Position numbers and translations under genes: made by a program. Below the pieces are notes generated by a model, which was not told where the DNA came from, did not search any database, and saw only the letters and a list, made by a program, of their open reading frames with translations. 64,000 bases of DNA. Source: Novosphingobium kaempferiae. Its GTDB lineage: Bacteria > Pseudomonadota > Alphaproteobacteria > Sphingomonadales > Sphingomonadaceae. This document shows positions 1 to 64,000 of the stretch, piece by piece. The stretch spans positions 2,914,001-2,978,000 of the forward strand of contig NZ_CP089301.1 of the NCBI RefSeq assembly GCF_021227995.1. Reading direction: 5' to 3'. How positions within the stretch are numbered: position 1 is the stretch's first letter; every line of letters starts with the position of its first letter.

Positions 1-2356
1 GCGGGTCGGCGAGCGAGACGATGATGCCGCTGACGCTCCGGGTGGTGCCGGTGGCGCCGTACTCGTTGTAGGCCACGCGGGCGAGGCTGCTCGGAGTGCG
101 GTTGTCGAACAGGTTGGTGGCGAAGGCCTCCAGCCGGATGTTGTCGACCTTGGCGCCGACGCGCAGGTTCACCTTCACGTTCTGCGGGATGTAGGCGAGG
201 TTCGCCTCGGTGGCGTAGATGCGGTCGGTATAGATCGCGTCCATCCGCACGAAGGGCGAGAGGTGGTCGGTATAGGCGTGCTCCCAGGTCACGCCGAGGC
301 TGCCGGACTTCTCCGGGTAGTAGGGCAGCTGCGTGCCGACCGGGCTGGCGTTGCCGGTGATCGCCAGCGCATCGGCGCTGTAGGTGCGCTTGATGTCGGT
401 GCGGGCGTAGCCGAAGGTGCCTTCGACGGTCCAGTCCGGGTGCGGCAGGTAGAGCACTTCAAGCTCGACGCCCGAGAGGTCGACCTTGCCCGAGGGCGCG
501 GTGACCTGCATCTGGCTGAGCACGCCCGAAGCCCGCGCCGCCTCGCTGGCGTAGTAGAGCACGGTGCTGGGGATGTGGCGGTCCTTCCACTGGCCGTAGT
601 AGGCCGAGAGCATGACGCGCAGCTTGCGGTCGATCAGCCAGCCCTTGTAGCCGACCTCGTACATGTAGAGCTTGTCTTCGGGCACGACGCCGCTGACGTT
701 CGCCTGCTCGTCGATCTGCGCCTGCACGTAGGCCGACTGCGAGAAGTACGAGGAGTTGAACTCGCCCGGACGGTTGCCGACCGAGAACGAGCCGTAGACC
801 ATGCTGTCGGGCGCGACTTCGTACTGCAGGATCGCGCGCGGGGTGAACGAGCGGAAGGTGTTCTCGAACGTCGGGTTCGAGCCCGCGAAGGTCTTCTGGT
901 ACTGGCGGTCCCACTGGTAGCGCGCCTCGCCCGAGAAGGTCAGCGCATCGGTGATGTCCCAGTTGACCGAGCCGAAGATGCCGATCGTCTCGGTGTTGTT
1001 GAGCAGGCGCGGGGTCACCACGCCGTATCCCGCGCCGGTGTAGGACGTGGTGATGACGTCGTAGTCCTGGTTCAGGTAGTTGGCGCCGATGGTCGCCCAG
1101 ACCGGCTTGTTCTTGGGCGAGGAGACGCGCACTTCGCCGTAGTAGCTCTCGTCGCGCGGGCCGCCCTGGATCAGGTTGTAGGCGTAGGGCAGGTTCGCCG
1201 CGCCGATGCTCGGGATGTCGCGGGTGTCATAGCCGAACAGGGTCTGGAGGAAGTTCCACTTGTTGACGTCGTAGGAGCCCAGCGCGCTGACGTTCCATGC
1301 GCCGATGTCCCAGTCCATGCTCACGCGCGCCTGCGCGGCTTCGCGGTGGAGGCCCAGGTGGTCGATGAAGTCGCGCCCGAACAGCGCCTGGCCGGACTGG
1401 AGCGCGGCATAGGCGGTGGGGTTGAGATCCTGGATCCAGGTCACGGTGTCCTTCGGATAGCCGGTCAGCTTGCCGCAGGTGTAGTTGAGCGATCCCGCCG
1501 GGGCCGCGCCGCCGTTGCAGTTCCAGGTGGACTGGTTGTAGCGCCCGTTGGCGGGCAGGCCGTCGTCGTCCTCCCAGTAGACGCCGAAGGCCTTGAAGTG
1601 CAGGTCCGGCGTCGGATCGAAGCGCAGGGTGCCGCTGATCGACTTGGTGTCGCGCTCACCCAGGCGCACGCCCGGATAGTTCACGTCCTTGTAGGCGCCG
1701 TCGGTGTGGTAGAGGTGGCCGCCGAGGCGGAAGGCCAGCACGTCGTTGACGATCGGGCCTTCGACGCTGGCCTTGATGTCGCGCGTGTCGAAGCTGGCGT
1801 AGCTGACGTCGAGGTTGCCGCCCCAGTCGTAGGCGGGCGGACGGGTGACGAGGTTGATCGCGCCCGCGAAGGTCGCGCGGCCGAAGAATGCGCTCTGCGG
1901 GCCCTTCACCACCTCGATGCGGTCGATGTTGCTGACGCCTTCGAAGTTGCCGCCGGGGACCGGCGCGCCATCGACGAACAGCGTCACGCTCTGGCGCGAG
2001 GACGAGGCGCTGCCGGGGACGACGCCGCGGATGATGTACTGCTTGTACCCGCGGTCGTTGCGGCCGACCGACTGGTTCTGGTTGCGCAGGCCCGGCGTGA
2101 ACGAGGCGACGTCGCTCATGTCCTTGATGTCGCGCGCTTCCAGCGCATCGGCGGTGAGCGCGGTGATCGCGATCGGAACGTCGGTGATGCTCTCGTTCGT
2201 CTTGCGCGCGGTGACGACGATGTCGCCTGCGGGCGCGGTGTCTTCCGCCTGTGGAGTCTGGGCCTGCGCGGTCTGGGCCTGCGCGGTGCCGAGCGGGAAG
2301 AGCAGCGAACTCGATACGAGCAGCGCGGCGCGCGAAAGCATGATGGATCTTCTCAT
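1..2356 (-). CDS. TonB-dependent receptor (C-terminus beyond window)
   Basis: Outer-membrane TonB-dependent receptor that should import a small organic ligand; substrate unknown. The frame is open to position 1, so the last part of the beta-barrel is missing. The protein starts MRRSIMLSRAALL with a signal peptide ending near GTAQAQ, then a TonB-box-like DIVVTARK segment, a plug domain with IEVVKGPQSAFFGRATFAG, and barrel strands. An extracellular cysteine pair lies near 1470-1530 (WNC...LNYTCGKL) and recurs in the second receptor at 11718-14123. ATG at 2356 is chosen because a GGGGGG Shine-Dalgarno lies about 8 nt upstream; an internal ATG at 2341 is less likely. It lies downstream of, and on the same strand as, the kinase-hydrolase-methyltransferase operon. 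Confidence 0.93.
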   Translation of the reverse strand, partial: MRRSIMLSRAALLVSSSLLFPLGTAQAQTAQAQTPQAEDTAPAGDIVVTARKTNESITDVPIAITALTADALEARDIKDMSDVASFTPGLRNQNQSVGRNDRGYKQYIIRGVVPGSASSSRQSVTLFVDGAPVPGGNFEGVSNIDRIEVVKGPQSAFFGRATFAGAINLVTRPPAYDWGGNLDVSYASFDTRDIKASVEGPIVNDVLAFRLGGHLYHTDGAYKDVNYPGVRLGERDTKSISGTLRFDPTPDLHFKAFGVYWEDDDGLPANGRYNQSTWNCNGGAAPAGSLNYTCGKLTGYPKDTVTWIQDLNPTAYAALQSGQALFGRDFIDHLGLHREAAQARVSMDWDIGAWNVSALGSYDVNKWNFLQTLFGYDTRDIPSIGAANLPYAYNLIQGGPRDESYYGEVRVSSPKNKPVWATIGANYLNQDYDVITTSYTGAGYGVVTPRLLNNTETIGIFGSVNWDITDALTFSGEARYQWDRQYQKTFAGSNPTFENTFRSFTPRAILQYEVAPDSMVYGSFSVGNRPGEFNSSYFSQSAYVQAQIDEQANVSGVVPEDKLYMYEVGYKGWLIDRKLRVMLSAYYGQWKDRHIPSTVLYYASEAARASGVLSQMQVTAPSGKVDLSGVELEVLYLPHPDWTVEGTFGYARTDIKRTYSADALAITGNASPVGTQLPYYPEKSGSLGVTWEHAYTDHLSPFVRMDAIYTDRIYATEANLAYIPQNVKVNLRVGAKVDNIRLEAFATNLFDNRTPSSLARVAYNEYGATGTTRSVSGIIVSLADP

Positions 2357-2497
2357 TTCGATTTCCCCCCTTGCCTGAAGAGCGCTGCGCCATCCCGGAA
2401 CGGGCGGCCGCGACGGGCGACTATCGGCCCGCCGTCCTGAATGCAGCGAGGAGCAACCTCACCCCTGCGCCGTCCATGGGCCACACCGCGTTCGGTC

Positions 2498-2516
2498 CTG
2501 TTCATCTGACGAACAG
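2498..2516 (-). promoter_or_regulatory. Inverted repeat CTGTTC-N7-GAACAG
   Basis: Perfect 6-bp arms about 140 nt upstream of the receptor start. Read on the minus strand it ends in TGAACAG. A similar, longer element (14199-14221) sits about 75-98 nt upstream of the second receptor, so a shared operator is possible. No function is proven. Confidence 0.35.
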
Positions 2517-2615
2517 TGGGGTCCGGGCGGGGCCGACGCGGGTTGTGAGACGGGGTGTTAAAATGTTGAAATAGCGTCGGTTTGCCCGTCGAAACCGGTC
2601 AGCGGAAAAAGCACC

Positions 2616-2635
2616 TCATACGCATTGCGTATGAC
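2616..2635. promoter_or_regulatory. Palindromic operator candidate, copy 1
   Basis: TCATACGCATTGCGTATGAC contains CATACGC and GCGTATG as perfect arms around ATT. A related 20-mer lies at 6284-6303 in the divergent promoter at the other end of the same operon. It is probably a binding site for a dimeric regulator; the regulator is not identified. Confidence 0.4.
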
Positions 2636-2824
2636 CAAGGCGACACTTCGCGCTTGCCTTCGGCCTGTGAGCCGGAGGTCCGAAAGCGGGGTTCCGGCCC
2701 TTCCGGAGCCCACATGCGAAAGGGCGCGCGCACCGTCGCCGATGCACGCGCCCCGTTACGCTATGTCACGCTCAGGCACCGCTAGAACACCCTCAGGTGT
2801 CGCTAGGTTCAGTTCAGTACACGC

Positions 2825-3841
2825 TTAATCGCCAAGCAGATCGGCGTGCCTTTCCATGCCCTTGCGAACTTGCGCGGCGAACCAGTCGAGCCCCCGGAAG
2901 CGCAGCGAGGCCCGGCCGACCGAGTTGACGTTGTGCGAAATTCCCGCCGCCAGCTGGAACGTCTTCACGAAGACGAAGAAGTCCAGCAGGCGCGTCTCGT
3001 CCGCCGTCATCGGCCGCACTTCGTTGTATCCGGCGACGAAGGCCTGCCCGAGTTCCGGCGCAAAACCGTAGAAATCGCTGCCGAACACGTAGTTCGCGAT
3101 GTCCTTCAGCAGATAGCCGCCGCCGCATCCGTCGAAGTCGAGCACGGTGATGCGCCCGTCCTCGTCGACGTGGGCATTGCTGGGATGAAGGTCGCCGTGG
3201 CAGGCCCCGACGGGCAGGTCGTACTGTCCGAGATCGTCGAGGACGGCCTGCACCTTCGGCGCGAAAGCCGCGTAATCCCGCGCTTCCGTGCCCCGGTCGG
3301 CGACGAGTTCGAGCAGGTCCGGCAGATGCTCCATCAGGTGCCCGCGGCTGAGGTCGATCGGATGCGCGGGCACGTAGTCGCGGCCAAGGACGTGCATCCG
3401 CGCCAGCAGGCGGCCGACTTCGGCAGCGGTTTCCGGGGTGTGGCGGTCGAACACCTTGACGCCCGGCGCCCACTCGTAGAGCGCCACCGCGCGCAGGGCC
3501 TCGGGCGCCTGCAGCGTGAAGTACCAGCTCCCGTCACGCAGCGGCACCGGGAAGGATGCCGGAAAATCACGCGATCTCAGGAAGTTGAGGAACGATAGTT
3601 CGTTCTCCACTTCGTCCAGCCCGCGCCATGTCCCGCGCCACACGCGCAGCGCCCAGCGGCGGCCGCCGGCGGTGATGACGTAGACGTCATTCATGCCCCG
3701 GAACAGCAGCGAGGCCCGCACTCCCTCGGGAAGATCGTAGCGCGCCGCGACCTCGCGGGCGAGCGCATGGGCGTCGAGCACCGAATGCGCGACGAGGCCC
3801 GCCGCGGTGGTTTCGGGGCGCTCTTGCGTGGCGGTCAGCAT
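2825..3841 (-). CDS. Aminoglycoside-phosphotransferase (APH)-family kinase
   Basis: A 338-residue protein of the APH / homoserine kinase II / choline kinase fold, which transfers phosphate from ATP to a small hydroxyl- or amino-containing substrate. Catalytic loop CHGDLHPSN is at about 214-222 (Asp217 as base) and the metal-binding segment LDFDGCG at about 234-240. The N-lobe is less clear. ATG at 3841 overlaps the end of the upstream hydrolase (stop at 3835), and GGAG lies about 10 nt before it. It is the last gene of a four-gene coupled operon (6208 to 2825). Its neighbours suggest it modifies a metabolite of the island rather than giving drug resistance; that is inference. Confidence 0.8.
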   Translation of the reverse strand: MLTATQERPETTAAGLVAHSVLDAHALAREVAARYDLPEGVRASLLFRGMNDVYVITAGGRRWALRVWRGTWRGLDEVENELSFLNFLRSRDFPASFPVPLRDGSWYFTLQAPEALRAVALYEWAPGVKVFDRHTPETAAEVGRLLARMHVLGRDYVPAHPIDLSRGHLMEHLPDLLELVADRGTEARDYAAFAPKVQAVLDDLGQYDLPVGACHGDLHPSNAHVDEDGRITVLDFDGCGGGYLLKDIANYVFGSDFYGFAPELGQAFVAGYNEVRPMTADETRLLDFFVFVKTFQLAAGISHNVNSVGRASLRFRGLDWFAAQVRKGMERHADLLGD

Positions 3842-4722
3842 GGAATGGTTTCTCCGATAGGCAGGCTCGCCGCGCTGGCGGCTAGGAAGGCGGCGACTTC
3901 GGCCGCGTAGCCGTCCAGCCCGCCGGTCGGCGCGGAAACCCGCCCTTCCGGCATGAGCGCGGCGATCTCGGCGGCCGCCTGGTTGAGCTTGGGCGGCCCC
4001 CACTCCGGCTGCATCAGCAGCGCGGGCGACCGCACCAGCGCGGCCCGCGCACGGGTGGGGTAGGCGAAGGCAGCGAGGTAGGGGATATGGTAGGTGTCGA
4101 GCGCCTTGAGGATGTCCAGCGCACCTTCGTGCAGCACTTCGGGCGGCGGAACGTCCTTGGCCAGCCGGAACGCCGCCTCGCGCCTGAAATAGGGCGCGAA
4201 GAGGTGCTGGTCGCGCACGAAATGGAAGCCCCAGACCATCTGGCGGCCATATTCGTCGGGCTCCACGCGCGGCACGTAGCTCTCGGTATAGAGCGCCTGC
4301 GTGGCGGCGTCGTATTCGGTGATCCCGCTCAGCACGAGCGCGCCGACGCGATCGGGGCGCGAGGCCGCGATCTCGCAGGCGATGCGCGCGCCGGTGTGCG
4401 ATCCGTAGAGGTCGAAGGCGGCAAGGCCCAGCGCATCGGCCATGCGCACCATGCTGTCGGCGAAGTAGGCGATGTCCGCATCGGCATGGGCGGGCCGCGC
4501 GGAATCGCCGTTGCCCAGCGTGTCCGGCGCCAGGATCGGCCCGGCGTGCCCCGCCTCGCGCAGCGCCAGCATCAGCGGCTCGAGGCTGCGCGAGGACGCA
4601 GGCGAGAGGTGCAGCATCACCAGCGGACGCTGCGCCCCCGCACCCGGCTCCGCGGGCAGGCTGCGGTAATGCACCTGCCCTTCGGCGATGCGGACGAAGT
4701 GGCGGTCGATCTCCTGCGTCAC
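3835..4722 (-). CDS. Alpha/beta hydrolase with histidine at the nucleophile elbow (copy 1)
   Basis: A 295-residue cytosolic alpha/beta-hydrolase-fold protein. The oxyanion-type segment LHLSPASS is at about 37-44 and DTLGNGDS follows. The elbow is G107-S-H109-T-G111, so His109 occupies the position of the usual Ser/Asp/Cys nucleophile. No histidine is seen where the C-terminal catalytic His would be (segment around GGLDGYAAEV). The start is taken as GTG 4722, because it overlaps the methyltransferase stop as GTGA. Three paralogues with the same elbow lie at 6358, 15779 and 19312. It could be a hydrolase of unusual chemistry, a lyase or isomerase, or a binding protein. Confidence 0.8.
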   Translation of the reverse strand: MTQEIDRHFVRIAEGQVHYRSLPAEPGAGAQRPLVMLHLSPASSRSLEPLMLALREAGHAGPILAPDTLGNGDSARPAHADADIAYFADSMVRMADALGLAAFDLYGSHTGARIACEIAASRPDRVGALVLSGITEYDAATQALYTESYVPRVEPDEYGRQMVWGFHFVRDQHLFAPYFRREAAFRLAKDVPPPEVLHEGALDILKALDTYHIPYLAAFAYPTRARAALVRSPALLMQPEWGPPKLNQAAAEIAALMPEGRVSAPTGGLDGYAAEVAAFLAASAASLPIGETIPC

Positions 4723-5837
4723 TTGCGCGCGGAGATCATGAACCACGACCGGAACGGCCCCGAGGACTCGGTCGAGAACCCGGCGGGCGCGCGGCGCGAG
4801 GGCTTGGGCGCGGCGAGCTGGTAGCCGATCGTCGCTTCCGCGAAACCGGCCTCGCGGGTGATCTGCGCGAAGTCCATGTTCTGCATCCCGCGCCAGAACG
4901 GCTCGTTGTTGTAGAGCGCCTCGAAATCGCCCTGGATGTTGCCCCAGACGCCGAGTTCGTCGGTGCGGCCCGGCACCTCGTTGTGGATCATCACGCCGCC
5001 GGGCCGCAGCAGGCGGTGGCATTCGCGGAAGATGTTGCGCGCCGCCGCGTTCGACGTCTCGTGCAGCAGGACGCAGGAATAGACGACGTCGAAGCTCTCG
5101 TCCTCGAACGGGGTCTTCTCGGCATCGGCCTGAACGAAGTGGACGCGCTCGCCAAGGTGCTCGGCGCGGGCGTGGGCATAGCGCAGCATCGCGCCGCCGA
5201 CGTCCACCGCGACGACTTCGGCATCGGGGAAGTGGCTCGCCACCGCCACCGTGCTCGCGCCGACCGCGCAGCCGAGGTCGAGGATGCGCTTGGGCTCAAG
5301 GTCGGGGTAGAGTTCCCAGAGGTGCTGGACGGTGGTGTGGCCGCGCACGTCGTTCATCAGGCCGCCGTTGCGGCCCAGCATGTAGACCGCACCGCCCCGG
5401 TCGATCAGCGCGCCCTGCCGCACGTCGCCCTGGCCCTGGTCGTGGTGGTAGCCGCCCGGCATCATGTGGACGTCGAGCGCGGCGATGTAGGGCGGCGGGG
5501 TGAAGTCGGGGTCGAGCGTTACCGAACCCTTGGGCTCGGCGATGCGCGCGCGCGACTGGAGTGTGTCGATCTGGCGGTCGATCGAGCGGCCGACCGCGTC
5601 CCACATCATCTCCTGCGAGAGCCGGCGATAGCCGATCCAGCTGCGGAACACCTCGTTCTGCATGAGGTCGCGGCGCACTTCGGACATGCGCTCGGAGCCG
5701 GAGACTTCGGCCACGTTCTCGGCCACGCCGCGCATCTGGGCGCCGACGCCCTCGCCCAGCCAGACCTTGAAGTCGCGGACGAAAAGCTGCTCGACATGCT
5801 CGTCGTGCGTCGTTTCGGGCATCATCGGATGGCTCAT
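4719..5837 (-). CDS. Class I SAM-dependent methyltransferase with N-terminal extension
   Basis: A 372-residue protein. Residues 1-180 are an N-terminal region of unknown fold with no recognised motif. Residues about 180-300 are a Rossmann methyltransferase: motif I ILDLGCAVGAST at 185-196, acidic VAVDVGG, motif FDVVYSCVLLHE and LLRPGGVMIHNE. Methyltransferases of this type act on O, N or C of small molecules; the acceptor is not readable. The start ATG 5837 overlaps the upstream stop as ATGA and its own stop overlaps the hydrolase GTG, so the four genes are coupled. The extension may bind the substrate or the upstream helical protein (inference). Confidence 0.85.
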   Translation of the reverse strand: MSHPMMPETTHDEHVEQLFVRDFKVWLGEGVGAQMRGVAENVAEVSGSERMSEVRRDLMQNEVFRSWIGYRRLSQEMMWDAVGRSIDRQIDTLQSRARIAEPKGSVTLDPDFTPPPYIAALDVHMMPGGYHHDQGQGDVRQGALIDRGGAVYMLGRNGGLMNDVRGHTTVQHLWELYPDLEPKRILDLGCAVGASTVAVASHFPDAEVVAVDVGGAMLRYAHARAEHLGERVHFVQADAEKTPFEDESFDVVYSCVLLHETSNAAARNIFRECHRLLRPGGVMIHNEVPGRTDELGVWGNIQGDFEALYNNEPFWRGMQNMDFAQITREAGFAEATIGYQLAAPKPSRRAPAGFSTESSGPFRSWFMISARK

Positions 5838-6208
5838 GACAACTGCTCCTTTTCGAGGATGGCATCGGCGAGCCGGACGCGCTCCGCCTGCTCGGCATTC
5901 TCGCGCGTCTGTTCCAGAGCGCGCTCGGCATCGGCCTTGAAGGGGTGCATGACCACTTCGATCAGGCGGCGGCGGGTGGCGTTGCGCTCCGCCTCGGCGG
6001 CGCCCTCGGCACGGAAGGCGTCCAGCGCGGCGCGATCGAGCCAGCCCGCCGCCTCGCCCATGCGCTCCAGCGTGTCGAGCCGCTCGCGCGTGATCGCCAG
6101 TTCCTGCAGCAGCGCGACGGTCATCGCAGTCAGGCGCGCCATCTCGGGAGACTCACCGGGAATGCTCCGGCGCGGTTCGGCAAAATATCGGGCTGGGCTG
6201 TACGTCAT
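5834..6208 (-). CDS. Small helical protein of unknown function
   Basis: A 124-residue protein, rich in Ala, Glu and Arg, with long predicted amphipathic helices (ELAITRERLDTLERMGEA and the C-terminal third). No family recognised. No signal peptide or membrane segment. It is the first gene of the minus-strand operon, and its stop overlaps the methyltransferase start by ATGA, so equal production with the methyltransferase is likely. It could be a subunit or chaperone for it. The gene starts in a 149-nt divergent promoter region shared with the hydrolase at 6358. Confidence 0.7.
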   Translation of the reverse strand: MTYSPARYFAEPRRSIPGESPEMARLTAMTVALLQELAITRERLDTLERMGEAAGWLDRAALDAFRAEGAAEAERNATRRRLIEVVMHPFKADAERALEQTRENAEQAERVRLADAILEKEQLS

Positions 6209-6283
6209 AATCCACTCATCGGGTCGATGGTGGTAATCTGACCTTCGGCGCGGACACGGCCAATCCCGAAGCAGTGCCGGGAG

Positions 6284-6303
6284 TCATGCATGAAGCGTAT
6301 GAC
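6284..6303. promoter_or_regulatory. Palindromic operator candidate, copy 2
   Basis: TCATGCATGAAGCGTATGAC lies between the divergent genes at 6208 and 6358. It matches the element at 2616-2635 at both ends (TCAT and GCGTATGAC) with the same 20-bp length. The two copies bracket the operon 2825-6208. Confidence 0.4.
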
Positions 6304-6357
6304 TGCGCGGTCGCGACGCACCTAGCCGCATCACGGCCCCGGCGTAGAGTTTCCACC

Positions 6358-7209
6358 ATGCCAGACTACCTGCCCCTCGCCGATCGCGGCGGTCCGACCG
6401 TGTTCCGCGGCTACACCGAATGCCGCTTCGGCCAGCTCCATTATCGCCATGCCGCGCCCGCCGAGCCGACCGGGAAACCTGCGCTCGTCATGCTCCACCA
6501 GAACCCCTCGTCTTCGCAGGAGTACCTGCCGCTGATCGCGGAAATGGCGCGGGATCGGGCGGTCTACGCGCTCGACACGCCGGGCAACGGCATGTCCGAC
6601 ACCCCGCCGGGACCGCAATCGCTGGACCAGCTTGCCGGGGCCTTCGCGGACGGCATGGAAGCGCTCGGGCTAGGCTCGGACACTCCCGTGGACCTGTTCG
6701 GCTATCACTCTGGCACGTACCTGTGTACCGAACTGGCGATCGCCGCGCCGGAGCGTGTCGGCCGCCTCGTCCTGTCCGGCCTGCCCATGCGTTCCGCGCA
6801 GGAGCGCGCCGCCAATCTCGCCAAGGCCGAGGCAGTGACGCTGCCCGCCGAGGATGGCGAGGAAATCATCGACTGGATGCGCTGGCTCTGGGATTTCACC
6901 GTCGTCCAGCGGCTTCCCGGCGCGGACTTCGAACAGGCCGTGTGGACCTTCCGCGACAAGGCCGCCGCCATGCATCGCCGCGCCTGGACCTACATCGGCG
7001 TGTGGTCCTATGACGCCGCCGCGCGCCTGCCGCTGGTCACGCAACCCGTCCTCGTCGCGCAGCCGCACGAAGGCCTGCTCGACGTCAGCCGCGAGGCCGC
7101 CGCCCTCTTCCCCGATGCACGCTTCGAGGAACTTCCCGAACTCAGCCGCGACGTCTTCGCCGTGGGCATCCCGCAATTCGCCCGATCCATCAGGAGCTTC
7201 TGCCAATGA
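6358..7209 (+). CDS. Alpha/beta hydrolase with histidine at the nucleophile elbow (copy 2)
   Basis: A 283-residue alpha/beta-hydrolase-fold protein. LHQNPSSS at about 47-54 replaces the usual HGxP oxyanion loop, and DTPGNGMSD follows. The elbow is G115-Y-H117-S-G119, again with His at the nucleophile site. The C-terminal catalytic His is not seen (ELPELSRDVF instead). ATG 6358 fits the paralogues (GQLHYR at 25-30); an upstream ATG at 6274 would add 28 unlike residues. Its stop overlaps the amine oxidase start by ATGA. It probably handles the substrate or product of that oxidase. Confidence 0.8.
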   Translation: MPDYLPLADRGGPTVFRGYTECRFGQLHYRHAAPAEPTGKPALVMLHQNPSSSQEYLPLIAEMARDRAVYALDTPGNGMSDTPPGPQSLDQLAGAFADGMEALGLGSDTPVDLFGYHSGTYLCTELAIAAPERVGRLVLSGLPMRSAQERAANLAKAEAVTLPAEDGEEIIDWMRWLWDFTVVQRLPGADFEQAVWTFRDKAAAMHRRAWTYIGVWSYDAAARLPLVTQPVLVAQPHEGLLDVSREAAALFPDARFEELPELSRDVFAVGIPQFARSIRSFCQ

Positions 7210-8591
7210 CACACCCCACCCCCGACGTTCCCGTGCTGATCGTCGGCGCCGGCCTTGCCGGGCTCTACGCCGCCATGGAACTGGAGAAGCAGGGCATCGA
7301 GGCGCAGATCGTCGATGCCGCGCCGATCCTCGGCGGGCGCATTCGCACGATCGAGGTGGACGGACAGGCGGTCGATATCGGCGGCACCGGCCTCGGCCCC
7401 TCGCACTTGCGCGCGCATGCCATGGTCGAGCGCTTCGGCCTGCCCTCCCGCCCGCTGACGCGACGTGGCAAGCTGGCGTTCTCGATCAACGGCGAACTTT
7501 TCGACGCCGCAGACTGGGAGAACCACCCGGCCAACAAGTGCGTCGGCGAGGAGCGCGAGATCCTGCCCGCGCGCATGGACAGCTACTACATGCAGACGCT
7601 GTTGCCGTTCTTCGAGATCGAGGGCTGGCTGGACCCGGCGAACGCGCAGTACGATATCGCCTTCGCCGATCACCTGCGCAGCAACGGCCTGTCGGAAGAG
7701 GCGATGCGCCTCGTCAACATGTGCATCAACACCAACGACATCGAGACCGTCTCGGCGCTGTCGATCTTCCGCGACGCGATCAAGTGGCGCTCGGTCGGCT
7801 TCGACGATCCCAAGAACTTCGACCAGTACGGCGACGCACAGTACAAGCCGATCCGCCTCGAAGGCGGCATGGTGCGCCTGCCCGAAGCGATGGCCGCTTC
7901 GCTGCGCCGCCAGCCGATGCTGAACCGCAAGGTCGTGAAGATCGCGCATGGCCCGGACGGCGTGACCGCGAGCTTCGAGGACGGCACCTCGATCACCGCG
8001 ACGCGCGCCATCGTCACGGTGCCGTTCGTGGCGCTAAAGCATGTCGCCTTCGACCCGCCGCTGCCCGAACCGCTGGGCGAGGCGATCGGCTGCGCGGCCA
8101 GTTCGGGCAACACGCAGTTCATCCTCAGGGCCACCGGCAAGTTCTGGGAAGAGGACGGCCTCGCCCCCTCGCTGTGGAGCGACACGCTGTTCGAGCGCCT
8201 GTTCGTCGAGTTCAACGAGGACGACAGCGTTAATCACCTGCGCATCTGGATCAACGGCGACAACGCCAAGCGCGTGGACGAGATGGGCGACGCGGCGGGT
8301 GAGGAACTGCTGGCGACGCTCGCCCGCATCCGCCCCTCGACCGAGGGCAAGCTGGAAATCGTCCATCAGGTATCGTGGGCCGCAGAGCCGCTGATCGGCG
8401 GCGAGAAGTACGTGATGGCGCCCGGGCAGGTCACCCGCTTCGCTCGCCACATGGCGACGCCGGTCGGCGCGCTGCACTGGGCCGGCGAGCATCACAAGAG
8501 CCTCGAAGTGGGCATCGAAGCCGCGCTGCAATCGGGCGAGCGCGCGGCTGCGGAAGTCGTCGCGGTGCTGCAACCGCAGACGGCGGCCTGA
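7206..8591 (+). CDS. Flavin-dependent amine oxidase family protein
   Basis: A 461-residue FAD protein of the monoamine oxidase superfamily, which oxidises C-N bonds to imines using FAD. The dinucleotide motif VGAGLAGL is at 13-20, GGRIRT at 43-48, and the C-terminal FAD-contact segment LHWAGEHH...GIEAALQSGERAA closes the fold. The length is usual for bacterial flavin monoamine oxidases. No signal peptide, so it acts in the cytosol. It is coupled to hydrolase copy 2 by a 4-nt overlap. Its presence with an LLM monooxygenase is one reason to think the island degrades an N-containing compound. Substrate unknown. Confidence 0.88.
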   Translation: MTHPTPDVPVLIVGAGLAGLYAAMELEKQGIEAQIVDAAPILGGRIRTIEVDGQAVDIGGTGLGPSHLRAHAMVERFGLPSRPLTRRGKLAFSINGELFDAADWENHPANKCVGEEREILPARMDSYYMQTLLPFFEIEGWLDPANAQYDIAFADHLRSNGLSEEAMRLVNMCINTNDIETVSALSIFRDAIKWRSVGFDDPKNFDQYGDAQYKPIRLEGGMVRLPEAMAASLRRQPMLNRKVVKIAHGPDGVTASFEDGTSITATRAIVTVPFVALKHVAFDPPLPEPLGEAIGCAASSGNTQFILRATGKFWEEDGLAPSLWSDTLFERLFVEFNEDDSVNHLRIWINGDNAKRVDEMGDAAGEELLATLARIRPSTEGKLEIVHQVSWAAEPLIGGEKYVMAPGQVTRFARHMATPVGALHWAGEHHKSLEVGIEAALQSGERAAAEVVAVLQPQTAA

Positions 8592-8659
8592 TCGGGGCGC
8601 GGGCGCTTCAGGGGGAGCGCCCGCATCTCCCTGCCATCTAAATTATTGGCCTAAATCAC

Positions 8660-8767
8660 CGTCGCCCCTGCGCAGGCAGGGGCCCATCCCAGGCTGGCAG
8701 TCTCGCGGTGAGCAAGGTGTGGTGGCGATGGACCTGATGGGCACCTGCCTCCGCAGGGGCGACGGGG
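8660..8767. repeat. Imperfect inverted repeat, family C
   Basis: Arms of about 28 bp at 8660-8687 and 8738-8767 (core GTCGCCCCTGCG and CGCAGGGGCGAC) around about 50 nt. It lies between the convergent ends of the amine oxidase and the MFS gene and may also end transcription. A single related arm occurs at 42851-42879. Confidence 0.7.
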
Positions 8768-8779
8768 TTAAAGGTAGAC

Positions 8780-10138
8780 TCATCCCGCCTTCACGGTCGC
8801 CACCTCGCGGAACTGCGCATCGTCCTTCAGACGCCGCCCCATGCCCTTCGACGCCAGCCCGTAGAGCACCAGCCCGAGCGCGATCACCGGCAGACCCACG
8901 GTGGTCATCGATGCGCCGATCAGCGCCGGGTCGTGATAGATATGCTCGGTCGAGAAGGCGATCAGCAGCGGGCCCATGGTCGCGCCGAGCAGCGTGTTGG
9001 TCAGCCCGAGCATCGAGGTCGCGACGCCGCGCATGTTGCCGGGGACCAGTTCGGTGACGCTGGAGATCATCGTCGTCCCCAGCATCGGCATCACCGCGAT
9101 CGAGAGCACCACCATCGCCAGCCCCACCGGGAACGAAGGCGCAAAGGCCAGCAGCGTGCTCGGCAGCGCGAGGCAGCAGATCGCCATGAGCAGCCGCAGC
9201 TTCGCCCCCGGCTTCCCGCTGCGCGCCACCCGGTCGTTGACCCAGCCCGCCAGCAGCGCGCCCGTCCCGCCGCAGATCATCGCCGCCGTCCCCAGCCACC
9301 GGCCGACATCGACCGCGCTGCGATCGAAGGTGCGGATAAGGTACGTCGCGTTCCACCCCGCAAGACCATAGGTGTGCATCGTCGCCACCGCGAAGCCGAC
9401 GTAGAAGGGCAGGAACACGATCCAGTTGCGACGGAGATAGCGGAACGCCTCCGCAAAGCCGCCCGCACCACGCGGGGCCGGAGCGGAGCGGCGGACCGGT
9501 TCGCGATAGACCAGCATCAGCGCCGCGACGACGAGGCCGATCAGCCCGCAGATCGCGAAGACCACGCGCCACGGGGCAAGGCCGCCGAGCAGCGGCAGGT
9601 GGTCGAACACGCCGGTCGGCGCGGCGGCGAGCACCTGCGCGGTCAGGAACAGGCCGATGCCGGGAGCCACCGCCTGTCCCAGCAGGTAGACGCTGATCGG
9701 GCGGCCGCGCTGATGGGCGGGAAACATGTCCCCGATCATCGAGATCGCGCAGGGCGCCAGCGCCGCCTCGCCCAGCCCGACGAGCTGGCGCGCGGCGAAC
9801 AGTTCCCCGAAGCTGGACGCTTCCGCGCCGTAGAGCGTCGCAAGGCTCCACACCACGATGCCGAAGATCAGCAGCCGCTTGCGCGACACACGATCGGCCA
9901 GCAGGCCCAGTGGAATGCCCATGACGGCGTAGAAGATGCCGAACGACAGCCCCTGCAACAGACTGATCTGCAGGTCGGTGATGCCCAGCTCGGCACGGAC
10001 CGGCTGCACCACCAGCGTCAGGATGCCCCGATCGATCACCGAGATGATCGAGGCGATGCAGAACAGCACCAGGACGCCCCAGGATCGGCCCCGGGGCGGA
10101 TAGGGTGCAACCGCCGGGACGGCGGGATCGTCGGTCAT
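8780..10138 (-). CDS. MFS transporter, spinster-like
   Basis: A 452-residue inner-membrane protein with about 12 hydrophobic segments. The MFS loop 2-3 signature appears as GLLADRVSRKRLL, and the first helix ends ISVIDRGILTLVVQP as in spinster-type proteins (Asp-Arg in helix 1). Members move organic acids or lipophilic solutes by proton coupling. ATG 10138 is preferred over ATG 10144, because AAGGGA is 5-6 nt from the former but abuts the latter. It is divergent from the LysR gene, with a 28-bp inverted repeat between them, so LysR control is likely. It probably carries the island's substrate or an intermediate. Confidence 0.88.
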   Translation of the reverse strand: MTDDPAVPAVAPYPPRGRSWGVLVLFCIASIISVIDRGILTLVVQPVRAELGITDLQISLLQGLSFGIFYAVMGIPLGLLADRVSRKRLLIFGIVVWSLATLYGAEASSFGELFAARQLVGLGEAALAPCAISMIGDMFPAHQRGRPISVYLLGQAVAPGIGLFLTAQVLAAAPTGVFDHLPLLGGLAPWRVVFAICGLIGLVVAALMLVYREPVRRSAPAPRGAGGFAEAFRYLRRNWIVFLPFYVGFAVATMHTYGLAGWNATYLIRTFDRSAVDVGRWLGTAAMICGGTGALLAGWVNDRVARSGKPGAKLRLLMAICCLALPSTLLAFAPSFPVGLAMVVLSIAVMPMLGTTMISSVTELVPGNMRGVATSMLGLTNTLLGATMGPLLIAFSTEHIYHDPALIGASMTTVGLPVIALGLVLYGLASKGMGRRLKDDAQFREVATVKAG

Positions 10139-10157
10139 GGTCATCCCTTGCGTTCGT

Positions 10158-10185
10158 TCAAATGTTCCATCACCATGACATTTGA
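10158..10185. promoter_or_regulatory. Inverted repeat in the LysR / MFS divergent promoter
   Basis: TCAAATGT-N12-ACATTTGA, a perfect 8-bp palindrome with 12-nt spacer. It sits between the MFS start (10138, minus) and the LysR start (10224, plus), where LysR-type regulators usually bind (their sites are palindromes near the divergent promoter). Assignment to the adjacent LysR is inference. Confidence 0.5.
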
Positions 10186-10223
10186 TCCAGAACAGGAATA
10201 CCGGGTTGCGCCGTTCTATCGAC

Positions 10224-11147
10224 ATGCGGAGACTCGAGCAGTTCGTGGCGGTGGCGCGCACGGGCAGTCTCGGCAAGGCCGCGCAGGAAATGGGCATGAC
10301 CCAGCCGACGCTCACCCGCAACATGCGCGGGCTGGAGACGGACCTCGGCTCCCGTCTCTTCGCGCGCGGCCCCTCGGGCACGATGCTGACGCCTGCGGGC
10401 AGCCGCTTCCTGCCGCGCGCCGAGGAGCTGCTCAACAGCCTCGAGCGCGCGCTCAGCGAGATCGACGAGGAAGGCGCGCAGGCGACGTTGAAGCTCGGCA
10501 TATCGCCCAACTTCCACTTCGATCTCATCCCCGCAGCCATCAACCGCAACGTGCAGGAGAACCCGCTCCTGAATATCCACGTCATCTCCGCCACGCGAGA
10601 ACAGATCGTCGAGGATCTGCGCCGCAAGGAGATGGACCTCGGCTTCTGCCTGATCCCCAGCTTCTTCTACACGCGCAGCACCGAGCTGAACGAGATCGAG
10701 TTCGAGGCGGTGGGCGAGGAACTGATCCTGCCCTACGTGCGGCCGGACCATCCCTACGCCGCCGTCACCCGGCTGGAGGATACCGCCGGCATCCGCTGGG
10801 CGGTGCCGCACCAGCTTTCGGTCAGCTACCGGTTCGAGAGTTCGTTCTATCGCAACAAGCTGCCGGTGCCGCCGCAGTCGCTCAACGCCACCTCGCTCTC
10901 GCTGCTGCGCAGTTCCGCGCTGGAGAGCGACATGGCGGCGCTGCTGCCCGCCCGCTACGCCCGCGCCGACGTGGAGGCCGGGCGCCTTGCCGTGCTCGAC
11001 ATCGAGGCCATGCGCTTCGACTTCGTGTTCGGCTTCATGGAGCGGCGCGGCGTGCGCCCGAGCGCGGTATCCAGCCGGTTCAAGTCGCTGGTGCGCACGG
11101 TGCTGGGGCAGGATGGCACGGCGGTGCCGTCGCTGCCGAAGGGGTAA
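10224..11147 (+). CDS. LysR-family transcriptional regulator
   Basis: A 307-residue regulator. The N-terminal winged helix-turn-helix starts MRRLEQFVAVARTGSLGKAA, with MTQPTLTRNMRGLE as recognition region (about 1-60). A helical linker and a periplasmic-binding-protein-like effector domain follow. ATG 10224 gives the usual LysR N-terminus; a TTG at 10182 would lie inside the palindrome and is not preferred. It is divergent from the MFS gene and convergent with the cupin gene. By family behaviour it senses a pathway intermediate and controls the MFS gene and itself. Confidence 0.92.
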   Translation: MRRLEQFVAVARTGSLGKAAQEMGMTQPTLTRNMRGLETDLGSRLFARGPSGTMLTPAGSRFLPRAEELLNSLERALSEIDEEGAQATLKLGISPNFHFDLIPAAINRNVQENPLLNIHVISATREQIVEDLRRKEMDLGFCLIPSFFYTRSTELNEIEFEAVGEELILPYVRPDHPYAAVTRLEDTAGIRWAVPHQLSVSYRFESSFYRNKLPVPPQSLNATSLSLLRSSALESDMAALLPARYARADVEAGRLAVLDIEAMRFDFVFGFMERRGVRPSAVSSRFKSLVRTVLGQDGTAVPSLPKG

Positions 11148-11163
11148 CGCGACCGAATCCCCC

Positions 11164-11718
11164 CTACTTCCCCGGCTCGGGCGCCTTGCGCAGCGGCAGG
11201 GTCTTTTCCAAGTCGCCCAGCGTGATCTGAACGACGAGGCACACCTTGCGGCCCGTCTTCGCCTCGCAGCGGAAGCGGTGGCCCTTGCCGGCCCAGTTCT
11301 CCGCCAGAACCGCCTCGCCGGGGTTGAGGCGATAGGTCTTGCCATCGCCGGTGTCGACCAGCTGGTTGCCCTGCAGGTAGAGCAGGACATTGGTGTTGGT
11401 CGCATAGTGCCATTCGGACTGGAACCCGTCCGGCCAGTAGGCGATCACCACGCGGCGCACCTGCCGGTCGAACAGCACGTTCATGCCGTAGCTGCCCTGC
11501 GAGACGGGAACCTTCATCTCCTCGACATGGGTCATCCCGTCATCGGCGGAGAAGAGATGATACCAGCGCACCGGCTCCCCGAAATCGCCGAACAGGTTGT
11601 CCGCCGCCGCCGAGGCCGGAGGCGGCATCAAGGCCGCTCCCAGCGCCGTGCAGCACGCCAGCGCTGCGGGGACCGCGCGCCGCACGATCCCCCCCATCCG
11701 TTTCATGAGACCGTTCAT
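11164..11718 (-). CDS. Exported cupin-domain protein
   Basis: A 184-residue protein with an N-terminal signal peptide (hydrophobic VPAALACCTALGAALM, cleavage near ASAAA). A small beta-barrel cupin follows; the segment NTNVLLYLQGNQLVDTGDG and PGEAVLAENWAGKGHRF resemble the two cupin motifs, though the metal-binding histidines are sparse. ATG 11718 uses the A of the receptor's stop codon (TGATG), so it is coupled to the TonB receptor upstream. It probably acts in the periplasm as a binding or isomerising partner of the imported ligand. An internal ATG at 11706 is an alternative start. Confidence 0.75.
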   Translation of the reverse strand: MNGLMKRMGGIVRRAVPAALACCTALGAALMPPPASAAADNLFGDFGEPVRWYHLFSADDGMTHVEEMKVPVSQGSYGMNVLFDRQVRRVVIAYWPDGFQSEWHYATNTNVLLYLQGNQLVDTGDGKTYRLNPGEAVLAENWAGKGHRFRCEAKTGRKVCLVVQITLGDLEKTLPLRKAPEPGK

Positions 11719-14123
11719 CAGAAGTTGTACCGGAAACGCGCGCCGACCTGCCGCCCGGTGCGCAGGCCGACGAGGATGTCGTTGGTGTTGGACCGCAGCA
11801 CGTCCACGTTGCGCACGATGCTGGTGTAGGTCCGCTCGTTGGTGAGGTTGAGCACGAAGGCCTCCAGCCGAGCCCGGTCGGAAGAGAGGCCCGCGCGCAG
11901 GTTGACGAGGTGCGTGTCCGGCGTCCAGGCGAGGTTCGCCTCGGTCTCGTACATGCGGTTCTTGTAGATGTAGTCCGCACGCAGATACCACTGGTCGAGC
12001 AACCCGCCGAGGATCGGCGCGGGCAGGTCTGCGGTGTACTGCGCACCCGCCGTGGCGTTGACCGAGGGCACGCGCGGCAGGCTGTTGCCCGACACGTCCG
12101 AGCTGCCGGTGATCGAGACCGCGCAGGTCACGCAGACATAGTCGACGATCTCGCTGTAGTTGTAGCCGACGCCGCCGTTGAACGCGAGGTTGTCGGTCGC
12201 GCGCCAGTCGAGCTGGCCCTCGATGCCCGCAAGGCGCGTCTTACCTGCGTTGGCGGAGAAGGTCTGCACCTGCGTCTGGTTGCCCGAACCGCCCGCCGGG
12301 ACGACCGCGTTGACCGAGATGATCTGGTCGTTCCACGTCCCGTAATAGGCGCTGACGTCATAGCTGAGCGTGCCGAACAGGCGGCCCTTCACGCCCAGTT
12401 CCCACTGCTCCAGCTTCTCGGGCTTCACGGTGGTCTGCGCGCCGGTCTGCTCGAACGCGGCGTCCTGCACCGCCTGCGACGCGGTGGCGAGCGAGGCGTT
12501 GAAGGCGCCGGGGTTCATGCCCTTCGACCACGAACCGTAGACGGTGAGGTCGCGCGTCGGCTCAACGGTCAGGCTGACGCGCGGCAGGAAGTTCTTGTAG
12601 GTCGCCTTGAGCAGCGTGTCGGTCGGCTTGTCGTAGACGCGGCGACGCGAATAGATGTTGTCGATCTGGTAGCGGCCGTCGAAGCTGAGGTTGAATATGC
12701 CCAGCGTGTAACCGAGGCCGAAGAACCCGCTCCACGTCTTCGCCTGATTGATGACCGCGCCGGTCGAGACGCGATAGCCGGTGGGGTAGAGCGCGTTGGC
12801 GTTCGGCGTGCTGAGCGCCTGCGTGTAGTTCGCGCCGATGGTCCAGGTGAACGGGCCGCTGCCCGTCGAGGCGGCGCGCAGTTCGCCCGACCAGTCGTCG
12901 AACATGTATTCCACGTAGCTCTGGTAATCGATGTAGGGCCGCACGAGGTTCGCGTTGCTGCCGGTGAAGTTCGGATTGGCGACGCCGCGCGTATCCTCGA
13001 GGTCGAGGTCGTTGAGCGTGGCGTAGTGGTTCTGGTTCCACGAGGCGAGCGCCGAGATGCTCACCGGCGCGAAGGGCATGTCCCATGTCAGGCCGCCATG
13101 GACGTGATAGGCGCGGCGCTTCATGCCCGCCTCGGTCTGGAGCAGGTTGTCGAACAGCAGCGGCACGTTGGGGTTGTCGATGACCTGGCTGCGGAACAGC
13201 GGGTCCATGATGACGTTGCTGGCGGGCGTCAGCGTGGGGCTGCCCGGCAGCTTGCCGCAGACGTAGTTGAGCCCGCGACCGAGGCCCGCATCGCAGTTGT
13301 AGTCCTGCCGTGCGAACTTGCCGAGCGGGCCCGGGCCGTCATCGTCATGCCAGCCGAGACCGAAGACGCGGAACGTCAGGTTCTCGGTCGGCTTGGCGAT
13401 CAGGGTGACGGCAAGGCTGGTCGATTCCTGCTGGCCCAGCGTCTCCGACGAACCGCCGGGATTGTCGAAGTCGCCATCGGTGTAGAAGTGGCGCCCGCTC
13501 ACGCGGAACAGCAGCTTGTCCGGGATGATCGCGCCTTCGAGCGAGGCGACTACGTTGGTCCAGTTGTTCGACGCGATCTGTCCCTCGATCGAGCCGCCCA
13601 GTTCGTTGCCGGGATCCTTGGTGACGAGGTTGACCGCGCCTGCGAACGTCGCGCGGCCGAAGTAAGCGCTCTGCGGCCCCTTCAGCACCTCGACGCGGGC
13701 AAGGTCGCCGATGCCCTCGACGAAGCCGCCGGTCACCGGCGCGCCGTCGATGAAGACCGAGACGTTGCCGTTCGACGTCGGCGAGGAAGACGGCGTCATG
13801 CCGCGGATGATGATCTGCTGGTTCGAGCGGTCGGCGCGACCCGAGCCCGAGTTGGACAGGTACATGCTCGGCGTCACGTCGGCGACGTCGTTGAGGTTGG
13901 CGATGTTGCGCTTTTCCAGCGACGCGGAATCGAGCGCGGTAATCGCGATCGGCACGTCCTGCAGCGATTCCTCGCGCTTGCGGGCGGTGACGACGATGTC
14001 GCCGGGTAGGCTCTCCTGCGCCTGCGCTTCCTGCGCCAGCGCGGGCGCGGCGACGAGGCTCTGCCCGATGACGCCCGCCGCTGCCGTGGCGAGCAAAACC
14101 CTCAGATACGAAGTGCGGTCCAT
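11718..14123 (-). CDS. TonB-dependent receptor (complete)
   Basis: An 801-residue outer-membrane receptor: signal peptide ending near ALAQEAQA, TonB-box-like DIVVTARKREES, plug domain with VEVLKGPQSAYFGRATFAG, and a 22-strand-type barrel ending in GARFRYNF (aromatic last residue, as outer-membrane proteins need). An extracellular Cys pair (YNC...LNYVCGKL, near 13250-13300) matches that of the first receptor. The start ATG 14123 has AGGG about 7 nt upstream. It is coupled to the periplasmic cupin and lies downstream of a GPH-type MFS gene, so uptake through outer and inner membranes is encoded together. Ligand unknown. Confidence 0.95.
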   Translation of the reverse strand: MDRTSYLRVLLATAAAGVIGQSLVAAPALAQEAQAQESLPGDIVVTARKREESLQDVPIAITALDSASLEKRNIANLNDVADVTPSMYLSNSGSGRADRSNQQIIIRGMTPSSSPTSNGNVSVFIDGAPVTGGFVEGIGDLARVEVLKGPQSAYFGRATFAGAVNLVTKDPGNELGGSIEGQIASNNWTNVVASLEGAIIPDKLLFRVSGRHFYTDGDFDNPGGSSETLGQQESTSLAVTLIAKPTENLTFRVFGLGWHDDDGPGPLGKFARQDYNCDAGLGRGLNYVCGKLPGSPTLTPASNVIMDPLFRSQVIDNPNVPLLFDNLLQTEAGMKRRAYHVHGGLTWDMPFAPVSISALASWNQNHYATLNDLDLEDTRGVANPNFTGSNANLVRPYIDYQSYVEYMFDDWSGELRAASTGSGPFTWTIGANYTQALSTPNANALYPTGYRVSTGAVINQAKTWSGFFGLGYTLGIFNLSFDGRYQIDNIYSRRRVYDKPTDTLLKATYKNFLPRVSLTVEPTRDLTVYGSWSKGMNPGAFNASLATASQAVQDAAFEQTGAQTTVKPEKLEQWELGVKGRLFGTLSYDVSAYYGTWNDQIISVNAVVPAGGSGNQTQVQTFSANAGKTRLAGIEGQLDWRATDNLAFNGGVGYNYSEIVDYVCVTCAVSITGSSDVSGNSLPRVPSVNATAGAQYTADLPAPILGGLLDQWYLRADYIYKNRMYETEANLAWTPDTHLVNLRAGLSSDRARLEAFVLNLTNERTYTSIVRNVDVLRSNTNDILVGLRTGRQVGARFRYNF

Positions 14124-14130
14124 GCTTTTC

Positions 14131-14158
14131 CCTGTTCCTTGCCTTGTTGCGGAACAGG
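14131..14158 (-). promoter_or_regulatory. Leader hairpin / operator before the second TonB receptor
   Basis: CCTGTTCC-N12-GGAACAGG, perfect 8-bp arms with 12-nt spacer, lying 8 nt upstream of the start codon. The arm nearest the gene overlaps the AGGG ribosome site on the minus strand. In RNA it could fold and hide the ribosome site; in DNA it could be an operator. Its geometry equals that of 10158-10185. Confidence 0.4.
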
Positions 14159-14198
14159 AGACCCCAGCCGGACCGGGGCTTTAAGCAGGCAATCGCGG

Positions 14199-14221
14199 CT
14201 GTTCACTCTGCGATGAACCAG
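14199..14221 (-). promoter_or_regulatory. TGAACAG-type imperfect inverted repeat
   Basis: CTGTTCA-N8-TGAACCAG, about 75-98 nt upstream of the receptor start. On the minus strand it ends in TGAACAG, like the element at 2498-2516 upstream of the first receptor. It may be a shared regulatory site. Confidence 0.35.
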
Positions 14222-14253
14222 AGGGCGGCCCGTGGGTTTTCGCCACCCTGCGA

Positions 14254-15636
14254 TCAGATCGCGGCATCCTCGCGCGCCTTTTCCAGCGCCGCCGCGTCGA
14301 GGCGGTAGAACCAGATGAGCGTGGCCGCCGTCAGATTCGCGAGGATCGGCACGCCAACGAGCAGCACGTAGAGTGAGAGAACCGCGCTGTCGGGCTGGAC
14401 CACGATGGCCCCGCCCGTCGTCGGGATGTAGCCGCCGAACGCCAGGAAACCGCCGATCAGCGCGGGCGCGACGGCGAAGGCGATCTTCTCGACGATGGCG
14501 TAGACGCTGGCGAACATGCCCTCGCGGCGCAGGCCGGTGCGGTAGAAGTCGAACTGCATGGTGTCGGGCAGCATCGCGGTGCCCGCCAGCAGGATCCCGG
14601 CGCTGAACACGCCGCGCATGAACCCGCGCGTGGCGAGCGTCCAGGCGGTCTCCTCGATCCCCGGTATCAGCCAGGCGAGGTAGATCAGGCACTGCGCGAA
14701 GAGGCCGAGGATGTAGATCGGGCGCTTGCCCCAGCGGTTGATCGCCTTCACCCACAGCGCCAGCGATCCGGCGAGCGCGATGTTCTCGGCCACGCTGAAC
14801 CAGACCTGCCCGGTGTAGCCGACCTTGGCGACGTTGAGCAGGAACAGCAGCTGCGTGCTCGCCGTCGCCGCCTGCCCGAAAAGCAGGAACAGCTTGGCGG
14901 TCATCAGCAGCACGAAGGGGCGGTTGGAGAAGACCATGCGCACATGCGCGAGCGGACGGACCGGCGTGCCCGTTTCCACCCGCTCCTGCCGCCGCGCCTT
15001 GGCGGTGAACACGACGGTGAGCTGCGTGGTGCAGACGATCACCACCGCCAGCGTCAGGCCCATCACCGCATAGCCCCGCTCCCCGCGCCCGAACGCCGCG
15101 ATGAGCTGCGCGCCGCCCGCGACCGAGACGAGCTGCCCCACCGCGATGAAGAAGCTGCGCCAGGAGATCAGCCCGGTACGGGACGCGGCATCGTCGGTCA
15201 TCTCGGCGGGCATGGCGATGTAGGGGATGTTGAACAGCGAATAGCCGGTCGAATAGATCACCAGCAGCACCGCAAGGCTGACGATCAGACCGGTCCCGCT
15301 CGGCAGCAGCCACGGGTTGAAGATCAGCGCGAATGCGCCTGCGCCCATCAGGCTGCCCACGAACATGTAGGGCCGCCGTCGCCCCCAGCGCGATTTCGTG
15401 CGGTCGCTCGCCGCGCCGATCAGGATGTCGGCGACGATGTCGTAGAGCTTCGATCCCGTCAGCAGCATCCCCGCGATCGCGGGCGACAGGCCGAGCACCG
15501 TCGCCAGCATCGCCGGGAAATACATCGAGATCGGGTTGAGCATGCAAGACACGCCCACCGTCCCAATCCCGAAGGCGAGCGAGAGCGACAGCGGAAGTTC
15601 GGATTTGCGCGCGGGCGCGGGTCTGGTAGCGGCCAT
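14254..15636 (-). CDS. MFS transporter, GPH (glycoside-pentoside-hexuronide)-like
   Basis: A 460-residue inner-membrane protein of about 12 helices. Motifs seen are YDIVADILIGAASDRTKSRWGRRRPY, split here as the conserved D-x-x-x-D of helix 2 and the SDRT..RWGRRRP loop typical of MelB-like cation:sugar symporters. Members in sphingomonads often move glycosides or steroid-like compounds. ATG 15636 (MAATRPAPARK) gives the usual short N-terminus; a GTG at 15687 would add 17 residues. It is divergent from the hydrolase at 15779, with a sharp palindrome (15692-15708) between, and it is followed by the TonB receptor on the same strand. Confidence 0.88.
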   Translation of the reverse strand: MAATRPAPARKSELPLSLSLAFGIGTVGVSCMLNPISMYFPAMLATVLGLSPAIAGMLLTGSKLYDIVADILIGAASDRTKSRWGRRRPYMFVGSLMGAGAFALIFNPWLLPSGTGLIVSLAVLLVIYSTGYSLFNIPYIAMPAEMTDDAASRTGLISWRSFFIAVGQLVSVAGGAQLIAAFGRGERGYAVMGLTLAVVIVCTTQLTVVFTAKARRQERVETGTPVRPLAHVRMVFSNRPFVLLMTAKLFLLFGQAATASTQLLFLLNVAKVGYTGQVWFSVAENIALAGSLALWVKAINRWGKRPIYILGLFAQCLIYLAWLIPGIEETAWTLATRGFMRGVFSAGILLAGTAMLPDTMQFDFYRTGLRREGMFASVYAIVEKIAFAVAPALIGGFLAFGGYIPTTGGAIVVQPDSAVLSLYVLLVGVPILANLTAATLIWFYRLDAAALEKAREDAAI

Positions 15637-15691
15637 GTCGCCATGAAGTGCCGCATCGGCCTTCGACGCCAGCCCTCCCGGCAGCACTTAT

Positions 15692-15708
15692 CGACTGACG
15701 GTCAGTCG
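15692..15708. promoter_or_regulatory. Palindromic operator candidate (TetR-type geometry)
   Basis: CGACTGACGGTCAGTCG is a perfect palindrome of 8-bp arms around one G, in the 142-nt divergent promoter between the GPH transporter and hydrolase copy 3. Short, near-continuous palindromes of this kind are typical of TetR-family operators. No TetR gene is in the window. Confidence 0.45.
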
Positions 15709-15778
15709 CGATCCGATCCGTGACCATGGCCGGACCGCCCTGCTAGCCCGCACCTCGACACGGCAGGAGACCCGACAG

Positions 15779-16594
15779 GTGCAGATCATCCGCAGCTATA
15801 CGCAAGGCCGCTGGGGACAGGTGCATCTGCGGTCCTGCGGAGAGCAGCGCGCCGATGGTCCGCCGCCGCTACTGTGCATCCACTCCACCCCTGCCAGCGG
15901 CGCGATGTGGGACGCGATCCTGCCCCGCCTTGGCCGCGACCGGCTGGTGATCGCGCCCGACACGCCCGGCTACGGCATGAGCGACGCTCCGCCCGCACCC
16001 GTCTCGATCCGGGAGTACACCGAGGCCCTCGCCGCGCTCTGCGACGAACTCGGCCTCGTCCGCATCGACGTCGCGGGCTTCCACACCGGCTCGATCATCG
16101 CCACCGAACTGGCGAACCTGAGGCCCGATCTGGTCCGCCGCATCGTCGTCTTCGGCCTTGCCGCCTATGACGCCGACGCCCGCGCCCAGCGTCTCGCCCG
16201 TGTACGCGAGTTCTTTCCCGAGCCCGCCGCCGATCTCGTCCACATCGAGAAGCTCTGGGCCAAGCTCACCGAACTTGCGGACCCGCGCCTCCAGCCGGAG
16301 GAACGCCACCTCGCCATGGCCGAATCGCTGCGCACCGGGGCTCGGCTGCCGTGGGGCTTCATGGCGGTCTACGGCCACGACTTCATCGGCGCGATGGCGC
16401 GGGTGGCGCAGCCGGTGCTGGTGATGAACCCCGAGGACGACCTCTGGATCCTGACGCGCACGCACTGGCGCATCTACCCCGACGCCCGCCTCATCGAGAT
16501 GCCCGGCGTGAAGCATGGGGTGCTCAAGCTGGAAACCGACCGCGTGGAGGCCGAACTGCGCGCCTTCCTCATCCCGGAGTCGACATGCTGCTGA
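15779..16594 (+). CDS. Alpha/beta hydrolase with histidine at the nucleophile elbow (copy 3)
   Basis: A 271-residue alpha/beta-hydrolase-fold protein. IHSTPASG at about 34-41 takes the oxyanion-loop place, DTPGYGMSD follows, and the elbow is G100-F-H102-T-G104. Unlike copies 1 and 2, it keeps an acidic loop NPEDDLW and a C-terminal His (His246, in VKHGVLK), so a His-Asp-His set is possible. The start is GTG 15779, with AGGAG about 9 nt upstream. It overlaps the M24 gene by 10 nt. Closest to copy 4 within the window (both have GYG/GYG-SDAP, WGF..VY, PEDDLW). Confidence 0.82.
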   Translation: MQIIRSYTQGRWGQVHLRSCGEQRADGPPPLLCIHSTPASGAMWDAILPRLGRDRLVIAPDTPGYGMSDAPPAPVSIREYTEALAALCDELGLVRIDVAGFHTGSIIATELANLRPDLVRRIVVFGLAAYDADARAQRLARVREFFPEPAADLVHIEKLWAKLTELADPRLQPEERHLAMAESLRTGARLPWGFMAVYGHDFIGAMARVAQPVLVMNPEDDLWILTRTHWRIYPDARLIEMPGVKHGVLKLETDRVEAELRAFLIPESTCC

Positions 16595-17757
16595 ACCGCG
16601 ACCGCGCCGATGCGATCATGGATCGCGAGGGACTGGCGGCCATCGTCGCCTCCTCGCCGATCAACACCTACTACCTGTCGTCCTGGGCGACCGACGCCAG
16701 CTGGGGCTTCGGCGACCTCGCCCTCTGCGTCCTGCCGCGCGACCGGACGCTGCCCCCTGCAGTCATCACGGTGGAGGTCGACGCCGGACAGCCGCAGCAG
16801 CGCGACGGCACCTGGATGGACATCGTGCGCGGCTACGCCCGTCGCCCCGGCATCGGCCCCGGCGGCGTGCAGGCAAGCGCGGACGCCGCCGGCCTCCCGA
16901 CTGACCACGCCACCGCCATCGCCGCATGGTTCGGCGAACTCGGCTTCGCGGACGTCGCCGTCGCCTTCGAGGACCGCGGCCTCGGCGCCGATGTCGCGAC
17001 GCTGGTGCCGGGCCTGCGCGTGGTCGACGGCAAGGATCTCCTGCGCGAGATCCGCATGGTCAAGACACCGCAGGAACTCGCCTTCATGCGCGCCGCCGCG
17101 CGCAAGACCGACGCCGCCATCGCCCTGTGCGCCGAGGCCATCGCCGCCGGAGCCACCTGTGCCGAGGCGGAGCGCGTGTTCTGGGCAGGCGTGCCGATGA
17201 TGGGCGCGCGGCCGATGTTCCTGCTCATCACACCCTACCGCCCCGGCCACGGCCGCCTGCCGAAGACCGCGCAGCTGCTCCCCGGCGATACCGTGACGTT
17301 CGACGCCACCGCCGAATATGCGCACTACACCAGCGACATCGGCCGCACCCTCGTGATCGGGGAGCCGAGCGCCGACCAACTGCGCTGCTACAACGCCACG
17401 CGCCAGGGCTGGCTCGCCTCGCTCGACGCCTTCCGCGCGGGCGAGCGTTCCACCGATGTCGAGGCGAAGGTGACCGCCGCGATCCGGGCGGCGGGCAATC
17501 CGGCCTACGGATCGTCCAACATCCATTCGGTCGGCCTCGAACACACCGACCACCCGCACCCCGGCAATGCCATGGCGCCCTTCACGCTGGAGACCGGCAT
17601 GATGCTGAGCTGCGACCTGCCGTGGATCGGGCCGGACGTGGGCAAGTTCCACTTCGAGGATCTGATCCTGCTCGGCCCCGAGGGGGTCGAGATCGTCAAC
17701 CGGGCCGACAACCGGCTCATCGCCTGCATCGACGGCCGCACCGAGCACGTCGGCTGA
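16585..17757 (+). CDS. M24 (Xaa-Pro peptidase / creatinase) family protein A
   Basis: A 390-residue pita-bread-fold protein: creatinase-like N-domain (1-155) and M24 catalytic domain. Family metal ligands are seen at Asp240, Asp251, His314 (NIHSVGLEHTDH) and Glu358, but the first Glu of the family (in the xEPG motif) is Asp344 (SCDLP). The family cleaves Xaa-Pro peptides or other C-N bonds such as creatine. ATG 16585 has GGAG 5 nt upstream and overlaps hydrolase copy 3, so they are coupled. It shares MLLNR start and HSVGLEHTDHP with protein B at 21130. It may cleave an amide or guanidine-like bond of the island's substrate (inference). Confidence 0.85.
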   Translation: MLLNRDRADAIMDREGLAAIVASSPINTYYLSSWATDASWGFGDLALCVLPRDRTLPPAVITVEVDAGQPQQRDGTWMDIVRGYARRPGIGPGGVQASADAAGLPTDHATAIAAWFGELGFADVAVAFEDRGLGADVATLVPGLRVVDGKDLLREIRMVKTPQELAFMRAAARKTDAAIALCAEAIAAGATCAEAERVFWAGVPMMGARPMFLLITPYRPGHGRLPKTAQLLPGDTVTFDATAEYAHYTSDIGRTLVIGEPSADQLRCYNATRQGWLASLDAFRAGERSTDVEAKVTAAIRAAGNPAYGSSNIHSVGLEHTDHPHPGNAMAPFTLETGMMLSCDLPWIGPDVGKFHFEDLILLGPEGVEIVNRADNRLIACIDGRTEHVG

Positions 17758-17780
17758 ATAGGATGCAACACCCCTTCTTC

Positions 17781-17856
17781 CGTCATTGCGAGCGCAGCGA
17801 AGCAATCCAGCGGCGCGTAAACCGCTCAGGATTACTTCGCTGCGCTCGCAATGACG
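17781..17856. repeat. Palindromic repeat, family A (copy 1)
   Basis: A 76-bp inverted repeat. Left arm CGTCATTGCGAGCGCAGCGA continues with AGCAATCC; the right arm is its reverse complement with small changes. Copies of the same family lie at 36180, 41328, 45514, 53282, 60248 and 63151, with split arms at 44147-44230. Confidence 0.9.
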
Positions 17857-17908
17857 AAATCAGGAAGGACGAGCCTGCCTTGCACGCAGGACATAGAGAG
17901 GCACTCCC

Positions 17909-19303
17909 GTGACCACCACCAGCCGCCAGATGATCTTCGCCACCTTCATCCACAATGCCGGGGCGCACCCCGGCGGCTGGCGCTTCGGCGAAGGTCCGGC
18001 GCAGGATCTGCACGACTTCGCCGTCTATGCCCGCCTTGCGCAGACCGCCGAGCGCGGCAAGTTCCACTGCTACTTCTCCGGCGACGCGCAGGGCTATCAC
18101 CATATCTCCGGCAGCGGCGCGTTCTCCGCCACCGACAACGCGGGCAAGCTGGAGCCGACCACGCTGCTCGCCGCGCTGTCGCAGGTGACGCAGTCGATCG
18201 GGCTCGTCTCGACCGCCTCGACCACCTACAACGAGCCTTACGCCATCGCCCGCCGCTTCGCCTCGCTCGATCACCTGACGGCAGGCCGCGCGGGCTGGAA
18301 CGTCGTCACCTCCGCCACCGAGAACGAGGCCCACAACTTCGGCCGCGACCTCAACATGGACCATGACCAGCGCTACGAACGCGCCGAGGAGTTCGTCGAT
18401 GTCGTGCGCGGGCTGTGGGACAGCTGGGAAGACGGCTCGATGATCCGCGACAAGGCGGCGGGACGCTACTTCGAGCCCGCGAAGGTCCATGCGCTCAACC
18501 ACAAGGGCCGACACTTCACCGTCAGCGGGCCGCTCAACGTCGGCCGCCCGCCGCAGGGCCACCCGGTCGTCGTGCAGGCGGGCGGGTCGGAACCCGGCCG
18601 CGCGCTCGCCGCGCGCACCGCAGACCTCGTCTTCACCGCGCAGCCCTCGCTGGAGAAGGCTCAGGCCTTCTACGCGGACATGAAGGCCCGCGTGCGCGCC
18701 TTCGGTCGCAACCCGGACCATGTGAAGATCATCCCCTCTATGCAGATCCTCGTCCGCCCGACCGAGGCCGAGGCGAAGCGCGACACGCAGGCGCTGCTGG
18801 ACCTGATCCCGCTCGAACTCGCGGTCGGCAAGCTGGAGATGCTGCTGGGCGACATCGACCTTTCGGGCGTGCCGCTCGACGGCCCGCTGCCCGAAGTCGG
18901 CCTGACCAACGCGGGCCAGTGGGTGCAGCAGCAGATCATCGCCATGGCCCGCGACGAGAACCTGACTGTGGAGCAGCTCGCCCGCCGTGTCTCCGTATCG
19001 CGCGCCAGCTTCGCGATGGCGGGCACGCCCGAGCAGATCGCCGACATGTTCCAGCAGTGGTTCGAGGCCGGTGCGGCGGACGGCTTCTCGATCTCGCCCA
19101 ACTACCTCGACGGCAACCTCGACGACATCGTCGACCAAGTCATTCCGATCCTGCAGGCGCGTGGCCTGTTCCGCACCGACTACGTGGACGGCACCCTGCG
19201 CGACAACCTCGGCCTGCCGCGCCCGGAAAACATGTTCGTCGCCGACCCGGCGCTGGGCGGCGAACCCGACATCTGGAAGCCGCTGCGCGCGGCGGCGCAG
19301 TGA
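17909..19303 (+). CDS. LLM-class flavin-dependent monooxygenase (NtaA/SnaA/DszA type)
   Basis: A 464-residue TIM-barrel flavoprotein of the luciferase-like group, which uses FMNH2 from a separate reductase and O2. Typical segments are GGWRFGEGP near the N-terminus, LEPTTLLAALSQVTQSIGLVSTASTTYNEPY split over residues about 70-100, SGRAGWNVVTS-like AGRAGWNVVTSATENEA, and QAGGSEPGRALAA. The NtaA/SnaA group cleaves C-N or C-S bonds, for example in nitrilotriacetate or sulphur compounds. GTG 17909 has AGAGAGG about 7 nt upstream. No flavin reductase gene is seen next to it. It is adjacent to hydrolase copy 4, which may act on its product. Confidence 0.9.
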   Translation: MTTTSRQMIFATFIHNAGAHPGGWRFGEGPAQDLHDFAVYARLAQTAERGKFHCYFSGDAQGYHHISGSGAFSATDNAGKLEPTTLLAALSQVTQSIGLVSTASTTYNEPYAIARRFASLDHLTAGRAGWNVVTSATENEAHNFGRDLNMDHDQRYERAEEFVDVVRGLWDSWEDGSMIRDKAAGRYFEPAKVHALNHKGRHFTVSGPLNVGRPPQGHPVVVQAGGSEPGRALAARTADLVFTAQPSLEKAQAFYADMKARVRAFGRNPDHVKIIPSMQILVRPTEAEAKRDTQALLDLIPLELAVGKLEMLLGDIDLSGVPLDGPLPEVGLTNAGQWVQQQIIAMARDENLTVEQLARRVSVSRASFAMAGTPEQIADMFQQWFEAGAADGFSISPNYLDGNLDDIVDQVIPILQARGLFRTDYVDGTLRDNLGLPRPENMFVADPALGGEPDIWKPLRAAAQ

Positions 19304-19311
19304 GCGAGACC

Positions 19312-20142
19312 ATGGCCGCTCCCCTCGTCCGCCGGGCCTACTGCAACGGTCCCTACGGCCAGGTCCACTATCGCATCGCGCGCCCGGCCGAGCCCGCCGT
19401 GCTGCCGCCGCTTCTCTGCCTGCACCAGACGCCCAAGTCCGGCATCGACTACGAACCGATAATGCCGCTGCTCGCGGCGCAGGGTCGCGTCGTCCTTGCC
19501 CCAGACACGCCGGGCTACGGCGGCAGCGACGCCCCGCTCGCCCCGATCGGCATTCGGGATTTCGGGCACGTCATGGCCGGGTTCCTGGAAACGATGCGCG
19601 CCGACGGCGTGATCGGCGAAGGCCCGATTGACGTCATGGGCTATCACACCGGCTCCGTCACCGCGACCGAGCTTGCCGTTACCCGCCCGCGCCTGATCCG
19701 CCGCCTCGTGCTGGTCAGCCTTGCCGCCTACGAAGCGGAGGAACGCGCCCGCCGCCTCGCCAGCATCGACCGCTTCCCGGTGCCGCGCCCCGACGCCAGT
19801 CACGTCGCGCAGCTGTGGAACCTGATGGAGACGATGCACGACGCCCGCGTCGATCTCGGCTGGAAGCACGCATCCCTCGCCGAGCACCTGCGTCCCGGCG
19901 ATCGCCTGCCCTGGGGCTTTCGCGCGGTCTACGAATACGACTTCATCGGCGCGCTCGAAAAGCTGCGCCAGCCGACGCTGCTGCTCTGCCCCGAGGACGA
20001 TCTCTGGGAGGTGACGCACCGCGAGGCGCACCGCATCGCCGATCTCACCCTCGTGGAGCTGCCCGGCGCGGCGCATGGTTTCCTCAAGGTCGATGCCGAA
20101 GCGCTCTCGGCGCGCATCGACATGTTCCTGAAAGACTGCTGA
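19312..20142 (+). CDS. Alpha/beta hydrolase with histidine at the nucleophile elbow (copy 4)
   Basis: A 276-residue alpha/beta-hydrolase-fold protein. LHQTPKSG at about 37-44, DTPGYGGSD, elbow G110-Y-H112-T-G114, acidic loop CPEDDLW, and a C-terminal His255 (GAAHGFLK). As in copy 3, the elbow residue is His and the other triad positions are kept. ATG 19312 is chosen on length against the paralogues and on a GAG ribosome site; GTG 19300, which overlaps the LLM stop as GTGA, is a real alternative. It lies directly after the LLM monooxygenase and before a secreted hydrolase. Confidence 0.82.
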   Translation: MAAPLVRRAYCNGPYGQVHYRIARPAEPAVLPPLLCLHQTPKSGIDYEPIMPLLAAQGRVVLAPDTPGYGGSDAPLAPIGIRDFGHVMAGFLETMRADGVIGEGPIDVMGYHTGSVTATELAVTRPRLIRRLVLVSLAAYEAEERARRLASIDRFPVPRPDASHVAQLWNLMETMHDARVDLGWKHASLAEHLRPGDRLPWGFRAVYEYDFIGALEKLRQPTLLLCPEDDLWEVTHREAHRIADLTLVELPGAAHGFLKVDAEALSARIDMFLKDC

Positions 20143-20152
20143 CCCCACGCTA

Positions 20153-21094
20153 ATGCCACGCTATCTGCACCTTGTTGCCCCTCTCGCGGCCCTCGCCATG
20201 ACCTGCACGATCATGCCCGCCACGGCAGCCCCGATCGCGACCTTGTCGACCATCGTCTCCACCGATCCGGTCAGCATAAAAGGCCCGCACGGCGTCATCC
20301 TCATGCGCATCACCGCGCCGCAGACCGGCGGAAATCTGCCGGTTCTCGTCTTCGCCCACGGCGCCGCACTCAACCGGTCGGACTATCGCCCGCTAATCGA
20401 GGCGCTGGCCCGGGCAGGCTACATCGTCGTCCAGCCGGACTTCCCCGACGCCTCCGCCGACGGCATCGCTCCAAAGGGCTGGCCCGCCGAAACCTGGCGG
20501 ATCCGCTACGATACCGTCGCCTGGATCGGCACTCATCTGCCCGATGTTCTCAAGACGATACCCGGCCTGCCCCGCCGCGCCGACCTGACCCGCACCGCCA
20601 TCGCCGGCCACAGCTTCGGCGGCCACACCACAGCGCTCGCCATGGGCGCGCTGGTGGAGGGGATGACGGTGCAGCCCGCATTGCCTTACCGCGCCGCCGT
20701 GCTGCTCTCCGCCCCCGGCAACTGGGACGGCCTGACGCCGACATGGAAGGCCCGCGCCGACTACCTCAAGGTCGACTGGACGCCGATGCGCGGCCCGGTG
20801 CTGATGGTGAACGGCACCGCCGACACCGGCCCGATGAGCGATCTTGGCGCCGTCTGGCACGACGACGGTTTCAAGCGAACCGCACGCGACGCCTGCCTGA
20901 TGCACGTCGAGGGTGCCGGGCATTATCTCGGCGGCATCGATTCCGCGCTGCGCCCGCCCGTCGGCGACACTACCGCGGAGCGCCGCGCCTCGGTGTTCCG
21001 CGCGACCATCGCCTTCCTCGATCAGGCGCTGGGCCGCACGACCGAGGCCGCGCAGGCATGGCCAGGCATCCGCAGCACCCTCGCCTGCAAGTAA
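20153..21094 (+). CDS. Exported alpha/beta hydrolase with a canonical Ser elbow
   Basis: A 313-residue protein with a signal peptide (LHLVAPLAALAMTCTIM, cleavage near ATAAP). It has an oxyanion segment FAHGAALNRSDY, nucleophile elbow GHSFGGH (Ser), NGTADTGPM near the acid, and GAGHYLGG near the catalytic His. The overall shape resembles dienelactone hydrolase, chlorophyllase or PHB-depolymerase-like proteins. It should act in the periplasm as an esterase. Unlike the four cytosolic copies, it keeps the normal Ser nucleophile. It may process the imported ligand before inner-membrane transport. No clear ribosome site; the start is the ATG giving a complete signal peptide. Confidence 0.8.
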   Translation: MPRYLHLVAPLAALAMTCTIMPATAAPIATLSTIVSTDPVSIKGPHGVILMRITAPQTGGNLPVLVFAHGAALNRSDYRPLIEALARAGYIVVQPDFPDASADGIAPKGWPAETWRIRYDTVAWIGTHLPDVLKTIPGLPRRADLTRTAIAGHSFGGHTTALAMGALVEGMTVQPALPYRAAVLLSAPGNWDGLTPTWKARADYLKVDWTPMRGPVLMVNGTADTGPMSDLGAVWHDDGFKRTARDACLMHVEGAGHYLGGIDSALRPPVGDTTAERRASVFRATIAFLDQALGRTTEAAQAWPGIRSTLACK

Positions 21095-21129
21095 TCCCCT
21101 CCAGACACAGCTACCGAAAGGGCGTCGCC

Positions 21130-22413
21130 ATGCTCCTCAACCGCGAACGCGCCAATCTCGTGATGGACCGCCACGGCCTCGACGGGCTGGTCGCCGCCTT
21201 CCCTGAGAACGTCTATTACCTGTCCGACTACTGGGGACCGATGTTCCTGATGTCGCGCAACTACACGCTCTACGCGCTGCTCCCGCGCGACGAGAGCGCA
21301 CCGGCGGCGCTGGTGATGCCCGGCACCGGGGTCTACCATCTGGAACACTGTCCGACCTGGATGCCCAACGTTGCGACCTTCGTCACCCGCGTCGCGCCGA
21401 AGACGCCGCGCGACTTCGAGTTCTCGACCGAGGAACTGGACCTCGACCAGCCGGTCACCGCAGTCGATGCCGACACGCCGCTCACGCCCTATCCCACCCG
21501 GCTGGGGGCCGAAATGGCCCCGCGCGACCGGCAACTGCTAGACCGCTATGCCGCGCATCAGGGCCGCTCGGAGGCGACCTCCACGCGCGCCCTTGCCCGC
21601 GCCATCCATGACGCGGGCCTGACCGGCGCACGGCTCGGCTTCGACGACCCGCGCGTGCTGGGCTGGCTCAACGATGTCGGCCAGACCGGGCTCACGGGCA
21701 TCGATGCGCTGAACGTGTTCAAGGAAATCCGCATGGTGAAGAGCCCGGCGGAGATCGACCTCCTGCGCATCGCCGGCCAGCGTGGCGAGGTCGTGCTCGA
21801 CGGCGTGATCGAGCGGATGGAAGTCGGCATGCCGCTGGACGCCATCGGCGACATCCACGCCCGGCTGGCGGCGGAGCAGGGCTGCCGATCGGAATGGATC
21901 ATCGCCAACATCCGCGGCCTTGCAACGGGCGTGGTCGAGGCTGGTGAACTCATCAAGCTCGACAGCGTTGTCAGCTACAAGCAGTACCGCGGCGACGTCG
22001 GCCGGTCGGTGTTCTTCGGCCAGCCCGACTCCGAGATTCTGCGCCGGTCCGAGGCGGTCAGCCGCGCGCTGGAGATCGCCTACGACGCGATCCGCCCCGG
22101 CCGCAGCTTCAAGGAAATCGTCGACCTCACCCTCGCCTCGGTCCATGCCGAGGGCTTCCCCGGCTTCGTGATCGCGGGACCGCACAGCGTCGGCCTCGAG
22201 CATACCGACCATCCCACCTCGGTCGGAGCCGAGATGCCCGGCCATCACTCGCTGACGTTCGAGGAGAACATGGTCTTCACCCTCGACATGCCCTATCATG
22301 AGTTCGGCTGGGGGACGACGCATGTCGAGGACATGATGATCGTGCGCAAGGACGGCTGCGAGCCCATCACCTCCATGAACACCGCCCTGCGAATTCGGCC
22401 CCTGAAAGCCTGA
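21130..22413 (+). CDS. M24 (Xaa-Pro peptidase / creatinase) family protein B
   Basis: A 427-residue M24 protein and paralogue of protein A (shared MLLNR[DE]RA start, RMVK[TS]P, HSVGLEHTDHP). Metal ligands are Asp278, Asp289, His352 and Glu400. The family's xEPG Glu is again Asp (Asp386, FTLDMPY). ATG 21130 has AAAGGG about 7 nt upstream. It is the last gene of the plus-strand part of the island; 20 nt separate its stop from the convergent Smr gene, which marks the start of the core genome. Likely an amide- or peptide-bond hydrolase for an intermediate; substrate unknown. Confidence 0.85.
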   Translation: MLLNRERANLVMDRHGLDGLVAAFPENVYYLSDYWGPMFLMSRNYTLYALLPRDESAPAALVMPGTGVYHLEHCPTWMPNVATFVTRVAPKTPRDFEFSTEELDLDQPVTAVDADTPLTPYPTRLGAEMAPRDRQLLDRYAAHQGRSEATSTRALARAIHDAGLTGARLGFDDPRVLGWLNDVGQTGLTGIDALNVFKEIRMVKSPAEIDLLRIAGQRGEVVLDGVIERMEVGMPLDAIGDIHARLAAEQGCRSEWIIANIRGLATGVVEAGELIKLDSVVSYKQYRGDVGRSVFFGQPDSEILRRSEAVSRALEIAYDAIRPGRSFKEIVDLTLASVHAEGFPGFVIAGPHSVGLEHTDHPTSVGAEMPGHHSLTFEENMVFTLDMPYHEFGWGTTHVEDMMIVRKDGCEPITSMNTALRIRPLKA

Positions 22414-22433
22414 TCCGTAAAGCCGGAGGGCAA

Positions 22434-23018
22434 TCAGCGGCGCTTCTTCAGCACCACGTAGATCGCGCCCTGCCCGCCGTGGCGGCGATGGGCACCCCGG
22501 ATCGCGACGATATCGGACGCATGCTCGCTCGCGGCGAGCCAGTCGGCGATCTTGGCGCGGATAGCGCCGCGCGCCGATCCCCGGTCCGCCGCATCGACCG
22601 GGCGCGACTTGCCGGTGACGATCAGCACCACGCGTGCGCCCATGGCCTTGGCCTGCAGCAGCCCGTGCATCAGGCGCAGATAGGCCTGGTCGAGGTTCGA
22701 TCCATGCAGGTCGAGGCTGAAATCGGGCACCAGCGTGCCCTTGGAGATGCGCTTCTCCCACGATCCGTCGAGATTGACCGGGACGTCCGCGCGCGGCTTG
22801 GGCGCGGCGGGTTTCGGCGGCAGCGGCGGTGGTACGCGGCCCCTGACCTTCTTCGGAACGGGTAGCGGGGGGACGACCTCGACGACGGGCGCCTCGACCG
22901 GCTGCGGCTCCTTCTTCCGCTTCGGATCGAGCGGCTTCACCGTCCTGGCGACCAGCGCCCAGACCGCCTTCTCTTCCGTGGTGAGCCTGCGGCCCTGTCC
23001 GCGCCCCGGGGTCCTCAT
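22434..23018 (-). CDS. Smr/MutS2 C-terminal domain protein
   Basis: A 194-residue protein: a basic, Pro/Lys-rich N-terminal half (about 1-95) and a C-terminal Smr domain with the DLHG motif (SLDLHGSNLDQA) and HGGQGAIYVVLK near the end. Smr domains bind or nick nucleic acids, and stand-alone Smr proteins are mostly uncharacterised. Its ATG (23018) overlaps the mltA stop by ATGA. The order Tim44-like, mltA, Smr is common in alphaproteobacteria next to secB. Confidence 0.88.
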   Translation of the reverse strand: MRTPGRGQGRRLTTEEKAVWALVARTVKPLDPKRKKEPQPVEAPVVEVVPPLPVPKKVRGRVPPPLPPKPAAPKPRADVPVNLDGSWEKRISKGTLVPDFSLDLHGSNLDQAYLRLMHGLLQAKAMGARVVLIVTGKSRPVDAADRGSARGAIRAKIADWLAASEHASDIVAIRGAHRRHGGQGAIYVVLKKRR

Positions 23019-24280
23019 CGCGCGCCGAGGCGGTCGAGCACGCCCTTGGGCAGCAGTACCAGCGCCGAGCCGCGCCCGCTCATGCCGCCTGCGGTGAGAC
23101 GCGCCTGCGCACCCGCGCCCCAGAACGTATCAAACCGGTTGGCGCCCTTGATCGCGCCGCCGGTGTCCTGCGCGATCCACAGCCCGTTCGCCTCGCGCCG
23201 GTCGAGGTCGAGCCATACCGGCGCACCAAGCGGAACGAAACGCGGGTCTGCGGCAACCGAGTTGCCTGCCCGTACCGGCACGTTGAGCGCACCGAGCGGG
23301 CCGTCACCGGTCAATACCTTGAAGAAGACCCACGAACGGTTCTGCTCCATCAGCGCCTTGCCCTCGACAGGATGCTCGCGGACATACTGCATGATGCCCT
23401 GCATCGAGCCAGGGTACTGCCCCGGTCCGGAGCCGACCAGCCCCTGATCGCGCATGACGCCGCCGATGCCGGTATAGGGCAGACCGTTCTGCCCGGCATA
23501 GCCGATGCGCGTGACGGTGCCGTCCGGCGCGACGAGCCGGCCGGAACCCTGAACCTGCAGGAAGAAGAACTCCACCGGATCGGCGGCCCAGGCGATTTCC
23601 AGCCCCTTCCCGGCGAGCGCCCCCGCGTCGATCTGCGCGCGGTCGTAGTATCGGGTGAACGTGCCGTCCGGCGCATAACGGCCGAGCGGCATCCGCCCGT
23701 CCTTGAGCGGCTGTGCGTCGCCCGGCTTCGCGCGCACAAGATCGCGCGGGAAGGCATAGACCGGCACCGTATAACCCGGCTGCGGCGTGCGCGCGCCAGC
23801 GATCTCGGGCTCGTAGTAGCCGGTCGCGTAGGAACTGCCGTCGCCGATGCGGGCGGCCTCGAAGTAGCTGGCGAAGAACTGCGCGGGCGATCCCGCCCCC
23901 CAGTTGGCTGCGGCGGTGCAGGCCTGGCGCCAGTCGTCCGGCCGGGTCAGGCCGCTGCCATCGGTGCGCGCGGTCAGGCGCGGGCAGCTTTCCCGGAACG
24001 AGGCGAGCGCGCCTGCCGCCTTGCCCATCGCCAGCGAGGAGACCGCCGGTCCACGGCGGACCCCGGCGACGAGCGCGTTCTGCGGTGTCGGCAGGGTGGG
24101 CGTGGGTGTCGTGCCGGTCGTCGGCGGACGTGTCGGACGCGGGCCGCCGGTGGAGGGAATGACGCCGCCGCAAGCCGCCAGCAGCGCGACAAGCGTGGAA
24201 ATCAGCAGCACACGCGCCGAGCGACGGGCGAACCGCCCCGCAGCGCTCTGCGGCGCCACAACCTCTAGCTGCAAGATCAT
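23015..24280 (-). CDS. mltA: Membrane-bound lytic transglycosylase A
   Basis: A 421-residue lipoprotein that cleaves the glycan strands of peptidoglycan, leaving 1,6-anhydromuramyl ends. The N-terminus carries a lipoprotein signal with lipobox LLAACGG. The MltA domain follows (YYEPEIAGARTPQPGY, PLGRYAPDG), then the C-terminal 3D domain with the catalytic Asp in AQDTGGAIKGANRFDTFWG. The start is uncertain: ATG 24280 directly abuts GGGGAG, while TTG 24274 lies 6 nt after the same GGGGAG and may be the true start. It is attached to the outer membrane. Confidence 0.92.
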   Translation of the reverse strand: MILQLEVVAPQSAAGRFARRSARVLLISTLVALLAACGGVIPSTGGPRPTRPPTTGTTPTPTLPTPQNALVAGVRRGPAVSSLAMGKAAGALASFRESCPRLTARTDGSGLTRPDDWRQACTAAANWGAGSPAQFFASYFEAARIGDGSSYATGYYEPEIAGARTPQPGYTVPVYAFPRDLVRAKPGDAQPLKDGRMPLGRYAPDGTFTRYYDRAQIDAGALAGKGLEIAWAADPVEFFFLQVQGSGRLVAPDGTVTRIGYAGQNGLPYTGIGGVMRDQGLVGSGPGQYPGSMQGIMQYVREHPVEGKALMEQNRSWVFFKVLTGDGPLGALNVPVRAGNSVAADPRFVPLGAPVWLDLDRREANGLWIAQDTGGAIKGANRFDTFWGAGAQARLTAGGMSGRGSALVLLPKGVLDRLGAR

Positions 24281-24361
24281 CTCCCCGCAAAGCAGACGCC
24301 CCGCGCTCTGCAGCACGGGGCGGATCAGGATCGACCGGTTAGCAGCCCACCGAAGCGGGGA

Positions 24362-25042
24362 TCAACCTTCGTCGGTCTCTTCCAGCAGCCAGTCGGGATC
24401 AGGCGAGTTCACCGCGCGACCGAACGTCCACACGTCGACCGCCTCGATGGCGTCGTCTAGCGAACCGGCCACCACCTGCCCTTCGGCATTGCGGGTGACG
24501 GCGGCGATGTCCGCGCGGAAACGCAGGGTGATGCGGGCGTAGCCGCTTTCCACGCCTGCGGCGGTGAAGGAGGTTTCCTCGATGCGGATCAGACGGTTGT
24601 CGAGCGTTTCCCCGGCCTCGACGCGGGCGTCGATGGCAGAGGCAAAGCTTTCGTAGGTATCATCGTCGCAGAGCTGGCGCAGTTCGTCCTTGTCGCCCTT
24701 CCAGAAGGCTTCGAGGATCATGCGATAGGCGCTGCGCGCACCATCGAGGAAAGCGACGGCATCGAAACGACGATCGACCTGCGCGATTTCCGCGAGGCCA
24801 CGCTCCACCGAAGGCGGGGCGAGCGGCACGACGCGCTGGCGCGGCTGCTCGGCTCGGGCATCGCTGCGCTGGTCGGGACGCGGCGTAGCTACACGCGGCG
24901 CACCCGGCTTCTGGCCCTGACGACCTTCAAAGCGTCCCTGGATAGGCTCTTCCTCATGCTCGGCGCGGCGACCGAGCACGGAGTAAAGGCGCAGGCCAAG
25001 AAAGGCTGCGATCATGGCCAGGATCACTATTTCCGGTGTCAC
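24362..25042 (-). CDS. Tim44-like domain inner-membrane protein
   Basis: A 226-residue protein with one N-terminal membrane helix (EIVILAMIAAFLGLRLYSVLG), a charged linker (about 28-80) and a C-terminal Tim44 domain (about 85-215). Bacterial homologues (TimA) are proposed to help membrane-protein insertion or stability. GTG 25042 has AGGG only 2 nt upstream; a GTG five codons later (in IVILAM) is an alternative start. It is divergent from secB, which also fits a protein-export neighbourhood. Confidence 0.88.
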   Translation of the reverse strand: MTPEIVILAMIAAFLGLRLYSVLGRRAEHEEEPIQGRFEGRQGQKPGAPRVATPRPDQRSDARAEQPRQRVVPLAPPSVERGLAEIAQVDRRFDAVAFLDGARSAYRMILEAFWKGDKDELRQLCDDDTYESFASAIDARVEAGETLDNRLIRIEETSFTAAGVESGYARITLRFRADIAAVTRNAEGQVVAGSLDDAIEAVDVWTFGRAVNSPDPDWLLEETDEG

Positions 25043-25361
25043 GTCCCTAAATCCATCCTTCTTGCGCGCGCCACGGTCCCAGGACCGGCCAAAGGGCGCA
25101 TGAGGCTCCGATCCAGTGCCGGAGACTCGAACGCGCCTTCGGCTTAGCGCTCGAACATAGCCCCAGATAGGTACGCTTTACAAATGAACAACGAATGAGC
25201 GGCCCGCTCGGGGTATTTTTTCGCCCGGTCGAGCCCTCTGCGCACGTCATCGGGACACTCGGTCTACAATTTTCCCGAAGACCGGGTGTTCCACCATCCC
25301 GCAAAATGTTTTAGGCGCCCCGGCTGAACACTTTCAGATTCCATTGCGGGACACAGATCAG
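25043..25361. other. Divergent promoter region between the Tim44-like gene and secB
   Basis: 319 nt without a convincing gene. An 85-residue frame on the minus strand has no family features. A short dyad TTTTTTCGCC-flanked A/T patch near 25180-25220 is the most AT-rich part and may hold the promoters. No clear operator seen. Confidence 0.5.
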
Positions 25362-25877
25362 ATGGCCGACGAAGGCAACGTCATTTCCGACCTCGACCTG
25401 GGCAACGGCGAGGATACCTCGCCCGCCGCGGGCATCATTTCGCAGTACGTGAAGGATCTCTCGGTCGAGAACCCGAACGCGCCCGAGAGCTTCTCGTGGC
25501 AGGAACAGCCCCAGATCGACGTGCAGTTCAACATTGGCGCGCGCGCGATCGAAGGCGAAGTCCACGAAGTTGAACTCAAGATCACCTGCTCGTCGCGCAC
25601 CGGCGCGGGCACCGCATGGGCCGTCGAGCTGAGCTACTGCGCGCTCGTCGGCATGCGCAACCTTGAAGAAGGACAGGCTCACGCATTCCTCTTCGCCGAG
25701 GCTCCGCGCATCCTGTTCCCCTACGCCCGCCGCGTCATCTCGGATGCCGTGCGCGACGCAGGCTTCCCGCCGCTGATGCTCGAGCCGATCGACTTCAATG
25801 GCCTCTACGTGCAGCAGCTTCAGGCGCAGGCCCAGCAGGCCGAGGCCGGCATCGGCGAGCCGGTCGGCAACGCCTGA
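25362..25877 (+). CDS. secB: Protein-export chaperone SecB
   Basis: A 171-residue homotetrameric cytosolic chaperone that holds precursor proteins unfolded and passes them to SecA. Family segments are YVKDLSVENPNAPESF near 35-50, FNIGARAIEGEVHEVEL, LLFPYARR-like ILFPYARRVISDAVRDAGFPP and LEPIDFNGLY. The acidic C-terminal tail is present but ends QQAEAGIGEPVGNA. ATG 25362 (MADEGN) is preferred over TTG 25344; CGGGA lies upstream. Next to the Tim44-like gene as in many alphaproteobacteria. Confidence 0.97.
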   Translation: MADEGNVISDLDLGNGEDTSPAAGIISQYVKDLSVENPNAPESFSWQEQPQIDVQFNIGARAIEGEVHEVELKITCSSRTGAGTAWAVELSYCALVGMRNLEEGQAHAFLFAEAPRILFPYARRVISDAVRDAGFPPLMLEPIDFNGLYVQQLQAQAQQAEAGIGEPVGNA

Positions 25878-25903
25878 CGCCAAGGCGCGAGCGGGCCGTC
25901 CAT

Positions 25904-26023
25904 CGTCGTCCCGGACCCGATCCGGGACCGCTGGTGATGAACGGCCCACCTCGTTTCACGGCGCTCCATCGCGGGCGCTCGACTAAAGACCGCCACCGGT
26001 CCCGGATCGGGTCCGGGACGACG
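25904..26023. repeat. 120-bp inverted-repeat element, family B (copy 1)
   Basis: Perfect 27-bp arms (25904-25930 and 25997-26023; core GTCCCGGACCCGATCCGGGA) around 66 nt. Each arm is itself nearly palindromic. It fills most of the secB-murJ gap and ends 29 nt before the murJ start. Related single palindromes lie at 31525 and 41264. Confidence 0.9.
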
Positions 26024-26052
26024 ACTGGGCCTTCCGCCATGCGTTTTGCCCC

Positions 26053-27624
26053 ATGAACCTCGCGAAAGCCCTCGCCAGCGTCGGCGGACTGACGCTCGCC
26101 AGCCGCGTGCTTGGGCTCGCGCGCGACAGCCTGTTCGCCCGCTTCGTGGGCGCGGGCTTCGCCTCCGACGCCTTCCTGATCGCTTTCCGCCTGCCGAACA
26201 TGTTCCGCGCGCTCTTCGCGGAAGGCGCCTTCGCATCGGCGTTCATCCCGATGTTCAACAAGAAGGTCGCCGACAAGGACGGGCCGGGGCTGCCTGCGGG
26301 CATCGTCTTCGCCGAACAGGCGCTGTCGGTGTTGCTGCCGGTCCTAATCATCATGACGGTGGTCTTGGAAGTCTTCGCCTGGCCCGTGACGTTCCTGCTT
26401 TCGGGCAAGTTCAACGGCGTGACGCCCGACCAGTTCGGCTATGCCGTCACCCTGAGCCGGATCACGATCCCCTATCTCGCGCTCATCAGCCTCGTCTCGC
26501 TGCTGGGCGGCATCCTCAATTCGCTCAACAAGTTCTGGGTCAACGCCGCCGCGCCGATCCTGCTGAACCTGACGTTGATCGTCGCGCTGCTGGGCTTCCA
26601 CTCGGACGACCCGCTGGTGACGGCGCGCAATCAGGCCATCGGCGTGTCGGTATCGGGCGCGCTGCAACTGGCGTGGCTGGTCTGGGCCTGCCGGGCCAAC
26701 GGCGTTTCGATGCGGTTGCGCATGCCCGTCTGGAATGCCGACGTAAAGCAACTGCTCAAGCTGATTCTGCCCGCTGCTGCCGGGGCGGGGGCGGTTCAGA
26801 TCAATCTTGTGATCTCTACCGCGCTGGCCGCCTCGCTGCTGGCGCATGGTTCGGTGACGTACATCTACATGGCGGACCGGCTGAACCAGCTTCCGCTCGG
26901 CCTCATCGGCATCGGGCTCGGCACCGTGCTGCTGCCGACGATCTCGCGCCAGCTCGGCGCGGGCGAGGACGCGGCCGCGATGGAGACCCAGAACCGCGGG
27001 CTCGAACTCGCGCTGCTGCTCACCCTGCCGGCCTCGGTCGCGCTGATCGTGTGCGGAGAGCCGATCGCCGCCGCCCTGTTCGGCTACGGCAAGTTCGACG
27101 CCAACGACGTCGCCCGCACCGCCGAGGCTCTCGCTGCCTTCTCCATCGGCCTGCCGAGCTACATCCTCATGAAAGTGCTGACCCCGGGCTATTACGCAAG
27201 GCAGGACACGAAGACGCCGGTGCGCTACGCGACCATCTCGATGGTGGCGAACCTCGTCGGCAACCTCGTGCTGATCGTGCCGCTGCAGCACGTGGGCCCG
27301 CCGCTGGCGACCGCGCTGGCCTCCACGCTCAACGTCGCGATGCTCTACCGCACGCTGGTGAAGCGTGGGCACTTCACCGTCGACGCACGCCTGCGCCGTC
27401 GCGGTCCGAGGCTGGCATTGGCCGCCGTGGCGATGGGCGCGGCGCTCTGGTTCGGGCAGGATCTGATGATGCCCTACGTCCACGGCTCCTGGCTGGTGCG
27501 TGGACTGGCGCTGGCGATACTCGTTTCCGCCGGTTGCGCCGTCTACGCGATCGGCACCGTGGTTTCGGGCGCGTTCACGCGGGACGACCTCGCCCTCCTG
27601 CGCCGCCGCAGGCGCGCGGGCTGA
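26053..27624 (+). CDS. murJ: Lipid II flippase MurJ
   Basis: A 523-residue polytopic inner-membrane protein (about 14 helices) of the MOP superfamily that flips lipid II to the periplasmic face for peptidoglycan synthesis. Family segments are LASRVLGLARDSLFARFVGAG split as SRVLGLARD near 18-26, AFRLPNMFRALFAEGAF (essential charged residues of helix 2), and RQDTKTPVR in the later loop. The length is usual. It begins 29 nt after repeat family B, so a repeat hairpin lies in its leader. It is followed by trpS, as often in alphaproteobacteria. Confidence 0.97.
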   Translation: MNLAKALASVGGLTLASRVLGLARDSLFARFVGAGFASDAFLIAFRLPNMFRALFAEGAFASAFIPMFNKKVADKDGPGLPAGIVFAEQALSVLLPVLIIMTVVLEVFAWPVTFLLSGKFNGVTPDQFGYAVTLSRITIPYLALISLVSLLGGILNSLNKFWVNAAAPILLNLTLIVALLGFHSDDPLVTARNQAIGVSVSGALQLAWLVWACRANGVSMRLRMPVWNADVKQLLKLILPAAAGAGAVQINLVISTALAASLLAHGSVTYIYMADRLNQLPLGLIGIGLGTVLLPTISRQLGAGEDAAAMETQNRGLELALLLTLPASVALIVCGEPIAAALFGYGKFDANDVARTAEALAAFSIGLPSYILMKVLTPGYYARQDTKTPVRYATISMVANLVGNLVLIVPLQHVGPPLATALASTLNVAMLYRTLVKRGHFTVDARLRRRGPRLALAAVAMGAALWFGQDLMMPYVHGSWLVRGLALAILVSAGCAVYAIGTVVSGAFTRDDLALLRRRRRAG

Positions 27625-27837
27625 GGCTTCGGCAGGTGGTTCGGCAGGTACTGGCATCCATGCGCGAACATGCTATGAGCCGTGCCCATGCAGGACCTTT
27701 CGCTCCCGACGAAGTTCGCGCGCCGTTCGTGGCGATGGCGGACGACCGTGCGCTTTTCGCGCTGACCCTTTCTGCATTGGCGCCCTTTCCCGGCGCAAAA
27801 CCCATATCCCTCGACAACTGACTTAAGGACGCAATCC

Positions 27838-28857
27838 ATGCGTATCGTCTCGGGCATCCAGCCCACCGGCAACCTGCACCTCGGCAACTACCTCGGTGCA
27901 ATCCGCAACTGGGTGAAGATGCAGGACGAAGTCACCGCAGGCGGCGGCCAGTGCCTCTATTTCCTGGCCGATCTCCACGCGATCTCGATGCCGCACACCC
28001 CCGCCGACCTCGGCGCCAACACGCGCGAGATGGTCGCGGCGCTGGTCGCCTGCGGGATCGACCCCGACCGCTCGATCCTGTTCAACCAGGCGCAAGTTCC
28101 TCAGCATGCGGAACTGCAGTGGCTGCTGAACGGCACCGCGCGCATGGGCTGGCTCAACCGCATGACGCAGTGGAAGGACAAGGCGGGCAAGAACCGCGAG
28201 GGCGCCAGCGTCGCGCTGTTCACCTATCCCGTGCTCCAGGCCGCCGACGTCCTGCTTTACCAGGCGACGCACGTTCCGGTGGGCGAGGACCAGAAGCAGC
28301 ACCTCGAACTCGCCCGCGACATCGCGCAGAAGTTCAACAACGATTTCTGTGCCGAGGACGCGCCGCTGTTCACCCTGCCCGCGCCGTTCATCCCGCCCGA
28401 GGCGGCGCGCATCATGTCCTTCCGCGACGGTTCGTCGAAGATGAGCAAGTCCGACCCCTCGGACATGAGCCGCATCAACATGACCGACAGCGCCGATGCC
28501 ATCATGCAGAAGGTGAAGAAGGCCAAGACCGACCCCGAACCGCTGCCCTCCGAGAAGGAAGGCCTCGAAGGCCGGGCCGAGGCGAAGAACCTCGTCTCGA
28601 TCTACGCGGTCATGGCGGGCACCACCGTCGAGGCGGTGCTGGCTGATTTCGGCGGTGAGGGCTTCGGCAAGTTCAAGCCCGCGCTGGGCGAACTGCTGGT
28701 CGAGAAGCTGGCGCCGATCAACGCCCGCTTCCTCGAACTGCGCGAGGACCGGGAATCGCTGGACGCGATCCTGTGCAAGGGCGCGTCCAAGGCCCGCGGA
28801 CTGGCCATCCCGACGCTTGAAAAGACTTACGAGGCGCTCGGCCTCGTGCGCGGCTGA
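27838..28857 (+). CDS. trpS: Tryptophan-tRNA ligase
   Basis: A 339-residue class I aminoacyl-tRNA synthetase that charges tRNA-Trp. The HIGH-type motif is [10 protein letters not shown] (about 11-20) and the KMSKS motif is exact (near 201-205, [11 protein letters not shown]). Dimeric, cytosolic, usual length. ATG 27838 has AAGGA about 8 nt upstream. The 213-nt gap after murJ (27625-27837) has no convincing gene and should hold its promoter. A strong hairpin follows the stop codon. Confidence 0.98.
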
Positions 28858-28863
28858 CCGGCG

Positions 28864-28893
28864 CGCTGCGGGCGGCAAGGTCCGCCCGCAGCG
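28864..28893 (+). terminator. Terminator-like hairpin after trpS
   Basis: Perfect 12-bp stem CGCTGCGGGCGG with 6-nt loop CAAGGT, 6 nt after the trpS stop. No T-run follows, so it may need help from a factor or act as an RNA 3' end stabiliser. Confidence 0.6.
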
Positions 28894-29042
28894 GCTCCCC
28901 GGCACTCACAGTGCTTGTCATTTGACTCCCGACCTGCGCGGGAGAACACCTCCCCCTGCATGAACGCGAACAACTGAGGGTTGCCAGCGCGGGGAACGGC
29001 CCGCCCGGATTCTTCGATCTCACTCGGGAGTTGGAGGGCAAC

Positions 29043-29657
29043 ATGATAAGCATCGAGAACGACAGCCACGGCAGAACCTACCAGATCTGGAAGCAGCACC
29101 AGGCCGCATCCTGCGGCGTCGCGTCGGCATGGATGGCGCGCGGCATCGTGCGGCAGATGAGCTTCGCGGAAGAGGAATGGGAACTCGCCCAGCGCGTCTA
29201 TATGGGCGCAGTGCAGCACGCCCTGAACCCGCTGGCGCAGGCGACCACCGCCGGACCGATGACGCTGAGCCCGGTCGGCCAGCCAAACGACCAGAGCAGC
29301 TTTGCTTCCACGTTCACCCGCTTCGGCCTGTTCGCACGCCAGCTTGCCGAGGCCCTGCGGTCGGAAGGCATCCTCGTCGAACACCTCGGCCTGCGCGATA
29401 CCGACGATTTCAACCACGCCCGGACGATCGCGCATCACAAGATCGCCATCAACCGCCCGGCCATCGCCATGGTCTACTGGCAGAACGGCGGCGCGCATTT
29501 CGTCGTGGTGGGCCGCGCCACCAGCCGCGAGGTGACCTACCTCGACCCGTGGGACGGCCACGTCAACGAACTGGCGAACAACAGCCAGTACTATGCCAAT
29601 TACGGCGATTACGGCGTCGTCGGGGAGATCCTGTACCTCTCGCTCCCGCCGCGCTGA
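29043..29657 (+). CDS. Papain-like (C39/C70-like) cysteine peptidase fold protein
   Basis: A 204-residue protein with no signal peptide. It has a papain-like order of active residues: Gln20 and Cys24 in QAASCGVASAW, His152 in GGAHFVVVG, and Asp168 in YLDPWDG. This resembles peptidase C39 or C70 (AvrRpt2) domains, which cleave or process peptides. Start ATG 29043 has GGAGGG about 4 nt upstream, a very good site. It lies alone between trpS and a convergent MOSC gene, with no transporter or bacteriocin precursor beside it. Role unknown. Confidence 0.7.
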   Translation: MISIENDSHGRTYQIWKQHQAASCGVASAWMARGIVRQMSFAEEEWELAQRVYMGAVQHALNPLAQATTAGPMTLSPVGQPNDQSSFASTFTRFGLFARQLAEALRSEGILVEHLGLRDTDDFNHARTIAHHKIAINRPAIAMVYWQNGGAHFVVVGRATSREVTYLDPWDGHVNELANNSQYYANYGDYGVVGEILYLSLPPR

Positions 29658-29664
29658 GGCGGCG

Positions 29665-30321
29665 TCAGGCCGCCAGCAGCTTCGCGCGCCGCCGGATCCA
29701 TGGTTCGGCGAGCACGGAGACTTCGCCCAGCGCCTCAAGCCCCTCCCGGTCGGTCTTGTGCTCGCCTGCAACGAGAAGGCCGAACACGCGGCGCACGTTC
29801 CATTCGGGGAAAGGCCGGTCGACGAGCGCCAGTTCGTCTCCGGTGCCGACTTCGCCTTCTTCGATCACGCGATAGTACCAGCCCGCCCGGCGCGATTTCA
29901 CGCAAGCCGCGTTGACCCTGGCGCCATCGAAACGATGATCGAGCTTCCAGCACGGCTGGCGGCCTTGGCTCACCTCGACGAGCGCGGTGCCGAGCCGCCA
30001 GCGATCGCCGATGCAGACCACGTCCTCGGTCAGCCCGACGGTGGAGACGTTCTCTCCGAAGGCGCCGTAAGCCGCCAGCAAGGGGTGCTCGCCGATGGCC
30101 TCGCGCCAGTAGTCGTAATGGTCGTGCGGATAGTGATGGATCGCCTTGTCCGGGCCGCCATGGACGGTCAGGTCGGCCTGCTGATCGCCTTCAAGGCCGA
30201 GCCGATGTACGCGCACGCGCCCTTCGACCGGTGCCTTGGCGATGGCGCTCGGCTCATCGGCTGCACGAAACGGTGCAACCTTGCCGCAAAGTATGGAAAG
30301 AACGGGGAACGGACTCGTCAT
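29665..30321 (-). CDS. MOSC-domain protein (YiiM-like)
   Basis: A 218-residue protein of the MOSC family, linked to molybdenum-cofactor-dependent reduction of N-hydroxylated compounds in the YiiM/YcbX group. HRLGLEGDQQADLTVHGG near 40-57 and GAFGENVSTVGL match the family core, and the conserved Cys is in GRQPCWKLDHRF. The C-terminal helices resemble the 3-alpha domain of YiiM. Convergent with the cysteine-peptidase-like gene, separated by 7 nt. Confidence 0.88.
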   Translation of the reverse strand: MTSPFPVLSILCGKVAPFRAADEPSAIAKAPVEGRVRVHRLGLEGDQQADLTVHGGPDKAIHHYPHDHYDYWREAIGEHPLLAAYGAFGENVSTVGLTEDVVCIGDRWRLGTALVEVSQGRQPCWKLDHRFDGARVNAACVKSRRAGWYYRVIEEGEVGTGDELALVDRPFPEWNVRRVFGLLVAGEHKTDREGLEALGEVSVLAEPWIRRRAKLLAA

Positions 30322-30536
30322 GATGGCGGTTAATTCCTACATAACCGAATGGCGATCAAGCCGCGACATCAACCCCAAGGGGTGGACGCGGGATGAACCG
30401 GCGGAACGGTCCGTCGCTCACCCAAGTCCATTCAACCCCTATTCAGGGCGTTGATTTCACGACAGGATCGTCAAGGAATCGAAGGCCGCGCCAGAGTGGG
30501 GCGTCACGGGCTCTTCGGGTACGTGGAGCAGAAAAA

Positions 30537-31226
30537 ATGACACACCATTCAGGATCGCACATCGGCAAGCTTAAGATCGCCGCTGCTGCCATGCTGCTCG
30601 GCACGCTCGCCGCCTGCGCGACCCCGTTCAAGGCGGACGTCTCGCGATTCGCGACGCAGCTTCCCGCGCCGCAGGGCCAGAGCTTCGCGATCGTCGCCGA
30701 CAATCCCAAGCTCGCCGGCGGGCTGGAATTCGCCCAGTATGCCTCGCTCGTCGGCGATCGCATGGCGAAGCTGGGCTACACGCCCGTCGATGATCCCTCC
30801 AAGGCGACCCTCGTGGTGCGCTTCGACTACGGCGTCGACAACGGTCGTGAGCGCGTCCGCAGCACCGGCATCAGCGGCGGCCCCTGGGGTCCGTGGGGCT
30901 ACGGCGGCGGCGGCTTCTACGGTCGCGGCCGTTGGGGCGGCGGCTGGGGTGGCGGCTGGGGCTGGGGCGGCCCGTGGCGCTATGGCTGGTATGACCCGTT
31001 CTTCGACAATTCGATCCAGTCCTACACCATCTACACCAGCGGAATCGACGTGAAGATCGACCGCGCAGCCGACGGCCAGCGCCTGTTCGAAGGCAAGGCG
31101 GAAGCCGTCTCGACCTCAAACCGCCTGCAGTATGTCGTGCCCAATCTCGTGGAAGCGATGTTCACGAATTTCCCCGGGAACTCCGGTGAGACCGTGCGCA
31201 TTACAGTCGCGCCCGAGAAGAAGTGA
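30537..31226 (+). CDS. DUF4136 lipoprotein with a Gly/Trp-rich insert
   Basis: A 229-residue lipoprotein. Signal peptide with lipobox LLGTLAAC, then a DUF4136-like domain (DVSRFATQLPAPQGQSFAIV and a C-terminal part YTIYTSGIDVKIDR...RLFEGKAEA). About 40 residues near 105-145 are Gly, Trp, Tyr and Arg rich (for example GGWGGGWGWGGPW). Function unknown; probably at the inner face of the outer membrane. ATG 30537 has GGAG 8 nt upstream. A strong intrinsic terminator follows. The 215-nt gap before it (30322-30536) has no clear gene. Confidence 0.85.
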   Translation: MTHHSGSHIGKLKIAAAAMLLGTLAACATPFKADVSRFATQLPAPQGQSFAIVADNPKLAGGLEFAQYASLVGDRMAKLGYTPVDDPSKATLVVRFDYGVDNGRERVRSTGISGGPWGPWGYGGGGFYGRGRWGGGWGGGWGWGGPWRYGWYDPFFDNSIQSYTIYTSGIDVKIDRAADGQRLFEGKAEAVSTSNRLQYVVPNLVEAMFTNFPGNSGETVRITVAPEKK

Positions 31227-31274
31227 CGCACGACATCTGACAGGCTCCCCCTGCGAAGAGCGGGAGACACCGAG

Positions 31275-31311
31275 GGGCGGGTCCGCTGAAATAATGCGGG
31301 CCCGTCCTTTT
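31275..31311 (+). terminator. Intrinsic terminator after the DUF4136 gene
   Basis: 12-bp stem (31275-31286 with 31296-31307, two G-U pairs), 9-nt loop TGAAATAAT, then TTTT. A classic rho-independent form. Confidence 0.85.
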
Positions 31312-31343
31312 GCTATCGGGCCTCAGACGCTATCTGGGCCGCG

Positions 31344-31523
31344 ATGCACAATTTCATGGCCATCCTCTCGCAGCTCTTCTGGGGCGTGACCGTGGGCGCG
31401 CTCAGCGCGGCCTTCGAGACACTCGCCAAGGGTGCGATGATGCTCGGCGGCCTCGGCGGCGCGGGCTGGTATGGGCTGAAATGGCGCAAGAACCGCCGCG
31501 ATCGGGACGGTAAAGGCAAGTAA
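31344..31523 (+). CDS. Small membrane protein (59 aa)
   Basis: A 59-residue frame, MHNFMAILSQLFWGVTVGAL onwards, with two hydrophobic stretches (about 4-22 and 30-44) and a basic tail KWRKNRRDRDGKGK. The hydrophobic-then-basic pattern suggests a real inner-membrane protein. No good ribosome site is seen, so the call is moderate. It ends just before a family B repeat and is convergent with dut. Confidence 0.5.
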   Translation: MHNFMAILSQLFWGVTVGALSAAFETLAKGAMMLGGLGGAGWYGLKWRKNRRDRDGKGK

Positions 31524-31524
31524 T

Positions 31525-31553
31525 CGTCGTCCCGGATCAAGTCCGGGACGACG
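31525..31553. repeat. Palindromic repeat, family B (copy 2)
   Basis: Single palindrome: CGTCGTCCCGGA, TCAAG, then TCCGGGACGACG. Perfect 12-bp arms. It lies between the convergent small membrane protein and dut and may serve as a two-way terminator. Confidence 0.85.
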
Positions 31554-31559
31554 CCTATG

Positions 31560-32030
31560 TCAGCTTCCCAGAGCCACCACGCCGCCGGTCGAACCGAAGC
31601 CGCCCTCGCCGCGCGCCGTATCGTCAAGTTCCTCCACCGCGACCCACGATGCGCGCGTCACCGGCGCGAGCACGAGTTGCGCCACGCGGTCGCCTCGACG
31701 GATGTCGAAACCTTCCGCGCCGTGGTTGATGAGGATGATCTTCACCTCGCCGCGATAGTCGGAATCGACCGTGCCCGGCGAATTGGGCACCGAAATCCCG
31801 TGCTTCAAGGCAAGGCCCGAACGCGGGCGGACCTGGATCTCGTAACCGGCGGGGATCGCCACCGACAGGCCCGTCGCCACGGCATGACGGCCCCCTGGCG
31901 CGATCGTCACGTCCTCTGCCGAGACCACGTCCATGCCCGCAGCGCCCTCGGTGGCATAGGCGGGCAGGTCCAGCCCCTGCCCGTGCGGCAGGATCTTGAC
32001 CATGACGGGGACTTCATCCGGCGAGTGCAT
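31560..32030 (-). CDS. dut: dUTP diphosphatase
   Basis: A 156-residue homotrimeric dUTPase that hydrolyses dUTP to dUMP, keeping uracil out of DNA. All five family motifs are visible: [41 protein letters not shown] and the C-terminal [14 protein letters not shown] 32030 has AAGGA 6 nt upstream and overlaps the coaBC end by 17 nt; ATG 32003 is a weaker alternative. Last gene of the ubiE-ubiB-coaBC-dut run. Confidence 0.97.
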
Positions 32031-33381
32031 CTGCGATCCTTTCGACGAGGACGCGCGCGACGTCCTCCTTGGGCATTTCGGGTAGGGAAACCACGTCGTC
32101 GGCAGTGACGATGTGGACGGTATTGGCGTCGCCGCCCATGACATCGCCAGAAACGTCGTTGGCGACGATCCAGTCGGCGCCCTTGCGTTCGCGCTTGGCC
32201 TGGGCGTAGCGGATGACGTCCTGCGTCTCTGCGGCGAAGCCGACCACCAGCGGCGGACGGCGCAGGCCCCTGGCGAGACCGGCGAGGATATCCGGGTTTT
32301 CGGTCAGTTCGAGCGGCGGCACCGCCCCGCCCTGCTTCTTGAGCTTCTGGTCGGCGGAGCGCACCACGCGCCAGTCGGCGACGGCGGCGACCATCACCGC
32401 GACGTCGGCGGGCAGCGCCGCATCGACCGCCTCCGCCATCTCCAGCGCGCTCTCGACATCGACGCGGTCCACGCCCGGCGGGGTCGGCAGGTGGACCGGG
32501 CCGGACACCAGCGTCACCCGTGCGCCCGCCTGCGCGGCGGCGGCGGCGATCGCAAAACCCTGCTTGCCGGACGAACGGTTGGCGATGTAGCGCACCGGGT
32601 CGATCGGCTCGTGCGTCGGCCCGGCGGTGACGAGGACATGCCTGCCGAACAGCGGCAGCGGATCGTCGGAAAGCGGGATCAGTTCGAGGGCGTTCGGATC
32701 GGTCGAGGGCGCCGCGCGGGCGCTGCCCTTGGCCGCCAGCGGCGATGCGGGGTCGAGCACCGAAGCCACCGCACGCGGCCCGCGCGGGATCATCGCCCCG
32801 GACAGCCCGCCGAGATCCTCGGGCACCACGCCCTCCGGCCCGTGGCCGAGCGAGCGGGCGATGCGCTGCCAGATTTCCGCCGGTTCGGGCAGGCGACCGG
32901 GGCCGTATTCGCCGCAGGCCATCGGGCCTTCGTCGGGCTCCATCACCTCGACGCCCGAATCGCGCAGGGTCTGGACGTTGCGCGTGGTCGCGGCGTGGAG
33001 CCACATGCGCACGTTCATCGCCGGGACCGCCAGCACCGGCTTGTCGGTGGCGAGCAGCAGCGTGGTCGCAAGGTCATCCGCCATGCCCGCCGCCATCTTC
33101 GCCAGCAAGTCCGCCGTCGCCGGGCAGACTACCACCAGGTCGGCCTGCCGGCTGAGTTGGATATGGCCCATCTCGGCCTCGTTCTTGAGATCCCAGAGCG
33201 TCGTGTGGACCGGGTTCTCGGAGAGCGCGGCAAGCGTCATCGGCGTCACGAATTTCGCGCCGCCGTCGGTCAGAACGCACGTTACGGAGCCGCCTTCGCG
33301 GCGGATCGTGCGGACGAGTTCGCAGGACTTGTAGGCAGCGATGCCGCCGCCCACGATCAGCAGAATGCGCGGTCCGTTCAT
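32014..33381 (-). CDS. coaBC: Bifunctional phosphopantothenoylcysteine decarboxylase / phosphopantothenate-cysteine ligase
   Basis: A 455-residue two-domain enzyme of coenzyme A synthesis. CoaC part (about 1-185): flavin-binding [27 protein letters not shown], and MNVRMW (the family PAMNxxMW motif). CoaB part (about 235-455): [25 protein letters not shown] read as GPTxExIDPVRxIxNRSSGKxG, and GFAAET. The segment between them, about 190-235, is longer than usual and low in complexity. ATG 33381. Conserved neighbours ubiB and dut support it. Confidence 0.96.
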
Positions 33382-33418
33382 GGTCTTGGCTTCTGCAACA
33401 GCGCGCGTTTTGGCGCAA

Positions 33419-34615
33419 TCAGTTTGGCGAGGGGTTCCCCAGTCGCGCCGCTGCGACGAGCTGCATGACCGCCCTCGGCGCGAAGACCAGACCGGCGAAC
33501 ATGACCGGCGCGATCATCGCGCCCCAGTAGAAATTGTCCCACCGCCCGACGAGCATGAAGCCCACGCCATAGCCCGCGCAGAGCAGGAATCCCGCCATTC
33601 CCGAGCGGCTTTTCCACCCCAGCCAGCCGAAGGTCATGAGCACCACGGCGGGTCCGGCGAGGACATGGGGGAGCCAGCGCAGGTTGCTGGATTGCACCAC
33701 GTTGACCAGCCAGCCCGCCATGCCGCGCATCACCAGCCAGGGCGGGCCGTGGGGGTCGGTGGGGAGGACATGCTGGGCGACGATCGAGAGGTGCCAGGCG
33801 AGGCCCGCGAAGAAGACGAGGATCAGCGCGATCCATGCCGTCGCCTCTCGCAAGTTGCGATTCCACAAGGAAAAAGCCGTCATGAGGAGGACGTAGGGCA
33901 GTGCCAGTTCGCGGATCGAGAGGGCCAGCGCGGCGGTCAGGAAGGCCGCGATCCACTGGCCGCCCCGCCCGTTTTTGCCCATCCGATGCAACCCGAACGA
34001 CAGCGCGATCAGCCCTCCGGCCCACAATTCGTGCAGCGGAAAGTAGTGCCGATTGAGTTGCAGAGAGGCACCTACGAATACCAGAGCGGCACCAAGGCGC
34101 TGCAGACGGCCACCAGCCTCGCCCTCAGCCCCCAGCCTGCGCCACCAGACGAGCACGATGGCGACCATCAGCAGCATCGCCGCCGCAATCTGTCCCGGCT
34201 CCCCCAGAGCGGCGTCGAGATAGGCCAGCGTCGGCAGCCGCACCGCGATGCCGGGGTTCACCGGATAGTTGCGCGCCCGCTGCTCGGGCACGATGAAGTC
34301 GTAGTAGTTCTCGCCCTTCCGGATGCGCTCGATGGCGACCACGTAGAGGGCGATGTCCTCGTCGTAGGGCTTGTCCTTGGTGTCGATCGCCTTGCCCTGC
34401 GCATCGACCGGCCCCTCGACCGCGCCCTGCCATGGCGAGCGGTTGCCGGGCTTGTTGGTCGGCGCGATCATCGAGGCGACGAGCACCGCCGCCAGCAGCG
34501 CCAGCGCCAGTCGCGCCAGCCCCGGCGAAAGGCGTGCGAAAATGCCCCTGTCCAATGAAGGGGCCTCCGTCGCAGAAGCGCTCAGTTCAGAAGAGTCCAG
34601 TACGTCAGTGCCCAC
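33419..34615 (-). CDS. Polytopic inner-membrane protein of unknown function
   Basis: A 398-residue protein with about 9-10 hydrophobic segments, one near 33-50 and the rest from about 140 on. Between them lies a periplasmic-looking loop with IRKGENYYDFIVPEQRARNYP, which recalls the first loop of PMT-type or DUF2029-like glycosyltransferases, but the match is weak. The start GTG 34615 overlaps ubiB by 34 nt; an internal start is possible. It interrupts the usual ubiB-coaBC adjacency. Function unknown. Confidence 0.75.
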   Translation of the reverse strand: MGTDVLDSSELSASATEAPSLDRGIFARLSPGLARLALALLAAVLVASMIAPTNKPGNRSPWQGAVEGPVDAQGKAIDTKDKPYDEDIALYVVAIERIRKGENYYDFIVPEQRARNYPVNPGIAVRLPTLAYLDAALGEPGQIAAAMLLMVAIVLVWWRRLGAEGEAGGRLQRLGAALVFVGASLQLNRHYFPLHELWAGGLIALSFGLHRMGKNGRGGQWIAAFLTAALALSIRELALPYVLLMTAFSLWNRNLREATAWIALILVFFAGLAWHLSIVAQHVLPTDPHGPPWLVMRGMAGWLVNVVQSSNLRWLPHVLAGPAVVLMTFGWLGWKSRSGMAGFLLCAGYGVGFMLVGRWDNFYWGAMIAPVMFAGLVFAPRAVMQLVAAARLGNPSPN

Positions 34616-36153
34616 GCCGCCGCGCCCCCGAGGATTGCGGCCAGAGCATAGCCACCCCAGTGGTTACTTTCGCGTTTACGGCGTCGCCGATCCCAGATCA
34701 GCTCGACCTCGGGCAGCGGGGCCTGCTCGGGCGCGCCGCCCTTGGGCGGGAAGCGTTCCTCGATCCGGCGCACCAGCGAGGGCAGGCGCATCAGCGTCTC
34801 GATATCCTCGCGCACGCGGTCGACGATCACCGCCTCGGGGCCGAGTTCGTCGCGGATCCAGCCCTTCACGAACGGCGCGGCGACATCCCACATGTTGATC
34901 TCGGGATCGAGCGCGGTCGCCAGCCCCTCGACCATGACCATGGTCTTCTGGAGCAGCAGCAGGTGCGGCTGCACCGCCATGTCGAAATCGCGGGTGATCG
35001 CGAAGAGCCCGTCGAGCATCTGCCCGACCGACAGTTCCGACACCGGCTTGCCGCGCATCGGCTCGCCCACGGCGCGAAGGGCGGTCGCGAATTCCTCTAC
35101 CGTGTGATAGCTGGGGACGTACTGCGCCTCGAAATGAATCTCGGCCACGCGGCGGTAGTTGCCGGTGGTCAGGCCATAGAGGATTTCCGCCAGCCACAGC
35201 CGCGCCTGCCGATTGATGCGGCCCATGATGCCGAAGTCGATGGCGACGATGGTGGTGTGCTCCGGGCCGCCCTGCACGAACAGGTTGCCCTGGTGCATGT
35301 CGGCATGGAAGAATCCGCAAGAAATCGCCTGCGTCAGGAACGTCAGCACCAGCCTGCGGGCGAGTGCGGGCATGTCGTGCCCCGCCTCGCGCAAGGCGGG
35401 CAGGTTGCTCATCTTGATGCCGTCGATCCACTCGACCGTCAGCACCGAGCCGTTAGTGCGGTCCCAGTCGATGTCGGGAACGCGGTAATCGTCGATCCCC
35501 TTCATCGCATCGGCCAGTTCGGAGGCCGAAGCCGCCTCGCGCCGCAGGTCGAATTCGCGCAGGGTCCAGCGCTTGAGGTTGGCGATCACCGCGCGTGGGC
35601 GCAGGCGCGCGGCCTCGGCGCCCAGCACTTCGAGGTGCGCGGCGGCCCATTCGTAAGTCTCGACATCGCGGGCGAACTGCTCGCGGATGCCGGGCCGCAG
35701 CACCTTGACCGCCACGTCGCGTCCGTCCGGCGTCACCGCGCGGTGGACCTGCGCGATCGAGGCCGCGCCGACCGGCGTCTCCTCCACCGAGGCGAAGATC
35801 GCCTCCAGCGGGCGACCGAAGGTGCTTTCGATCTGCGCGCGGATTTCCGAGAACGGCACCGGCGGCAGGCTGTCCTGCAAGGTCAGCAGGTTGTGCGCGG
35901 GGCCTTCGCCGACAAGGTCGGGCCGGGTCGCCAGCGCCTGCCCCAGCTTGATCGCGGCGGGGCCGATCTCCTGGAAGGCGCCTGCGTAGTCGGGCTCAAG
36001 CGGCTGGCGCGCGCCGAAGCGGGCGATGCGGCACAGGCGCTTGACCGGCGCGGGTGCGTTGCGGTCATTCTCGATCCCGCGCAGCGCCCCGTGACGCGCA
36101 AGGACGCGGCCCCACTTGAGCAGGCGCGCGATATGGACGGGGGTGGTGGTCAC
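34582..36153 (-). CDS. ubiB: Ubiquinone synthesis protein kinase-like UbiB
   Basis: A 523-residue ABC1/ADCK/UbiB ATPase needed for ubiquinone synthesis. It has the KxGQ-type motif AIKLGQALATRPDL, the Ala-rich loop VGAASIAQVH, VAVKVLRPG (Lys), the catalytic-loop HADMHQGNLFV and metal-binding IDFGIMG. Two C-terminal membrane helices anchor it to the inner membrane (last about 30 residues, YALAAILGGAAAWALTYW). Its gene follows ubiE after a repeat of family A. Confidence 0.97.
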   Translation of the reverse strand: MTTTPVHIARLLKWGRVLARHGALRGIENDRNAPAPVKRLCRIARFGARQPLEPDYAGAFQEIGPAAIKLGQALATRPDLVGEGPAHNLLTLQDSLPPVPFSEIRAQIESTFGRPLEAIFASVEETPVGAASIAQVHRAVTPDGRDVAVKVLRPGIREQFARDVETYEWAAAHLEVLGAEAARLRPRAVIANLKRWTLREFDLRREAASASELADAMKGIDDYRVPDIDWDRTNGSVLTVEWIDGIKMSNLPALREAGHDMPALARRLVLTFLTQAISCGFFHADMHQGNLFVQGGPEHTTIVAIDFGIMGRINRQARLWLAEILYGLTTGNYRRVAEIHFEAQYVPSYHTVEEFATALRAVGEPMRGKPVSELSVGQMLDGLFAITRDFDMAVQPHLLLLQKTMVMVEGLATALDPEINMWDVAAPFVKGWIRDELGPEAVIVDRVREDIETLMRLPSLVRRIEERFPPKGGAPEQAPLPEVELIWDRRRRKRESNHWGGYALAAILGGAAAWALTYWTLLN

Positions 36154-36179
36154 TTGTCACCCTCCCCACCACCGGCGCT

Positions 36180-36261
36180 CGTCATTGCGAGCGAAGCGAA
36201 GCAATCCAGCGCGGCCGGCACAACGCCGGATTGCCGCGGGCCTTCGGCCCTCGCAATGACG
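36180..36261. repeat. Palindromic repeat, family A, variant right arm (copy 2)
   Basis: 82 bp between ubiB and ubiE. The left arm is standard, but the right arm reads GGATTGCCGCGGGCC then TTCGGCCCTCGCAATGACG, so it contains its own small hairpin GGGCC-TTC-GGCCC. The same variant arm occurs at 44147-44183. Confidence 0.85.
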
Positions 36262-36286
36262 AAATCACAAGGCTGCATGGTCGATC

Positions 36287-37054
36287 TCAGACCTTCCAGC
36301 CCGAATGGATCGCGACGAGGCCGCCGAGTATCGGCTCCACCTTGGTGTGCTTGAACCCGGCCTTGCGCACCATGCCCTCGAACTCGGGCATCGGCGGGAA
36401 GCGGCGGATCGATTCGATGAGGTAGCGGTAGGACTCCGCGTCGCCCGCGATCATCGAGCCGATCTTGGGGACCAGCTTGTGCGAATAGGCGTCGTAGACT
36501 TCCTTGAAGCCCGGCCATTCGGTGGTCGAGAATTCGAGGCAGAAGAAGCGTCCGCCGTACTTCAGCACGCGATGCGCCTCGGCCAGCGCCTTGTCGATGT
36601 GCGTCACGTTGCGGATGCCGAAGGCGATCGTGTAGGCATCGAAGAAGCGGTCGGGGAAGCTCAGTTCCTCGGCGTTCTGGCGCGACCAGACGAGGGTGTC
36701 GATGCCGCGCTCCATGGCGCGCTCGATGCCGACGTCCAGCATGTCCTGGTTGATGTCGGACACGGTGACGACTGCGCCCTCGGCCTCCATGCGGAAGGCG
36801 ATGTCGCCGGTGCCGCCCGCCATGTCGAGGATCTGCTCGCCCGGACGCGGGCGCACGCGGCGCACGAACTTGTCCTTCCACAGGCGGTGCATGCCGACCG
36901 ACATGGCGTCGTTCATCACGTCGTACTTGCGCGCGACGGAGGAGAAGACTGCGCCGACGCGCCCTTCCTTGTCCGCTGCCGCCACGTCCTCGTAGCCGAA
37001 GGAGACGGTTTCGGTTTCGGTCGAAGTGGGCTCGCTGCCGATGTCGCTGCTCAT
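36287..37054 (-). CDS. ubiE: Ubiquinone/menaquinone C-methyltransferase UbiE
   Basis: A 255-residue class I SAM methyltransferase that C-methylates the benzoquinol ring in ubiquinone synthesis. Seen are FSSVARKYDVMNDAMSVGMHRLWK, motif I ILDMAGGTGDIAFRM and the UbiE-typical DAYTIAFGIRNVTHIDKAL. First gene of the minus-strand ubiE-ubiB-(membrane protein)-coaBC-dut run. Divergent from the CHAT gene, with about 170 nt between. Confidence 0.97.
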   Translation of the reverse strand: MSSDIGSEPTSTETETVSFGYEDVAAADKEGRVGAVFSSVARKYDVMNDAMSVGMHRLWKDKFVRRVRPRPGEQILDMAGGTGDIAFRMEAEGAVVTVSDINQDMLDVGIERAMERGIDTLVWSRQNAEELSFPDRFFDAYTIAFGIRNVTHIDKALAEAHRVLKYGGRFFCLEFSTTEWPGFKEVYDAYSHKLVPKIGSMIAGDAESYRYLIESIRRFPPMPEFEGMVRKAGFKHTKVEPILGGLVAIHSGWKV

Positions 37055-37223
37055 GGGGCAGTCCTCTAACCGTCCGGACGCGGGCGCGCCACCAATGTTT
37101 TGGCAAAGTTCCGATACAGATTCGGCCTATATTGCCCGTTTGTGACGACAATCGTCATGCACAGCGCTGCAGCTTTGCGGCATTGTCCGCCCCGCGACAG
37201 AACCGACGCGGGGGATGAGCGCG

Positions 37224-40200
37224 ATGACGGATGAATTGCCCGGAGAGTTGTCTGGCGCGGGCGTGCGCCTGATCGGCCTGACTGCAACACCCACCGGACC
37301 CGACACGCTGCGACGATCGCGGGGCGAAGCAGGTAGTGATGACGCCGACGCGCTGATCGCCTCGGCCCTCGACGGCGCGGGGATGACCGTCGTCGCCGAT
37401 GTCGTCGTCGCGCCGCCTGCCGCCGTTCCCGAAGCGGGCCTGCGTCGCAGCCGGGGCTCAGCCGAACCCGCTCCCCATATCGAGGTGGACGTGGGGGCGG
37501 ACGAGACCGCCGTGGTCCTGCTCGAAGCCGAGGGCGGCGTGTTCAACTGGGTCTTCCCCGAGGAAGTCCAGACCCGCCGCGCGCGCGGCAGCGGGCCGCA
37601 GACGCTCACTTTCGTGCTGGAGCCGCCCGCGCCCGAGGCGCCGGACCGGCGAAGCTGGGCGGGCGCTCTGGTCAACCGGCTGGTGGAGCCGGTGCGCGTG
37701 CGCGTCACCCGCTTCGCCGCCAACCTTGCCATCGATGCGCTGGTGGAGCGGATCGAGGGGGAGATCGTCGAAGGCCCGGTGCTGATGGACGGCCCGGCGC
37801 TCGGCTGGGTGGCCAAGGGGCCAAGGTTCGCGGCTCCCCCGACGGTGCGCCCCGGCGCGCGGGTGCTGCTGTTCGTCCACGGCACCTTCTCCACCGTGCG
37901 CGGCAGCTTCTCCGCACTGGAACAGACCGCCGAGGGCAAGGCGTTCCTCGACGCGGCGCGGGCGCATTACGACCTCGTGCTGGGCGTCGATCACCGCACC
38001 CTCGCCGACGACCCGGAGGCCAACGCCGAACTGTTCGAGAAGGCGCTCGGCTTCCTGCCCGACGGGACCGAGATCGACGCCATCGGCTACAGCCGGGGCG
38101 GCCTCGTCCTGCGCGCGGTGGTGGCGCGGCTGGGGGCGCGGCTCGCCTTCCGCAAGCTGGTCTTCGTGGGCTGCACCAATGCGGGCACGCATCTGGCCGA
38201 ACCGGAGAACTGGCGCTCTCTGGTCGATCTCTACACCAGCATCCTCGTCGCCGGCAGCAAGCTGCTGGGCATGGCGACGGTGCCGGTGGTGGCGACCGTG
38301 ACGGAACAGGCGATCCGGCTCGTCGCGGGCTTCGTGAAGGCGATGCCGCAGATCGGCGTGGAGGAAGGCAAGGTGCCCGGCCTCGCCGCCATGCGCCCCG
38401 GCAGCGCCACCGTCACGCGGCTGGCGAAGGCGGATGCTTTGGGCGGCGCGGGGCCGGTCCACGCCATCGCCGCCGAGTTCGAGCCCGCCTCCTTCGACCT
38501 GAACAAGGGCATGACGCCGCAACTGGCCGCGTTCCTGGGGGACCGGATGGTCGACCGGCTGTTCGGCACCGCCAACGACCTCGTCGTCGACACCGCCTCG
38601 ATGGCGGACTTCGGCGCGGCGACGGCGGCCCCGGCATGGCCCGCGCTGCTGACGATCCCGGCGGCGGATTCGATCTACCACGTCATCTACTTCGCCACTC
38701 CGCGCGTGGCGGATGCGCTGCAGTCGTGGCTGATCGGCCAGCCGGCGATGGCGGCGCCACCACCGATGGCGGCCGCGCCCGCGCCGGTCGCCTCCGCACC
38801 GCCACCCCGCCGCAGCCGCCCGAGCACGGCCCCGGCCATCGACGCGCCGGTCCTCGAAGCCGCTCCGCCTCCCGACTTCACCGCCGAGGCGCTGGACGCC
38901 TTCGCCGAAGCGCCGACAGCGGGAGCAGCCGCTCCGCCCGAGGCCGACCACGCCGCCTGCTACTTCTCGGCGGAGATGGACTCCGCCCCCGTGGTGACGA
39001 TGCCGGTGCCGCTGTTCGTCACCGTCTCGCCCGAGAAGATCGTCGTGTCCGGCCCCTCCGCCGCGACCGACGCGCCGGTCATGGCGTCCCGCTCGGAGCC
39101 CGCGATGGTCACCGTCACCGCCCTCGCCAACTGCGAGGTCGTCGGCAAGGCGACGCAGCGGCTGACGATCCCGGACGACGTCGCCCGCTTCGAGGTGCGC
39201 GGCTCCACCCCCGGCGCCGCGCGGGTGCAGGTGGAGATCGTGCAGGGCGCCGCCCCCCTCGCCTCGCTGCTGCTGGAGCCGGTGTTCCTGCCCGATACCG
39301 GCAACACCATCCGCGCCGAGGCCCGCGCCGTCCCCGACCGCGCCTGCCCCGGCAACGCCGCCACCTTGCGGATCTACGAACTGCGCCAGCAGGACGGCAG
39401 CCTGCTCATCCGCTACGACCTGTCGGGCAAGGGCCTCGCCGAAGCGTGGGACAAGGTGCTGCCCGCGAGCTTCAGCATGGAGACCTTCGTCGGCCAGTTC
39501 CTCGGCAAGCTCGACGCCGCCTACAACCAGAGCAGGACCGAATATAAGCTGTTCCTCAGCCGCATCACCGACTTCGCGGTCGATTCCACCAACCAGCTCG
39601 TCCCCGCCGAAGTGCGCGCGGCGCTGTGGGAGCATCGCGACCGGATCGACGCGGTGCAGGTGATCTCCGACAGCCCCTACATGCCGTGGGAACTGCTCTA
39701 CATCGACGATCCGGCGGGCGGCGGGTTGGAGAACCGGGGCTTCCTGGCTGAATGGGGGCTGGTGCGCTGGATGTACAACGCCGTCTGGCCCGGCGACACG
39801 ATCCAGCTTCGCGGCGACCGCGTCCGCTACGTCATCCCCGACTACCTCAACGTGCGCGACAAGCTGCCGCAGGCGACGCAGGAGCGCGAGATGCTCACCC
39901 ACCTGTTCGGCCCCGGCGCGGTCCCGGTCGAGCGGCTGGAGGGCGAGACGCACAGCGAGAGCGTCAATCGCTTCCTCTCCAAGAACGCCACCGAATGCGA
40001 CCTCCTCCACTTCGCCTGCCACGGCGAGGCGCAGCAGATGGCGGTGCTCAATTCCGACCTCGTCCTGTCCGGCGAAGTCACGGAAAAAGGCACCATCGCC
40101 GACGACCTGCTCCCCTCCAGCGCGGTCAAGCGCCGCGCTCTGTTCCGTGGCCGGGACGCGGAGCCGAGCGGCCTCGTCTTCGTCAACGCCTGCCAGACCG

Positions 40201-40475
40201 GCAAGCCCGGAGAGGGGATCTCGGGCGTCTCGGGCTTCGCCGACGCCTTCCTGCGCCCGGTGACGGACGGCGGCGCGGCAGCTTTCGTGGGGGCGCTGTG
40301 GTCGGTGGGGGACACGCTGGCGCGGACCTTCGCCGACACCTTCTACGCCCGCCTGCTCGCCGGGGAGCGGCTGGTCGACGCGGTGAAGGACGCCCGGCGC
40401 GCCTGCCAGAGCGAGAGCGACTTCACCTGGCTCGCCTACACCATCTACGGCAACCCCTTCGCCCGCAAAGGATGA
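37224..40475 (+). CDS. Serine-hydrolase (lipase-like) and CHAT caspase-like protease fusion
   Basis: About 1083 residues. From the longer start at 37215: an N-terminal region of unknown fold (1-205), an alpha/beta hydrolase with FVHGTFS (220-226), elbow GYSRGG with Ser293, Asp455/459 and His489 (SIYHVIYF); a Pro/Ala-rich linker (about 509-575); a beta-rich region (about 590-690); and a C-terminal CHAT protease with HFACHG (His936) and NACQTG (Cys993). Both active sites look complete. CHAT proteases are caspase-like peptidases often found in bacterial conflict systems, and paired lipase domains could attack membranes. ATG 37224 lies 8 nt after GGGGGA; ATG 37215 abuts the G-run. First of three coupled or closely spaced genes. 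Confidence 0.88.
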   Translation: MTDELPGELSGAGVRLIGLTATPTGPDTLRRSRGEAGSDDADALIASALDGAGMTVVADVVVAPPAAVPEAGLRRSRGSAEPAPHIEVDVGADETAVVLLEAEGGVFNWVFPEEVQTRRARGSGPQTLTFVLEPPAPEAPDRRSWAGALVNRLVEPVRVRVTRFAANLAIDALVERIEGEIVEGPVLMDGPALGWVAKGPRFAAPPTVRPGARVLLFVHGTFSTVRGSFSALEQTAEGKAFLDAARAHYDLVLGVDHRTLADDPEANAELFEKALGFLPDGTEIDAIGYSRGGLVLRAVVARLGARLAFRKLVFVGCTNAGTHLAEPENWRSLVDLYTSILVAGSKLLGMATVPVVATVTEQAIRLVAGFVKAMPQIGVEEGKVPGLAAMRPGSATVTRLAKADALGGAGPVHAIAAEFEPASFDLNKGMTPQLAAFLGDRMVDRLFGTANDLVVDTASMADFGAATAAPAWPALLTIPAADSIYHVIYFATPRVADALQSWLIGQPAMAAPPPMAAAPAPVASAPPPRRSRPSTAPAIDAPVLEAAPPPDFTAEALDAFAEAPTAGAAAPPEADHAACYFSAEMDSAPVVTMPVPLFVTVSPEKIVVSGPSAATDAPVMASRSEPAMVTVTALANCEVVGKATQRLTIPDDVARFEVRGSTPGAARVQVEIVQGAAPLASLLLEPVFLPDTGNTIRAEARAVPDRACPGNAATLRIYELRQQDGSLLIRYDLSGKGLAEAWDKVLPASFSMETFVGQFLGKLDAAYNQSRTEYKLFLSRITDFAVDSTNQLVPAEVRAALWEHRDRIDAVQVISDSPYMPWELLYIDDPAGGGLENRGFLAEWGLVRWMYNAVWPGDTIQLRGDRVRYVIPDYLNVRDKLPQATQEREMLTHLFGPGAVPVERLEGETHSESVNRFLSKNATECDLLHFACHGEAQQMAVLNSDLVLSGEVTEKGTIADDLLPSSAVKRRALFRGRDAEPSGLVFVNACQTGKPGEGISGVSGFADAFLRPVTDGGAAAFVGALWSVGDTLARTFADTFYARLLAGERLVDAVKDARRACQSESDFTWLAYTIYGNPFARKG

Positions 40476-40480
40476 TCGCG

Positions 40481-40819
40481 ATGGCCGAAATGACGCTCAA
40501 CCCCACCTTCAGCCTTGCGCCCGAGAAGCTGTGGCAGGCGATAAATCCGTGGACCTGGACCTTCGAGGGCTCTCAGGTCGGCCTCGTCAACGTCCACATC
40601 GGCGAGACGAAATACCCGGAAACCGAGCGCGCGATCCTCGACGAAGTGGGCAGCTACGGCCGCCAGCTTGGCCGCATCGGCGACGCGCTCGAAGTGCTGA
40701 TCGCGCATTTCGATGCGGGCAGCCTCACCGAAAAGGAACGCGATGCGCTCACCATCCTCGAAGGCGACCTTGCGAAGATCCGCCGCATCAAGGCGCGCGA
40801 ACGCGAAAAGGTGCAATGA
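40481..40819 (+). CDS. Small helical partner of the CHAT fusion
   Basis: A 112-residue protein: N-terminal SLAPEKLWQAINPWTWTFEGS, a middle part, and a charged helical C-terminus (EKERDALTILEGDLAKIRRI). No family recognised. ATG 40481 has AAGGA 8 nt upstream; ATG 40472 overlaps the CHAT stop (ATGA) but its ribosome site abuts it. Tight linkage suggests that it is a cofactor, inhibitor or substrate of the CHAT protease (inference). Confidence 0.75.
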   Translation: MAEMTLNPTFSLAPEKLWQAINPWTWTFEGSQVGLVNVHIGETKYPETERAILDEVGSYGRQLGRIGDALEVLIAHFDAGSLTEKERDALTILEGDLAKIRRIKAREREKVQ

Positions 40820-40878
40820 CCTTGCCAGCGCCGGACAATGCAGGCAGCATCGCCACCGGCAAAACAGGAGGTGAATTC

Positions 40879-41256
40879 ATGAGCGATTTCGACCCCAAGC
40901 CTGCGACTTCGGCCCCCACTACTTCGGGCTTCGACTTCAACAACCCGACGATCATCAACCTGCTTTATCTGGCCTCGTACATCACGGGGATCACCGGCAT
41001 CGTCGGCGTCGTCCTCGCCTACGTCTGGCGCGGCGAACCCAAGGCGGCGTGGGAGGTTTCGCACTACGAATACGCGATCAAGACCTTCTGGATCTTCCTG
41101 ATCGGAACCGTCGTGGGCTTCATGCTCATCATCGCGCTGATCGGCTTCCTGATCCTGCCCGCCGTGGCGATCCTCGTGATCGTGCGCTGCGTGATGAGCA
41201 TCCTCAACGCGCAGAAGCAGGTGCCGATGCCCAATCCGGGATCTTGGCTGGTCTGA
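40879..41256 (+). CDS. Membrane protein, DUF4870-like
   Basis: A 125-residue protein with about three to four membrane helices (NLLYLASYITGITGIVGVVL; FWIFLIGTVVGFMLIIALIG; FLILPAVAILVIVRCVMSIL), resembling the DUF4870 / Tic20-like group. ATG 40879 is preceded by AGGAGGT, an ideal ribosome site, so strong translation is expected. It lies 59 nt after the helical partner gene and is probably in the same transcript. DUF4870 genes also occur alone in sphingomonads, so its membership in the CHAT unit is not certain. Confidence 0.82.
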   Translation: MSDFDPKPATSAPTTSGFDFNNPTIINLLYLASYITGITGIVGVVLAYVWRGEPKAAWEVSHYEYAIKTFWIFLIGTVVGFMLIIALIGFLILPAVAILVIVRCVMSILNAQKQVPMPNPGSWLV

Positions 41257-41263
41257 AGAACGG

Positions 41264-41290
41264 CGTCGTCCCGGGCTCGACCCGGGACCG
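41264..41290. repeat. Palindromic repeat, family B (copy 3)
   Basis: CGTCGTCCCGGGCTCGACCC followed by GGGACCG, an imperfect palindrome of family B. It starts 8 nt after the DUF4870-like stop. Confidence 0.75.
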
Positions 41291-41327
41291 CTGGCGGCCT
41301 CGTCAGAGCGCACCTCACCCCCTACTT

Positions 41328-41403
41328 CGTCATTGCGAGCGTAGCGAAGCAATCCAAGGCGGTTTACGCGGCGCTGGATTGCTTCGCTACGCTCGCAATG
41401 ACG
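41328..41403. repeat. Palindromic repeat, family A (copy 3)
   Basis: 76 bp with near-perfect arms (GCGAGCGTAGCGAAGCAATCC type, and its complement). It lies in the convergent gap between the DUF4870-like gene and DUF1294, 37 nt from a family B repeat. Confidence 0.9.
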
Positions 41404-41423
41404 AAGGTTAGGCTAGCTCGCCC

Positions 41424-41702
41424 TCAACCCCGCCACCACGCGAGCCCCACCAACGCCACGACCTGCAACGCCGCGACCGCGTGCAACCGCATGACGAACG
41501 GCTGCTTGCGCGTCTTGTGCTGGAACGCGCTGCGCCCCGCATAGGCCCCGGCCGTCCCGCCCACCAGTGCGAGCAGCAGCAGGGTCCGCTCCGGGACCCG
41601 CTGTCCCTTACGCTGCGAGCGCGCCTTGTCGAAGCCGAACGCCGCGAAGGCGACGATGTTCAGGATGGCCAGCGCTACGAGCGCGGCCTCGGCTGCGCGC
41701 AT
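41424..41702 (-). CDS. DUF1294 membrane protein
   Basis: A 92-residue protein with hydrophobic segments at about 4-22, 42-58 and 72-90. NIVAFAAFGFDKARSQRKGQRVPE and GGTAGAYAGRSAFQHKTRKQPF match the DUF1294 family core (DK.xA, HKT.K..F). Function unknown. Its ATG follows the MAPEG stop directly (TGA ATG), so the two genes are coupled. Confidence 0.9.
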   Translation of the reverse strand: MRAAEAALVALAILNIVAFAAFGFDKARSQRKGQRVPERTLLLLALVGGTAGAYAGRSAFQHKTRKQPFVMRLHAVAALQVVALVGLAWWRG

Positions 41703-42128
41703 TCAGACCCGCGCGAAGATCGAGACGCCGAGGTTGATCCACAGCGCCAGCGAGAACAGCACGCCCAGCACGAAGGCGCCGCCGCGATGGGCGGGGTTGT
41801 TGTAGGTCATGTGGACCAGGCTCTGCAGCACGCGCGCGGCGACGAAGCCCCAGGCGAAGATCAGCGTCCACTTGCCGACCACCGCCAGCACGAAGCCGGT
41901 CAGGCAGGCGGCGAAGAACAGCGTCGGGAATTCGAACAGGTTGTCCCAGTGGCGCACCGCCGCGCGGGCGTTTTCCGGCTCGGGATTGCCGATGTGGGCG
42001 CGGTAGTAGCTGGGGTCCATGCCCTTGATGATCGCCGAGCGCGCCACCACCATGCGGATGAAGGCGACGAAGGTCAGCGCGACGACGGCAAGCATCGGCA
42101 GGAAGATCAGGGTCGGGTTCACGGACAT
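41703..42128 (-). CDS. MAPEG-family membrane protein
   Basis: A 141-residue, four-helix membrane protein of the MAPEG group (glutathione- and eicosanoid-metabolism relatives; bacterial roles mostly unknown). RAHIGNPEPENARAAVRHWDN and the NLFEFPTLFFA segment fit the family. Inner membrane. Transcribed with DUF1294. Confidence 0.88.
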   Translation of the reverse strand: MSVNPTLIFLPMLAVVALTFVAFIRMVVARSAIIKGMDPSYYRAHIGNPEPENARAAVRHWDNLFEFPTLFFAACLTGFVLAVVGKWTLIFAWGFVAARVLQSLVHMTYNNPAHRGGAFVLGVLFSLALWINLGVSIFARV

Positions 42129-42187
42129 CGGCGGGCTCCGTCAGTCGTTTCAGTTCATGCGCGTGGTAGAGGAGCCGCGCGGACTTG

Positions 42188-42706
42188 TCAGCTACCGGGC
42201 GCAGGAACCGGCGCGGCGGTGGCCTCGGGGGCGGGAGCCGGAGCGGCCTCGGTGTCGCCCTCGTCCGGCAGTTCGCCACCTTCCGGCCCGAGCTTGCTCC
42301 AGTCCTCGTCGTCCATCGACGGCGGCGGCGGAGGCGCGGAGACGGCGAGTGGCAGCGGCTTCAACCGCGCCTTGGGCGTGCGGCTGGCATAAAGGTCCGC
42401 GCCGTCCTTGGCGAAGGCGTAGAGCTGGGTGAACGGGATGCGGTACTCGGCCTTGCCGTCGGACACGACGACCTCGTTGCCCGCCAGCCGCTCGACCGTG
42501 CCGATCTCCACGCCATCATCATCGACGAGCGAGAGCCCGTAGACGATCTCCTCGCGGCTGACGTTGCGCACCGTCACCACGTTATCGTCGAGCAGCGCCT
42601 TCTTCCCGGCCTTGCTGTCGGCGGAGACGGGCTGCTCAGGCGCCTTGGCGAGGGCCGGGGCGGCGCTGAACGCAAGGGCAGTCAGCAGAAGAATCGTGCG
42701 GGACAT
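42188..42706 (-). CDS. Exported protein of unknown function
   Basis: A 172-residue protein with a signal peptide (TILLLTALAFSAAPALA, cleavage before KAPEQ). The middle (about 40-105) is a small beta domain that reads like a PRC-barrel (VSREEIVYGLSLVDDDGVEIGTVERL, split by V and G residues). The C-terminal third is Pro/Ala/Glu rich. ATG 42706 has GGAG about 9 nt upstream. No recognised family with certainty. Confidence 0.75.
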   Translation of the reverse strand: MSRTILLLTALAFSAAPALAKAPEQPVSADSKAGKKALLDDNVVTVRNVSREEIVYGLSLVDDDGVEIGTVERLAGNEVVVSDGKAEYRIPFTQLYAFAKDGADLYASRTPKARLKPLPLAVSAPPPPPSMDDEDWSKLGPEGGELPDEGDTEAAPAPAPEATAAPVPAPGS

Positions 42707-42850
42707 GAACGTGTTCTCCGGGAGGGACTGCGGAGAAATGCGCATTATGCACGCAAGTTTCCAGAGGCGACCTGCGATACGGGCGCGGAAAAGCGCCGGT
42801 TGGGCGTAACGGCCGGTGGCAGAACCGTAACTTTCCCTCGCCCACAAACC

Positions 42851-42879
42851 CGTCACCCTGCCTGCGCAGGGGCGACGGG
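42851..42879. repeat. Repeat, family C (single arm)
   Basis: 29 nt whose core GCGCAGGGGCGACGGG matches the right arm of the element at 8738-8767 (CTCCGCAGGGGCGACGGGG). No second arm is seen beside it. Confidence 0.65.
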
Positions 42880-42900
42880 ATTGTGAGACGATGCGGAAAA

Positions 42901-43950
42901 TTACTCCGCCGCGACCTCGCCGAACAGGCCCGGCTCGGAGCCGTCGTCCACGGTGATCTCGTCGTTGGCGCGGACCTTCTTGCGCGAGTCGAAGTTCGAC
43001 CACACGGTGTTCCAGTCGCCGCGCGTCGCGCCCTTCGAGTATTCCGTGGCGCGGGTCTCGAAGAAGTTCGCGTGCTCGACGCCGTTGAGCAGCGGCTGGA
43101 GCCAGGGCAGCGGGTGCTCGTCGATCAGGTAGATCGGCTTGAGGCCCAGCTGGCCGAGACGCCAGTCGGCGATGAAGCGGATGTACTTCTTGATGTCCTT
43201 GGGCGTCATGCCCGGGACCGGGCCCAGCTCGAAGGCGAGGTCGATGAAGTTGTCCTCAAGGCGGATCGTCGTCTGGCACTGGTCGGCGATGTCGTCCTTC
43301 ACCGCCTTGGTCAGGCAGCCGCGCTCCTGCACGAAGGTGTGGAACAGCTTGATGATGCCTTCGCAGTGCAGCGATTCGTCGCGCACCGACCAGCTGACGA
43401 TCTGGCCCATGCCCTTCATCTTGTTGAAGCGCGGGAAGTTCATCAGCATCGCGAAGCTGGCGAAGAGCTGCACGCCCTCGGTGAAGCCGCCGAACATGGC
43501 GAGGGTGCGCGCGATGTCCTCGTCGTTGTCGACGCCGAACTTCTGCAGGTAGTCGTGCTTGTCCTTGAGTTCGGAGTACTCAAGGAACGCGCCGTATTCG
43601 CTCTCGGGCATGCCGATGGTGTCGAGCAGGTGCGAATAGGCGGCGATGTGGACCGTCTCCATGTTGGAGAACGCGGTCAGCATCATCTTGATCTCGGTCG
43701 GCTTGAAGACCCGCGCGTACTTCTCGTGGTAGCAGTCCTGCACCTCGACGTCGGCCTGGGTGAAGAAGCGGAAGATCTGGGTGAGCAGGTTGCGCTCATG
43801 CTCCGAGATGTTCTGCACCCAGTCGCGGCAGTCCTCGCCCAGCGGCACTTCCTCGGGCAGCCAGTGAACCTGCTGCTGGATCTTCCAGAAGTCGTAAGCC
43901 CACGGATATTCGAATGGCTTGTAGGTCTTGCGGGCTTCGAGAAGGGACAT
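42901..43950 (-). CDS. nrdB: Class Ia ribonucleotide reductase beta subunit
   Basis: A 349-residue di-iron / tyrosyl-radical subunit that supplies the radical for reduction of ribonucleotides to deoxyribonucleotides. Ligands seen are Asp67, Glu98 and His101 with the radical Tyr105 (METVHIAAYSHLL has the E-x2-H-x3-Y spacing of the family), plus DESLHCEG (Glu and His). The alpha subunit gene is not in the window downstream on this strand. A palindrome (44074-44091) lies in the upstream region. Confidence 0.96.
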   Translation of the reverse strand: MSLLEARKTYKPFEYPWAYDFWKIQQQVHWLPEEVPLGEDCRDWVQNISEHERNLLTQIFRFFTQADVEVQDCYHEKYARVFKPTEIKMMLTAFSNMETVHIAAYSHLLDTIGMPESEYGAFLEYSELKDKHDYLQKFGVDNDEDIARTLAMFGGFTEGVQLFASFAMLMNFPRFNKMKGMGQIVSWSVRDESLHCEGIIKLFHTFVQERGCLTKAVKDDIADQCQTTIRLEDNFIDLAFELGPVPGMTPKDIKKYIRFIADWRLGQLGLKPIYLIDEHPLPWLQPLLNGVEHANFFETRATEYSKGATRGDWNTVWSNFDSRKKVRANDEITVDDGSEPGLFGEVAAE

Positions 43951-44073
43951 GGCGGGCTCCGGTGAATCGGCAGAAACGAGTTCGCCCGCGCACCTTGTAA
44001 ACCCCCGGTGCGCTCAGGCGGAGATTCCAGAGATAGGCAAGATCGCGCGCAAATCGAGTGCGTGAATCATCTT

Positions 44074-44091
44074 CCCACAGGAATATGTGGG
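44074..44091. promoter_or_regulatory. Palindrome upstream of nrdB
   Basis: CCCACA-GGAATA-TGTGGG, about 124-141 nt upstream of the nrdB start, in a 301-nt gap (43951-44251) with no gene. NrdR boxes are also A/T-centred palindromes with CAC/GTG arms, but this one departs from the consensus, so NrdR binding is only a possibility. Confidence 0.3.
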
Positions 44092-44146
44092 GGCAAGGAA
44101 AAAGTGCAGCCCCAAGGGGTTGTGTGTCACGGCGGATCGAGCCGCG

Positions 44147-44230
44147 CTGGATTGCTGCGGGCCTGCGGCCCTCGCAATGACGAAAAAGAAGCCAAACGCT
44201 CGTCATTGCGAGCGAAGCGAAGCAATCCGG
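44147..44230. repeat. Split family A arms, outward-facing
   Basis: A variant right arm (44147-44183, GGATTGCTGCGGGCC type) followed by a standard left arm (44202-44230, CGTCATTGCGAGCGAAGCGA), with no matching partners outside. The arms are in the reverse order of a normal copy. Confidence 0.75.
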
Positions 44231-44251
44231 AGGAACGTCCTTCCGAACCCG

Positions 44252-44923
44252 TCAGGCATCCACCTCGGCATAGTGGCTCGGCGGCTGGATCACTTCCATG
44301 CGCTCGGACAGCAGCGGGCGGAACGAGGGGCGCGACTTCATCACCAGGTACCAGCCGCGCGCCTGTTCGTGGCTCGACCAGTCGAGGCCGCCGAGGTAGT
44401 CCGCCACGGAAAGCTGCGCCGCTGCGGCGAGGTCCGCCAGCGTCATCGTCGCGCCCGACAGCCAGGGCCGGTTGTCGATCAGGTAGTCGATGTAGTCGAG
44501 GTAGTCGTGCGCGAGCTTCATCGATTCGCGCAGCGCCTTGGCGTCCGGCGACTGGCGCAGGACGAGGCGCTTCTTCATGCGCTCCAGCAGCAGCGGGCCG
44601 GATACGTCGTTATAGAAGTTCTCGTCGAACATCGCGATCAGGCGGCGGATCTCGGCGCGCTGCTGGGCGGTGCCGCTGATGAGCGGGTTGCGGTCCACCG
44701 TCTCCTCGAAATACTCGCAGATGGCGCGGCTGTCCGACAGGACGTGGCCCTTCTCGGTCTCGCGGATCACGGGCGTGCGCCCGGCGGGGTTCATCGCGAA
44801 GAGGCGGTCCTCGCCTTCCCACGGGCGCGCGGTCTGCAGTTCATAGGCGATGCCCTTCTCGGCCATGAGCAGGCGAACCTTGCGGCTGAAGGGGCAGAGC
44901 GGGAACTGATAGATGTGCCACAT
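44252..44923 (-). CDS. Glutathione S-transferase family protein
   Basis: A 223-residue protein. N-terminal thioredoxin-fold domain with CPFSRKVRLLMAEKG (Cys10), NPAGRTPVI (cis-Pro) and DSRAICEYFEE, then the all-helical C-terminal domain (about 90-215) with TLADLAAAAQLS. The active-site Cys suggests a beta- or omega-like class (thiol transfer or dehalogenation) rather than Ser/Tyr GSTs. Cytosolic. Substrate unknown. Confidence 0.92.
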   Translation of the reverse strand: MWHIYQFPLCPFSRKVRLLMAEKGIAYELQTARPWEGEDRLFAMNPAGRTPVIRETEKGHVLSDSRAICEYFEETVDRNPLISGTAQQRAEIRRLIAMFDENFYNDVSGPLLLERMKKRLVLRQSPDAKALRESMKLAHDYLDYIDYLIDNRPWLSGATMTLADLAAAAQLSVADYLGGLDWSSHEQARGWYLVMKSRPSFRPLLSERMEVIQPPSHYAEVDA

Positions 44924-45100
44924 GGCGATTCCGAATGCCGAAACGGCGCGGATACGTCCATTTCACGGGCACGGGAATCAGGTGGATAAGTCCGCGCCCC
45001 GTCGGTTGCATGACATATCGCGCCGGCGCGCCTCCTGTCGTTGACCCCTCCCCCGCGCGCCGACAGTCTGCCGCGCAAAGGATCAGAGGGAGAGGAAACC

Positions 45101-45487
45101 GTGCTGCTCAAGTCCATCCGCCTGGGATCGAACGACCTTGCGAAGACCCGCGCCTTCTACGACGCCACTTTCGGCGCGCTGGGCCTCTCCCCCTGTTCCA
45201 CCCCCGAACAGTACCCGATCGTGATGTGGGATCTGGGCGGCGTGCGCTTCCTCCTCGGCCCCGCGCGCGACGGGGAGGCGAGCACCTTCGCCAACGGCGG
45301 CACCATCCTGTTCGAAGCGCAGAGCGAGGACGCGGTGCGCGAATGGCATGCCGCCGGACTTGCCGCCTGTGGCTCGGACGAAGGCGCGCCCGAGGCCAAG
45401 CCACAGGCACGCGGCGCTTTCGGCGCGTACCTGCGCGATCCCGACGGGAACAAGCTCGGCGTCTACCACGGCCTCGCGATGGGTTAG
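45101..45487 (+). CDS. VOC (glyoxalase / dioxygenase fold) protein
   Basis: A 128-residue single VOC domain protein. It has the paired beta-alpha-beta modules: SIRLGSNDLAKTRAFYDATF at the start and AYLRDPDGNKLGVYHG at the end (the usual last ligand Glu/His pattern is replaced by Val-Tyr-His). GTG 45101 is taken as start because AGAGGA lies 5-7 nt upstream; an upstream ATG at 45041 would add 20 residues of non-family sequence. Metal-dependent isomerase, dioxygenase or resistance protein; role unknown. Confidence 0.85.
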   Translation: MLLKSIRLGSNDLAKTRAFYDATFGALGLSPCSTPEQYPIVMWDLGGVRFLLGPARDGEASTFANGGTILFEAQSEDAVREWHAAGLAACGSDEGAPEAKPQARGAFGAYLRDPDGNKLGVYHGLAMG

Positions 45488-45513
45488 GGAGCCGGGGAGC
45501 ATCGAATCCACCT

Positions 45514-45588
45514 CGTCATTGCGAGCGCAGCGAAGCAATCCACGGCCGGCCCTCGACCATGGATTGCTTCGCTACGCTCGCAATGACG
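45514..45588. repeat. Palindromic repeat, family A (copy 4)
   Basis: 75 bp, standard arms, in the convergent gap between the VOC gene and the thioesterase gene. It may serve as a two-way transcription stop. Confidence 0.9.
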
Positions 45589-45610
45589 ATTGAAGTGAGG
45601 TCAGCGCGCT

Positions 45611-46363
45611 TCAGCCCGCCGGGCTCACCACCACCATCGTGAAGGTCGAGGTCGCCGAGTGGCGGCGCTCGCCGCTCATCAGATCCTCGGCCCAGAGCTC
45701 GACGCGGACCAGCACCGAATCGCTGCCCGCCATGACGACCTCGGAAATCAGCTCGATCATCTCGCCCTCGCGGATTGGCGACTTGAAGTCGATGCGGTCG
45801 GACGTGCCCATGATCATGGGGCGGCGCATGTGGCGGCTGGAGGCGATGAAGGCCGCGCGACCCATCATCTTGAGCGCATCGCCGCCGAACAGCGAGCCGT
45901 AGTGGTTGGTCTGCGCCGGGAACACCATGTCGACCATGTGCAGCCTTGCCGTCTCCACGGAAGGCGCAGGTTCGGGCATCGGCGGAAACGGCAGCTTGGT
46001 ATCTGGCCCCTTCGGCGCGACGAGGACGAACAGCCCGCGCGTACACAGGCGGCGCTCGCCGGTGAGCGGGTTCTCGGCCACCAGTTCCACCTCGACATCG
46101 ACCGAGCGGGTGCCGACGCGAGTGATGCGGCCGGTCGCTTCGATCAGGTCGCCGACGTGGCCGGGGTTCTCGAAGTCGATCCGCTCCGAACGCGCCGTCA
46201 CGAAGGGCGCGCGGGCGTGACGGGCGGCTACGAGGAAGGCGATCTTGTCCATGTGCGCCAGCGCGACGCCGCCGAACAGGGTGCCGTGGTGGTTGGTGTC
46301 GCCGGGAAACACGGCGTCGATAAGCTGCACCGCATGGGGTGCGGGATGGGCGGTCTGGGTCAT
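45611..46363 (-). CDS. Double-hotdog acyl-CoA thioesterase
   Basis: A 250-residue protein with two hotdog domains in tandem: FPGDTNHHGTLFGG at about 20-33 and FPAQTNHYGSLFGG at about 145-158, each followed by a SERIDFE/SDRIDFK-type strand. This is the YciA/ACOT arrangement; it hydrolyses acyl-CoA esters to free acids and CoA. ATG 46363 has GAG 6 nt upstream; ATG 46384 is an alternative. Cytosolic. Confidence 0.92.
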   Translation of the reverse strand: MTQTAHPAPHAVQLIDAVFPGDTNHHGTLFGGVALAHMDKIAFLVAARHARAPFVTARSERIDFENPGHVGDLIEATGRITRVGTRSVDVEVELVAENPLTGERRLCTRGLFVLVAPKGPDTKLPFPPMPEPAPSVETARLHMVDMVFPAQTNHYGSLFGGDALKMMGRAAFIASSRHMRRPMIMGTSDRIDFKSPIREGEMIELISEVVMAGSDSVLVRVELWAEDLMSGERRHSATSTFTMVVVSPAG

Positions 46364-46669
46364 GTCGTACTCGATTCGAGGCATGGTCGCCGGATACGCG
46401 GAAGGGCGCGGCCGTCGGCCTGGTCGGGAATCGTCTCCACGATTGGACGACCGGCTCGACAATGGGGCGCATCCTCGCGCCGGTGGCCGGTCTGTCGCCT
46501 GCGGGCGCATTCACCGCGCCCGGACAGGGACGCGCCCCTCGCAGGCACGCGGGCCCGGGTCAAGCGAAAGCGAGGGGGATCGCGTGCATCCGCTGCCACG
46601 GATGTTGCCTTGACCGCACCCCGGCCATAAGGCGCCTGTCCGACCCCTGCGCGAAAGGAACCCGAGGCG
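46364..46669. other. Divergent gap between the thioesterase and LysE genes
   Basis: 306 nt of GC-rich sequence with no convincing gene. Minus-strand frames here (79 and 78 residues) lack ribosome sites and family features. It should hold both promoters. No operator or repeat recognised. Confidence 0.5.
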
Positions 46670-47299
46670 ATGACGTTGCATGCATGGTGGCTCTACGTGG
46701 GGGCCGTGTTCGTGGTCTCGGCGATTCCGGGGCCGAACATGCTTCACGTCATGACCCGCAGCATCGAACTCGGCGCGCGGCGCAGTGTCGCGGCGATGAT
46801 GGGCTGCCTTGCGGCGCTGCTGGTGCTGCTGGCGGCTTCAGCGGCGGGGCTGACCACGCTGTTCCTCGCCCTGCCCGGCTCGTTCGAGTTGCTGCGCTAC
46901 ATCGGCGCGGCCTATCTGGTCTATCTCGGCATCAAGGCGTGGCGCAGCCCGGCGGGGCCGATGGACCCGGCGGCGGCGGACCTGCCCCCCGCGCCCTCGG
47001 CCATGGCGGTTTTCCGGGGCGGCTTCGCGATCTCGATCAGCAACCCCAAGGCGATCCTCTTCGCCGCCGCCTTCCTGCCGCAGTTCATCAACCCGGCGCT
47101 GCCCAAGCTGCCGCAGTTCGCGGTGCTGGTCGCGACCTTCGCGGTGATCGAGACCGGCTGGTATTGCACCTATGCGATGGGCGGCCGGTCGCTGGCGCGC
47201 TACCTCGTCCGCGCGCCGGTGCGGCAGGCGTTCAACCGCTTCACCGGCGTCGTCTTCATCGCCTTCGGGCTGGCCCTGCTGGGCGCCAGGCGCGCCTGA
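46670..47299 (+). CDS. LysE/RhtB-family amino-acid exporter
   Basis: A 209-residue inner-membrane protein with about five to six helices. SAIPGPNMLHVMTRSIELGARRS (the family xPGP motif) near 18-40 and SISNPKAILFAAAFLPQF near 125-142 are diagnostic. The group exports amino acids or homoserine lactone-like solutes by proton exchange. ATG 46670 has GAGG upstream. Its substrate is not known. Confidence 0.93.
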   Translation: MTLHAWWLYVGAVFVVSAIPGPNMLHVMTRSIELGARRSVAAMMGCLAALLVLLAASAAGLTTLFLALPGSFELLRYIGAAYLVYLGIKAWRSPAGPMDPAAADLPPAPSAMAVFRGGFAISISNPKAILFAAAFLPQFINPALPKLPQFAVLVATFAVIETGWYCTYAMGGRSLARYLVRAPVRQAFNRFTGVVFIAFGLALLGARRA

Positions 47300-47302
47300 G
47301 GT

Positions 47303-47992
47303 TCAGCGCAGCTCGCGCGTCACCCTCCCCGCAGCGTCAAGCAGCTTCACGCCCGGCGTCCCGTCCGCCCCGACGCCAAGGGTCAGGCGCGGCCTTCCCT
47401 GCATGTCGCTGAGCACCAGCGCCGCCTCGCCCTTGTCGTCGCGCCCCAGCCAGACGCGGCGGGCGGATTCGAAACCGGCCTCCTTCAGCAGTCGGTCGCG
47501 TTCCGGCCCCTTGGGCATGTCGCGCGCCTTGCGGCCCGCCTCGATGTCCATGAGCCGGTCCGGGCGGTCGGTGACGATCACGCCGACCGTCTTGTCCGCT
47601 CCGTTCTCGACGCTCAGGAACTGCAGCGTCTGGTCCTGGTGATAGCGGTCGAACGTCAGACTGCCGCCGTTGGTCGGCACGCCGTTCTTCAGCCCGCCGT
47701 CGAAGACGAGGCCGCCGTTCTCGTCGCCCTGATCGTTGAAGAAGATCATCCCCGCCTCCTGTCGGTTCGGATGCGGATGCTCCTTGCCGCTCAGGATAAG
47801 CCCGGGAATCCGCGCCCTGTTCGAGATCGTCAGGCGCAGGGTGCCGTCCGGTTCGCGCACGTTGATGCGCTGGACATCGATGGTGTCGAACTTCGTCGTC
47901 GGCGCCGTCACGCCCGACAGGCCGAGCCATACCACACCGAGCGTCATGACGGCGGCATAGGCGCCGATTGCCCTCGAAGCATCTATTCGCAA
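47303..47992 (-). CDS. Membrane-anchored protein of unknown function
   Basis: About 229 residues. One N-terminal membrane helix (AIGAYAAVMTLGVVWLGLSG) and a periplasmic part with two repeat-like segments: INVREPDGTLRLTISN...IPGLIL and ALVLSDMQGRPRLTLGVGADG. The repeating DG/G..RL pattern suggests a beta-solenoid or beta-sandwich. TTG 47992 is chosen because GGGAG lies 7 nt upstream; a longer ATG start at 48046 is possible. No family recognised. Confidence 0.72.
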   Translation of the reverse strand: MRIDASRAIGAYAAVMTLGVVWLGLSGVTAPTTKFDTIDVQRINVREPDGTLRLTISNRARIPGLILSGKEHPHPNRQEAGMIFFNDQGDENGGLVFDGGLKNGVPTNGGSLTFDRYHQDQTLQFLSVENGADKTVGVIVTDRPDRLMDIEAGRKARDMPKGPERDRLLKEAGFESARRVWLGRDDKGEAALVLSDMQGRPRLTLGVGADGTPGVKLLDAAGRVTRELR

Positions 47993-48076
47993 AGGGAATC
48001 TCCCGGATGCGCGGGCCCCGGCCCGCCGGTCGGGCCAAGGGATCACAGCGCGCTCCGGGGAGCAACCCTTCGCGGT

Positions 48077-48688
48077 TCAGCCCCCGCGCGAGAGGAGGAA
48101 CACCGCATGCTCGGCGCGGAAATTCGCCGCCGCGGCGCTGCACTGAGTGTCGCCTGAAAGGAACCAGCGCCCCTCCACGGTAATGCCACGCTCCACCAGC
48201 AGCGCGCGGAAGTCGTTCACGGTGAGGTGGTGGATGTTCGGCGTCTCGTACCACGCGATCGGCAGCAGCCGCGTCACCGGCATCCGCCCGTTCCACAGCA
48301 GCGATGTCCGCACCCGCCAGTGCGCGAAGTTGGGGAAGCTGACGAAGGCCTTGCGACCGATGCGCAGCAGCTGCTCCAGCACCATGTCGGGGCGCATCGT
48401 CGTCTGCAGCGTCTGCGACAGGATCGCGTAGTCGACCGAGTTGTCCGGATAGAACGACAGGTCGGTGTCGGCATCGCCCTGGATCACCGACAGGCCCTTG
48501 GCGACGCAGGCGCCGACGTTGAGCGCGTCGATCTCCATGCCGCGCGTGTCGCAGCCGGAACCGTCGCGCAACGCCTGCATCAGGGTGCCGTCGCCGCAGC
48601 CGACGTCGAGCAGGCTGGAGCCCGCCGCGACGTTGTCGGCGATGATGGCAAGGTCGGGGCGCAGGCCCAGCTTCATCGCCGCGTTCAT
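48077..48688 (-). CDS. metW: Methionine biosynthesis protein MetW
   Basis: A 203-residue SAM-methyltransferase-fold protein that activates MetX. Seen are LLDVGCGDGTLMQALRD (motif I), DADTDLSFYPDNSVDYAILSQTLQTT read in parts, and VSFPNFAHWRVR, WYETPNIHHLT, which are MetW signatures. ATG 48688 overlaps the GNAT stop (ATGA). In many proteobacteria metX and metW are adjacent; here a GNAT gene lies between them. Confidence 0.96.
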   Translation of the reverse strand: MNAAMKLGLRPDLAIIADNVAAGSSLLDVGCGDGTLMQALRDGSGCDTRGMEIDALNVGACVAKGLSVIQGDADTDLSFYPDNSVDYAILSQTLQTTMRPDMVLEQLLRIGRKAFVSFPNFAHWRVRTSLLWNGRMPVTRLLPIAWYETPNIHHLTVNDFRALLVERGITVEGRWFLSGDTQCSAAAANFRAEHAVFLLSRGG

Positions 48689-49119
48689 GACGCCACCGCA
48701 AGCTGCGCGGCGAAGGCGGGCGACAGGCGCTCCATCAGCCGCTCGGGCCGCATCAGCGGCGTGAAGCCGAGCGCGGCATAGACGCCGTGCGCATCGGCCG
48801 TGGTCAGCGCGAAGCGGCGCACCGTTTCGTACTCCGGGTGTTCGAGGAACCAGTTCACCATGCGACGGCCAAGCCCCTGCCCGCGCACGCTCTCGTCCAC
48901 CCACACGTCGGCCAGCCACGCGAAGCTCGCATGGTCGGTAATCATGCGCGCGAAGCCGACCTGCCCGTGCTCCGGGTCATAGGCGCCGAGGCAGTGCGAG
49001 CCCGCGATCTGGCGTTCCACCTGCTCGCGCGCGATACCGGGCGTCCAGTAGCTGCCCGCCAACCAGCCGTGGACGCGCGCCACGTCGAGGCGGCTCCTGT
49101 CGTCGGAAAGCTGTATCAT
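48685..49119 (-). CDS. GNAT-family N-acetyltransferase
   Basis: A 144-residue GNAT protein. The acetyl-CoA-binding segment is [21 protein letters not shown] (the R-G-x-G-L-G pattern), and [12 protein letters not shown] is the usual last motif. It uses acetyl-CoA to acetylate an amine. It overlaps metX (upstream, 49116-49119) and metW (downstream) by 4 nt each, so it is fully inside the metX-metW operon. Acceptor unknown. Confidence 0.9.
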
Positions 49120-50237
49120 CCGATGAACCCCTCCACCACGCGGTCGAGCGCGGGCACGTCGAGCAGGAACGAGTCGTGCCCGAACGGCGCGGAAAGCTCC
49201 ACGAAGCTGACCGGCAGCCCCGCCGCGTTCAGCGCATGGACGACGTTGCGCGATTCCGCCGTGGGATAGAGCCAGTCGGTGTCGAAGCTGACGAGGCAGT
49301 AGCGCGCCTTCGACTTCGCGAAGGCATTGGCCAGCATCCCGCCATGCTCTTCGGCAAGATCGAAGTAGTCCATCGCGCGGGTGATGTAGAGGTACGAGTT
49401 CGCATCGAAGCGGTCGGTGAACGACAGCCCCTGATAGCGCAGGTAGGATTCGATCTGGAAATCCGCGTCGAAGCCGAAGGTCTTCTCCTCGCGGTTCTGC
49501 AGGCGGCGGCCGAACTTCTCGGTCAGGCCCGCTTCCGAAAGATAAGTGATGTGCGCGGCCATGCGGGCGACGGAGAGGCCCTTTTCCGGCCCCTTGCCGA
49601 AGGCATAGTAATTACCCTCGCGCCATTCCGGGTCGGCCATGATCGCCTGACGCCCGACTTCATGGAACGCGATGTTCTGCGCCGAATGCCGCGCGGTGGA
49701 GGCCAGCACCAGCACTGCGCGCGTCCGCTCGGGGAAGTTGGCGGCAAGGCTCAGCACCTGCATCCCGCCCATCGATCCGCCGACGAGCGCATGGAGGCTG
49801 TCGATCCCCAGCGCGTCGAGCACGGCGATATGGCCCTTCACCATGTCGCGGATGGTGATGACCGGGAAGCGCATGCCCCATGGCGTGCCGTCCGGGCCAT
49901 CACTCGCCGGCCCGGTCGAGCCCATGCACGAACCGATGACGTTGGCGCAGATCACGAAGAAGCGGTCGGTGTCGATCGGCTTGCCGGGGCCGACCATGCG
50001 CACCCACCAGCCGGGCTTGCCGGTCTTGGGGTGGTTCGACACGACATGCTGGTCGCCGGTCAGTGCGTGGCAGATCAGGATCGCGTTGTCCTTAGCCGCA
50101 TTGAGCGTGCCGCAGGTCTCGTAGGCGATGCGCGCGCAGGGCAGCATCTGGCCGCCGTCCAGCATCAGCGGCATGTCGAGGTCGAGGAACTTGTTCTCGA
50201 TGGGGGGGAAGGGCATCGTTTGAAGATCGGGCGCCAT
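49116..50237 (-). CDS. metX: Homoserine O-acyltransferase
   Basis: A 373-residue alpha/beta-hydrolase-fold enzyme that O-acylates homoserine from acetyl- or succinyl-CoA, the first committed step of methionine synthesis. Nucleophile elbow GGSMGG (Ser), [11 protein letters not shown] near the oxyanion site, [13 protein letters not shown], Asp in SFDTDWLYP and His in FGHDSFL. Transcribed first in metX-GNAT-metW. The 72-nt gap to the divergent hisC is too short for a large leader. Confidence 0.97.
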
Positions 50238-50309
50238 GATGCGATGCCCAATAGAGCCTCAAACGCCCCCTGTCATTAGCAGCCATGCTGGGTTATGGGG
50301 CCGCCCGTC

Positions 50310-51434
50310 ATGAGCGAAACCGAGACCCGCAGCGAAGCGCCCCGAACCGCCCCGGCCCCGAAGCCCTGGATCGAGGCGATCCACGCCTATGTCCCCGGCA
50401 AGTCCAAGGGCAAGGACGGCAGGCCGCTGATCAAGCTGTCGGCGAACGAGAACCCGCTCGGCACGAGCGCGGCGGCGCTGGCGGCGAAGGCCGCCGCTCC
50501 CGCGCTCTACCCGGACCCGGACAGCACCGCGCTGCGCGCCGCCATCGGCGAGCGCCACGGCATCGACCCGGCGCGCGTGGTCATGGGGACCGGCTCGGAC
50601 GAACTGCTCAACCTTGCAGCGCAGGGTTACGCGGGCCCGGGCGACGAAGTGATCTACGTGCGCTACGGCTTCTCGGTCTACGACATCGCCGCGCGCCGCT
50701 GCGGCGCGACGCCGGTGGTCGCGCCCGATTCCGACTATGGCACCGATGTGGATGCGCTACTGTCGCTGGTGACGGAGAAGACCCGCGTGGTCTTCGTCGC
50801 CAACCCCAACAACCCGACCGGCTCCTACATGGCAAAGGGCGAGATCGCGCGCCTCCACACCGCGCTGCCGTCCGACGTGCTGCTGGTGCTCGATCAGGCC
50901 TATGGCGAATATGTCGCGGCCGAGGACGAGGACGGGGCGATGGCGCTCGCCGCCGCGCATGACAACGTGCTCGTCACCCGCACGTTCTCCAAGATCTTCG
51001 GGCTGGCCGGGGAGCGCATCGGCTGGGGCACCGGCGCGCCGGGCATCGTCGCCACGCTCAACCGCATCCGCGGGCCGTTCAACGTCTCCAGCACCGGGCA
51101 GGCGATGGCGCTCGCGGCGCTGGGCGACCCGGCCTTCGTCGAGGCCAGCCGCGTCCACAACCGTGACGAGCGCGCCCGTTTCGTCGAGAAGCTGGAAGCC
51201 CTCGGCAACCACGGCCTGCGCCCGCTGCCGAGCCAGGCGAACTTCGTGCTGATCCTGTTCGAAGGCGCGCTGACCGCCGAGACCGCGTTCGAGGGCCTCG
51301 CGGATCGCGGCTACATCGTGCGCTGGCTGCCCGGACAGGGGTTGCCGCAGGCACTGCGCATCACCATCGGCAAGCCGCACGACATGGACGCCATCGCCGA
51401 GGCCCTGCGCGAAATGGCGGAAAGCGCGAAATGA
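50310..51434 (+). CDS. hisC: Histidinol-phosphate / aromatic aminotransferase
   Basis: A 374-residue class I/II PLP aminotransferase. [10 protein letters not shown] near 47-56, [19 protein letters not shown], and the PLP lysine in [17 protein letters not shown] are HisC signatures. It converts imidazole acetol phosphate to histidinol phosphate; HisC copies next to tyrA often act on aromatic keto acids instead. The gene overlaps tyrA by ATGA, which supports an aromatic role. ATG 50310 is chosen; ATG 50295 is in frame. Confidence 0.93.
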
Positions 51435-52369
51435 CCTTCGCCACCATCGCCATCATCGGCCTCGGCCTGCAGGGCGGCTCGATCGGCCTCGCCGTGCGGG
51501 AATTCCTGCCCGAGAGCCGCACCACCGGCTTCGACCTCAGCCCGGCGCACCGCGCCCGTGCCGCCGAGCGCGACCTCGTCGACAAGGTCTGCGACACCGC
51601 GAGCGAGGCGGTACGTCATGCCGACCTTGTGATCTTCTGCGTGCCGCCCGGCGCGATGGGCATCGCCGCCGAGCAGGTGCGCGACGCTCTGCCTGCGCAC
51701 GCGCTGGTCAGCGACGTCGGCTCGTCCAAGCAGGCCATCGCCAAGGCTCTGGGCGACGCGCTGCCGGACCATGTCGTGATCCCCGCGCATCCCGTCGCGG
51801 GCACCGAGAATTCCGGCCCCGACGCGGGCTTCGCGCACCTGTTCCGCAACCGCTGGTGCATCGTCACCCCGCCCGCCAAGGTGGACATGGTGAAGCTGTC
51901 CGAACTGGTCGGCTTCTGGGAAGCGCTCGGCGCCAACGTCGAGATCATGACGGCGCAGCACCACGATCTCGTGCTCGCGGTAACGAGCCACCTGCCCCAC
52001 CTCATCGCCTACACCATCGTCGGCACCGCCTCCGACCTCGAGGACGTGACACAGGGCGAGGTCATCAAGTATTCGGCGGGCGGCTTCCGCGACTTCACCC
52101 GCATCGCCGCTTCCGACCCGACGATGTGGCGCGACGTGTTCCTGTCCAACAAGGACGCGGTGCTGACCATGCTCCAGCGCTTCACCGAGGATCTGACCGC
52201 CCTCCAGCGCGCGATCCGCGTCGGCGACGGCGAGCAGTTGTTCGACCATTTCGCCCGCACCCGCGCCATCCGCCGCTCGATCATCGAGGAAGGCCAGGAC
52301 GATGCGCGGCCCGATTTCGGGCGCGGCGATCACGAGAACGGTGGCGCTACCGGCGCGCCGGGCCGGTGA
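51431..52369 (+). CDS. tyrA: Prephenate / arogenate dehydrogenase
   Basis: A 312-residue NAD(P)-dependent oxidative decarboxylase of tyrosine synthesis. Nucleotide-binding [13 protein letters not shown] near 10-22, [22 protein letters not shown] and [15 protein letters not shown] (catalytic His region) match the TyrA family. Prephenate or arogenate preference cannot be told. It is coupled to the aminotransferase by a 4-nt overlap. Confidence 0.95.
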
Positions 52370-52465
52370 ACATAATTTAATCGCGGAGGCGGGGAGCCTA
52401 ACGGCGTCCCGTGGCTTACTAGTGGTTATCCCGGAGATGGGCCAACTGCATCAGGACGCCGCCTC

Positions 52466-53251
52466 ATGCGCCTCTCGATCGTGACGACGCTCGATTACGC
52501 CGTGCCCGAGCCCACCGACATCCTGCTCCAGATCGAGGCGGCAGTGATCCCGGAGCAGCACATCCTCGACGCGCGGATCGACCTGCCGCCGACCGACCAC
52601 TTCGCCCGCGTGCCTGCACAGGCCTGCATCGGCGAGCGCCTGCTGCTGCGCACCGGCGCGCCGCTCAAGGTCCGCTACGAGGCCAGCGTGGAGGTGAACC
52701 GCATCCTCGCCGACATCGCCACCCTGCCCGCCGTGCCGCCGCACCTGCTGCCGGGCGAGACGATCGACTACCTCATGCCCTCGCGCTACGTCACCTCCGA
52801 CACCTTCCACGACTTCGTGCAGACCGAATTCGGCACGCTGGAAGGCGGCCTGCGCGTCGCCGCGATCCGCGACCGCATAGCGGAGACGCTGACCTACGAG
52901 CCCGGCTCCAGCGACGCCTTCACCACCGCCGCCGACACCTTCAAGAGCCGCAAGGGCGTCTGCCGCGACTATGCGCACCTGATGATCGCCTTCGTGCGCG
53001 CCAGCGGCATCCCGGCGCGCTTCGCCAGCGTCTACGGCCTCGGCGTGGAACCGCAGGACTTCCATGCCGTGTGCGAGGTGTTCCTCGACGGCGTGTGGCA
53101 CATGGTCGACGCCACCGGCATGAGCACGCCCGACCGCATGGCGAAGATCGGCATCGGTCGCGATGCGGCGGACGTCTCGTTCCTCACCAGCTACGGCGAC
53201 GTGGAACTGCTGTCGCAGACGGTCGAGGTCAGCGAACTGGTGCCGGCCTAG
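52466..53251 (+). CDS. Transglutaminase-like cysteine-protease-fold protein
   Basis: A 261-residue protein of the YebA/transglutaminase-like group. N-terminal beta region (about 1-95) and a C-terminal transglutaminase core with Cys166 (GVCRDYAHL), His200 (DFHAVCEVF) and Asp215 (VDATGM). No signal peptide seen. Bacterial members are often peptidases; function unknown. ATG 52466 has AGGA about 9 nt upstream. Confidence 0.9.
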   Translation: MRLSIVTTLDYAVPEPTDILLQIEAAVIPEQHILDARIDLPPTDHFARVPAQACIGERLLLRTGAPLKVRYEASVEVNRILADIATLPAVPPHLLPGETIDYLMPSRYVTSDTFHDFVQTEFGTLEGGLRVAAIRDRIAETLTYEPGSSDAFTTAADTFKSRKGVCRDYAHLMIAFVRASGIPARFASVYGLGVEPQDFHAVCEVFLDGVWHMVDATGMSTPDRMAKIGIGRDAADVSFLTSYGDVELLSQTVEVSELVPA

Positions 53252-53281
53252 AACCGAACGACGCTCCCCCATCCCCCACAT

Positions 53282-53356
53282 CGTCATTGCGAGCGTAGCG
53301 AAGCAATCCAGCGTGGTGGGCCAACCGAGGATTGCTTCGATACGCTCGCAATGACG
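53282..53356. repeat. Palindromic repeat, family A (copy 5)
   Basis: 75 bp, standard arms with one mismatch (GCTTCGATACGC in the right arm). It lies in the convergent gap between the transglutaminase-like gene and plsC. Confidence 0.9.
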
Positions 53357-53373
53357 AACGGCTGGGCAGTTTT

Positions 53374-54078
53374 CTAAGCGTTCAGCGCATTGATCGCCGC
53401 ATGCACCCGCGCCTCGACCTCCTCGCGCGGGAGGCCGGGGGCGATGCGCTCGCCCACGCGCAGGGTGATCGTTCCGGGCTTCTTCCAGCGCCGATGATAG
53501 AGCCGCCCGCTGTTCACCGCCACCGGCACCACCGGCAGCGCCAGCAGCTTGTAGAGCCCCGCGAAGCCGGACTGCAACGGCGGCCGCTCGCCCGTCGCCA
53601 CGCGCGTACCTTCGGGGAAGATCGCCAGCGGACGCCCCTGCGCCGCAAACCCGCGCGCGCTGGTGACCATGGCGCGCAGGGCCTTGGCCCCCTCACCCCG
53701 CTCGACGACGACCGCGCCATAGCGACGCGCCACCCAGCCCCAGCCGGGGATTTCCGCCAGTTCCGCCTTGGGAAACGGCGCGGGGCGACGCATCTGCGCG
53801 GGCAGGTCGATCGCCTCGAAGAAGCTTTCGTGCTTGATCGCGACGAGCACGCCCTCGTTCGGCAGTTCGCCCTCGATGACGAGGCGGATGCCCAGCAGCC
53901 AGCGCGCGCACCAGCGGTGGAACATTCCCCAGCACCGCACCGCCCGGCGCAGCGCCTCGTCGCCGAACAGCGACGCGACGATGCAGGAGATCACCAGCAC
54001 GACCGTGCCGAGGTAGAACACGAGGTAGAACAGCAGCGAGCGCGCCACGTCCAGCGGGCTCGCCTTGTCGGACTTCAT
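53374..54078 (-). CDS. Lysophospholipid (1-acylglycerol-3-phosphate) acyltransferase family protein
   Basis: A 234-residue PlsC-type acyltransferase with an N-terminal membrane helix (SLLFYLVFYLGTVVLVISCIV). The HX4D motif appears as KHESFFE (HX4E, an acidic replacement), followed by FPEGTR. It should make phosphatidic acid in the inner membrane. ATG 54078 overlaps the DUF218 stop by ATGA. Last gene of the ftsE-ftsX-DUF218-plsC run. Confidence 0.9.
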   Translation of the reverse strand: MKSDKASPLDVARSLLFYLVFYLGTVVLVISCIVASLFGDEALRRAVRCWGMFHRWCARWLLGIRLVIEGELPNEGVLVAIKHESFFEAIDLPAQMRRPAPFPKAELAEIPGWGWVARRYGAVVVERGEGAKALRAMVTSARGFAAQGRPLAIFPEGTRVATGERPPLQSGFAGLYKLLALPVVPVAVNSGRLYHRRWKKPGTITLRVGERIAPGLPREEVEARVHAAINALNA

Positions 54079-54614
54079 CGCAGCATTTCCCAGAGGTTGA
54101 GCGCGGCCCGCGCCAGCAGCTTGTGATATTCGAGGAACAGCGCGCCGAGGCTGGGGTGCGAGGGCACGCCGTCGAGTTCCAGCCGCACGTCGTCGGGAAA
54201 CTCGCGCGCGATCTCCAGCGCGGCGCGGCGCATGTGCCAGTCCGCGGTGACGAGGCGCACCGACTTGGCGTTGTGCTCGGCCACCCACTGCGCCGCTTCG
54301 ACCGCGTTGGAGCGCGTGTCGTAGGCGCGGTAGCCCAGCGTCACGCAACAGCGCATCAGGCGCGGCGGCACGCGGAACTGGATGGCGAACTCGCGCGGGC
54401 GCACCTCGCGGTCGACGCCCGAGACGAGCAGGTCCGGCGCCTGTCCGGCAGCCAGCACCTTCACCGCATGTTCGATCCGCCCCTGGCTGCCGGTGAGCAC
54501 GATGATCGCGTCGGTCTTCACCCCCGCGGGCAGCGGCCCGGGCAACGCAACGGCGAACCACAGGAACCCGAAGGCCCAGATCAGCACGAGGGAGGCGACG
54601 AAGCGGCGAAACAT
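54075..54614 (-). CDS. DUF218 / YdcF-family protein
   Basis: A 179-residue protein with an N-terminal membrane helix (VASLVLIWAFGFLWFAVAL) and a periplasmic DUF218 domain: DAIIVLTGSQGRIEHAVKVL, LLVSGVDREV, DTRSNAVEAAQW and LVTADWHMRRA. Relatives (ElyC, SanA) affect envelope integrity. It lies 31 nt after ftsX and overlaps plsC. Confidence 0.92.
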   Translation of the reverse strand: MFRRFVASLVLIWAFGFLWFAVALPGPLPAGVKTDAIIVLTGSQGRIEHAVKVLAAGQAPDLLVSGVDREVRPREFAIQFRVPPRLMRCCVTLGYRAYDTRSNAVEAAQWVAEHNAKSVRLVTADWHMRRAALEIAREFPDDVRLELDGVPSHPSLGALFLEYHKLLARAALNLWEMLR

Positions 54615-54645
54615 AGGTGAATAGCTATATAGGGGTTCGCAGCCG

Positions 54646-55548
54646 TTACAGCATCTTTCGCAACGCGTGCAGCACGGTAAGCCGCGCGGTGAGCATGGCG
54701 AGCAGCGTCGCCAGCATCGGCACGACCGCGAGGATCAGCCAGTCGCTCCACACCAGCGCGCCATTGTCGACCAGCCCCGCGCCCAGCCCCTCGAACCGGC
54801 GGCCGAGGGACAGGATCACCACCAGCGCCAGCGCAAGCCCCACCGCGCCGCCGCCCGCCGCGTCGTAGCCGATGGAGCGCTGGAACACCCGCGCCACCTG
54901 CGCATCGGTGCCGCCGAGGAGGTGGACGATCTCGATCGTGTCCCGGTTCGCCCCCAGTGCGGAACGCGCCGCCAGCAGCACCGCCGCCGCCAGCGCGCCC
55001 GCCAATAGCGCGACGATCACCATCGCCAGCACCTGCAGCGACACCATCGCGTCGAACACCGGCCGCAGCCAGTTGGACTGCGCGTCGATCCGGGCCGAGG
55101 GCGCGACGGGCGTCACCCGCCTGGCGATCGTGGCAAGCTGCCGCGCCGTGGCGGGTCCGTTCAGCCGCACGTCGATGAGCGCGGGAACGGGGATCGCCGC
55201 CCCGGTCGCCGCCGCGATGCCGGTGCCGAGCCAAGGCTCGATCAGCGCGTCGAGTTCGGCCTGCGGCACCTGCCGAAGCCCTGCCACGCCGGGCAGCGTC
55301 TTGATCGCTTCGACCGCGCGGGCGGCCTGAGCGGCGCGGATTTCGGCGCGCGGCTCGATGATCTGGACGGTCACGCCGCCGTCGATCTCCGCCTTGGCCG
55401 CCGAGACCGCATTGCCGAGCGCGAGGCCCGCCGCGAGCGCGATCGCCGTCATCGCCACCATGATCGCGATGACCCAGGGCATCGGGCCGGACATGCGGCC
55501 CTGCGGGATCAGCTCGACGCCGCGCCCGGCGGTAAACCAGCGGCGCAT
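54646..55548 (-). CDS. ftsX: Cell-division protein FtsX
   Basis: A 300-residue four-helix permease-like protein that, with FtsE, links ATP hydrolysis to peptidoglycan amidase activation at the septum. First helix at about 25-48 (WVIAIMVAMTAIALAAGLAL), a large periplasmic loop, and three C-terminal helices (for example SLQVLAMVIVALLAGALAAAVLL split in two parts). ATG 55548 follows the ftsE stop; GTG 55554, which overlaps that stop as GTGA, is an alternative. Confidence 0.93.
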   Translation of the reverse strand: MRRWFTAGRGVELIPQGRMSGPMPWVIAIMVAMTAIALAAGLALGNAVSAAKAEIDGGVTVQIIEPRAEIRAAQAARAVEAIKTLPGVAGLRQVPQAELDALIEPWLGTGIAAATGAAIPVPALIDVRLNGPATARQLATIARRVTPVAPSARIDAQSNWLRPVFDAMVSLQVLAMVIVALLAGALAAAVLLAARSALGANRDTIEIVHLLGGTDAQVARVFQRSIGYDAAGGGAVGLALALVVILSLGRRFEGLGAGLVDNGALVWSDWLILAVVPMLATLLAMLTARLTVLHALRKML

Positions 55549-55550
55549 GC

Positions 55551-56264
55551 TCACGTCACCTTCCTCGGCGGATAGCGCAGCGCGCCGGTGGGGTCGGACA
55601 GCCGCCCCTTGTCGAGCCGCATGATGAGGCTTTCGGGCACCTTGCGCAGCAGATCGAGGTCGTGGGTAGCGACCACGACCGTGGTTCCCTGCCGGTTGAG
55701 CATCTCGAACAGGCGGATCAGCTTGGCCGCCATGTCCGGGTCGACGTTGCCGGTCGGCTCGTCCGCCACCAGCATGGCGGGGCGCGCGATCACGGCGCGG
55801 GCGATGGCAACGCGCTGCTGCTCGCCGCCCGAAAGCGTCTCGGGCCGCGCGTCGATGCGATCGGCAAGGCCCACCCATTCGAGGATGTCGCGCACCGGCC
55901 GCGCCAGATCCTTCTCGGCATGGCCCGCGACGCGCAGCGGCAGCGCCACGTTGTCGAAGGCGGACAAGTGCTCGACCAGCCGGAAATCCTGGAAGACGAC
56001 GCCGATGCGCCGCCGCATCGCGGGCAGGCGGGCGCGCGGAAGGGTGATCGCATCGGTCCCGAACATGCGGATCGCCCCGCGCGACGGCCGCTGGGCAAGG
56101 TACAGCAGCCTGAGCAACGAGGTCTTGCCCGCGCCGCTCGCCCCGGTGAGGAAGTAGAACCGCCCCGCATAGAGCGTGAACGTCAGATCGCTCAGCACCT
56201 CGCGTTCGGTGCTGTAGCGCAGGCCGACATTGTCGAAGTGGATGATTTCCCCGTCCGCGGTCAT
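55551..56264 (-). CDS. ftsE: Cell-division ATP-binding protein FtsE
   Basis: A 237-residue ABC ATPase partner of FtsX. Walker A GASGAGKTS, Q-loop FQDFRLVEHLSA (FtsE-like), signature LSGGEQQR, Walker B MLVADEPTGNVD and H-loop ATHD. The start ATG 56264 begins at MTADGEI; a longer frame to 56381 has no family support. First gene of ftsE-ftsX-DUF218-plsC. Confidence 0.96.
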   Translation of the reverse strand: MTADGEIIHFDNVGLRYSTEREVLSDLTFTLYAGRFYFLTGASGAGKTSLLRLLYLAQRPSRGAIRMFGTDAITLPRARLPAMRRRIGVVFQDFRLVEHLSAFDNVALPLRVAGHAEKDLARPVRDILEWVGLADRIDARPETLSGGEQQRVAIARAVIARPAMLVADEPTGNVDPDMAAKLIRLFEMLNRQGTTVVVATHDLDLLRKVPESLIMRLDKGRLSDPTGALRYPPRKVT

Positions 56265-56410
56265 GCTCGTCAAGGATCGTGTTTCAGTCGGACCGAACGG
56301 GCCGCAAGGGGCTATAGCGGTCCTTGCATGTGGAAAAAAGAGCGTCATGACGCGAACCCACAGGCGGGACGCTTGTCGCACGCGCGCAAGGCGTGCTTAT
56401 GAAGGCGATC

Positions 56411-57265
56411 ATGATAATCGCCTGCCCTGCCTGCTCCACGCGCTACGCTGTCCCGGACAGCGCCATCGGCGTGGAAGGCAGGACCGTGCGCTGCGCGAAG
56501 TGCCGCCACAGCTGGTATCAGGAAGGCCCCGAGCTTGAGCGCGTACTGGACGGCGTGAGCGCTGCCCCGGCCGAAGCCCCCGCGCAGGCACCGGTGGAGC
56601 AGCCCGCCCCGGTTCAGGCGGCAGCCTCGCCGCAGCCCGAACCCGCGCCCCGCCCGGCCCAGCGCCCCGCCGTCGTGGTGCCGCGTGCGCCGGAGCAGCC
56701 GGCAGCGCGCGCGGAACCGATGCCACCTCCCCCGCCCTCGCGGCGCACGGGACCGGTCTATTACGACGACACCGCGAACAAGGCCTATTCGGACGAAGGC
56801 CCGTCGAGCTTCGACTTCTCGCCCCCGTTCCGCCCGCGCCGCAACTGGACGAAGATCGGCACTTACGCCGCCGTGGCCTTCGCCGCCGCCACGCTGAGCC
56901 TCGCCGCCGCCGTCGCGGTGGGTGGCCTGCCCGACTGGCTGCCGATCCCGCGCCCGACCTTCCAGCAGGCGCAGCCGGACCTCAAGCTGGACTTCCCGCG
57001 CGGCCGCCAGGATCGCAAGCCGCTGCCCGACGGCACCGAGTTCTTCAGCGTCAGCGGCACGATCACCAACATCGGCGCGCAGACGCGCAAGGTGCCCTCG
57101 CTCCTCGTCGTCCTGCGCGACCGGCGCGAGACGATCGTCTATGCCAAGGAAGTCGTTCCCGCGAAGAGCCAGCTCGCGCCGGGTGAGACGATCACGGTGA
57201 ACGAGGCGCTGACCGACATTCCCAAGTCCGCCGCCGCCGCCGAGATCGGCTGGAAGCCGGACTGA
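56411..57265 (+). CDS. Zinc-ribbon (MJ0042-type) membrane protein
   Basis: A 284-residue protein. The N-terminal zinc ribbon MIIACPACSTRY...VRCAKCRHSW has two CxxC pairs. A Pro/Ala-rich linker (about 50-130), one membrane helix (IGTYAAVAFAAATLSLAAAVAV) and a C-terminal periplasmic domain (DUF3426-like: FFSVSGTITNIGAQTRKVP, LVVLRD) follow. ATG 56411 fits the family start; ATG 56399 also has a good AAGG site. Divergent from ftsE, as often seen in sphingomonads. Role unknown. Confidence 0.9.
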   Translation: MIIACPACSTRYAVPDSAIGVEGRTVRCAKCRHSWYQEGPELERVLDGVSAAPAEAPAQAPVEQPAPVQAAASPQPEPAPRPAQRPAVVVPRAPEQPAARAEPMPPPPPSRRTGPVYYDDTANKAYSDEGPSSFDFSPPFRPRRNWTKIGTYAAVAFAAATLSLAAAVAVGGLPDWLPIPRPTFQQAQPDLKLDFPRGRQDRKPLPDGTEFFSVSGTITNIGAQTRKVPSLLVVLRDRRETIVYAKEVVPAKSQLAPGETITVNEALTDIPKSAAAAEIGWKPD

Positions 57266-57271
57266 TCCGTC

Positions 57272-57472
57272 TCAGGTCAGCAGCGCGAAGACCAGCGCCC
57301 AGACAGCAAGGCTGAGCAGCGCGGCAACCAGCCACCAGCGCCACAGGATCGGCTTCGCACCGACCGGCGCGGATCCCGCACGATCGATACCCGGCGAGCG
57401 GACACGCAAATCTTCGATGCCCGTCGACGACGGATCGCGATCCCTGTTCATCATGTGGTGCTGCGAAACCAT
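57272..57472 (-). CDS. Small C-tail-anchored membrane protein
   Basis: About 66 residues: a polar N-terminal part (NRDRDPSSTGIEDLRVRSPG) and one C-terminal helix (ILWRWWLVAALLSLAVWALV). Starts at 57472 (AGG abuts), 57454 or upstream to 57610 are all possible. No family recognised. Convergent with the zinc-ribbon gene, 6 nt apart. Confidence 0.55.
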   Translation of the reverse strand: MVSQHHMMNRDRDPSSTGIEDLRVRSPGIDRAGSAPVGAKPILWRWWLVAALLSLAVWALVFALLT

Positions 57473-57718
57473 CCTGCCGAAATAGCATCGATTGCTTAAC
57501 ATCTCGCCAATCCGGGGTCGAGGGCCGCTCCGGGTAGTTTTCCGGGGTTTCGGTAACCCTCGGACTGTCTCCGCTTCGTAAAACTCCTTGCTATTGCGAA
57601 TATGTCGCATTAGCCGACCTGCCCGAGAGGGAAACGAAAGCCCGCAAGGCCAATCGGCCCGTGCTTTTCAAACGGGGGCCATGCTTGCGCAAGGCCCCGC
57701 ATCGGGGGCACGGTCGAA

Positions 57719-60220
57719 GTGACGCGCAGAGTACTGTTTCAGGTTCACTGGTTTCTGGGGATCACCGCAGGGCTCGTGCTCGCGGTCATGGGCCTTACCG
57801 GCGCGACGCTCAGCTTCGAGGACGAGATCATGCGGGCAATCAGCCCCGGCATCGTCACGCTCGAGCCCGGCAGCGGCAGGATCATGTCGCCCGATGCGGT
57901 GATCGCCCGAGCCTCCGCCGCGCGCGAAGGGCGCCGGGTCGAATGGCTGACCGTGGAATCCGACCCCGCCCGTGCGTGGCAGGTCATGTTCGCCCCCGAT
58001 CCCGGCGAGCGGCGCGGCGAGCGCAGCTATATCGACCCGCGCGACGGACGCCTGCTCGGCAAGCCGAACGGCGAAGGCTTCTTCCGGCTGGTGCAGGACA
58101 TCCACCGGTGGCTCGCCGCACCCGGCGGCTCGAAGGGCTGGGGGCGCCAGATCACCGGGTTCTCCACCATCGCGCTGATCTTCTTCGCGCTCTCGGGCCT
58201 GTACCTACGCTGGCCCCGCCGCGCGCTCGACTGGCGTTCTTGGCTGGTGCTCGACTTGCGCAAGAGCGGGCGCAACCTCTACCGCGAACTGCATGTCGTG
58301 ATCGGCAGCTGGGTCGCCATCGCCTACCTCCTGAGCGCGTTCACCGGCCTATGGTGGTCCTACGAGTGGTATCGCACGGGCGCGATGGTCGTGCTGACCG
58401 GATCGGCCGAGCGCGACGGCGGCCGTGAGAGCAAGGAAAAGGGCGAGCCCGTCCCCGTCTCGCTCGCCCGTGCCTGGACGACCGTGGAGCGCGCGACCGG
58501 CGGCCGGTTCGAATCGGTCTCGGTCACCCTGCCCGCCGACGGCGGCAAGACCACCTTCCGCGTGCTCCTGCCGAACGCCCGGCACGACCGCATGACCGAC
58601 AACCTCGACATCGACGTGGCGAGCGGACGGCTGCTCAAGGCCGACCGCTATGCCGACCGCGGCACCGGCAAGGTCATCGCGACGAGCATGTTCGAGGTCC
58701 ATCGCGGCGCGATCTTCGGACTGCCGGGGCGCATCACGATCTTCGTGACCAGCCTTGCTATGCCGCTGTTCACCGTCACCGGCCTGCTGCTCTACTTCGC
58801 GCGACGCCGCCGCAAGCAGGCGCTGGCCGAGATCGAGGCCGCGCCGGTCGTCACGCACACGGCGGACGAGGGGATGCTCGTCGCCTACGCCAGCCAGACC
58901 GGCGGCGCGGAGCGGCTCGCCCGCCAGACCGCCGCCGTGCTGGGCGGCGCGAAAGTCCTGCCGATCTCCTCGATCGACGATGCCGTGCTGGCGGAAGCCC
59001 GCCGCGCGCTCTTCGTCGTGAGCACGTATGGCGAAGGCGAGCCGCCGGACCGCGCCCGCCGCTTCGCGCGCGAAACGATGGCGACGCCGCCGGTCGCGGC
59101 CGATCTCGACTATGCCGTCCTCGCCCTTGGCGACCGCGAATATCCGCAGTTCTGCGCCTTCGGCCACGATGTCGACCGCTGGCTGCACTCTGGCGGTGGC
59201 CGTCGCCTGTTCGACACCATCGAAGTCGACGGCGAGGACGTCGATGCCGAGCGCCAGTGGCAGCAGCAACTCGCCGCGCTGGGTGCGGACCCGATGGCGG
59301 CGGACTTCGCCCCCGCGCAATACGCCCGCTGGCGCCTGACGGAACGCCGCCTGCTCAACCCCGGCAGCAAGGGCGGCCCGGCCTTCCTGCTCGCCCTCGA
59401 ACCGCTGGGCGACGCCGCGCACGACTGGCAGGCGGGCGACATCGCCGAAGTGCGCCCGGCCAACGATCCTGCCGCCGTCGCCGGATTCCTCGTCCGCTCC
59501 GGCCTCGACGGGACCGCCTTGGTGGAGGGACGCACGCTCGCCGAACACCTCGCCGATGCCGTGCTGCCCGATGCCGCCGAAGGCTCTGCGGACGAGATCG
59601 TCGCAGGCCTGCGCCCGCTGCCCCATCGCGAATACTCGATCGCCTCAATCCCGGCGGACGGGCGCATCGAGCTTGTCGTGCGGCAGGTCCGGCGCGACGA
59701 CGGCACGCTCGGCCTCGGCTCGGGGTGGCTGACCGCACATGCACCGATCGGCGCGGAAATGGCGCTGCGTCTGCATGCCAATCCCGGCTTCCGCATCGCG
59801 GACGATCACGGCAAGCTGATCCTGATCGGCAACGGCACCGGCCTTGCGGGCCTGCGCGGCCATCTGCGGCAGGCGGCGAGCGCAGGCAGCACCGGGCACT
59901 GGCTGCTGCTGGGCGAACGCAGCCGCGCGCACGATGCATTCCTCGACGACGAACTCCAGTCGTGGCTGGCGGACGGCACCCTCGCCCGCCTCGACCGCAC
60001 ATGGTCGCGCGACGCCGATTGCGGGCGCTACATCCAGAACATGATTCCCGAAGCCGCCGCCGTGCTGCGCGAGCAGGTGGAAGACGGCTCGACGATCCTC
60101 GTCTGCGGCAGCCTCCTCGGCATGGCCCCGGCGGTGGACGCGGCGCTGCGCTCCGTCCTTGGCGACGAGCGGCTGGAGGACATGGCCGAGACCGGGCGCT
60201 ATCTCCGCGATATCTACTGA
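57719..60220 (+). CDS. PepSY-TM, flavodoxin and FAD/NADPH reductase fusion
   Basis: An 833-residue protein: PepSY membrane region (about 1-365, four helices, for example VHWFLGITAGLVLAVMGLTG and ITIFVTSLAMPLFTVTGLLL), a flavodoxin domain (about 385-520, VAYASQTGGAERLARQ and VVSTYGEGEPPD), and a ferredoxin-reductase-like domain with REYSIASIP (FAD) and LILIGNGTGLAGLRGHLR (NADPH), ending in the aromatic RDIY. It should pass electrons from NADPH through FAD and FMN towards the membrane, probably to reduce ferric siderophores (a known role of PepSY reductases; inference here). GTG 57719. The 108-nt gap before it holds no clear gene. Confidence 0.92.
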   Translation: MTRRVLFQVHWFLGITAGLVLAVMGLTGATLSFEDEIMRAISPGIVTLEPGSGRIMSPDAVIARASAAREGRRVEWLTVESDPARAWQVMFAPDPGERRGERSYIDPRDGRLLGKPNGEGFFRLVQDIHRWLAAPGGSKGWGRQITGFSTIALIFFALSGLYLRWPRRALDWRSWLVLDLRKSGRNLYRELHVVIGSWVAIAYLLSAFTGLWWSYEWYRTGAMVVLTGSAERDGGRESKEKGEPVPVSLARAWTTVERATGGRFESVSVTLPADGGKTTFRVLLPNARHDRMTDNLDIDVASGRLLKADRYADRGTGKVIATSMFEVHRGAIFGLPGRITIFVTSLAMPLFTVTGLLLYFARRRRKQALAEIEAAPVVTHTADEGMLVAYASQTGGAERLARQTAAVLGGAKVLPISSIDDAVLAEARRALFVVSTYGEGEPPDRARRFARETMATPPVAADLDYAVLALGDREYPQFCAFGHDVDRWLHSGGGRRLFDTIEVDGEDVDAERQWQQQLAALGADPMAADFAPAQYARWRLTERRLLNPGSKGGPAFLLALEPLGDAAHDWQAGDIAEVRPANDPAAVAGFLVRSGLDGTALVEGRTLAEHLADAVLPDAAEGSADEIVAGLRPLPHREYSIASIPADGRIELVVRQVRRDDGTLGLGSGWLTAHAPIGAEMALRLHANPGFRIADDHGKLILIGNGTGLAGLRGHLRQAASAGSTGHWLLLGERSRAHDAFLDDELQSWLADGTLARLDRTWSRDADCGRYIQNMIPEAAAVLREQVEDGSTILVCGSLLGMAPAVDAALRSVLGDERLEDMAETGRYLRDIY

Positions 60221-60247
60221 GCTGGCCGTTTAAACGAGCGAATGCTT

Positions 60248-60322
60248 CGTCATTGCGAGCGTAGCGAAGCAATCCAGCGGCGTGGGCCGACCGTGGATTG
60301 CTTCGCTACGCTCGCAATGACG
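60248..60322. repeat. Palindromic repeat, family A (copy 6)
   Basis: 75 bp, near-perfect arms, in the convergent gap between the PepSY fusion and dnaE2, ending 9 nt from the dnaE2 stop. Confidence 0.92.
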
Positions 60323-60331
60323 AATGCGACC

Positions 60332-63300
60332 TCAGTGAAAGTCCCGCGAGCGGGGCAGGATGCGCACGTTGCGCGGATGTCCCCGCGACGCATGGCCCGA
60401 AGTCGGCCGGTTCGGATCGTAGACCGGGTGGCGCACCGCATCGCCCGGCATCGGCTCGGGCTTGAGCATCGGCGGCGGCGAGAGGCGCGCCATCGCCTCG
60501 CTGGCATCGGTGACGAGATCGACCATCAGGTGAACCACGCCTTCCTTGCTGTGCTGGACCACGCCGTCGATCACCATCAGCCGCGCGGCCATCACCGCGC
60601 GCCGCTGCTTCTCGAACTCGCGCGCCCAGAGCAGCGCGTTCACGATGCCGGTCTCATCCTCGATGGTGATGAAGATCGCATTGCCCTTGCCGGGTCGCTG
60701 GCGGATCAGCACGACCCCGGCGACGCGCACTTTCTGACCATCCTTCGCGGTATTGACTTCCGCGCAGGTCCGCACCCCCTGCCCGGCGAAGTGTTCGCGC
60801 AGGAACTGCATGGGGTGGCCCTTCAGCGACAATCGCTGGGTCTGGTAATCGGCGACGACTTCCTCGGACGGCGCCATCGCGGGAAGCGCGGCTTCGGGTT
60901 CCGCGGCCAGTTCGGGCGCATCCAGCGCCGCGAAAAGCGGCAGTTGCGCCGAAGGCACCCGCCGCGCCTCCCACCCCGCCTGACGCCGGCTCTGCCCCAG
61001 CGAGCCGAGCGCATCGGCATCGGCCAGCAACCGCAGGGCGCGCGAGGGCAGCCCGGCCCGGCGCGCGGCGTCCTCAAGGTTCGCGATGGGCGCAGCCTCG
61101 CGCGCCGCTTTCAGCGCCTCGGCCCACTCCTTCTTGAACCCGCCGATCTGCCGCAGGCCAAGGCGCAGGATGCGTTCGCCCTCCAGCGTATTGTCCCAGA
61201 AGCTGTCGCGGATATCGATAGGCCGGACCTCCACCCCATGTTCGCGCGCATCGCCGACAAGCTGCGCGGGCGCATAGAACCCCATCGGCTGGCTGTTGAG
61301 CAGCGCGCAAGTGAACACCGCCGGATAATGGCACTTCAGCCATGACGAGACGTAGGCCAGCAGCCCGAATGCCTGCGCATGGCTTTCGGGAAAGCCGTAT
61401 TCGCCGAAACCTTCGATCTGCTTGAAGCAACCCTCGGCGAAGTCCTGCGGATAGCCGCGCCGGACCATGCCGTTGACGAACTTTTCCTGATGTTCATGGA
61501 TGGTGCCGTTGCGCCGGAACGTCGCCATCGAGCGGCGCAGGCGGTCGGCCTCAGCGGGGGAGAACTTCGCCGCGACGATCGCAAGGCGCATCGCCTGTTC
61601 CTGAAACAGCGGTACGCCCATGGTCTTGTAGAGCAGATCTTCCATCTCGCCCTTCGGGCCGGGAAAGACGACCTTCTCCTCACCCGTGCGCCGCCGCAGA
61701 TAGGGATGGACCATGCCGCCCTGAATCGGGCCGGGCCGCACGATGGCCACCTGGATGACGAGATCGTAGAGTTCGCGCGGCTTCATGCGCGGAAGCATCG
61801 CGATCTGGGCGCGGCTCTCGACCTGGAACGTGCCGATGCTGTCGCCCCTGCACAGCATGTCGTAGGTCGGCACGTCATCCTGCGGGACGGTGGCCAGTTC
61901 CAGATCGCGCCAGCCATGATCGCGCAGCAGATCGAAGCTCTTGCGGATCGCCGTCAGCATGCCAAGCGCGAGAATGTCAACTTTCATCAATCCGAGGGAT
62001 TCGAGGTCTTCCTTGTCCCACTCGATGAAAGTGCGCTTCTCCATCGCCGCATTGTGGATCGGCACGAGTTCGTCGAGCCGACCTTCGCTCAGCACGAAGC
62101 CGCCGACATGCTGCGAAAGGTGGCGGGGGTATTCGAGGAGCCGCCCCACCATGTCGCGCAGACGCTCCACCTGCGGGTTGGCGGGGTCAAACCCGGCTTC
62201 GGTCAGGCGGGTTTCGGGCAGTTCGGTGCCACCCCAGCTGCCCCAGACGGTACCGGAGAGGCGCGTGGTGATGTCCTCGCTCATGCCCAGCACCTTGCCG
62301 ACTTCGCGGATGGCGCTGCGCTGGCGATAACGGATGACGGTGGCGGCAATCCCGGCACGGTCGCGGCCGTAGCGATTGTAGATATACTGCATCACCTCTT
62401 CGCGCCGCTCGTGCTCGAAATCGACGTCGATGTCGGGCGGCTCGTCCCGCTCGGTGGAGAGGAAGCGCGTGAACAGCAGTTTTTCTTCCACCGGGTCGAT
62501 CGGCGTGACGCCAAGGAAGTAGCAGACCAGCGAATTGGCCGCGCTGCCGCGTCCCTGACACAGAATCGGCGGATCGAGACTGCGCGCGTAATGCACGATG
62601 TCGTGGACGGTGAGGAAGTAGTAGGCGATCTTCTGGTCACGGATCAGGCCGAATTCCTCGTTCAGCGTCTCTTGGTACCTGGGTGGCAGGCCATCGGGGA
62701 ACCACTTGCGCGAGCCCTCCATGACGAGATGCTCCAGCCACGGCTGCGGCTCCCAACCTTCGGGCACCGGCTCGTGCGGGTATTCGTAGCGCAAGTCGTC
62801 GAGGGTGAATTTCACACAGGCCAGCAAGTCCTGCGTCGCCGCCAGCGCCTCGGGGCAGGCGCGGAACAGGCGGGCCATCTCGACGGGGAACTTGAGGTGC
62901 CGCTCGGCATTGGCGGCGAGGCGGCGACCGGCGGTCTGGACGGTCAACCCCTCGCGGATGCAGGTGAGGACGTCCTGCATCGGCCTGTCCTCCGGCGTCG
63001 CATAAAGCACGTCGTTGGTGGCGATCAGGGGGACGCCGGTGCGCTGCGACAGCGCCATCCGCTCCGCCAGCCGACGCGCGTCGCGACCGGCACGGGGCAT
63101 GGTGGCGGCAAGCCAGAGCCTGACCGTAGTTTCCGCCTTGCCCCCTCCTTCGTCATTGCGAGCGTAGCGAAGCAATCCATGCGGTGCGCGATGCCGCTGG
63201 ATTGCTTCGCTACGCTCGCAATGACGAGGTGTGAGTGTAGATGTGGAGTGCGAATGAGCAGCCAGCGCCCGCAACGTGGCAAGCAGCGCTTCGTCCCCAT

Positions 63301-63703
63301 CCCCACTACCCGGCATCACGATCAGCGCCATCTCCTGCGCATGTTCGACGAGGTCGCTCAGGTGCAGTTCGCACTCGCCCTTCTTCGACTTGCGGTTGCC
63401 CAGGGTCAGCAGGCGCGTCAGGCGGCCCCAGCCGTGGCGCGTCATCGGATAGGCCACGATGTCGGGCGTGCCGTCCGCGAAGACCAGCCGCGCGCCGACG
63501 ATCAGGCGCAGCCCGCTTTTTGCCCTCCCGATCTCCTTCCATGCACGATGGGCGCGGACCACGCCCGCCACGGTGTTGCGGTCGGCGATGCCGATGCCGG
63601 TCATGCCCATCGCCTGCGCCCGCACGACCATCTCCGCTCCCGGCGAGGCGCCGCGCAGGAAGCTGAAATTGGTGGCGGTGACGAGTTCCGCGAAAGCACT
63701 CAC
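60332..63703 (-). CDS. dnaE2: Error-prone DNA polymerase DnaE2 (ImuC), with repeat insertion
   Basis: A 1123-residue C-family polymerase that copies damaged DNA with ImuA/ImuB in the SOS response. PHP domain at the N-terminus (FAELVTATNFSFLRGAS; the metal-binding HxH of active PHP domains is absent, as is common in DnaE2). Catalytic Asp pair in PPDIDVDFEHERREEV, and the C-terminal OB segment KVRVAGVVLIRQRPGKGNA. GTG 63703 overlaps the imuB stop as GTGA. A repeat of family A (63151-63226) is translated in frame at residues about 160-185, giving a 25-45-residue insertion in the PHP domain. The frame stays open, so the protein may still be made. Confidence 0.94.
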   Translation of the reverse strand: MSAFAELVTATNFSFLRGASPGAEMVVRAQAMGMTGIGIADRNTVAGVVRAHRAWKEIGRAKSGLRLIVGARLVFADGTPDIVAYPMTRHGWGRLTRLLTLGNRKSKKGECELHLSDLVEHAQEMALIVMPGSGDGDEALLATLRALAAHSHSTSTLTPRHCERSEAIQRHRAPHGLLRYARNDEGGGKAETTVRLWLAATMPRAGRDARRLAERMALSQRTGVPLIATNDVLYATPEDRPMQDVLTCIREGLTVQTAGRRLAANAERHLKFPVEMARLFRACPEALAATQDLLACVKFTLDDLRYEYPHEPVPEGWEPQPWLEHLVMEGSRKWFPDGLPPRYQETLNEEFGLIRDQKIAYYFLTVHDIVHYARSLDPPILCQGRGSAANSLVCYFLGVTPIDPVEEKLLFTRFLSTERDEPPDIDVDFEHERREEVMQYIYNRYGRDRAGIAATVIRYRQRSAIREVGKVLGMSEDITTRLSGTVWGSWGGTELPETRLTEAGFDPANPQVERLRDMVGRLLEYPRHLSQHVGGFVLSEGRLDELVPIHNAAMEKRTFIEWDKEDLESLGLMKVDILALGMLTAIRKSFDLLRDHGWRDLELATVPQDDVPTYDMLCRGDSIGTFQVESRAQIAMLPRMKPRELYDLVIQVAIVRPGPIQGGMVHPYLRRRTGEEKVVFPGPKGEMEDLLYKTMGVPLFQEQAMRLAIVAAKFSPAEADRLRRSMATFRRNGTIHEHQEKFVNGMVRRGYPQDFAEGCFKQIEGFGEYGFPESHAQAFGLLAYVSSWLKCHYPAVFTCALLNSQPMGFYAPAQLVGDAREHGVEVRPIDIRDSFWDNTLEGERILRLGLRQIGGFKKEWAEALKAAREAAPIANLEDAARRAGLPSRALRLLADADALGSLGQSRRQAGWEARRVPSAQLPLFAALDAPELAAEPEAALPAMAPSEEVVADYQTQRLSLKGHPMQFLREHFAGQGVRTCAEVNTAKDGQKVRVAGVVLIRQRPGKGNAIFITIEDETGIVNALLWAREFEKQRRAVMAARLMVIDGVVQHSKEGVVHLMVDLVTDASEAMARLSPPPMLKPEPMPGDAVRHPVYDPNRPTSGHASRGHPRNVRILPRSRDFH
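63151..63226. repeat. Palindromic repeat, family A, inside dnaE2 (copy 7)
   Basis: 76 bp with the same arms as the intergenic copies, lying in the dnaE2 coding frame on the minus strand. It encodes RHCERSEAIQ and LLRYARNDE. 76 is not a multiple of 3, so flanking added or lost bases must have restored the frame. Confidence 0.92.
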
Positions 63704-64000
63704 GGGAACAGGCCGTGCAGATACCAGCGCGGGTCCGGCTTCTCGCTGAACAGGCCGTGGCGGAAGATCCAGTAGCGCCGCCCGTCCGCGTCCTCGATGC
63801 GGTAGTAGTCGCGCGTCTCCCCCGCTCCGCCGGGCATGTGCCCGCCGCGCCGCCGCCACCATTCCGCGCCAATCCGCTCCGGCCCCTCGGCCAACGTGAC
63901 GTCGTGGAGGCGCCCCTTCCAGCGGAAGCGCTGCGGCGGACTGTCGGGCACACCCGCGATCACGTCCACCTGCTGCGGCGGGTCGAGGAGGAGGAGTGGA
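63700..64000 (-). CDS. imuB: ImuB, Y-family polymerase-like protein (C-terminus only)
   Basis: The frame is open to the window end, and only the last 99 residues are present. PQRFRWKGRLHDVTLAEGPERI, split as RFRWKGRLHDV and AEGPERIGAEWWRR, TRDYYRIEDADGRRYWIFR and PRWYLHGLF are the usual ImuB C-terminal segment. ImuB links DnaE2 to the sliding clamp in damage-induced mutagenesis. Its stop overlaps the dnaE2 start as GTGA, so the pair is coupled. Confidence 0.9.
   Translation of the reverse strand, partial: PLLLLDPPQQVDVIAGVPDSPPQRFRWKGRLHDVTLAEGPERIGAEWWRRRGGHMPGGAGETRDYYRIEDADGRRYWIFRHGLFSEKPDPRWYLHGLFP

Follow-up and report, generated by a model that had tools for sequence, protein, structure and literature searches.

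We found that a single gene of Novosphingobium kaempferiae, located in the 64,000-nucleotide stretch of DNA analysed here (the window), encodes an alpha/beta hydrolase and a caspase-like CHAT peptidase in one chain. Both active sites are intact and conserved among relatives, the gene occurs rarely and patchily, several relatives lie among conflict-type genes, and two-gene versions exist. The protein is a fused variant of an already known enzyme pair, since Kaur et al. 2020 already noted a caspase domain together with an alpha/beta-hydrolase gene, and a Bradyrhizobium relative (L101) carries both as adjacent genes; from these features we infer its function, that of a latent effector.

The frame is open from 37215 to 40475 on the forward strand (1086 aa), and residue numbers count from 37215. 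The protein probably starts at 37224 (1083 aa, stop 40475), because a GGGGGAT box is kept a few bases upstream of the matching ATG in L005 and L015. Pfam profiles place DUF7362, an alpha/beta hydrolase (DUF7379), DUF7363 and CHAT in this order within the one ORF, and the overall layout is as follows.

37224 to 40475, forward strand: hydrolase-CHAT fusion protein, frame open from 37215
37302 to 37625, forward strand: DUF7362 region, residues 30-137 (Pfam, 31.2 bits, cut-off 27.6)
37773 to 38738, forward strand: alpha/beta hydrolase, residues 187-508, with the DUF7379 core at 218-403; S293 at 38091, D455 at 38577, H489 at 38679
38739 to 38936, forward strand: Pro/Ala-rich linker, residues 509-574, pLDDT <50
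38970 to 39275, forward strand: DUF7363, all-beta, residues 586-687 (Pfam, 73.6 bits, cut-off 28.3; strands in the structure model)
39336 to 40457, forward strand: separase/TPR-CHAT-like protease region, residues 708-1081, with CHAT at 882-1080; H936 at 40020, C993 at 40191

The fusion scores 179.2 bits against the DUF7379 profile (PF24096, cut-off 33) and 81.2 bits against CHAT (PF12770, cut-off 24). Specifically, it contains the Ser-Asp-His triad required of an alpha/beta hydrolase (S293, D455, H489) and the His-Cys dyad required of a CHAT peptidase (H936, C993), and all five residues are identical in 17 of 17 aligned proteins, namely the window copy and 16 relatives; the alignment left out L019 (Phenylobacterium), which matches residues 48-508 only, and L029, which is only partly similar. 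An earlier sequence-only reading had claimed two intact active sites in one chain, joined by a Pro-rich linker. The linker is confirmed at residues 509-574, and no catalytic residue is lost in any of the 16 aligned relatives. That reading placed S293, D455, D459, H489, H936 and C993 correctly, while D459 proved not to be conserved, being H in L027 and P in L030. The acid of the hydrolase triad is therefore likely D455, which is invariant in the alignment. In the structure model of the fusion, which is of low confidence (mean pLDDT 57), residues 187-508 resemble lipases and thioesterases, a fold that also fits carboxylesterases, and residues 708-1081 resemble separase and the TPR-CHAT protein of Craspase. 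The sequence-only reading had proposed a membrane-attacking effector; the hydrolase is lipase-like by predicted fold, and this fold is also compatible with thioesterases and esterases.

Of 398 Pseudomonadota genomes, DUF7363 was detected in 2 (the genome of the window and one other); it was also detected in 4 of 195 Novosphingobium genomes (own included) and in 17 of 242 Bradyrhizobium genomes. The previously suggested link to bacterial conflict is supported by gene context in the relatives, although nothing of the kind was recognised in the window. The neighbours of L018 include an AAA gene and a NACHT protein whose trypsin-like match is below threshold, together with a protein that resembles metallo-beta-lactamases, likewise below threshold; a plasmid search with the trypsin/NACHT protein gave no match. 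L027 is accompanied by trypsin-like and AAA genes on the opposite strand, and the L099 copy has an AAA_5 gene nearby, within a convergent gene run. In L030, genes for SIR2-PtuA and PtuB (Septu type) directly follow the hydrolase-CHAT gene. All 11 Bradyrhizobium loci examined have a further CHAT stretch about 1.7 kb upstream. Two-gene forms occur in L029 and L101. In L029 the gene order is TerB and CHAT, then a weakly hydrolase-like protein (17.2 bits against a cut-off of 26.3), then another CHAT. In L101 an LCAT-like hydrolase gene adjoins a TCAD7-CHAT gene, whose ternary-complex domain TCAD7 scores 29 bits (cut-off 24) and whose DUF7363 match stays below the cut-off (20 bits).

Among known systems, the MoxR-vWA (VMAP) ternary conflict systems share both enzyme kinds. 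Passages of Kaur et al. 2020 (PMC7159879) describe the caspase domain of VMAP systems as always accompanied by a neighbouring alpha/beta-hydrolase gene, and report the two as acting together. The same pairing is found here, but fused in one chain with DUF7363, and the L101 two-gene form has a ternary-complex domain, TCAD7. No MoxR-vWA-VMAP core was recognised by eye among the ORFs beside the fusion, and the bpMoxR profile has one match in the genome, far from the fusion, as well as matches in 12 of 14 controls. With Craspase TPR-CHAT/Csx29 and eukaryotic separase, the fusion has in common the modelled protease fold over 708-1081 and the His-Cys dyad; unlike them, it has a hydrolase attached to the protease, and the N-terminal TPR domain of Craspase has no counterpart among its Pfam matches at E up to 1. 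In the other DUF7379-CHAT fusions (L030, beside the Septu-type genes; L089, a related fusion with a TPR-S domain; and L091) the hydrolase likewise precedes CHAT, but none has a DUF7363 match at E up to 0.01, and L089 and L091 are far longer. In fungi, the effector domains of NLRs include SesB-like alpha/beta hydrolases as well as CHAT, and roles in cell death are reported or proposed for them (PMC9815663); both domain kinds are shared, but there they are NLR-attached, and the likeness is one of domain kind. The open-access literature yielded no paper on the names DUF7362, DUF7363 and DUF7379, and none combining CHAT domain, lipase and conflict systems.

With some confidence, we favour the view that the fusion is the one-chain form of the alpha/beta-hydrolase and caspase-like peptidase pair of bacterial NTP-dependent conflict systems and acts as a latent effector. 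A trigger would turn on the CHAT protease, which would then cleave the flexible linkers of its own chain or some substrate close by; the hydrolase would next attack an acyl substrate, be it a membrane lipid, a lipoprotein or an acyl-thioester, and so halt growth of the attacked cell. Counted against this role were the following: no defence gene was recognised beside the fusion in the window, where neighbours were read as ORFs only; PADLOC gave 0 families for the fusion and the two small proteins encoded downstream at E up to 1; phage records contained no relative at E 1e-5; model confidence is low; the residue that aligns, weakly, with the separase S1 Asp is R1037; and the VMAP-C profile has no match in the genome, with none in the controls either. 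In the passages of Kaur et al. 2020, joint action of caspase domains and alpha/beta hydrolases is inferred from gene order, a kind of evidence that is silent on mechanism. A natural fusion with both sites intact, together with two-gene versions in related genomes, offers a one-protein experiment on such joint action.

The first step of this scheme, cutting of its own linkers or of another protein, bears on Arg-Arg (RR) motifs that recur along the chain.

37311 to 37322, forward strand: RRSR at residue 33, linker 1
37443 to 37454, forward strand: RRSR at residue 77, linker 2
37575 to 37586, forward strand: RRAR at residue 121, linker 3
37647 to 37658, forward strand: RRSW at residue 145, linker 3b
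38808 to 38819, forward strand: RRSR at residue 532, linker 4

The sequence-only reading had suggested self-processing; the recurring linker motifs hint at it, while the comparison with separase speaks against it. Passages on separase describe self-cleavage at three sites within an insert (PMC12609080, PMC10317155). The Asp with which separase reads the P1 Arg (human D2070, C. thermophilum D2151) aligns with R1037, and the position is R, Y, N, L or V in relatives, the separase match itself being weak (E about 1). D1033, considered as a separase-like Arg-reading Asp, was dropped because human D2070 (7nj1 chain position 2070) aligns with R1037, and for that reason the Arg-pocket argument now counts against self-cutting. 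A real though uncertain possibility is that CHAT cuts other proteins only, with the linker Arg-Arg motifs serving as basic patches in contact with acidic lipids or with a partner, or reflecting drift of GC-rich linkers; passages on Craspase (PMC9729208, PMC10028731) describe the characterised TPR-CHAT as cleaving a separate substrate, Csx30. The motif statistics fall on both sides of this alternative. Within-linker shuffles covered 6 of 16 proteins, with linker limits set after the window's motifs were known. Four Novosphingobium copies exceed them (p 0.006 or less), which speaks against this alternative, as do the recurrence of linker RR in two copies fetched later and the over-conserved Arg columns of the fastest linker (7 of 12 versus 15 of 82); the excess is not significant in L006 (p 0.067) or in L018 (p 0.49), where RR is confined to one linker. 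RR sites fall within low-confidence model segments in 5 of 7 cases (p 0.042). An RR-containing 4-mer occurs three times in 2 of 61 gene-like ORFs of the fetched loci, which are the window and L027 fusions. Repeated 4-mers were considered as proof and demoted to supporting evidence, because some R-containing 4-mer reaches three copies in 13 to 40 of 300 shuffled copies of DUF7363 fusions. We accordingly rate as rather doubtful the fuller scheme of a self-processing two-enzyme zymogen, in which the built-in caspase-like protease would cut Arg-Arg motifs at domain borders and free the lipase-like domain, motif and protease co-evolving lineage by lineage (the window has LRRSR, L027 has GRRSF). Such a zymogen would be the bacterial equivalent, in one chain, of killer domains that a protease releases. 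Should the linker motifs be cut sites, the sequence in which the two enzymes act (protease, then hydrolase) would be directly testable.

In this clade the fusion gene is an optional first gene: the predicted operon is also found lacking it, and a palindromic candidate operator is common to both forms.

37143 to 37157, no strand assigned: inverted repeat TGACG-N5-CGTCA, candidate operator, upstream of the operon
40481 to 40819, forward strand: 112-aa protein, helical, family present in Novosphingobium, independent gene, 5 nt after the fusion stop
40879 to 41256, forward strand: 125-aa membrane protein with a weak match to DUF4870 (21.6 bits, cut-off 25), neighbouring the 112-aa gene

The close spacing of the 112-aa ORF and the good ribosome site of the membrane ORF, which AGGAGG precedes, had both been noticed before and were reproduced. 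At E up to 1 the 112-aa protein matches nothing in Pfam, PADLOC or NCBIfam, and its model, of low confidence (mean pLDDT 53), contains helices only. These operon mates, one small and helical, the other DUF4870-like and in the membrane, both lacking PADLOC matches, would suit a chromosomal envelope- or lipid-maintenance enzyme, in which the hydrolase does the work, CHAT is a regulatory protease tuning it under stress, and defence plays no part. The fusion gene also sits at a stable syntenic site, among ordinary-looking genes that we take, from their ORF translations, to be ubiE, ubiB and coaBC. We nevertheless regard a maintenance role as unlikely, given that DUF7363 is confined to 4 of the 195 Novosphingobium genomes, that three syntenic relatives (L071-L073) have the same locus without the fusion, and that several relatives stand among conflict-type genes.

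The small genes had also been read as general partners of the fusion, which the relatives do not bear out. The 112-aa gene lies behind the fusion in 3 of 17 loci (window, L005 and L015), and at 14 of 16 relatives tblastn did not find it, which includes L027, a divergent copy from Novosphingobium; absence from most neighbours, named beforehand as the outcome that would refute partnership, is thus largely what was observed. Nor is the gene an obligate follower, since 17 of the 20 carriers among 195 Novosphingobium genomes have no DUF7363. At 17 loci that have the 112-aa gene but not the fusion, the membrane gene lies nearby in 8. As a constant component the 112-aa protein was rejected, on the tblastn result and the fusion-free locus of L071-L073. 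A toxin restrained by the 112-aa protein is improbable: the 5-nt spacing wherever both are present and the one-sided loss, in which 17 of 20 genomes have the small gene but no DUF7363 whereas the window copy and the two relatives nearest to it (67% and 73% identity) keep the small gene, would fit it, but the small gene accompanies the fusion in the window and only 2 of 16 relatives by tblastn, where a toxin-antitoxin pair would have it always, and its family is broader than the fusion.

The candidate operator TGACG-N5-CGTCA lies upstream of the fusion in the window, L005 and L015, and upstream of the 112-aa gene in the fusion-free L071-L073; L002 and L077 each have a single copy, at a distance from fusion and 112-aa genes. 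Scans for sigma-70-like promoters found 0, and two terminator-like sites were found, no more than in shuffles. Genome-wide, the palindrome followed by TG occurs at 7 sites, and the backwards pattern at 0.

The fusion frame (37215–40475, in the 64-kb window at G000:C1 2914001–2978000 of a single-contig 5.70-Mb genome) is open throughout its 1086 codons, and its domains score above the Pfam cut-offs. The two-enzyme anatomy described in the sequence-only reading is real and was well described. With residues counted from 37215, as in that reading, the domains on the + strand are:
Residues 30–137, +, DUF7362
Residues 218–403, +, DUF7379, the hydrolase (179 bits)
Residues 586–687, +, DUF7363
Residues 882–1080, +, CHAT protease (81 bits)

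The start itself is probably at 37224, since a GGGGGAT box lies a few bases 5' of the corresponding ATG in L005 and L015, two loci of relatives. PADLOC and NCBIfam gave no match for the fusion, the 112-residue protein or the membrane protein (E up to 1). As a single sequence the fusion matched no solved structure; its family profiles match the CHAT protein 8rot (E 2e-4 and 3e-3).

The fusion is rare. Among 398 sampled Pseudomonadota genomes, 2 carry DUF7363, as do 4 of 195 Novosphingobium genomes, the window's own included in both, and 17 of 242 Bradyrhizobium genomes (16 above cut-off). DUF7379 by itself exceeds the cut-off in 16 of the 398, again including the window's own. By tblastn, partial relatives appear in 14 of 72,556 plasmid records, none reaching 80% query coverage, and no relative was found among 50,697 phage records. 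The window genome holds three further CHAT genes, two with TPRs; no DUF7379 was found in the 700–848-aa stretches of them that were searched.

The 112-residue gene lies 5 nt 3' of the fusion in the window, L005 and L015, and the earlier proposal that it is the fusion's small partner proved mostly wrong: tblastn did not find it at the remaining 14 aligned fusion relatives, and 17 of the 20 Novosphingobium genomes (of 195) matching its profile are without DUF7363. It is present in three of the four Novosphingobium genomes carrying DUF7363. Three loci syntenic with the window's (L071–L073; ubiE identity 92–95%) have the order ubiE, 112-residue gene, membrane gene without the fusion, and the profile search of the 195 genomes found no DUF7363 elsewhere in theirs. 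The 112-residue gene looks native to the window's site, because its product is closer to those of L071–L073 (88–91% identity) than to those of L005 and L015 (78% and 81%). The membrane gene is near it in 8 of 17 fusion-less loci, several of which end at contig edges.

Upstream of the operon lies an inverted repeat:
37143–37157, TGACG-N5-CGTCA, 5' of the operon

It precedes the operon in all six clade members examined, whether the fusion is first or missing, and is found too in L002 and L077, distant from the fusion, 112-residue and membrane genes. Since both the repeat and the gene pair occur with or without the fusion, gene order indicates that the fusion is an optional gene, located between a common upstream region and a pair found without it. 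The form TGACG-N5-CGTCATG has seven genome copies, the window's and six others (contig positions 536666, 1573839, 2378782, 2879706, 5011762 and 5258287 on G000:C1), whose contexts appeared mixed, some within ORFs. Separately, a dispersed palindromic repeat with arm ATTGCGAGCGTAGCGAAGCAATCC matches the window 14 times when as many as 3 mismatches are allowed, against none in shuffled sequence, and one full hairpin lies directly 3' of the membrane gene:
17785–17852, 41332–41399, 45518–45584, 53286–53352, 60252–60318 and 63155–63222, palindromic copies (the full hairpin 3' of the membrane gene is 41332–41399)
36184 and 44205, single arms

Several relatives have conflict-type neighbours, read as longest ORFs, with annotation where the record had it:
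L018 (Pseudomonas sp. GL-B-19), 7863–17680, four-gene run: hydrolase-CHAT, IetA-like AAA, NACHT, metallo-beta-lactamase-like
L030 (Ruegeria pomeroyi megaplasmid), 11818–18622, hydrolase-CHAT gene, then directly SIR2-PtuA and PtuB (Septu-type set)

The L018 run has the appearance of a conflict cluster; its Trypsin_2 match on the NACHT protein (25.1 bits, cut-off 27.6) and its metallo-beta-lactamase-like match (22.7, cut-off 27) are sub-threshold. The L030 genes resemble a Septu set, possibly with an additional two-enzyme effector. The Novosphingobium locus L027 has trypsin-like and AAA genes on the opposite strand, with an amidase gene farther out. L099, another fusion copy, has an AAA_5 gene within a convergent gene run, which was unseen in the ORF list of the closely similar L100. 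In 11 of 11 Bradyrhizobium loci examined for it, an extra CHAT stretch (E 5e-5 to 7e-4) lies about 1.7 kb upstream of the fusion. Of these 11, L006 alone was read gene by gene: the stretch there belongs to a 419-aa CHAT protein, and the gene between it and the fusion encodes 532 residues, some of them in hydrophobic stretches.

Other relatives combine the enzymes differently. On the Hymenobacter plasmid L029, adjoining genes encode a TerB protein, CHAT, a weakly hydrolase-matching protein and CHAT, with a methyltransferase and a TIR gene close by. L089 holds DUF7379, CHAT and TPR-S in a single protein; L089 (3760–9378) and L091 (3151–8823) each encode a protein roughly 1,880 aa long that has multiple hydrolase stretches N-terminal of CHAT, and a kinase-Usp gene is close by in L089. 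In the Bradyrhizobium locus L101, an LCAT-like hydrolase gene adjoins a TCAD7-CHAT gene whose product has a sub-threshold DUF7363 match (20 bits); TCAD7 connects this kind of protein with the VMAP ternary class. In the passages of Kaur et al. 2020 (PMC7159879) on these systems, the caspase domains are always accompanied by an adjacent alpha/beta-hydrolase gene, and the conflict role is drawn from genomics. Whereas these are neighbouring genes, the window has both enzymes in one chain, and the fusion is a fused version of an already known enzyme pair.

Domains, conserved active sites, rarity and an optional operon place are established for the fusion, as are conflict-type neighbours in several relatives and two-gene forms among them. 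From these neighbours and two-gene forms, the conflict class proposed earlier is plausible, the effector role being our extrapolation. We propose that the fusion may be a latent effector, in which the CHAT protease would act first and the hydrolase second, attacking an acyl substrate, with growth arrest as the outcome.

Self-processing, also raised earlier, is an idea open to direct test. The window fusion contains seven Arg-Arg pairs, five of them within linkers (33, 77, 121, 145 and 532), all in segments of pLDDT <50, which account for 33% of its length (p 0.042); for single Arg residues no such enrichment is seen (24/74). The window fusion contains three copies of RRSR and two of LRRSRG, and the L027 fusion three of GRRSF. 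Compared with within-linker shuffles (four linkers), the pairs are in excess in the window (p 0.0022), L005 (0.0058), L015 (0/5000) and L027 (0.0058) and not in L006 (0.067) or L018 (0.49), in a test covering 6 of 16 proteins with linker limits drawn after the window motifs were seen. In the divergent, closely alike and later obtained L099 and L100, placement by eye puts pairs in linkers 1, 3, 3b and 4 and none in linker 2; three further pairs lie within the protease half. The fastest linker of 11 Bradyrhizobium copies has 12 Arg columns, of which 7 are invariant, compared with 15 of the 82 remaining columns (Fisher p 0.0058, a rough value since the sequences are related).

The protease pocket bears on the same idea. 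In the part of PMC10317155 on human separase, D2070 recognises the P1 Arg, whereas a weak alignment (E about 1) places R1037 of the window fusion there, the relatives having R, Y, N, L or V; this Arg resembles K670, given for the corresponding position of TPR-CHAT in the relevant part of PMC9729208. The mismatch counts against Arg-directed self-cutting, and Arg specificity of the fusion's CHAT would require a different pocket residue.
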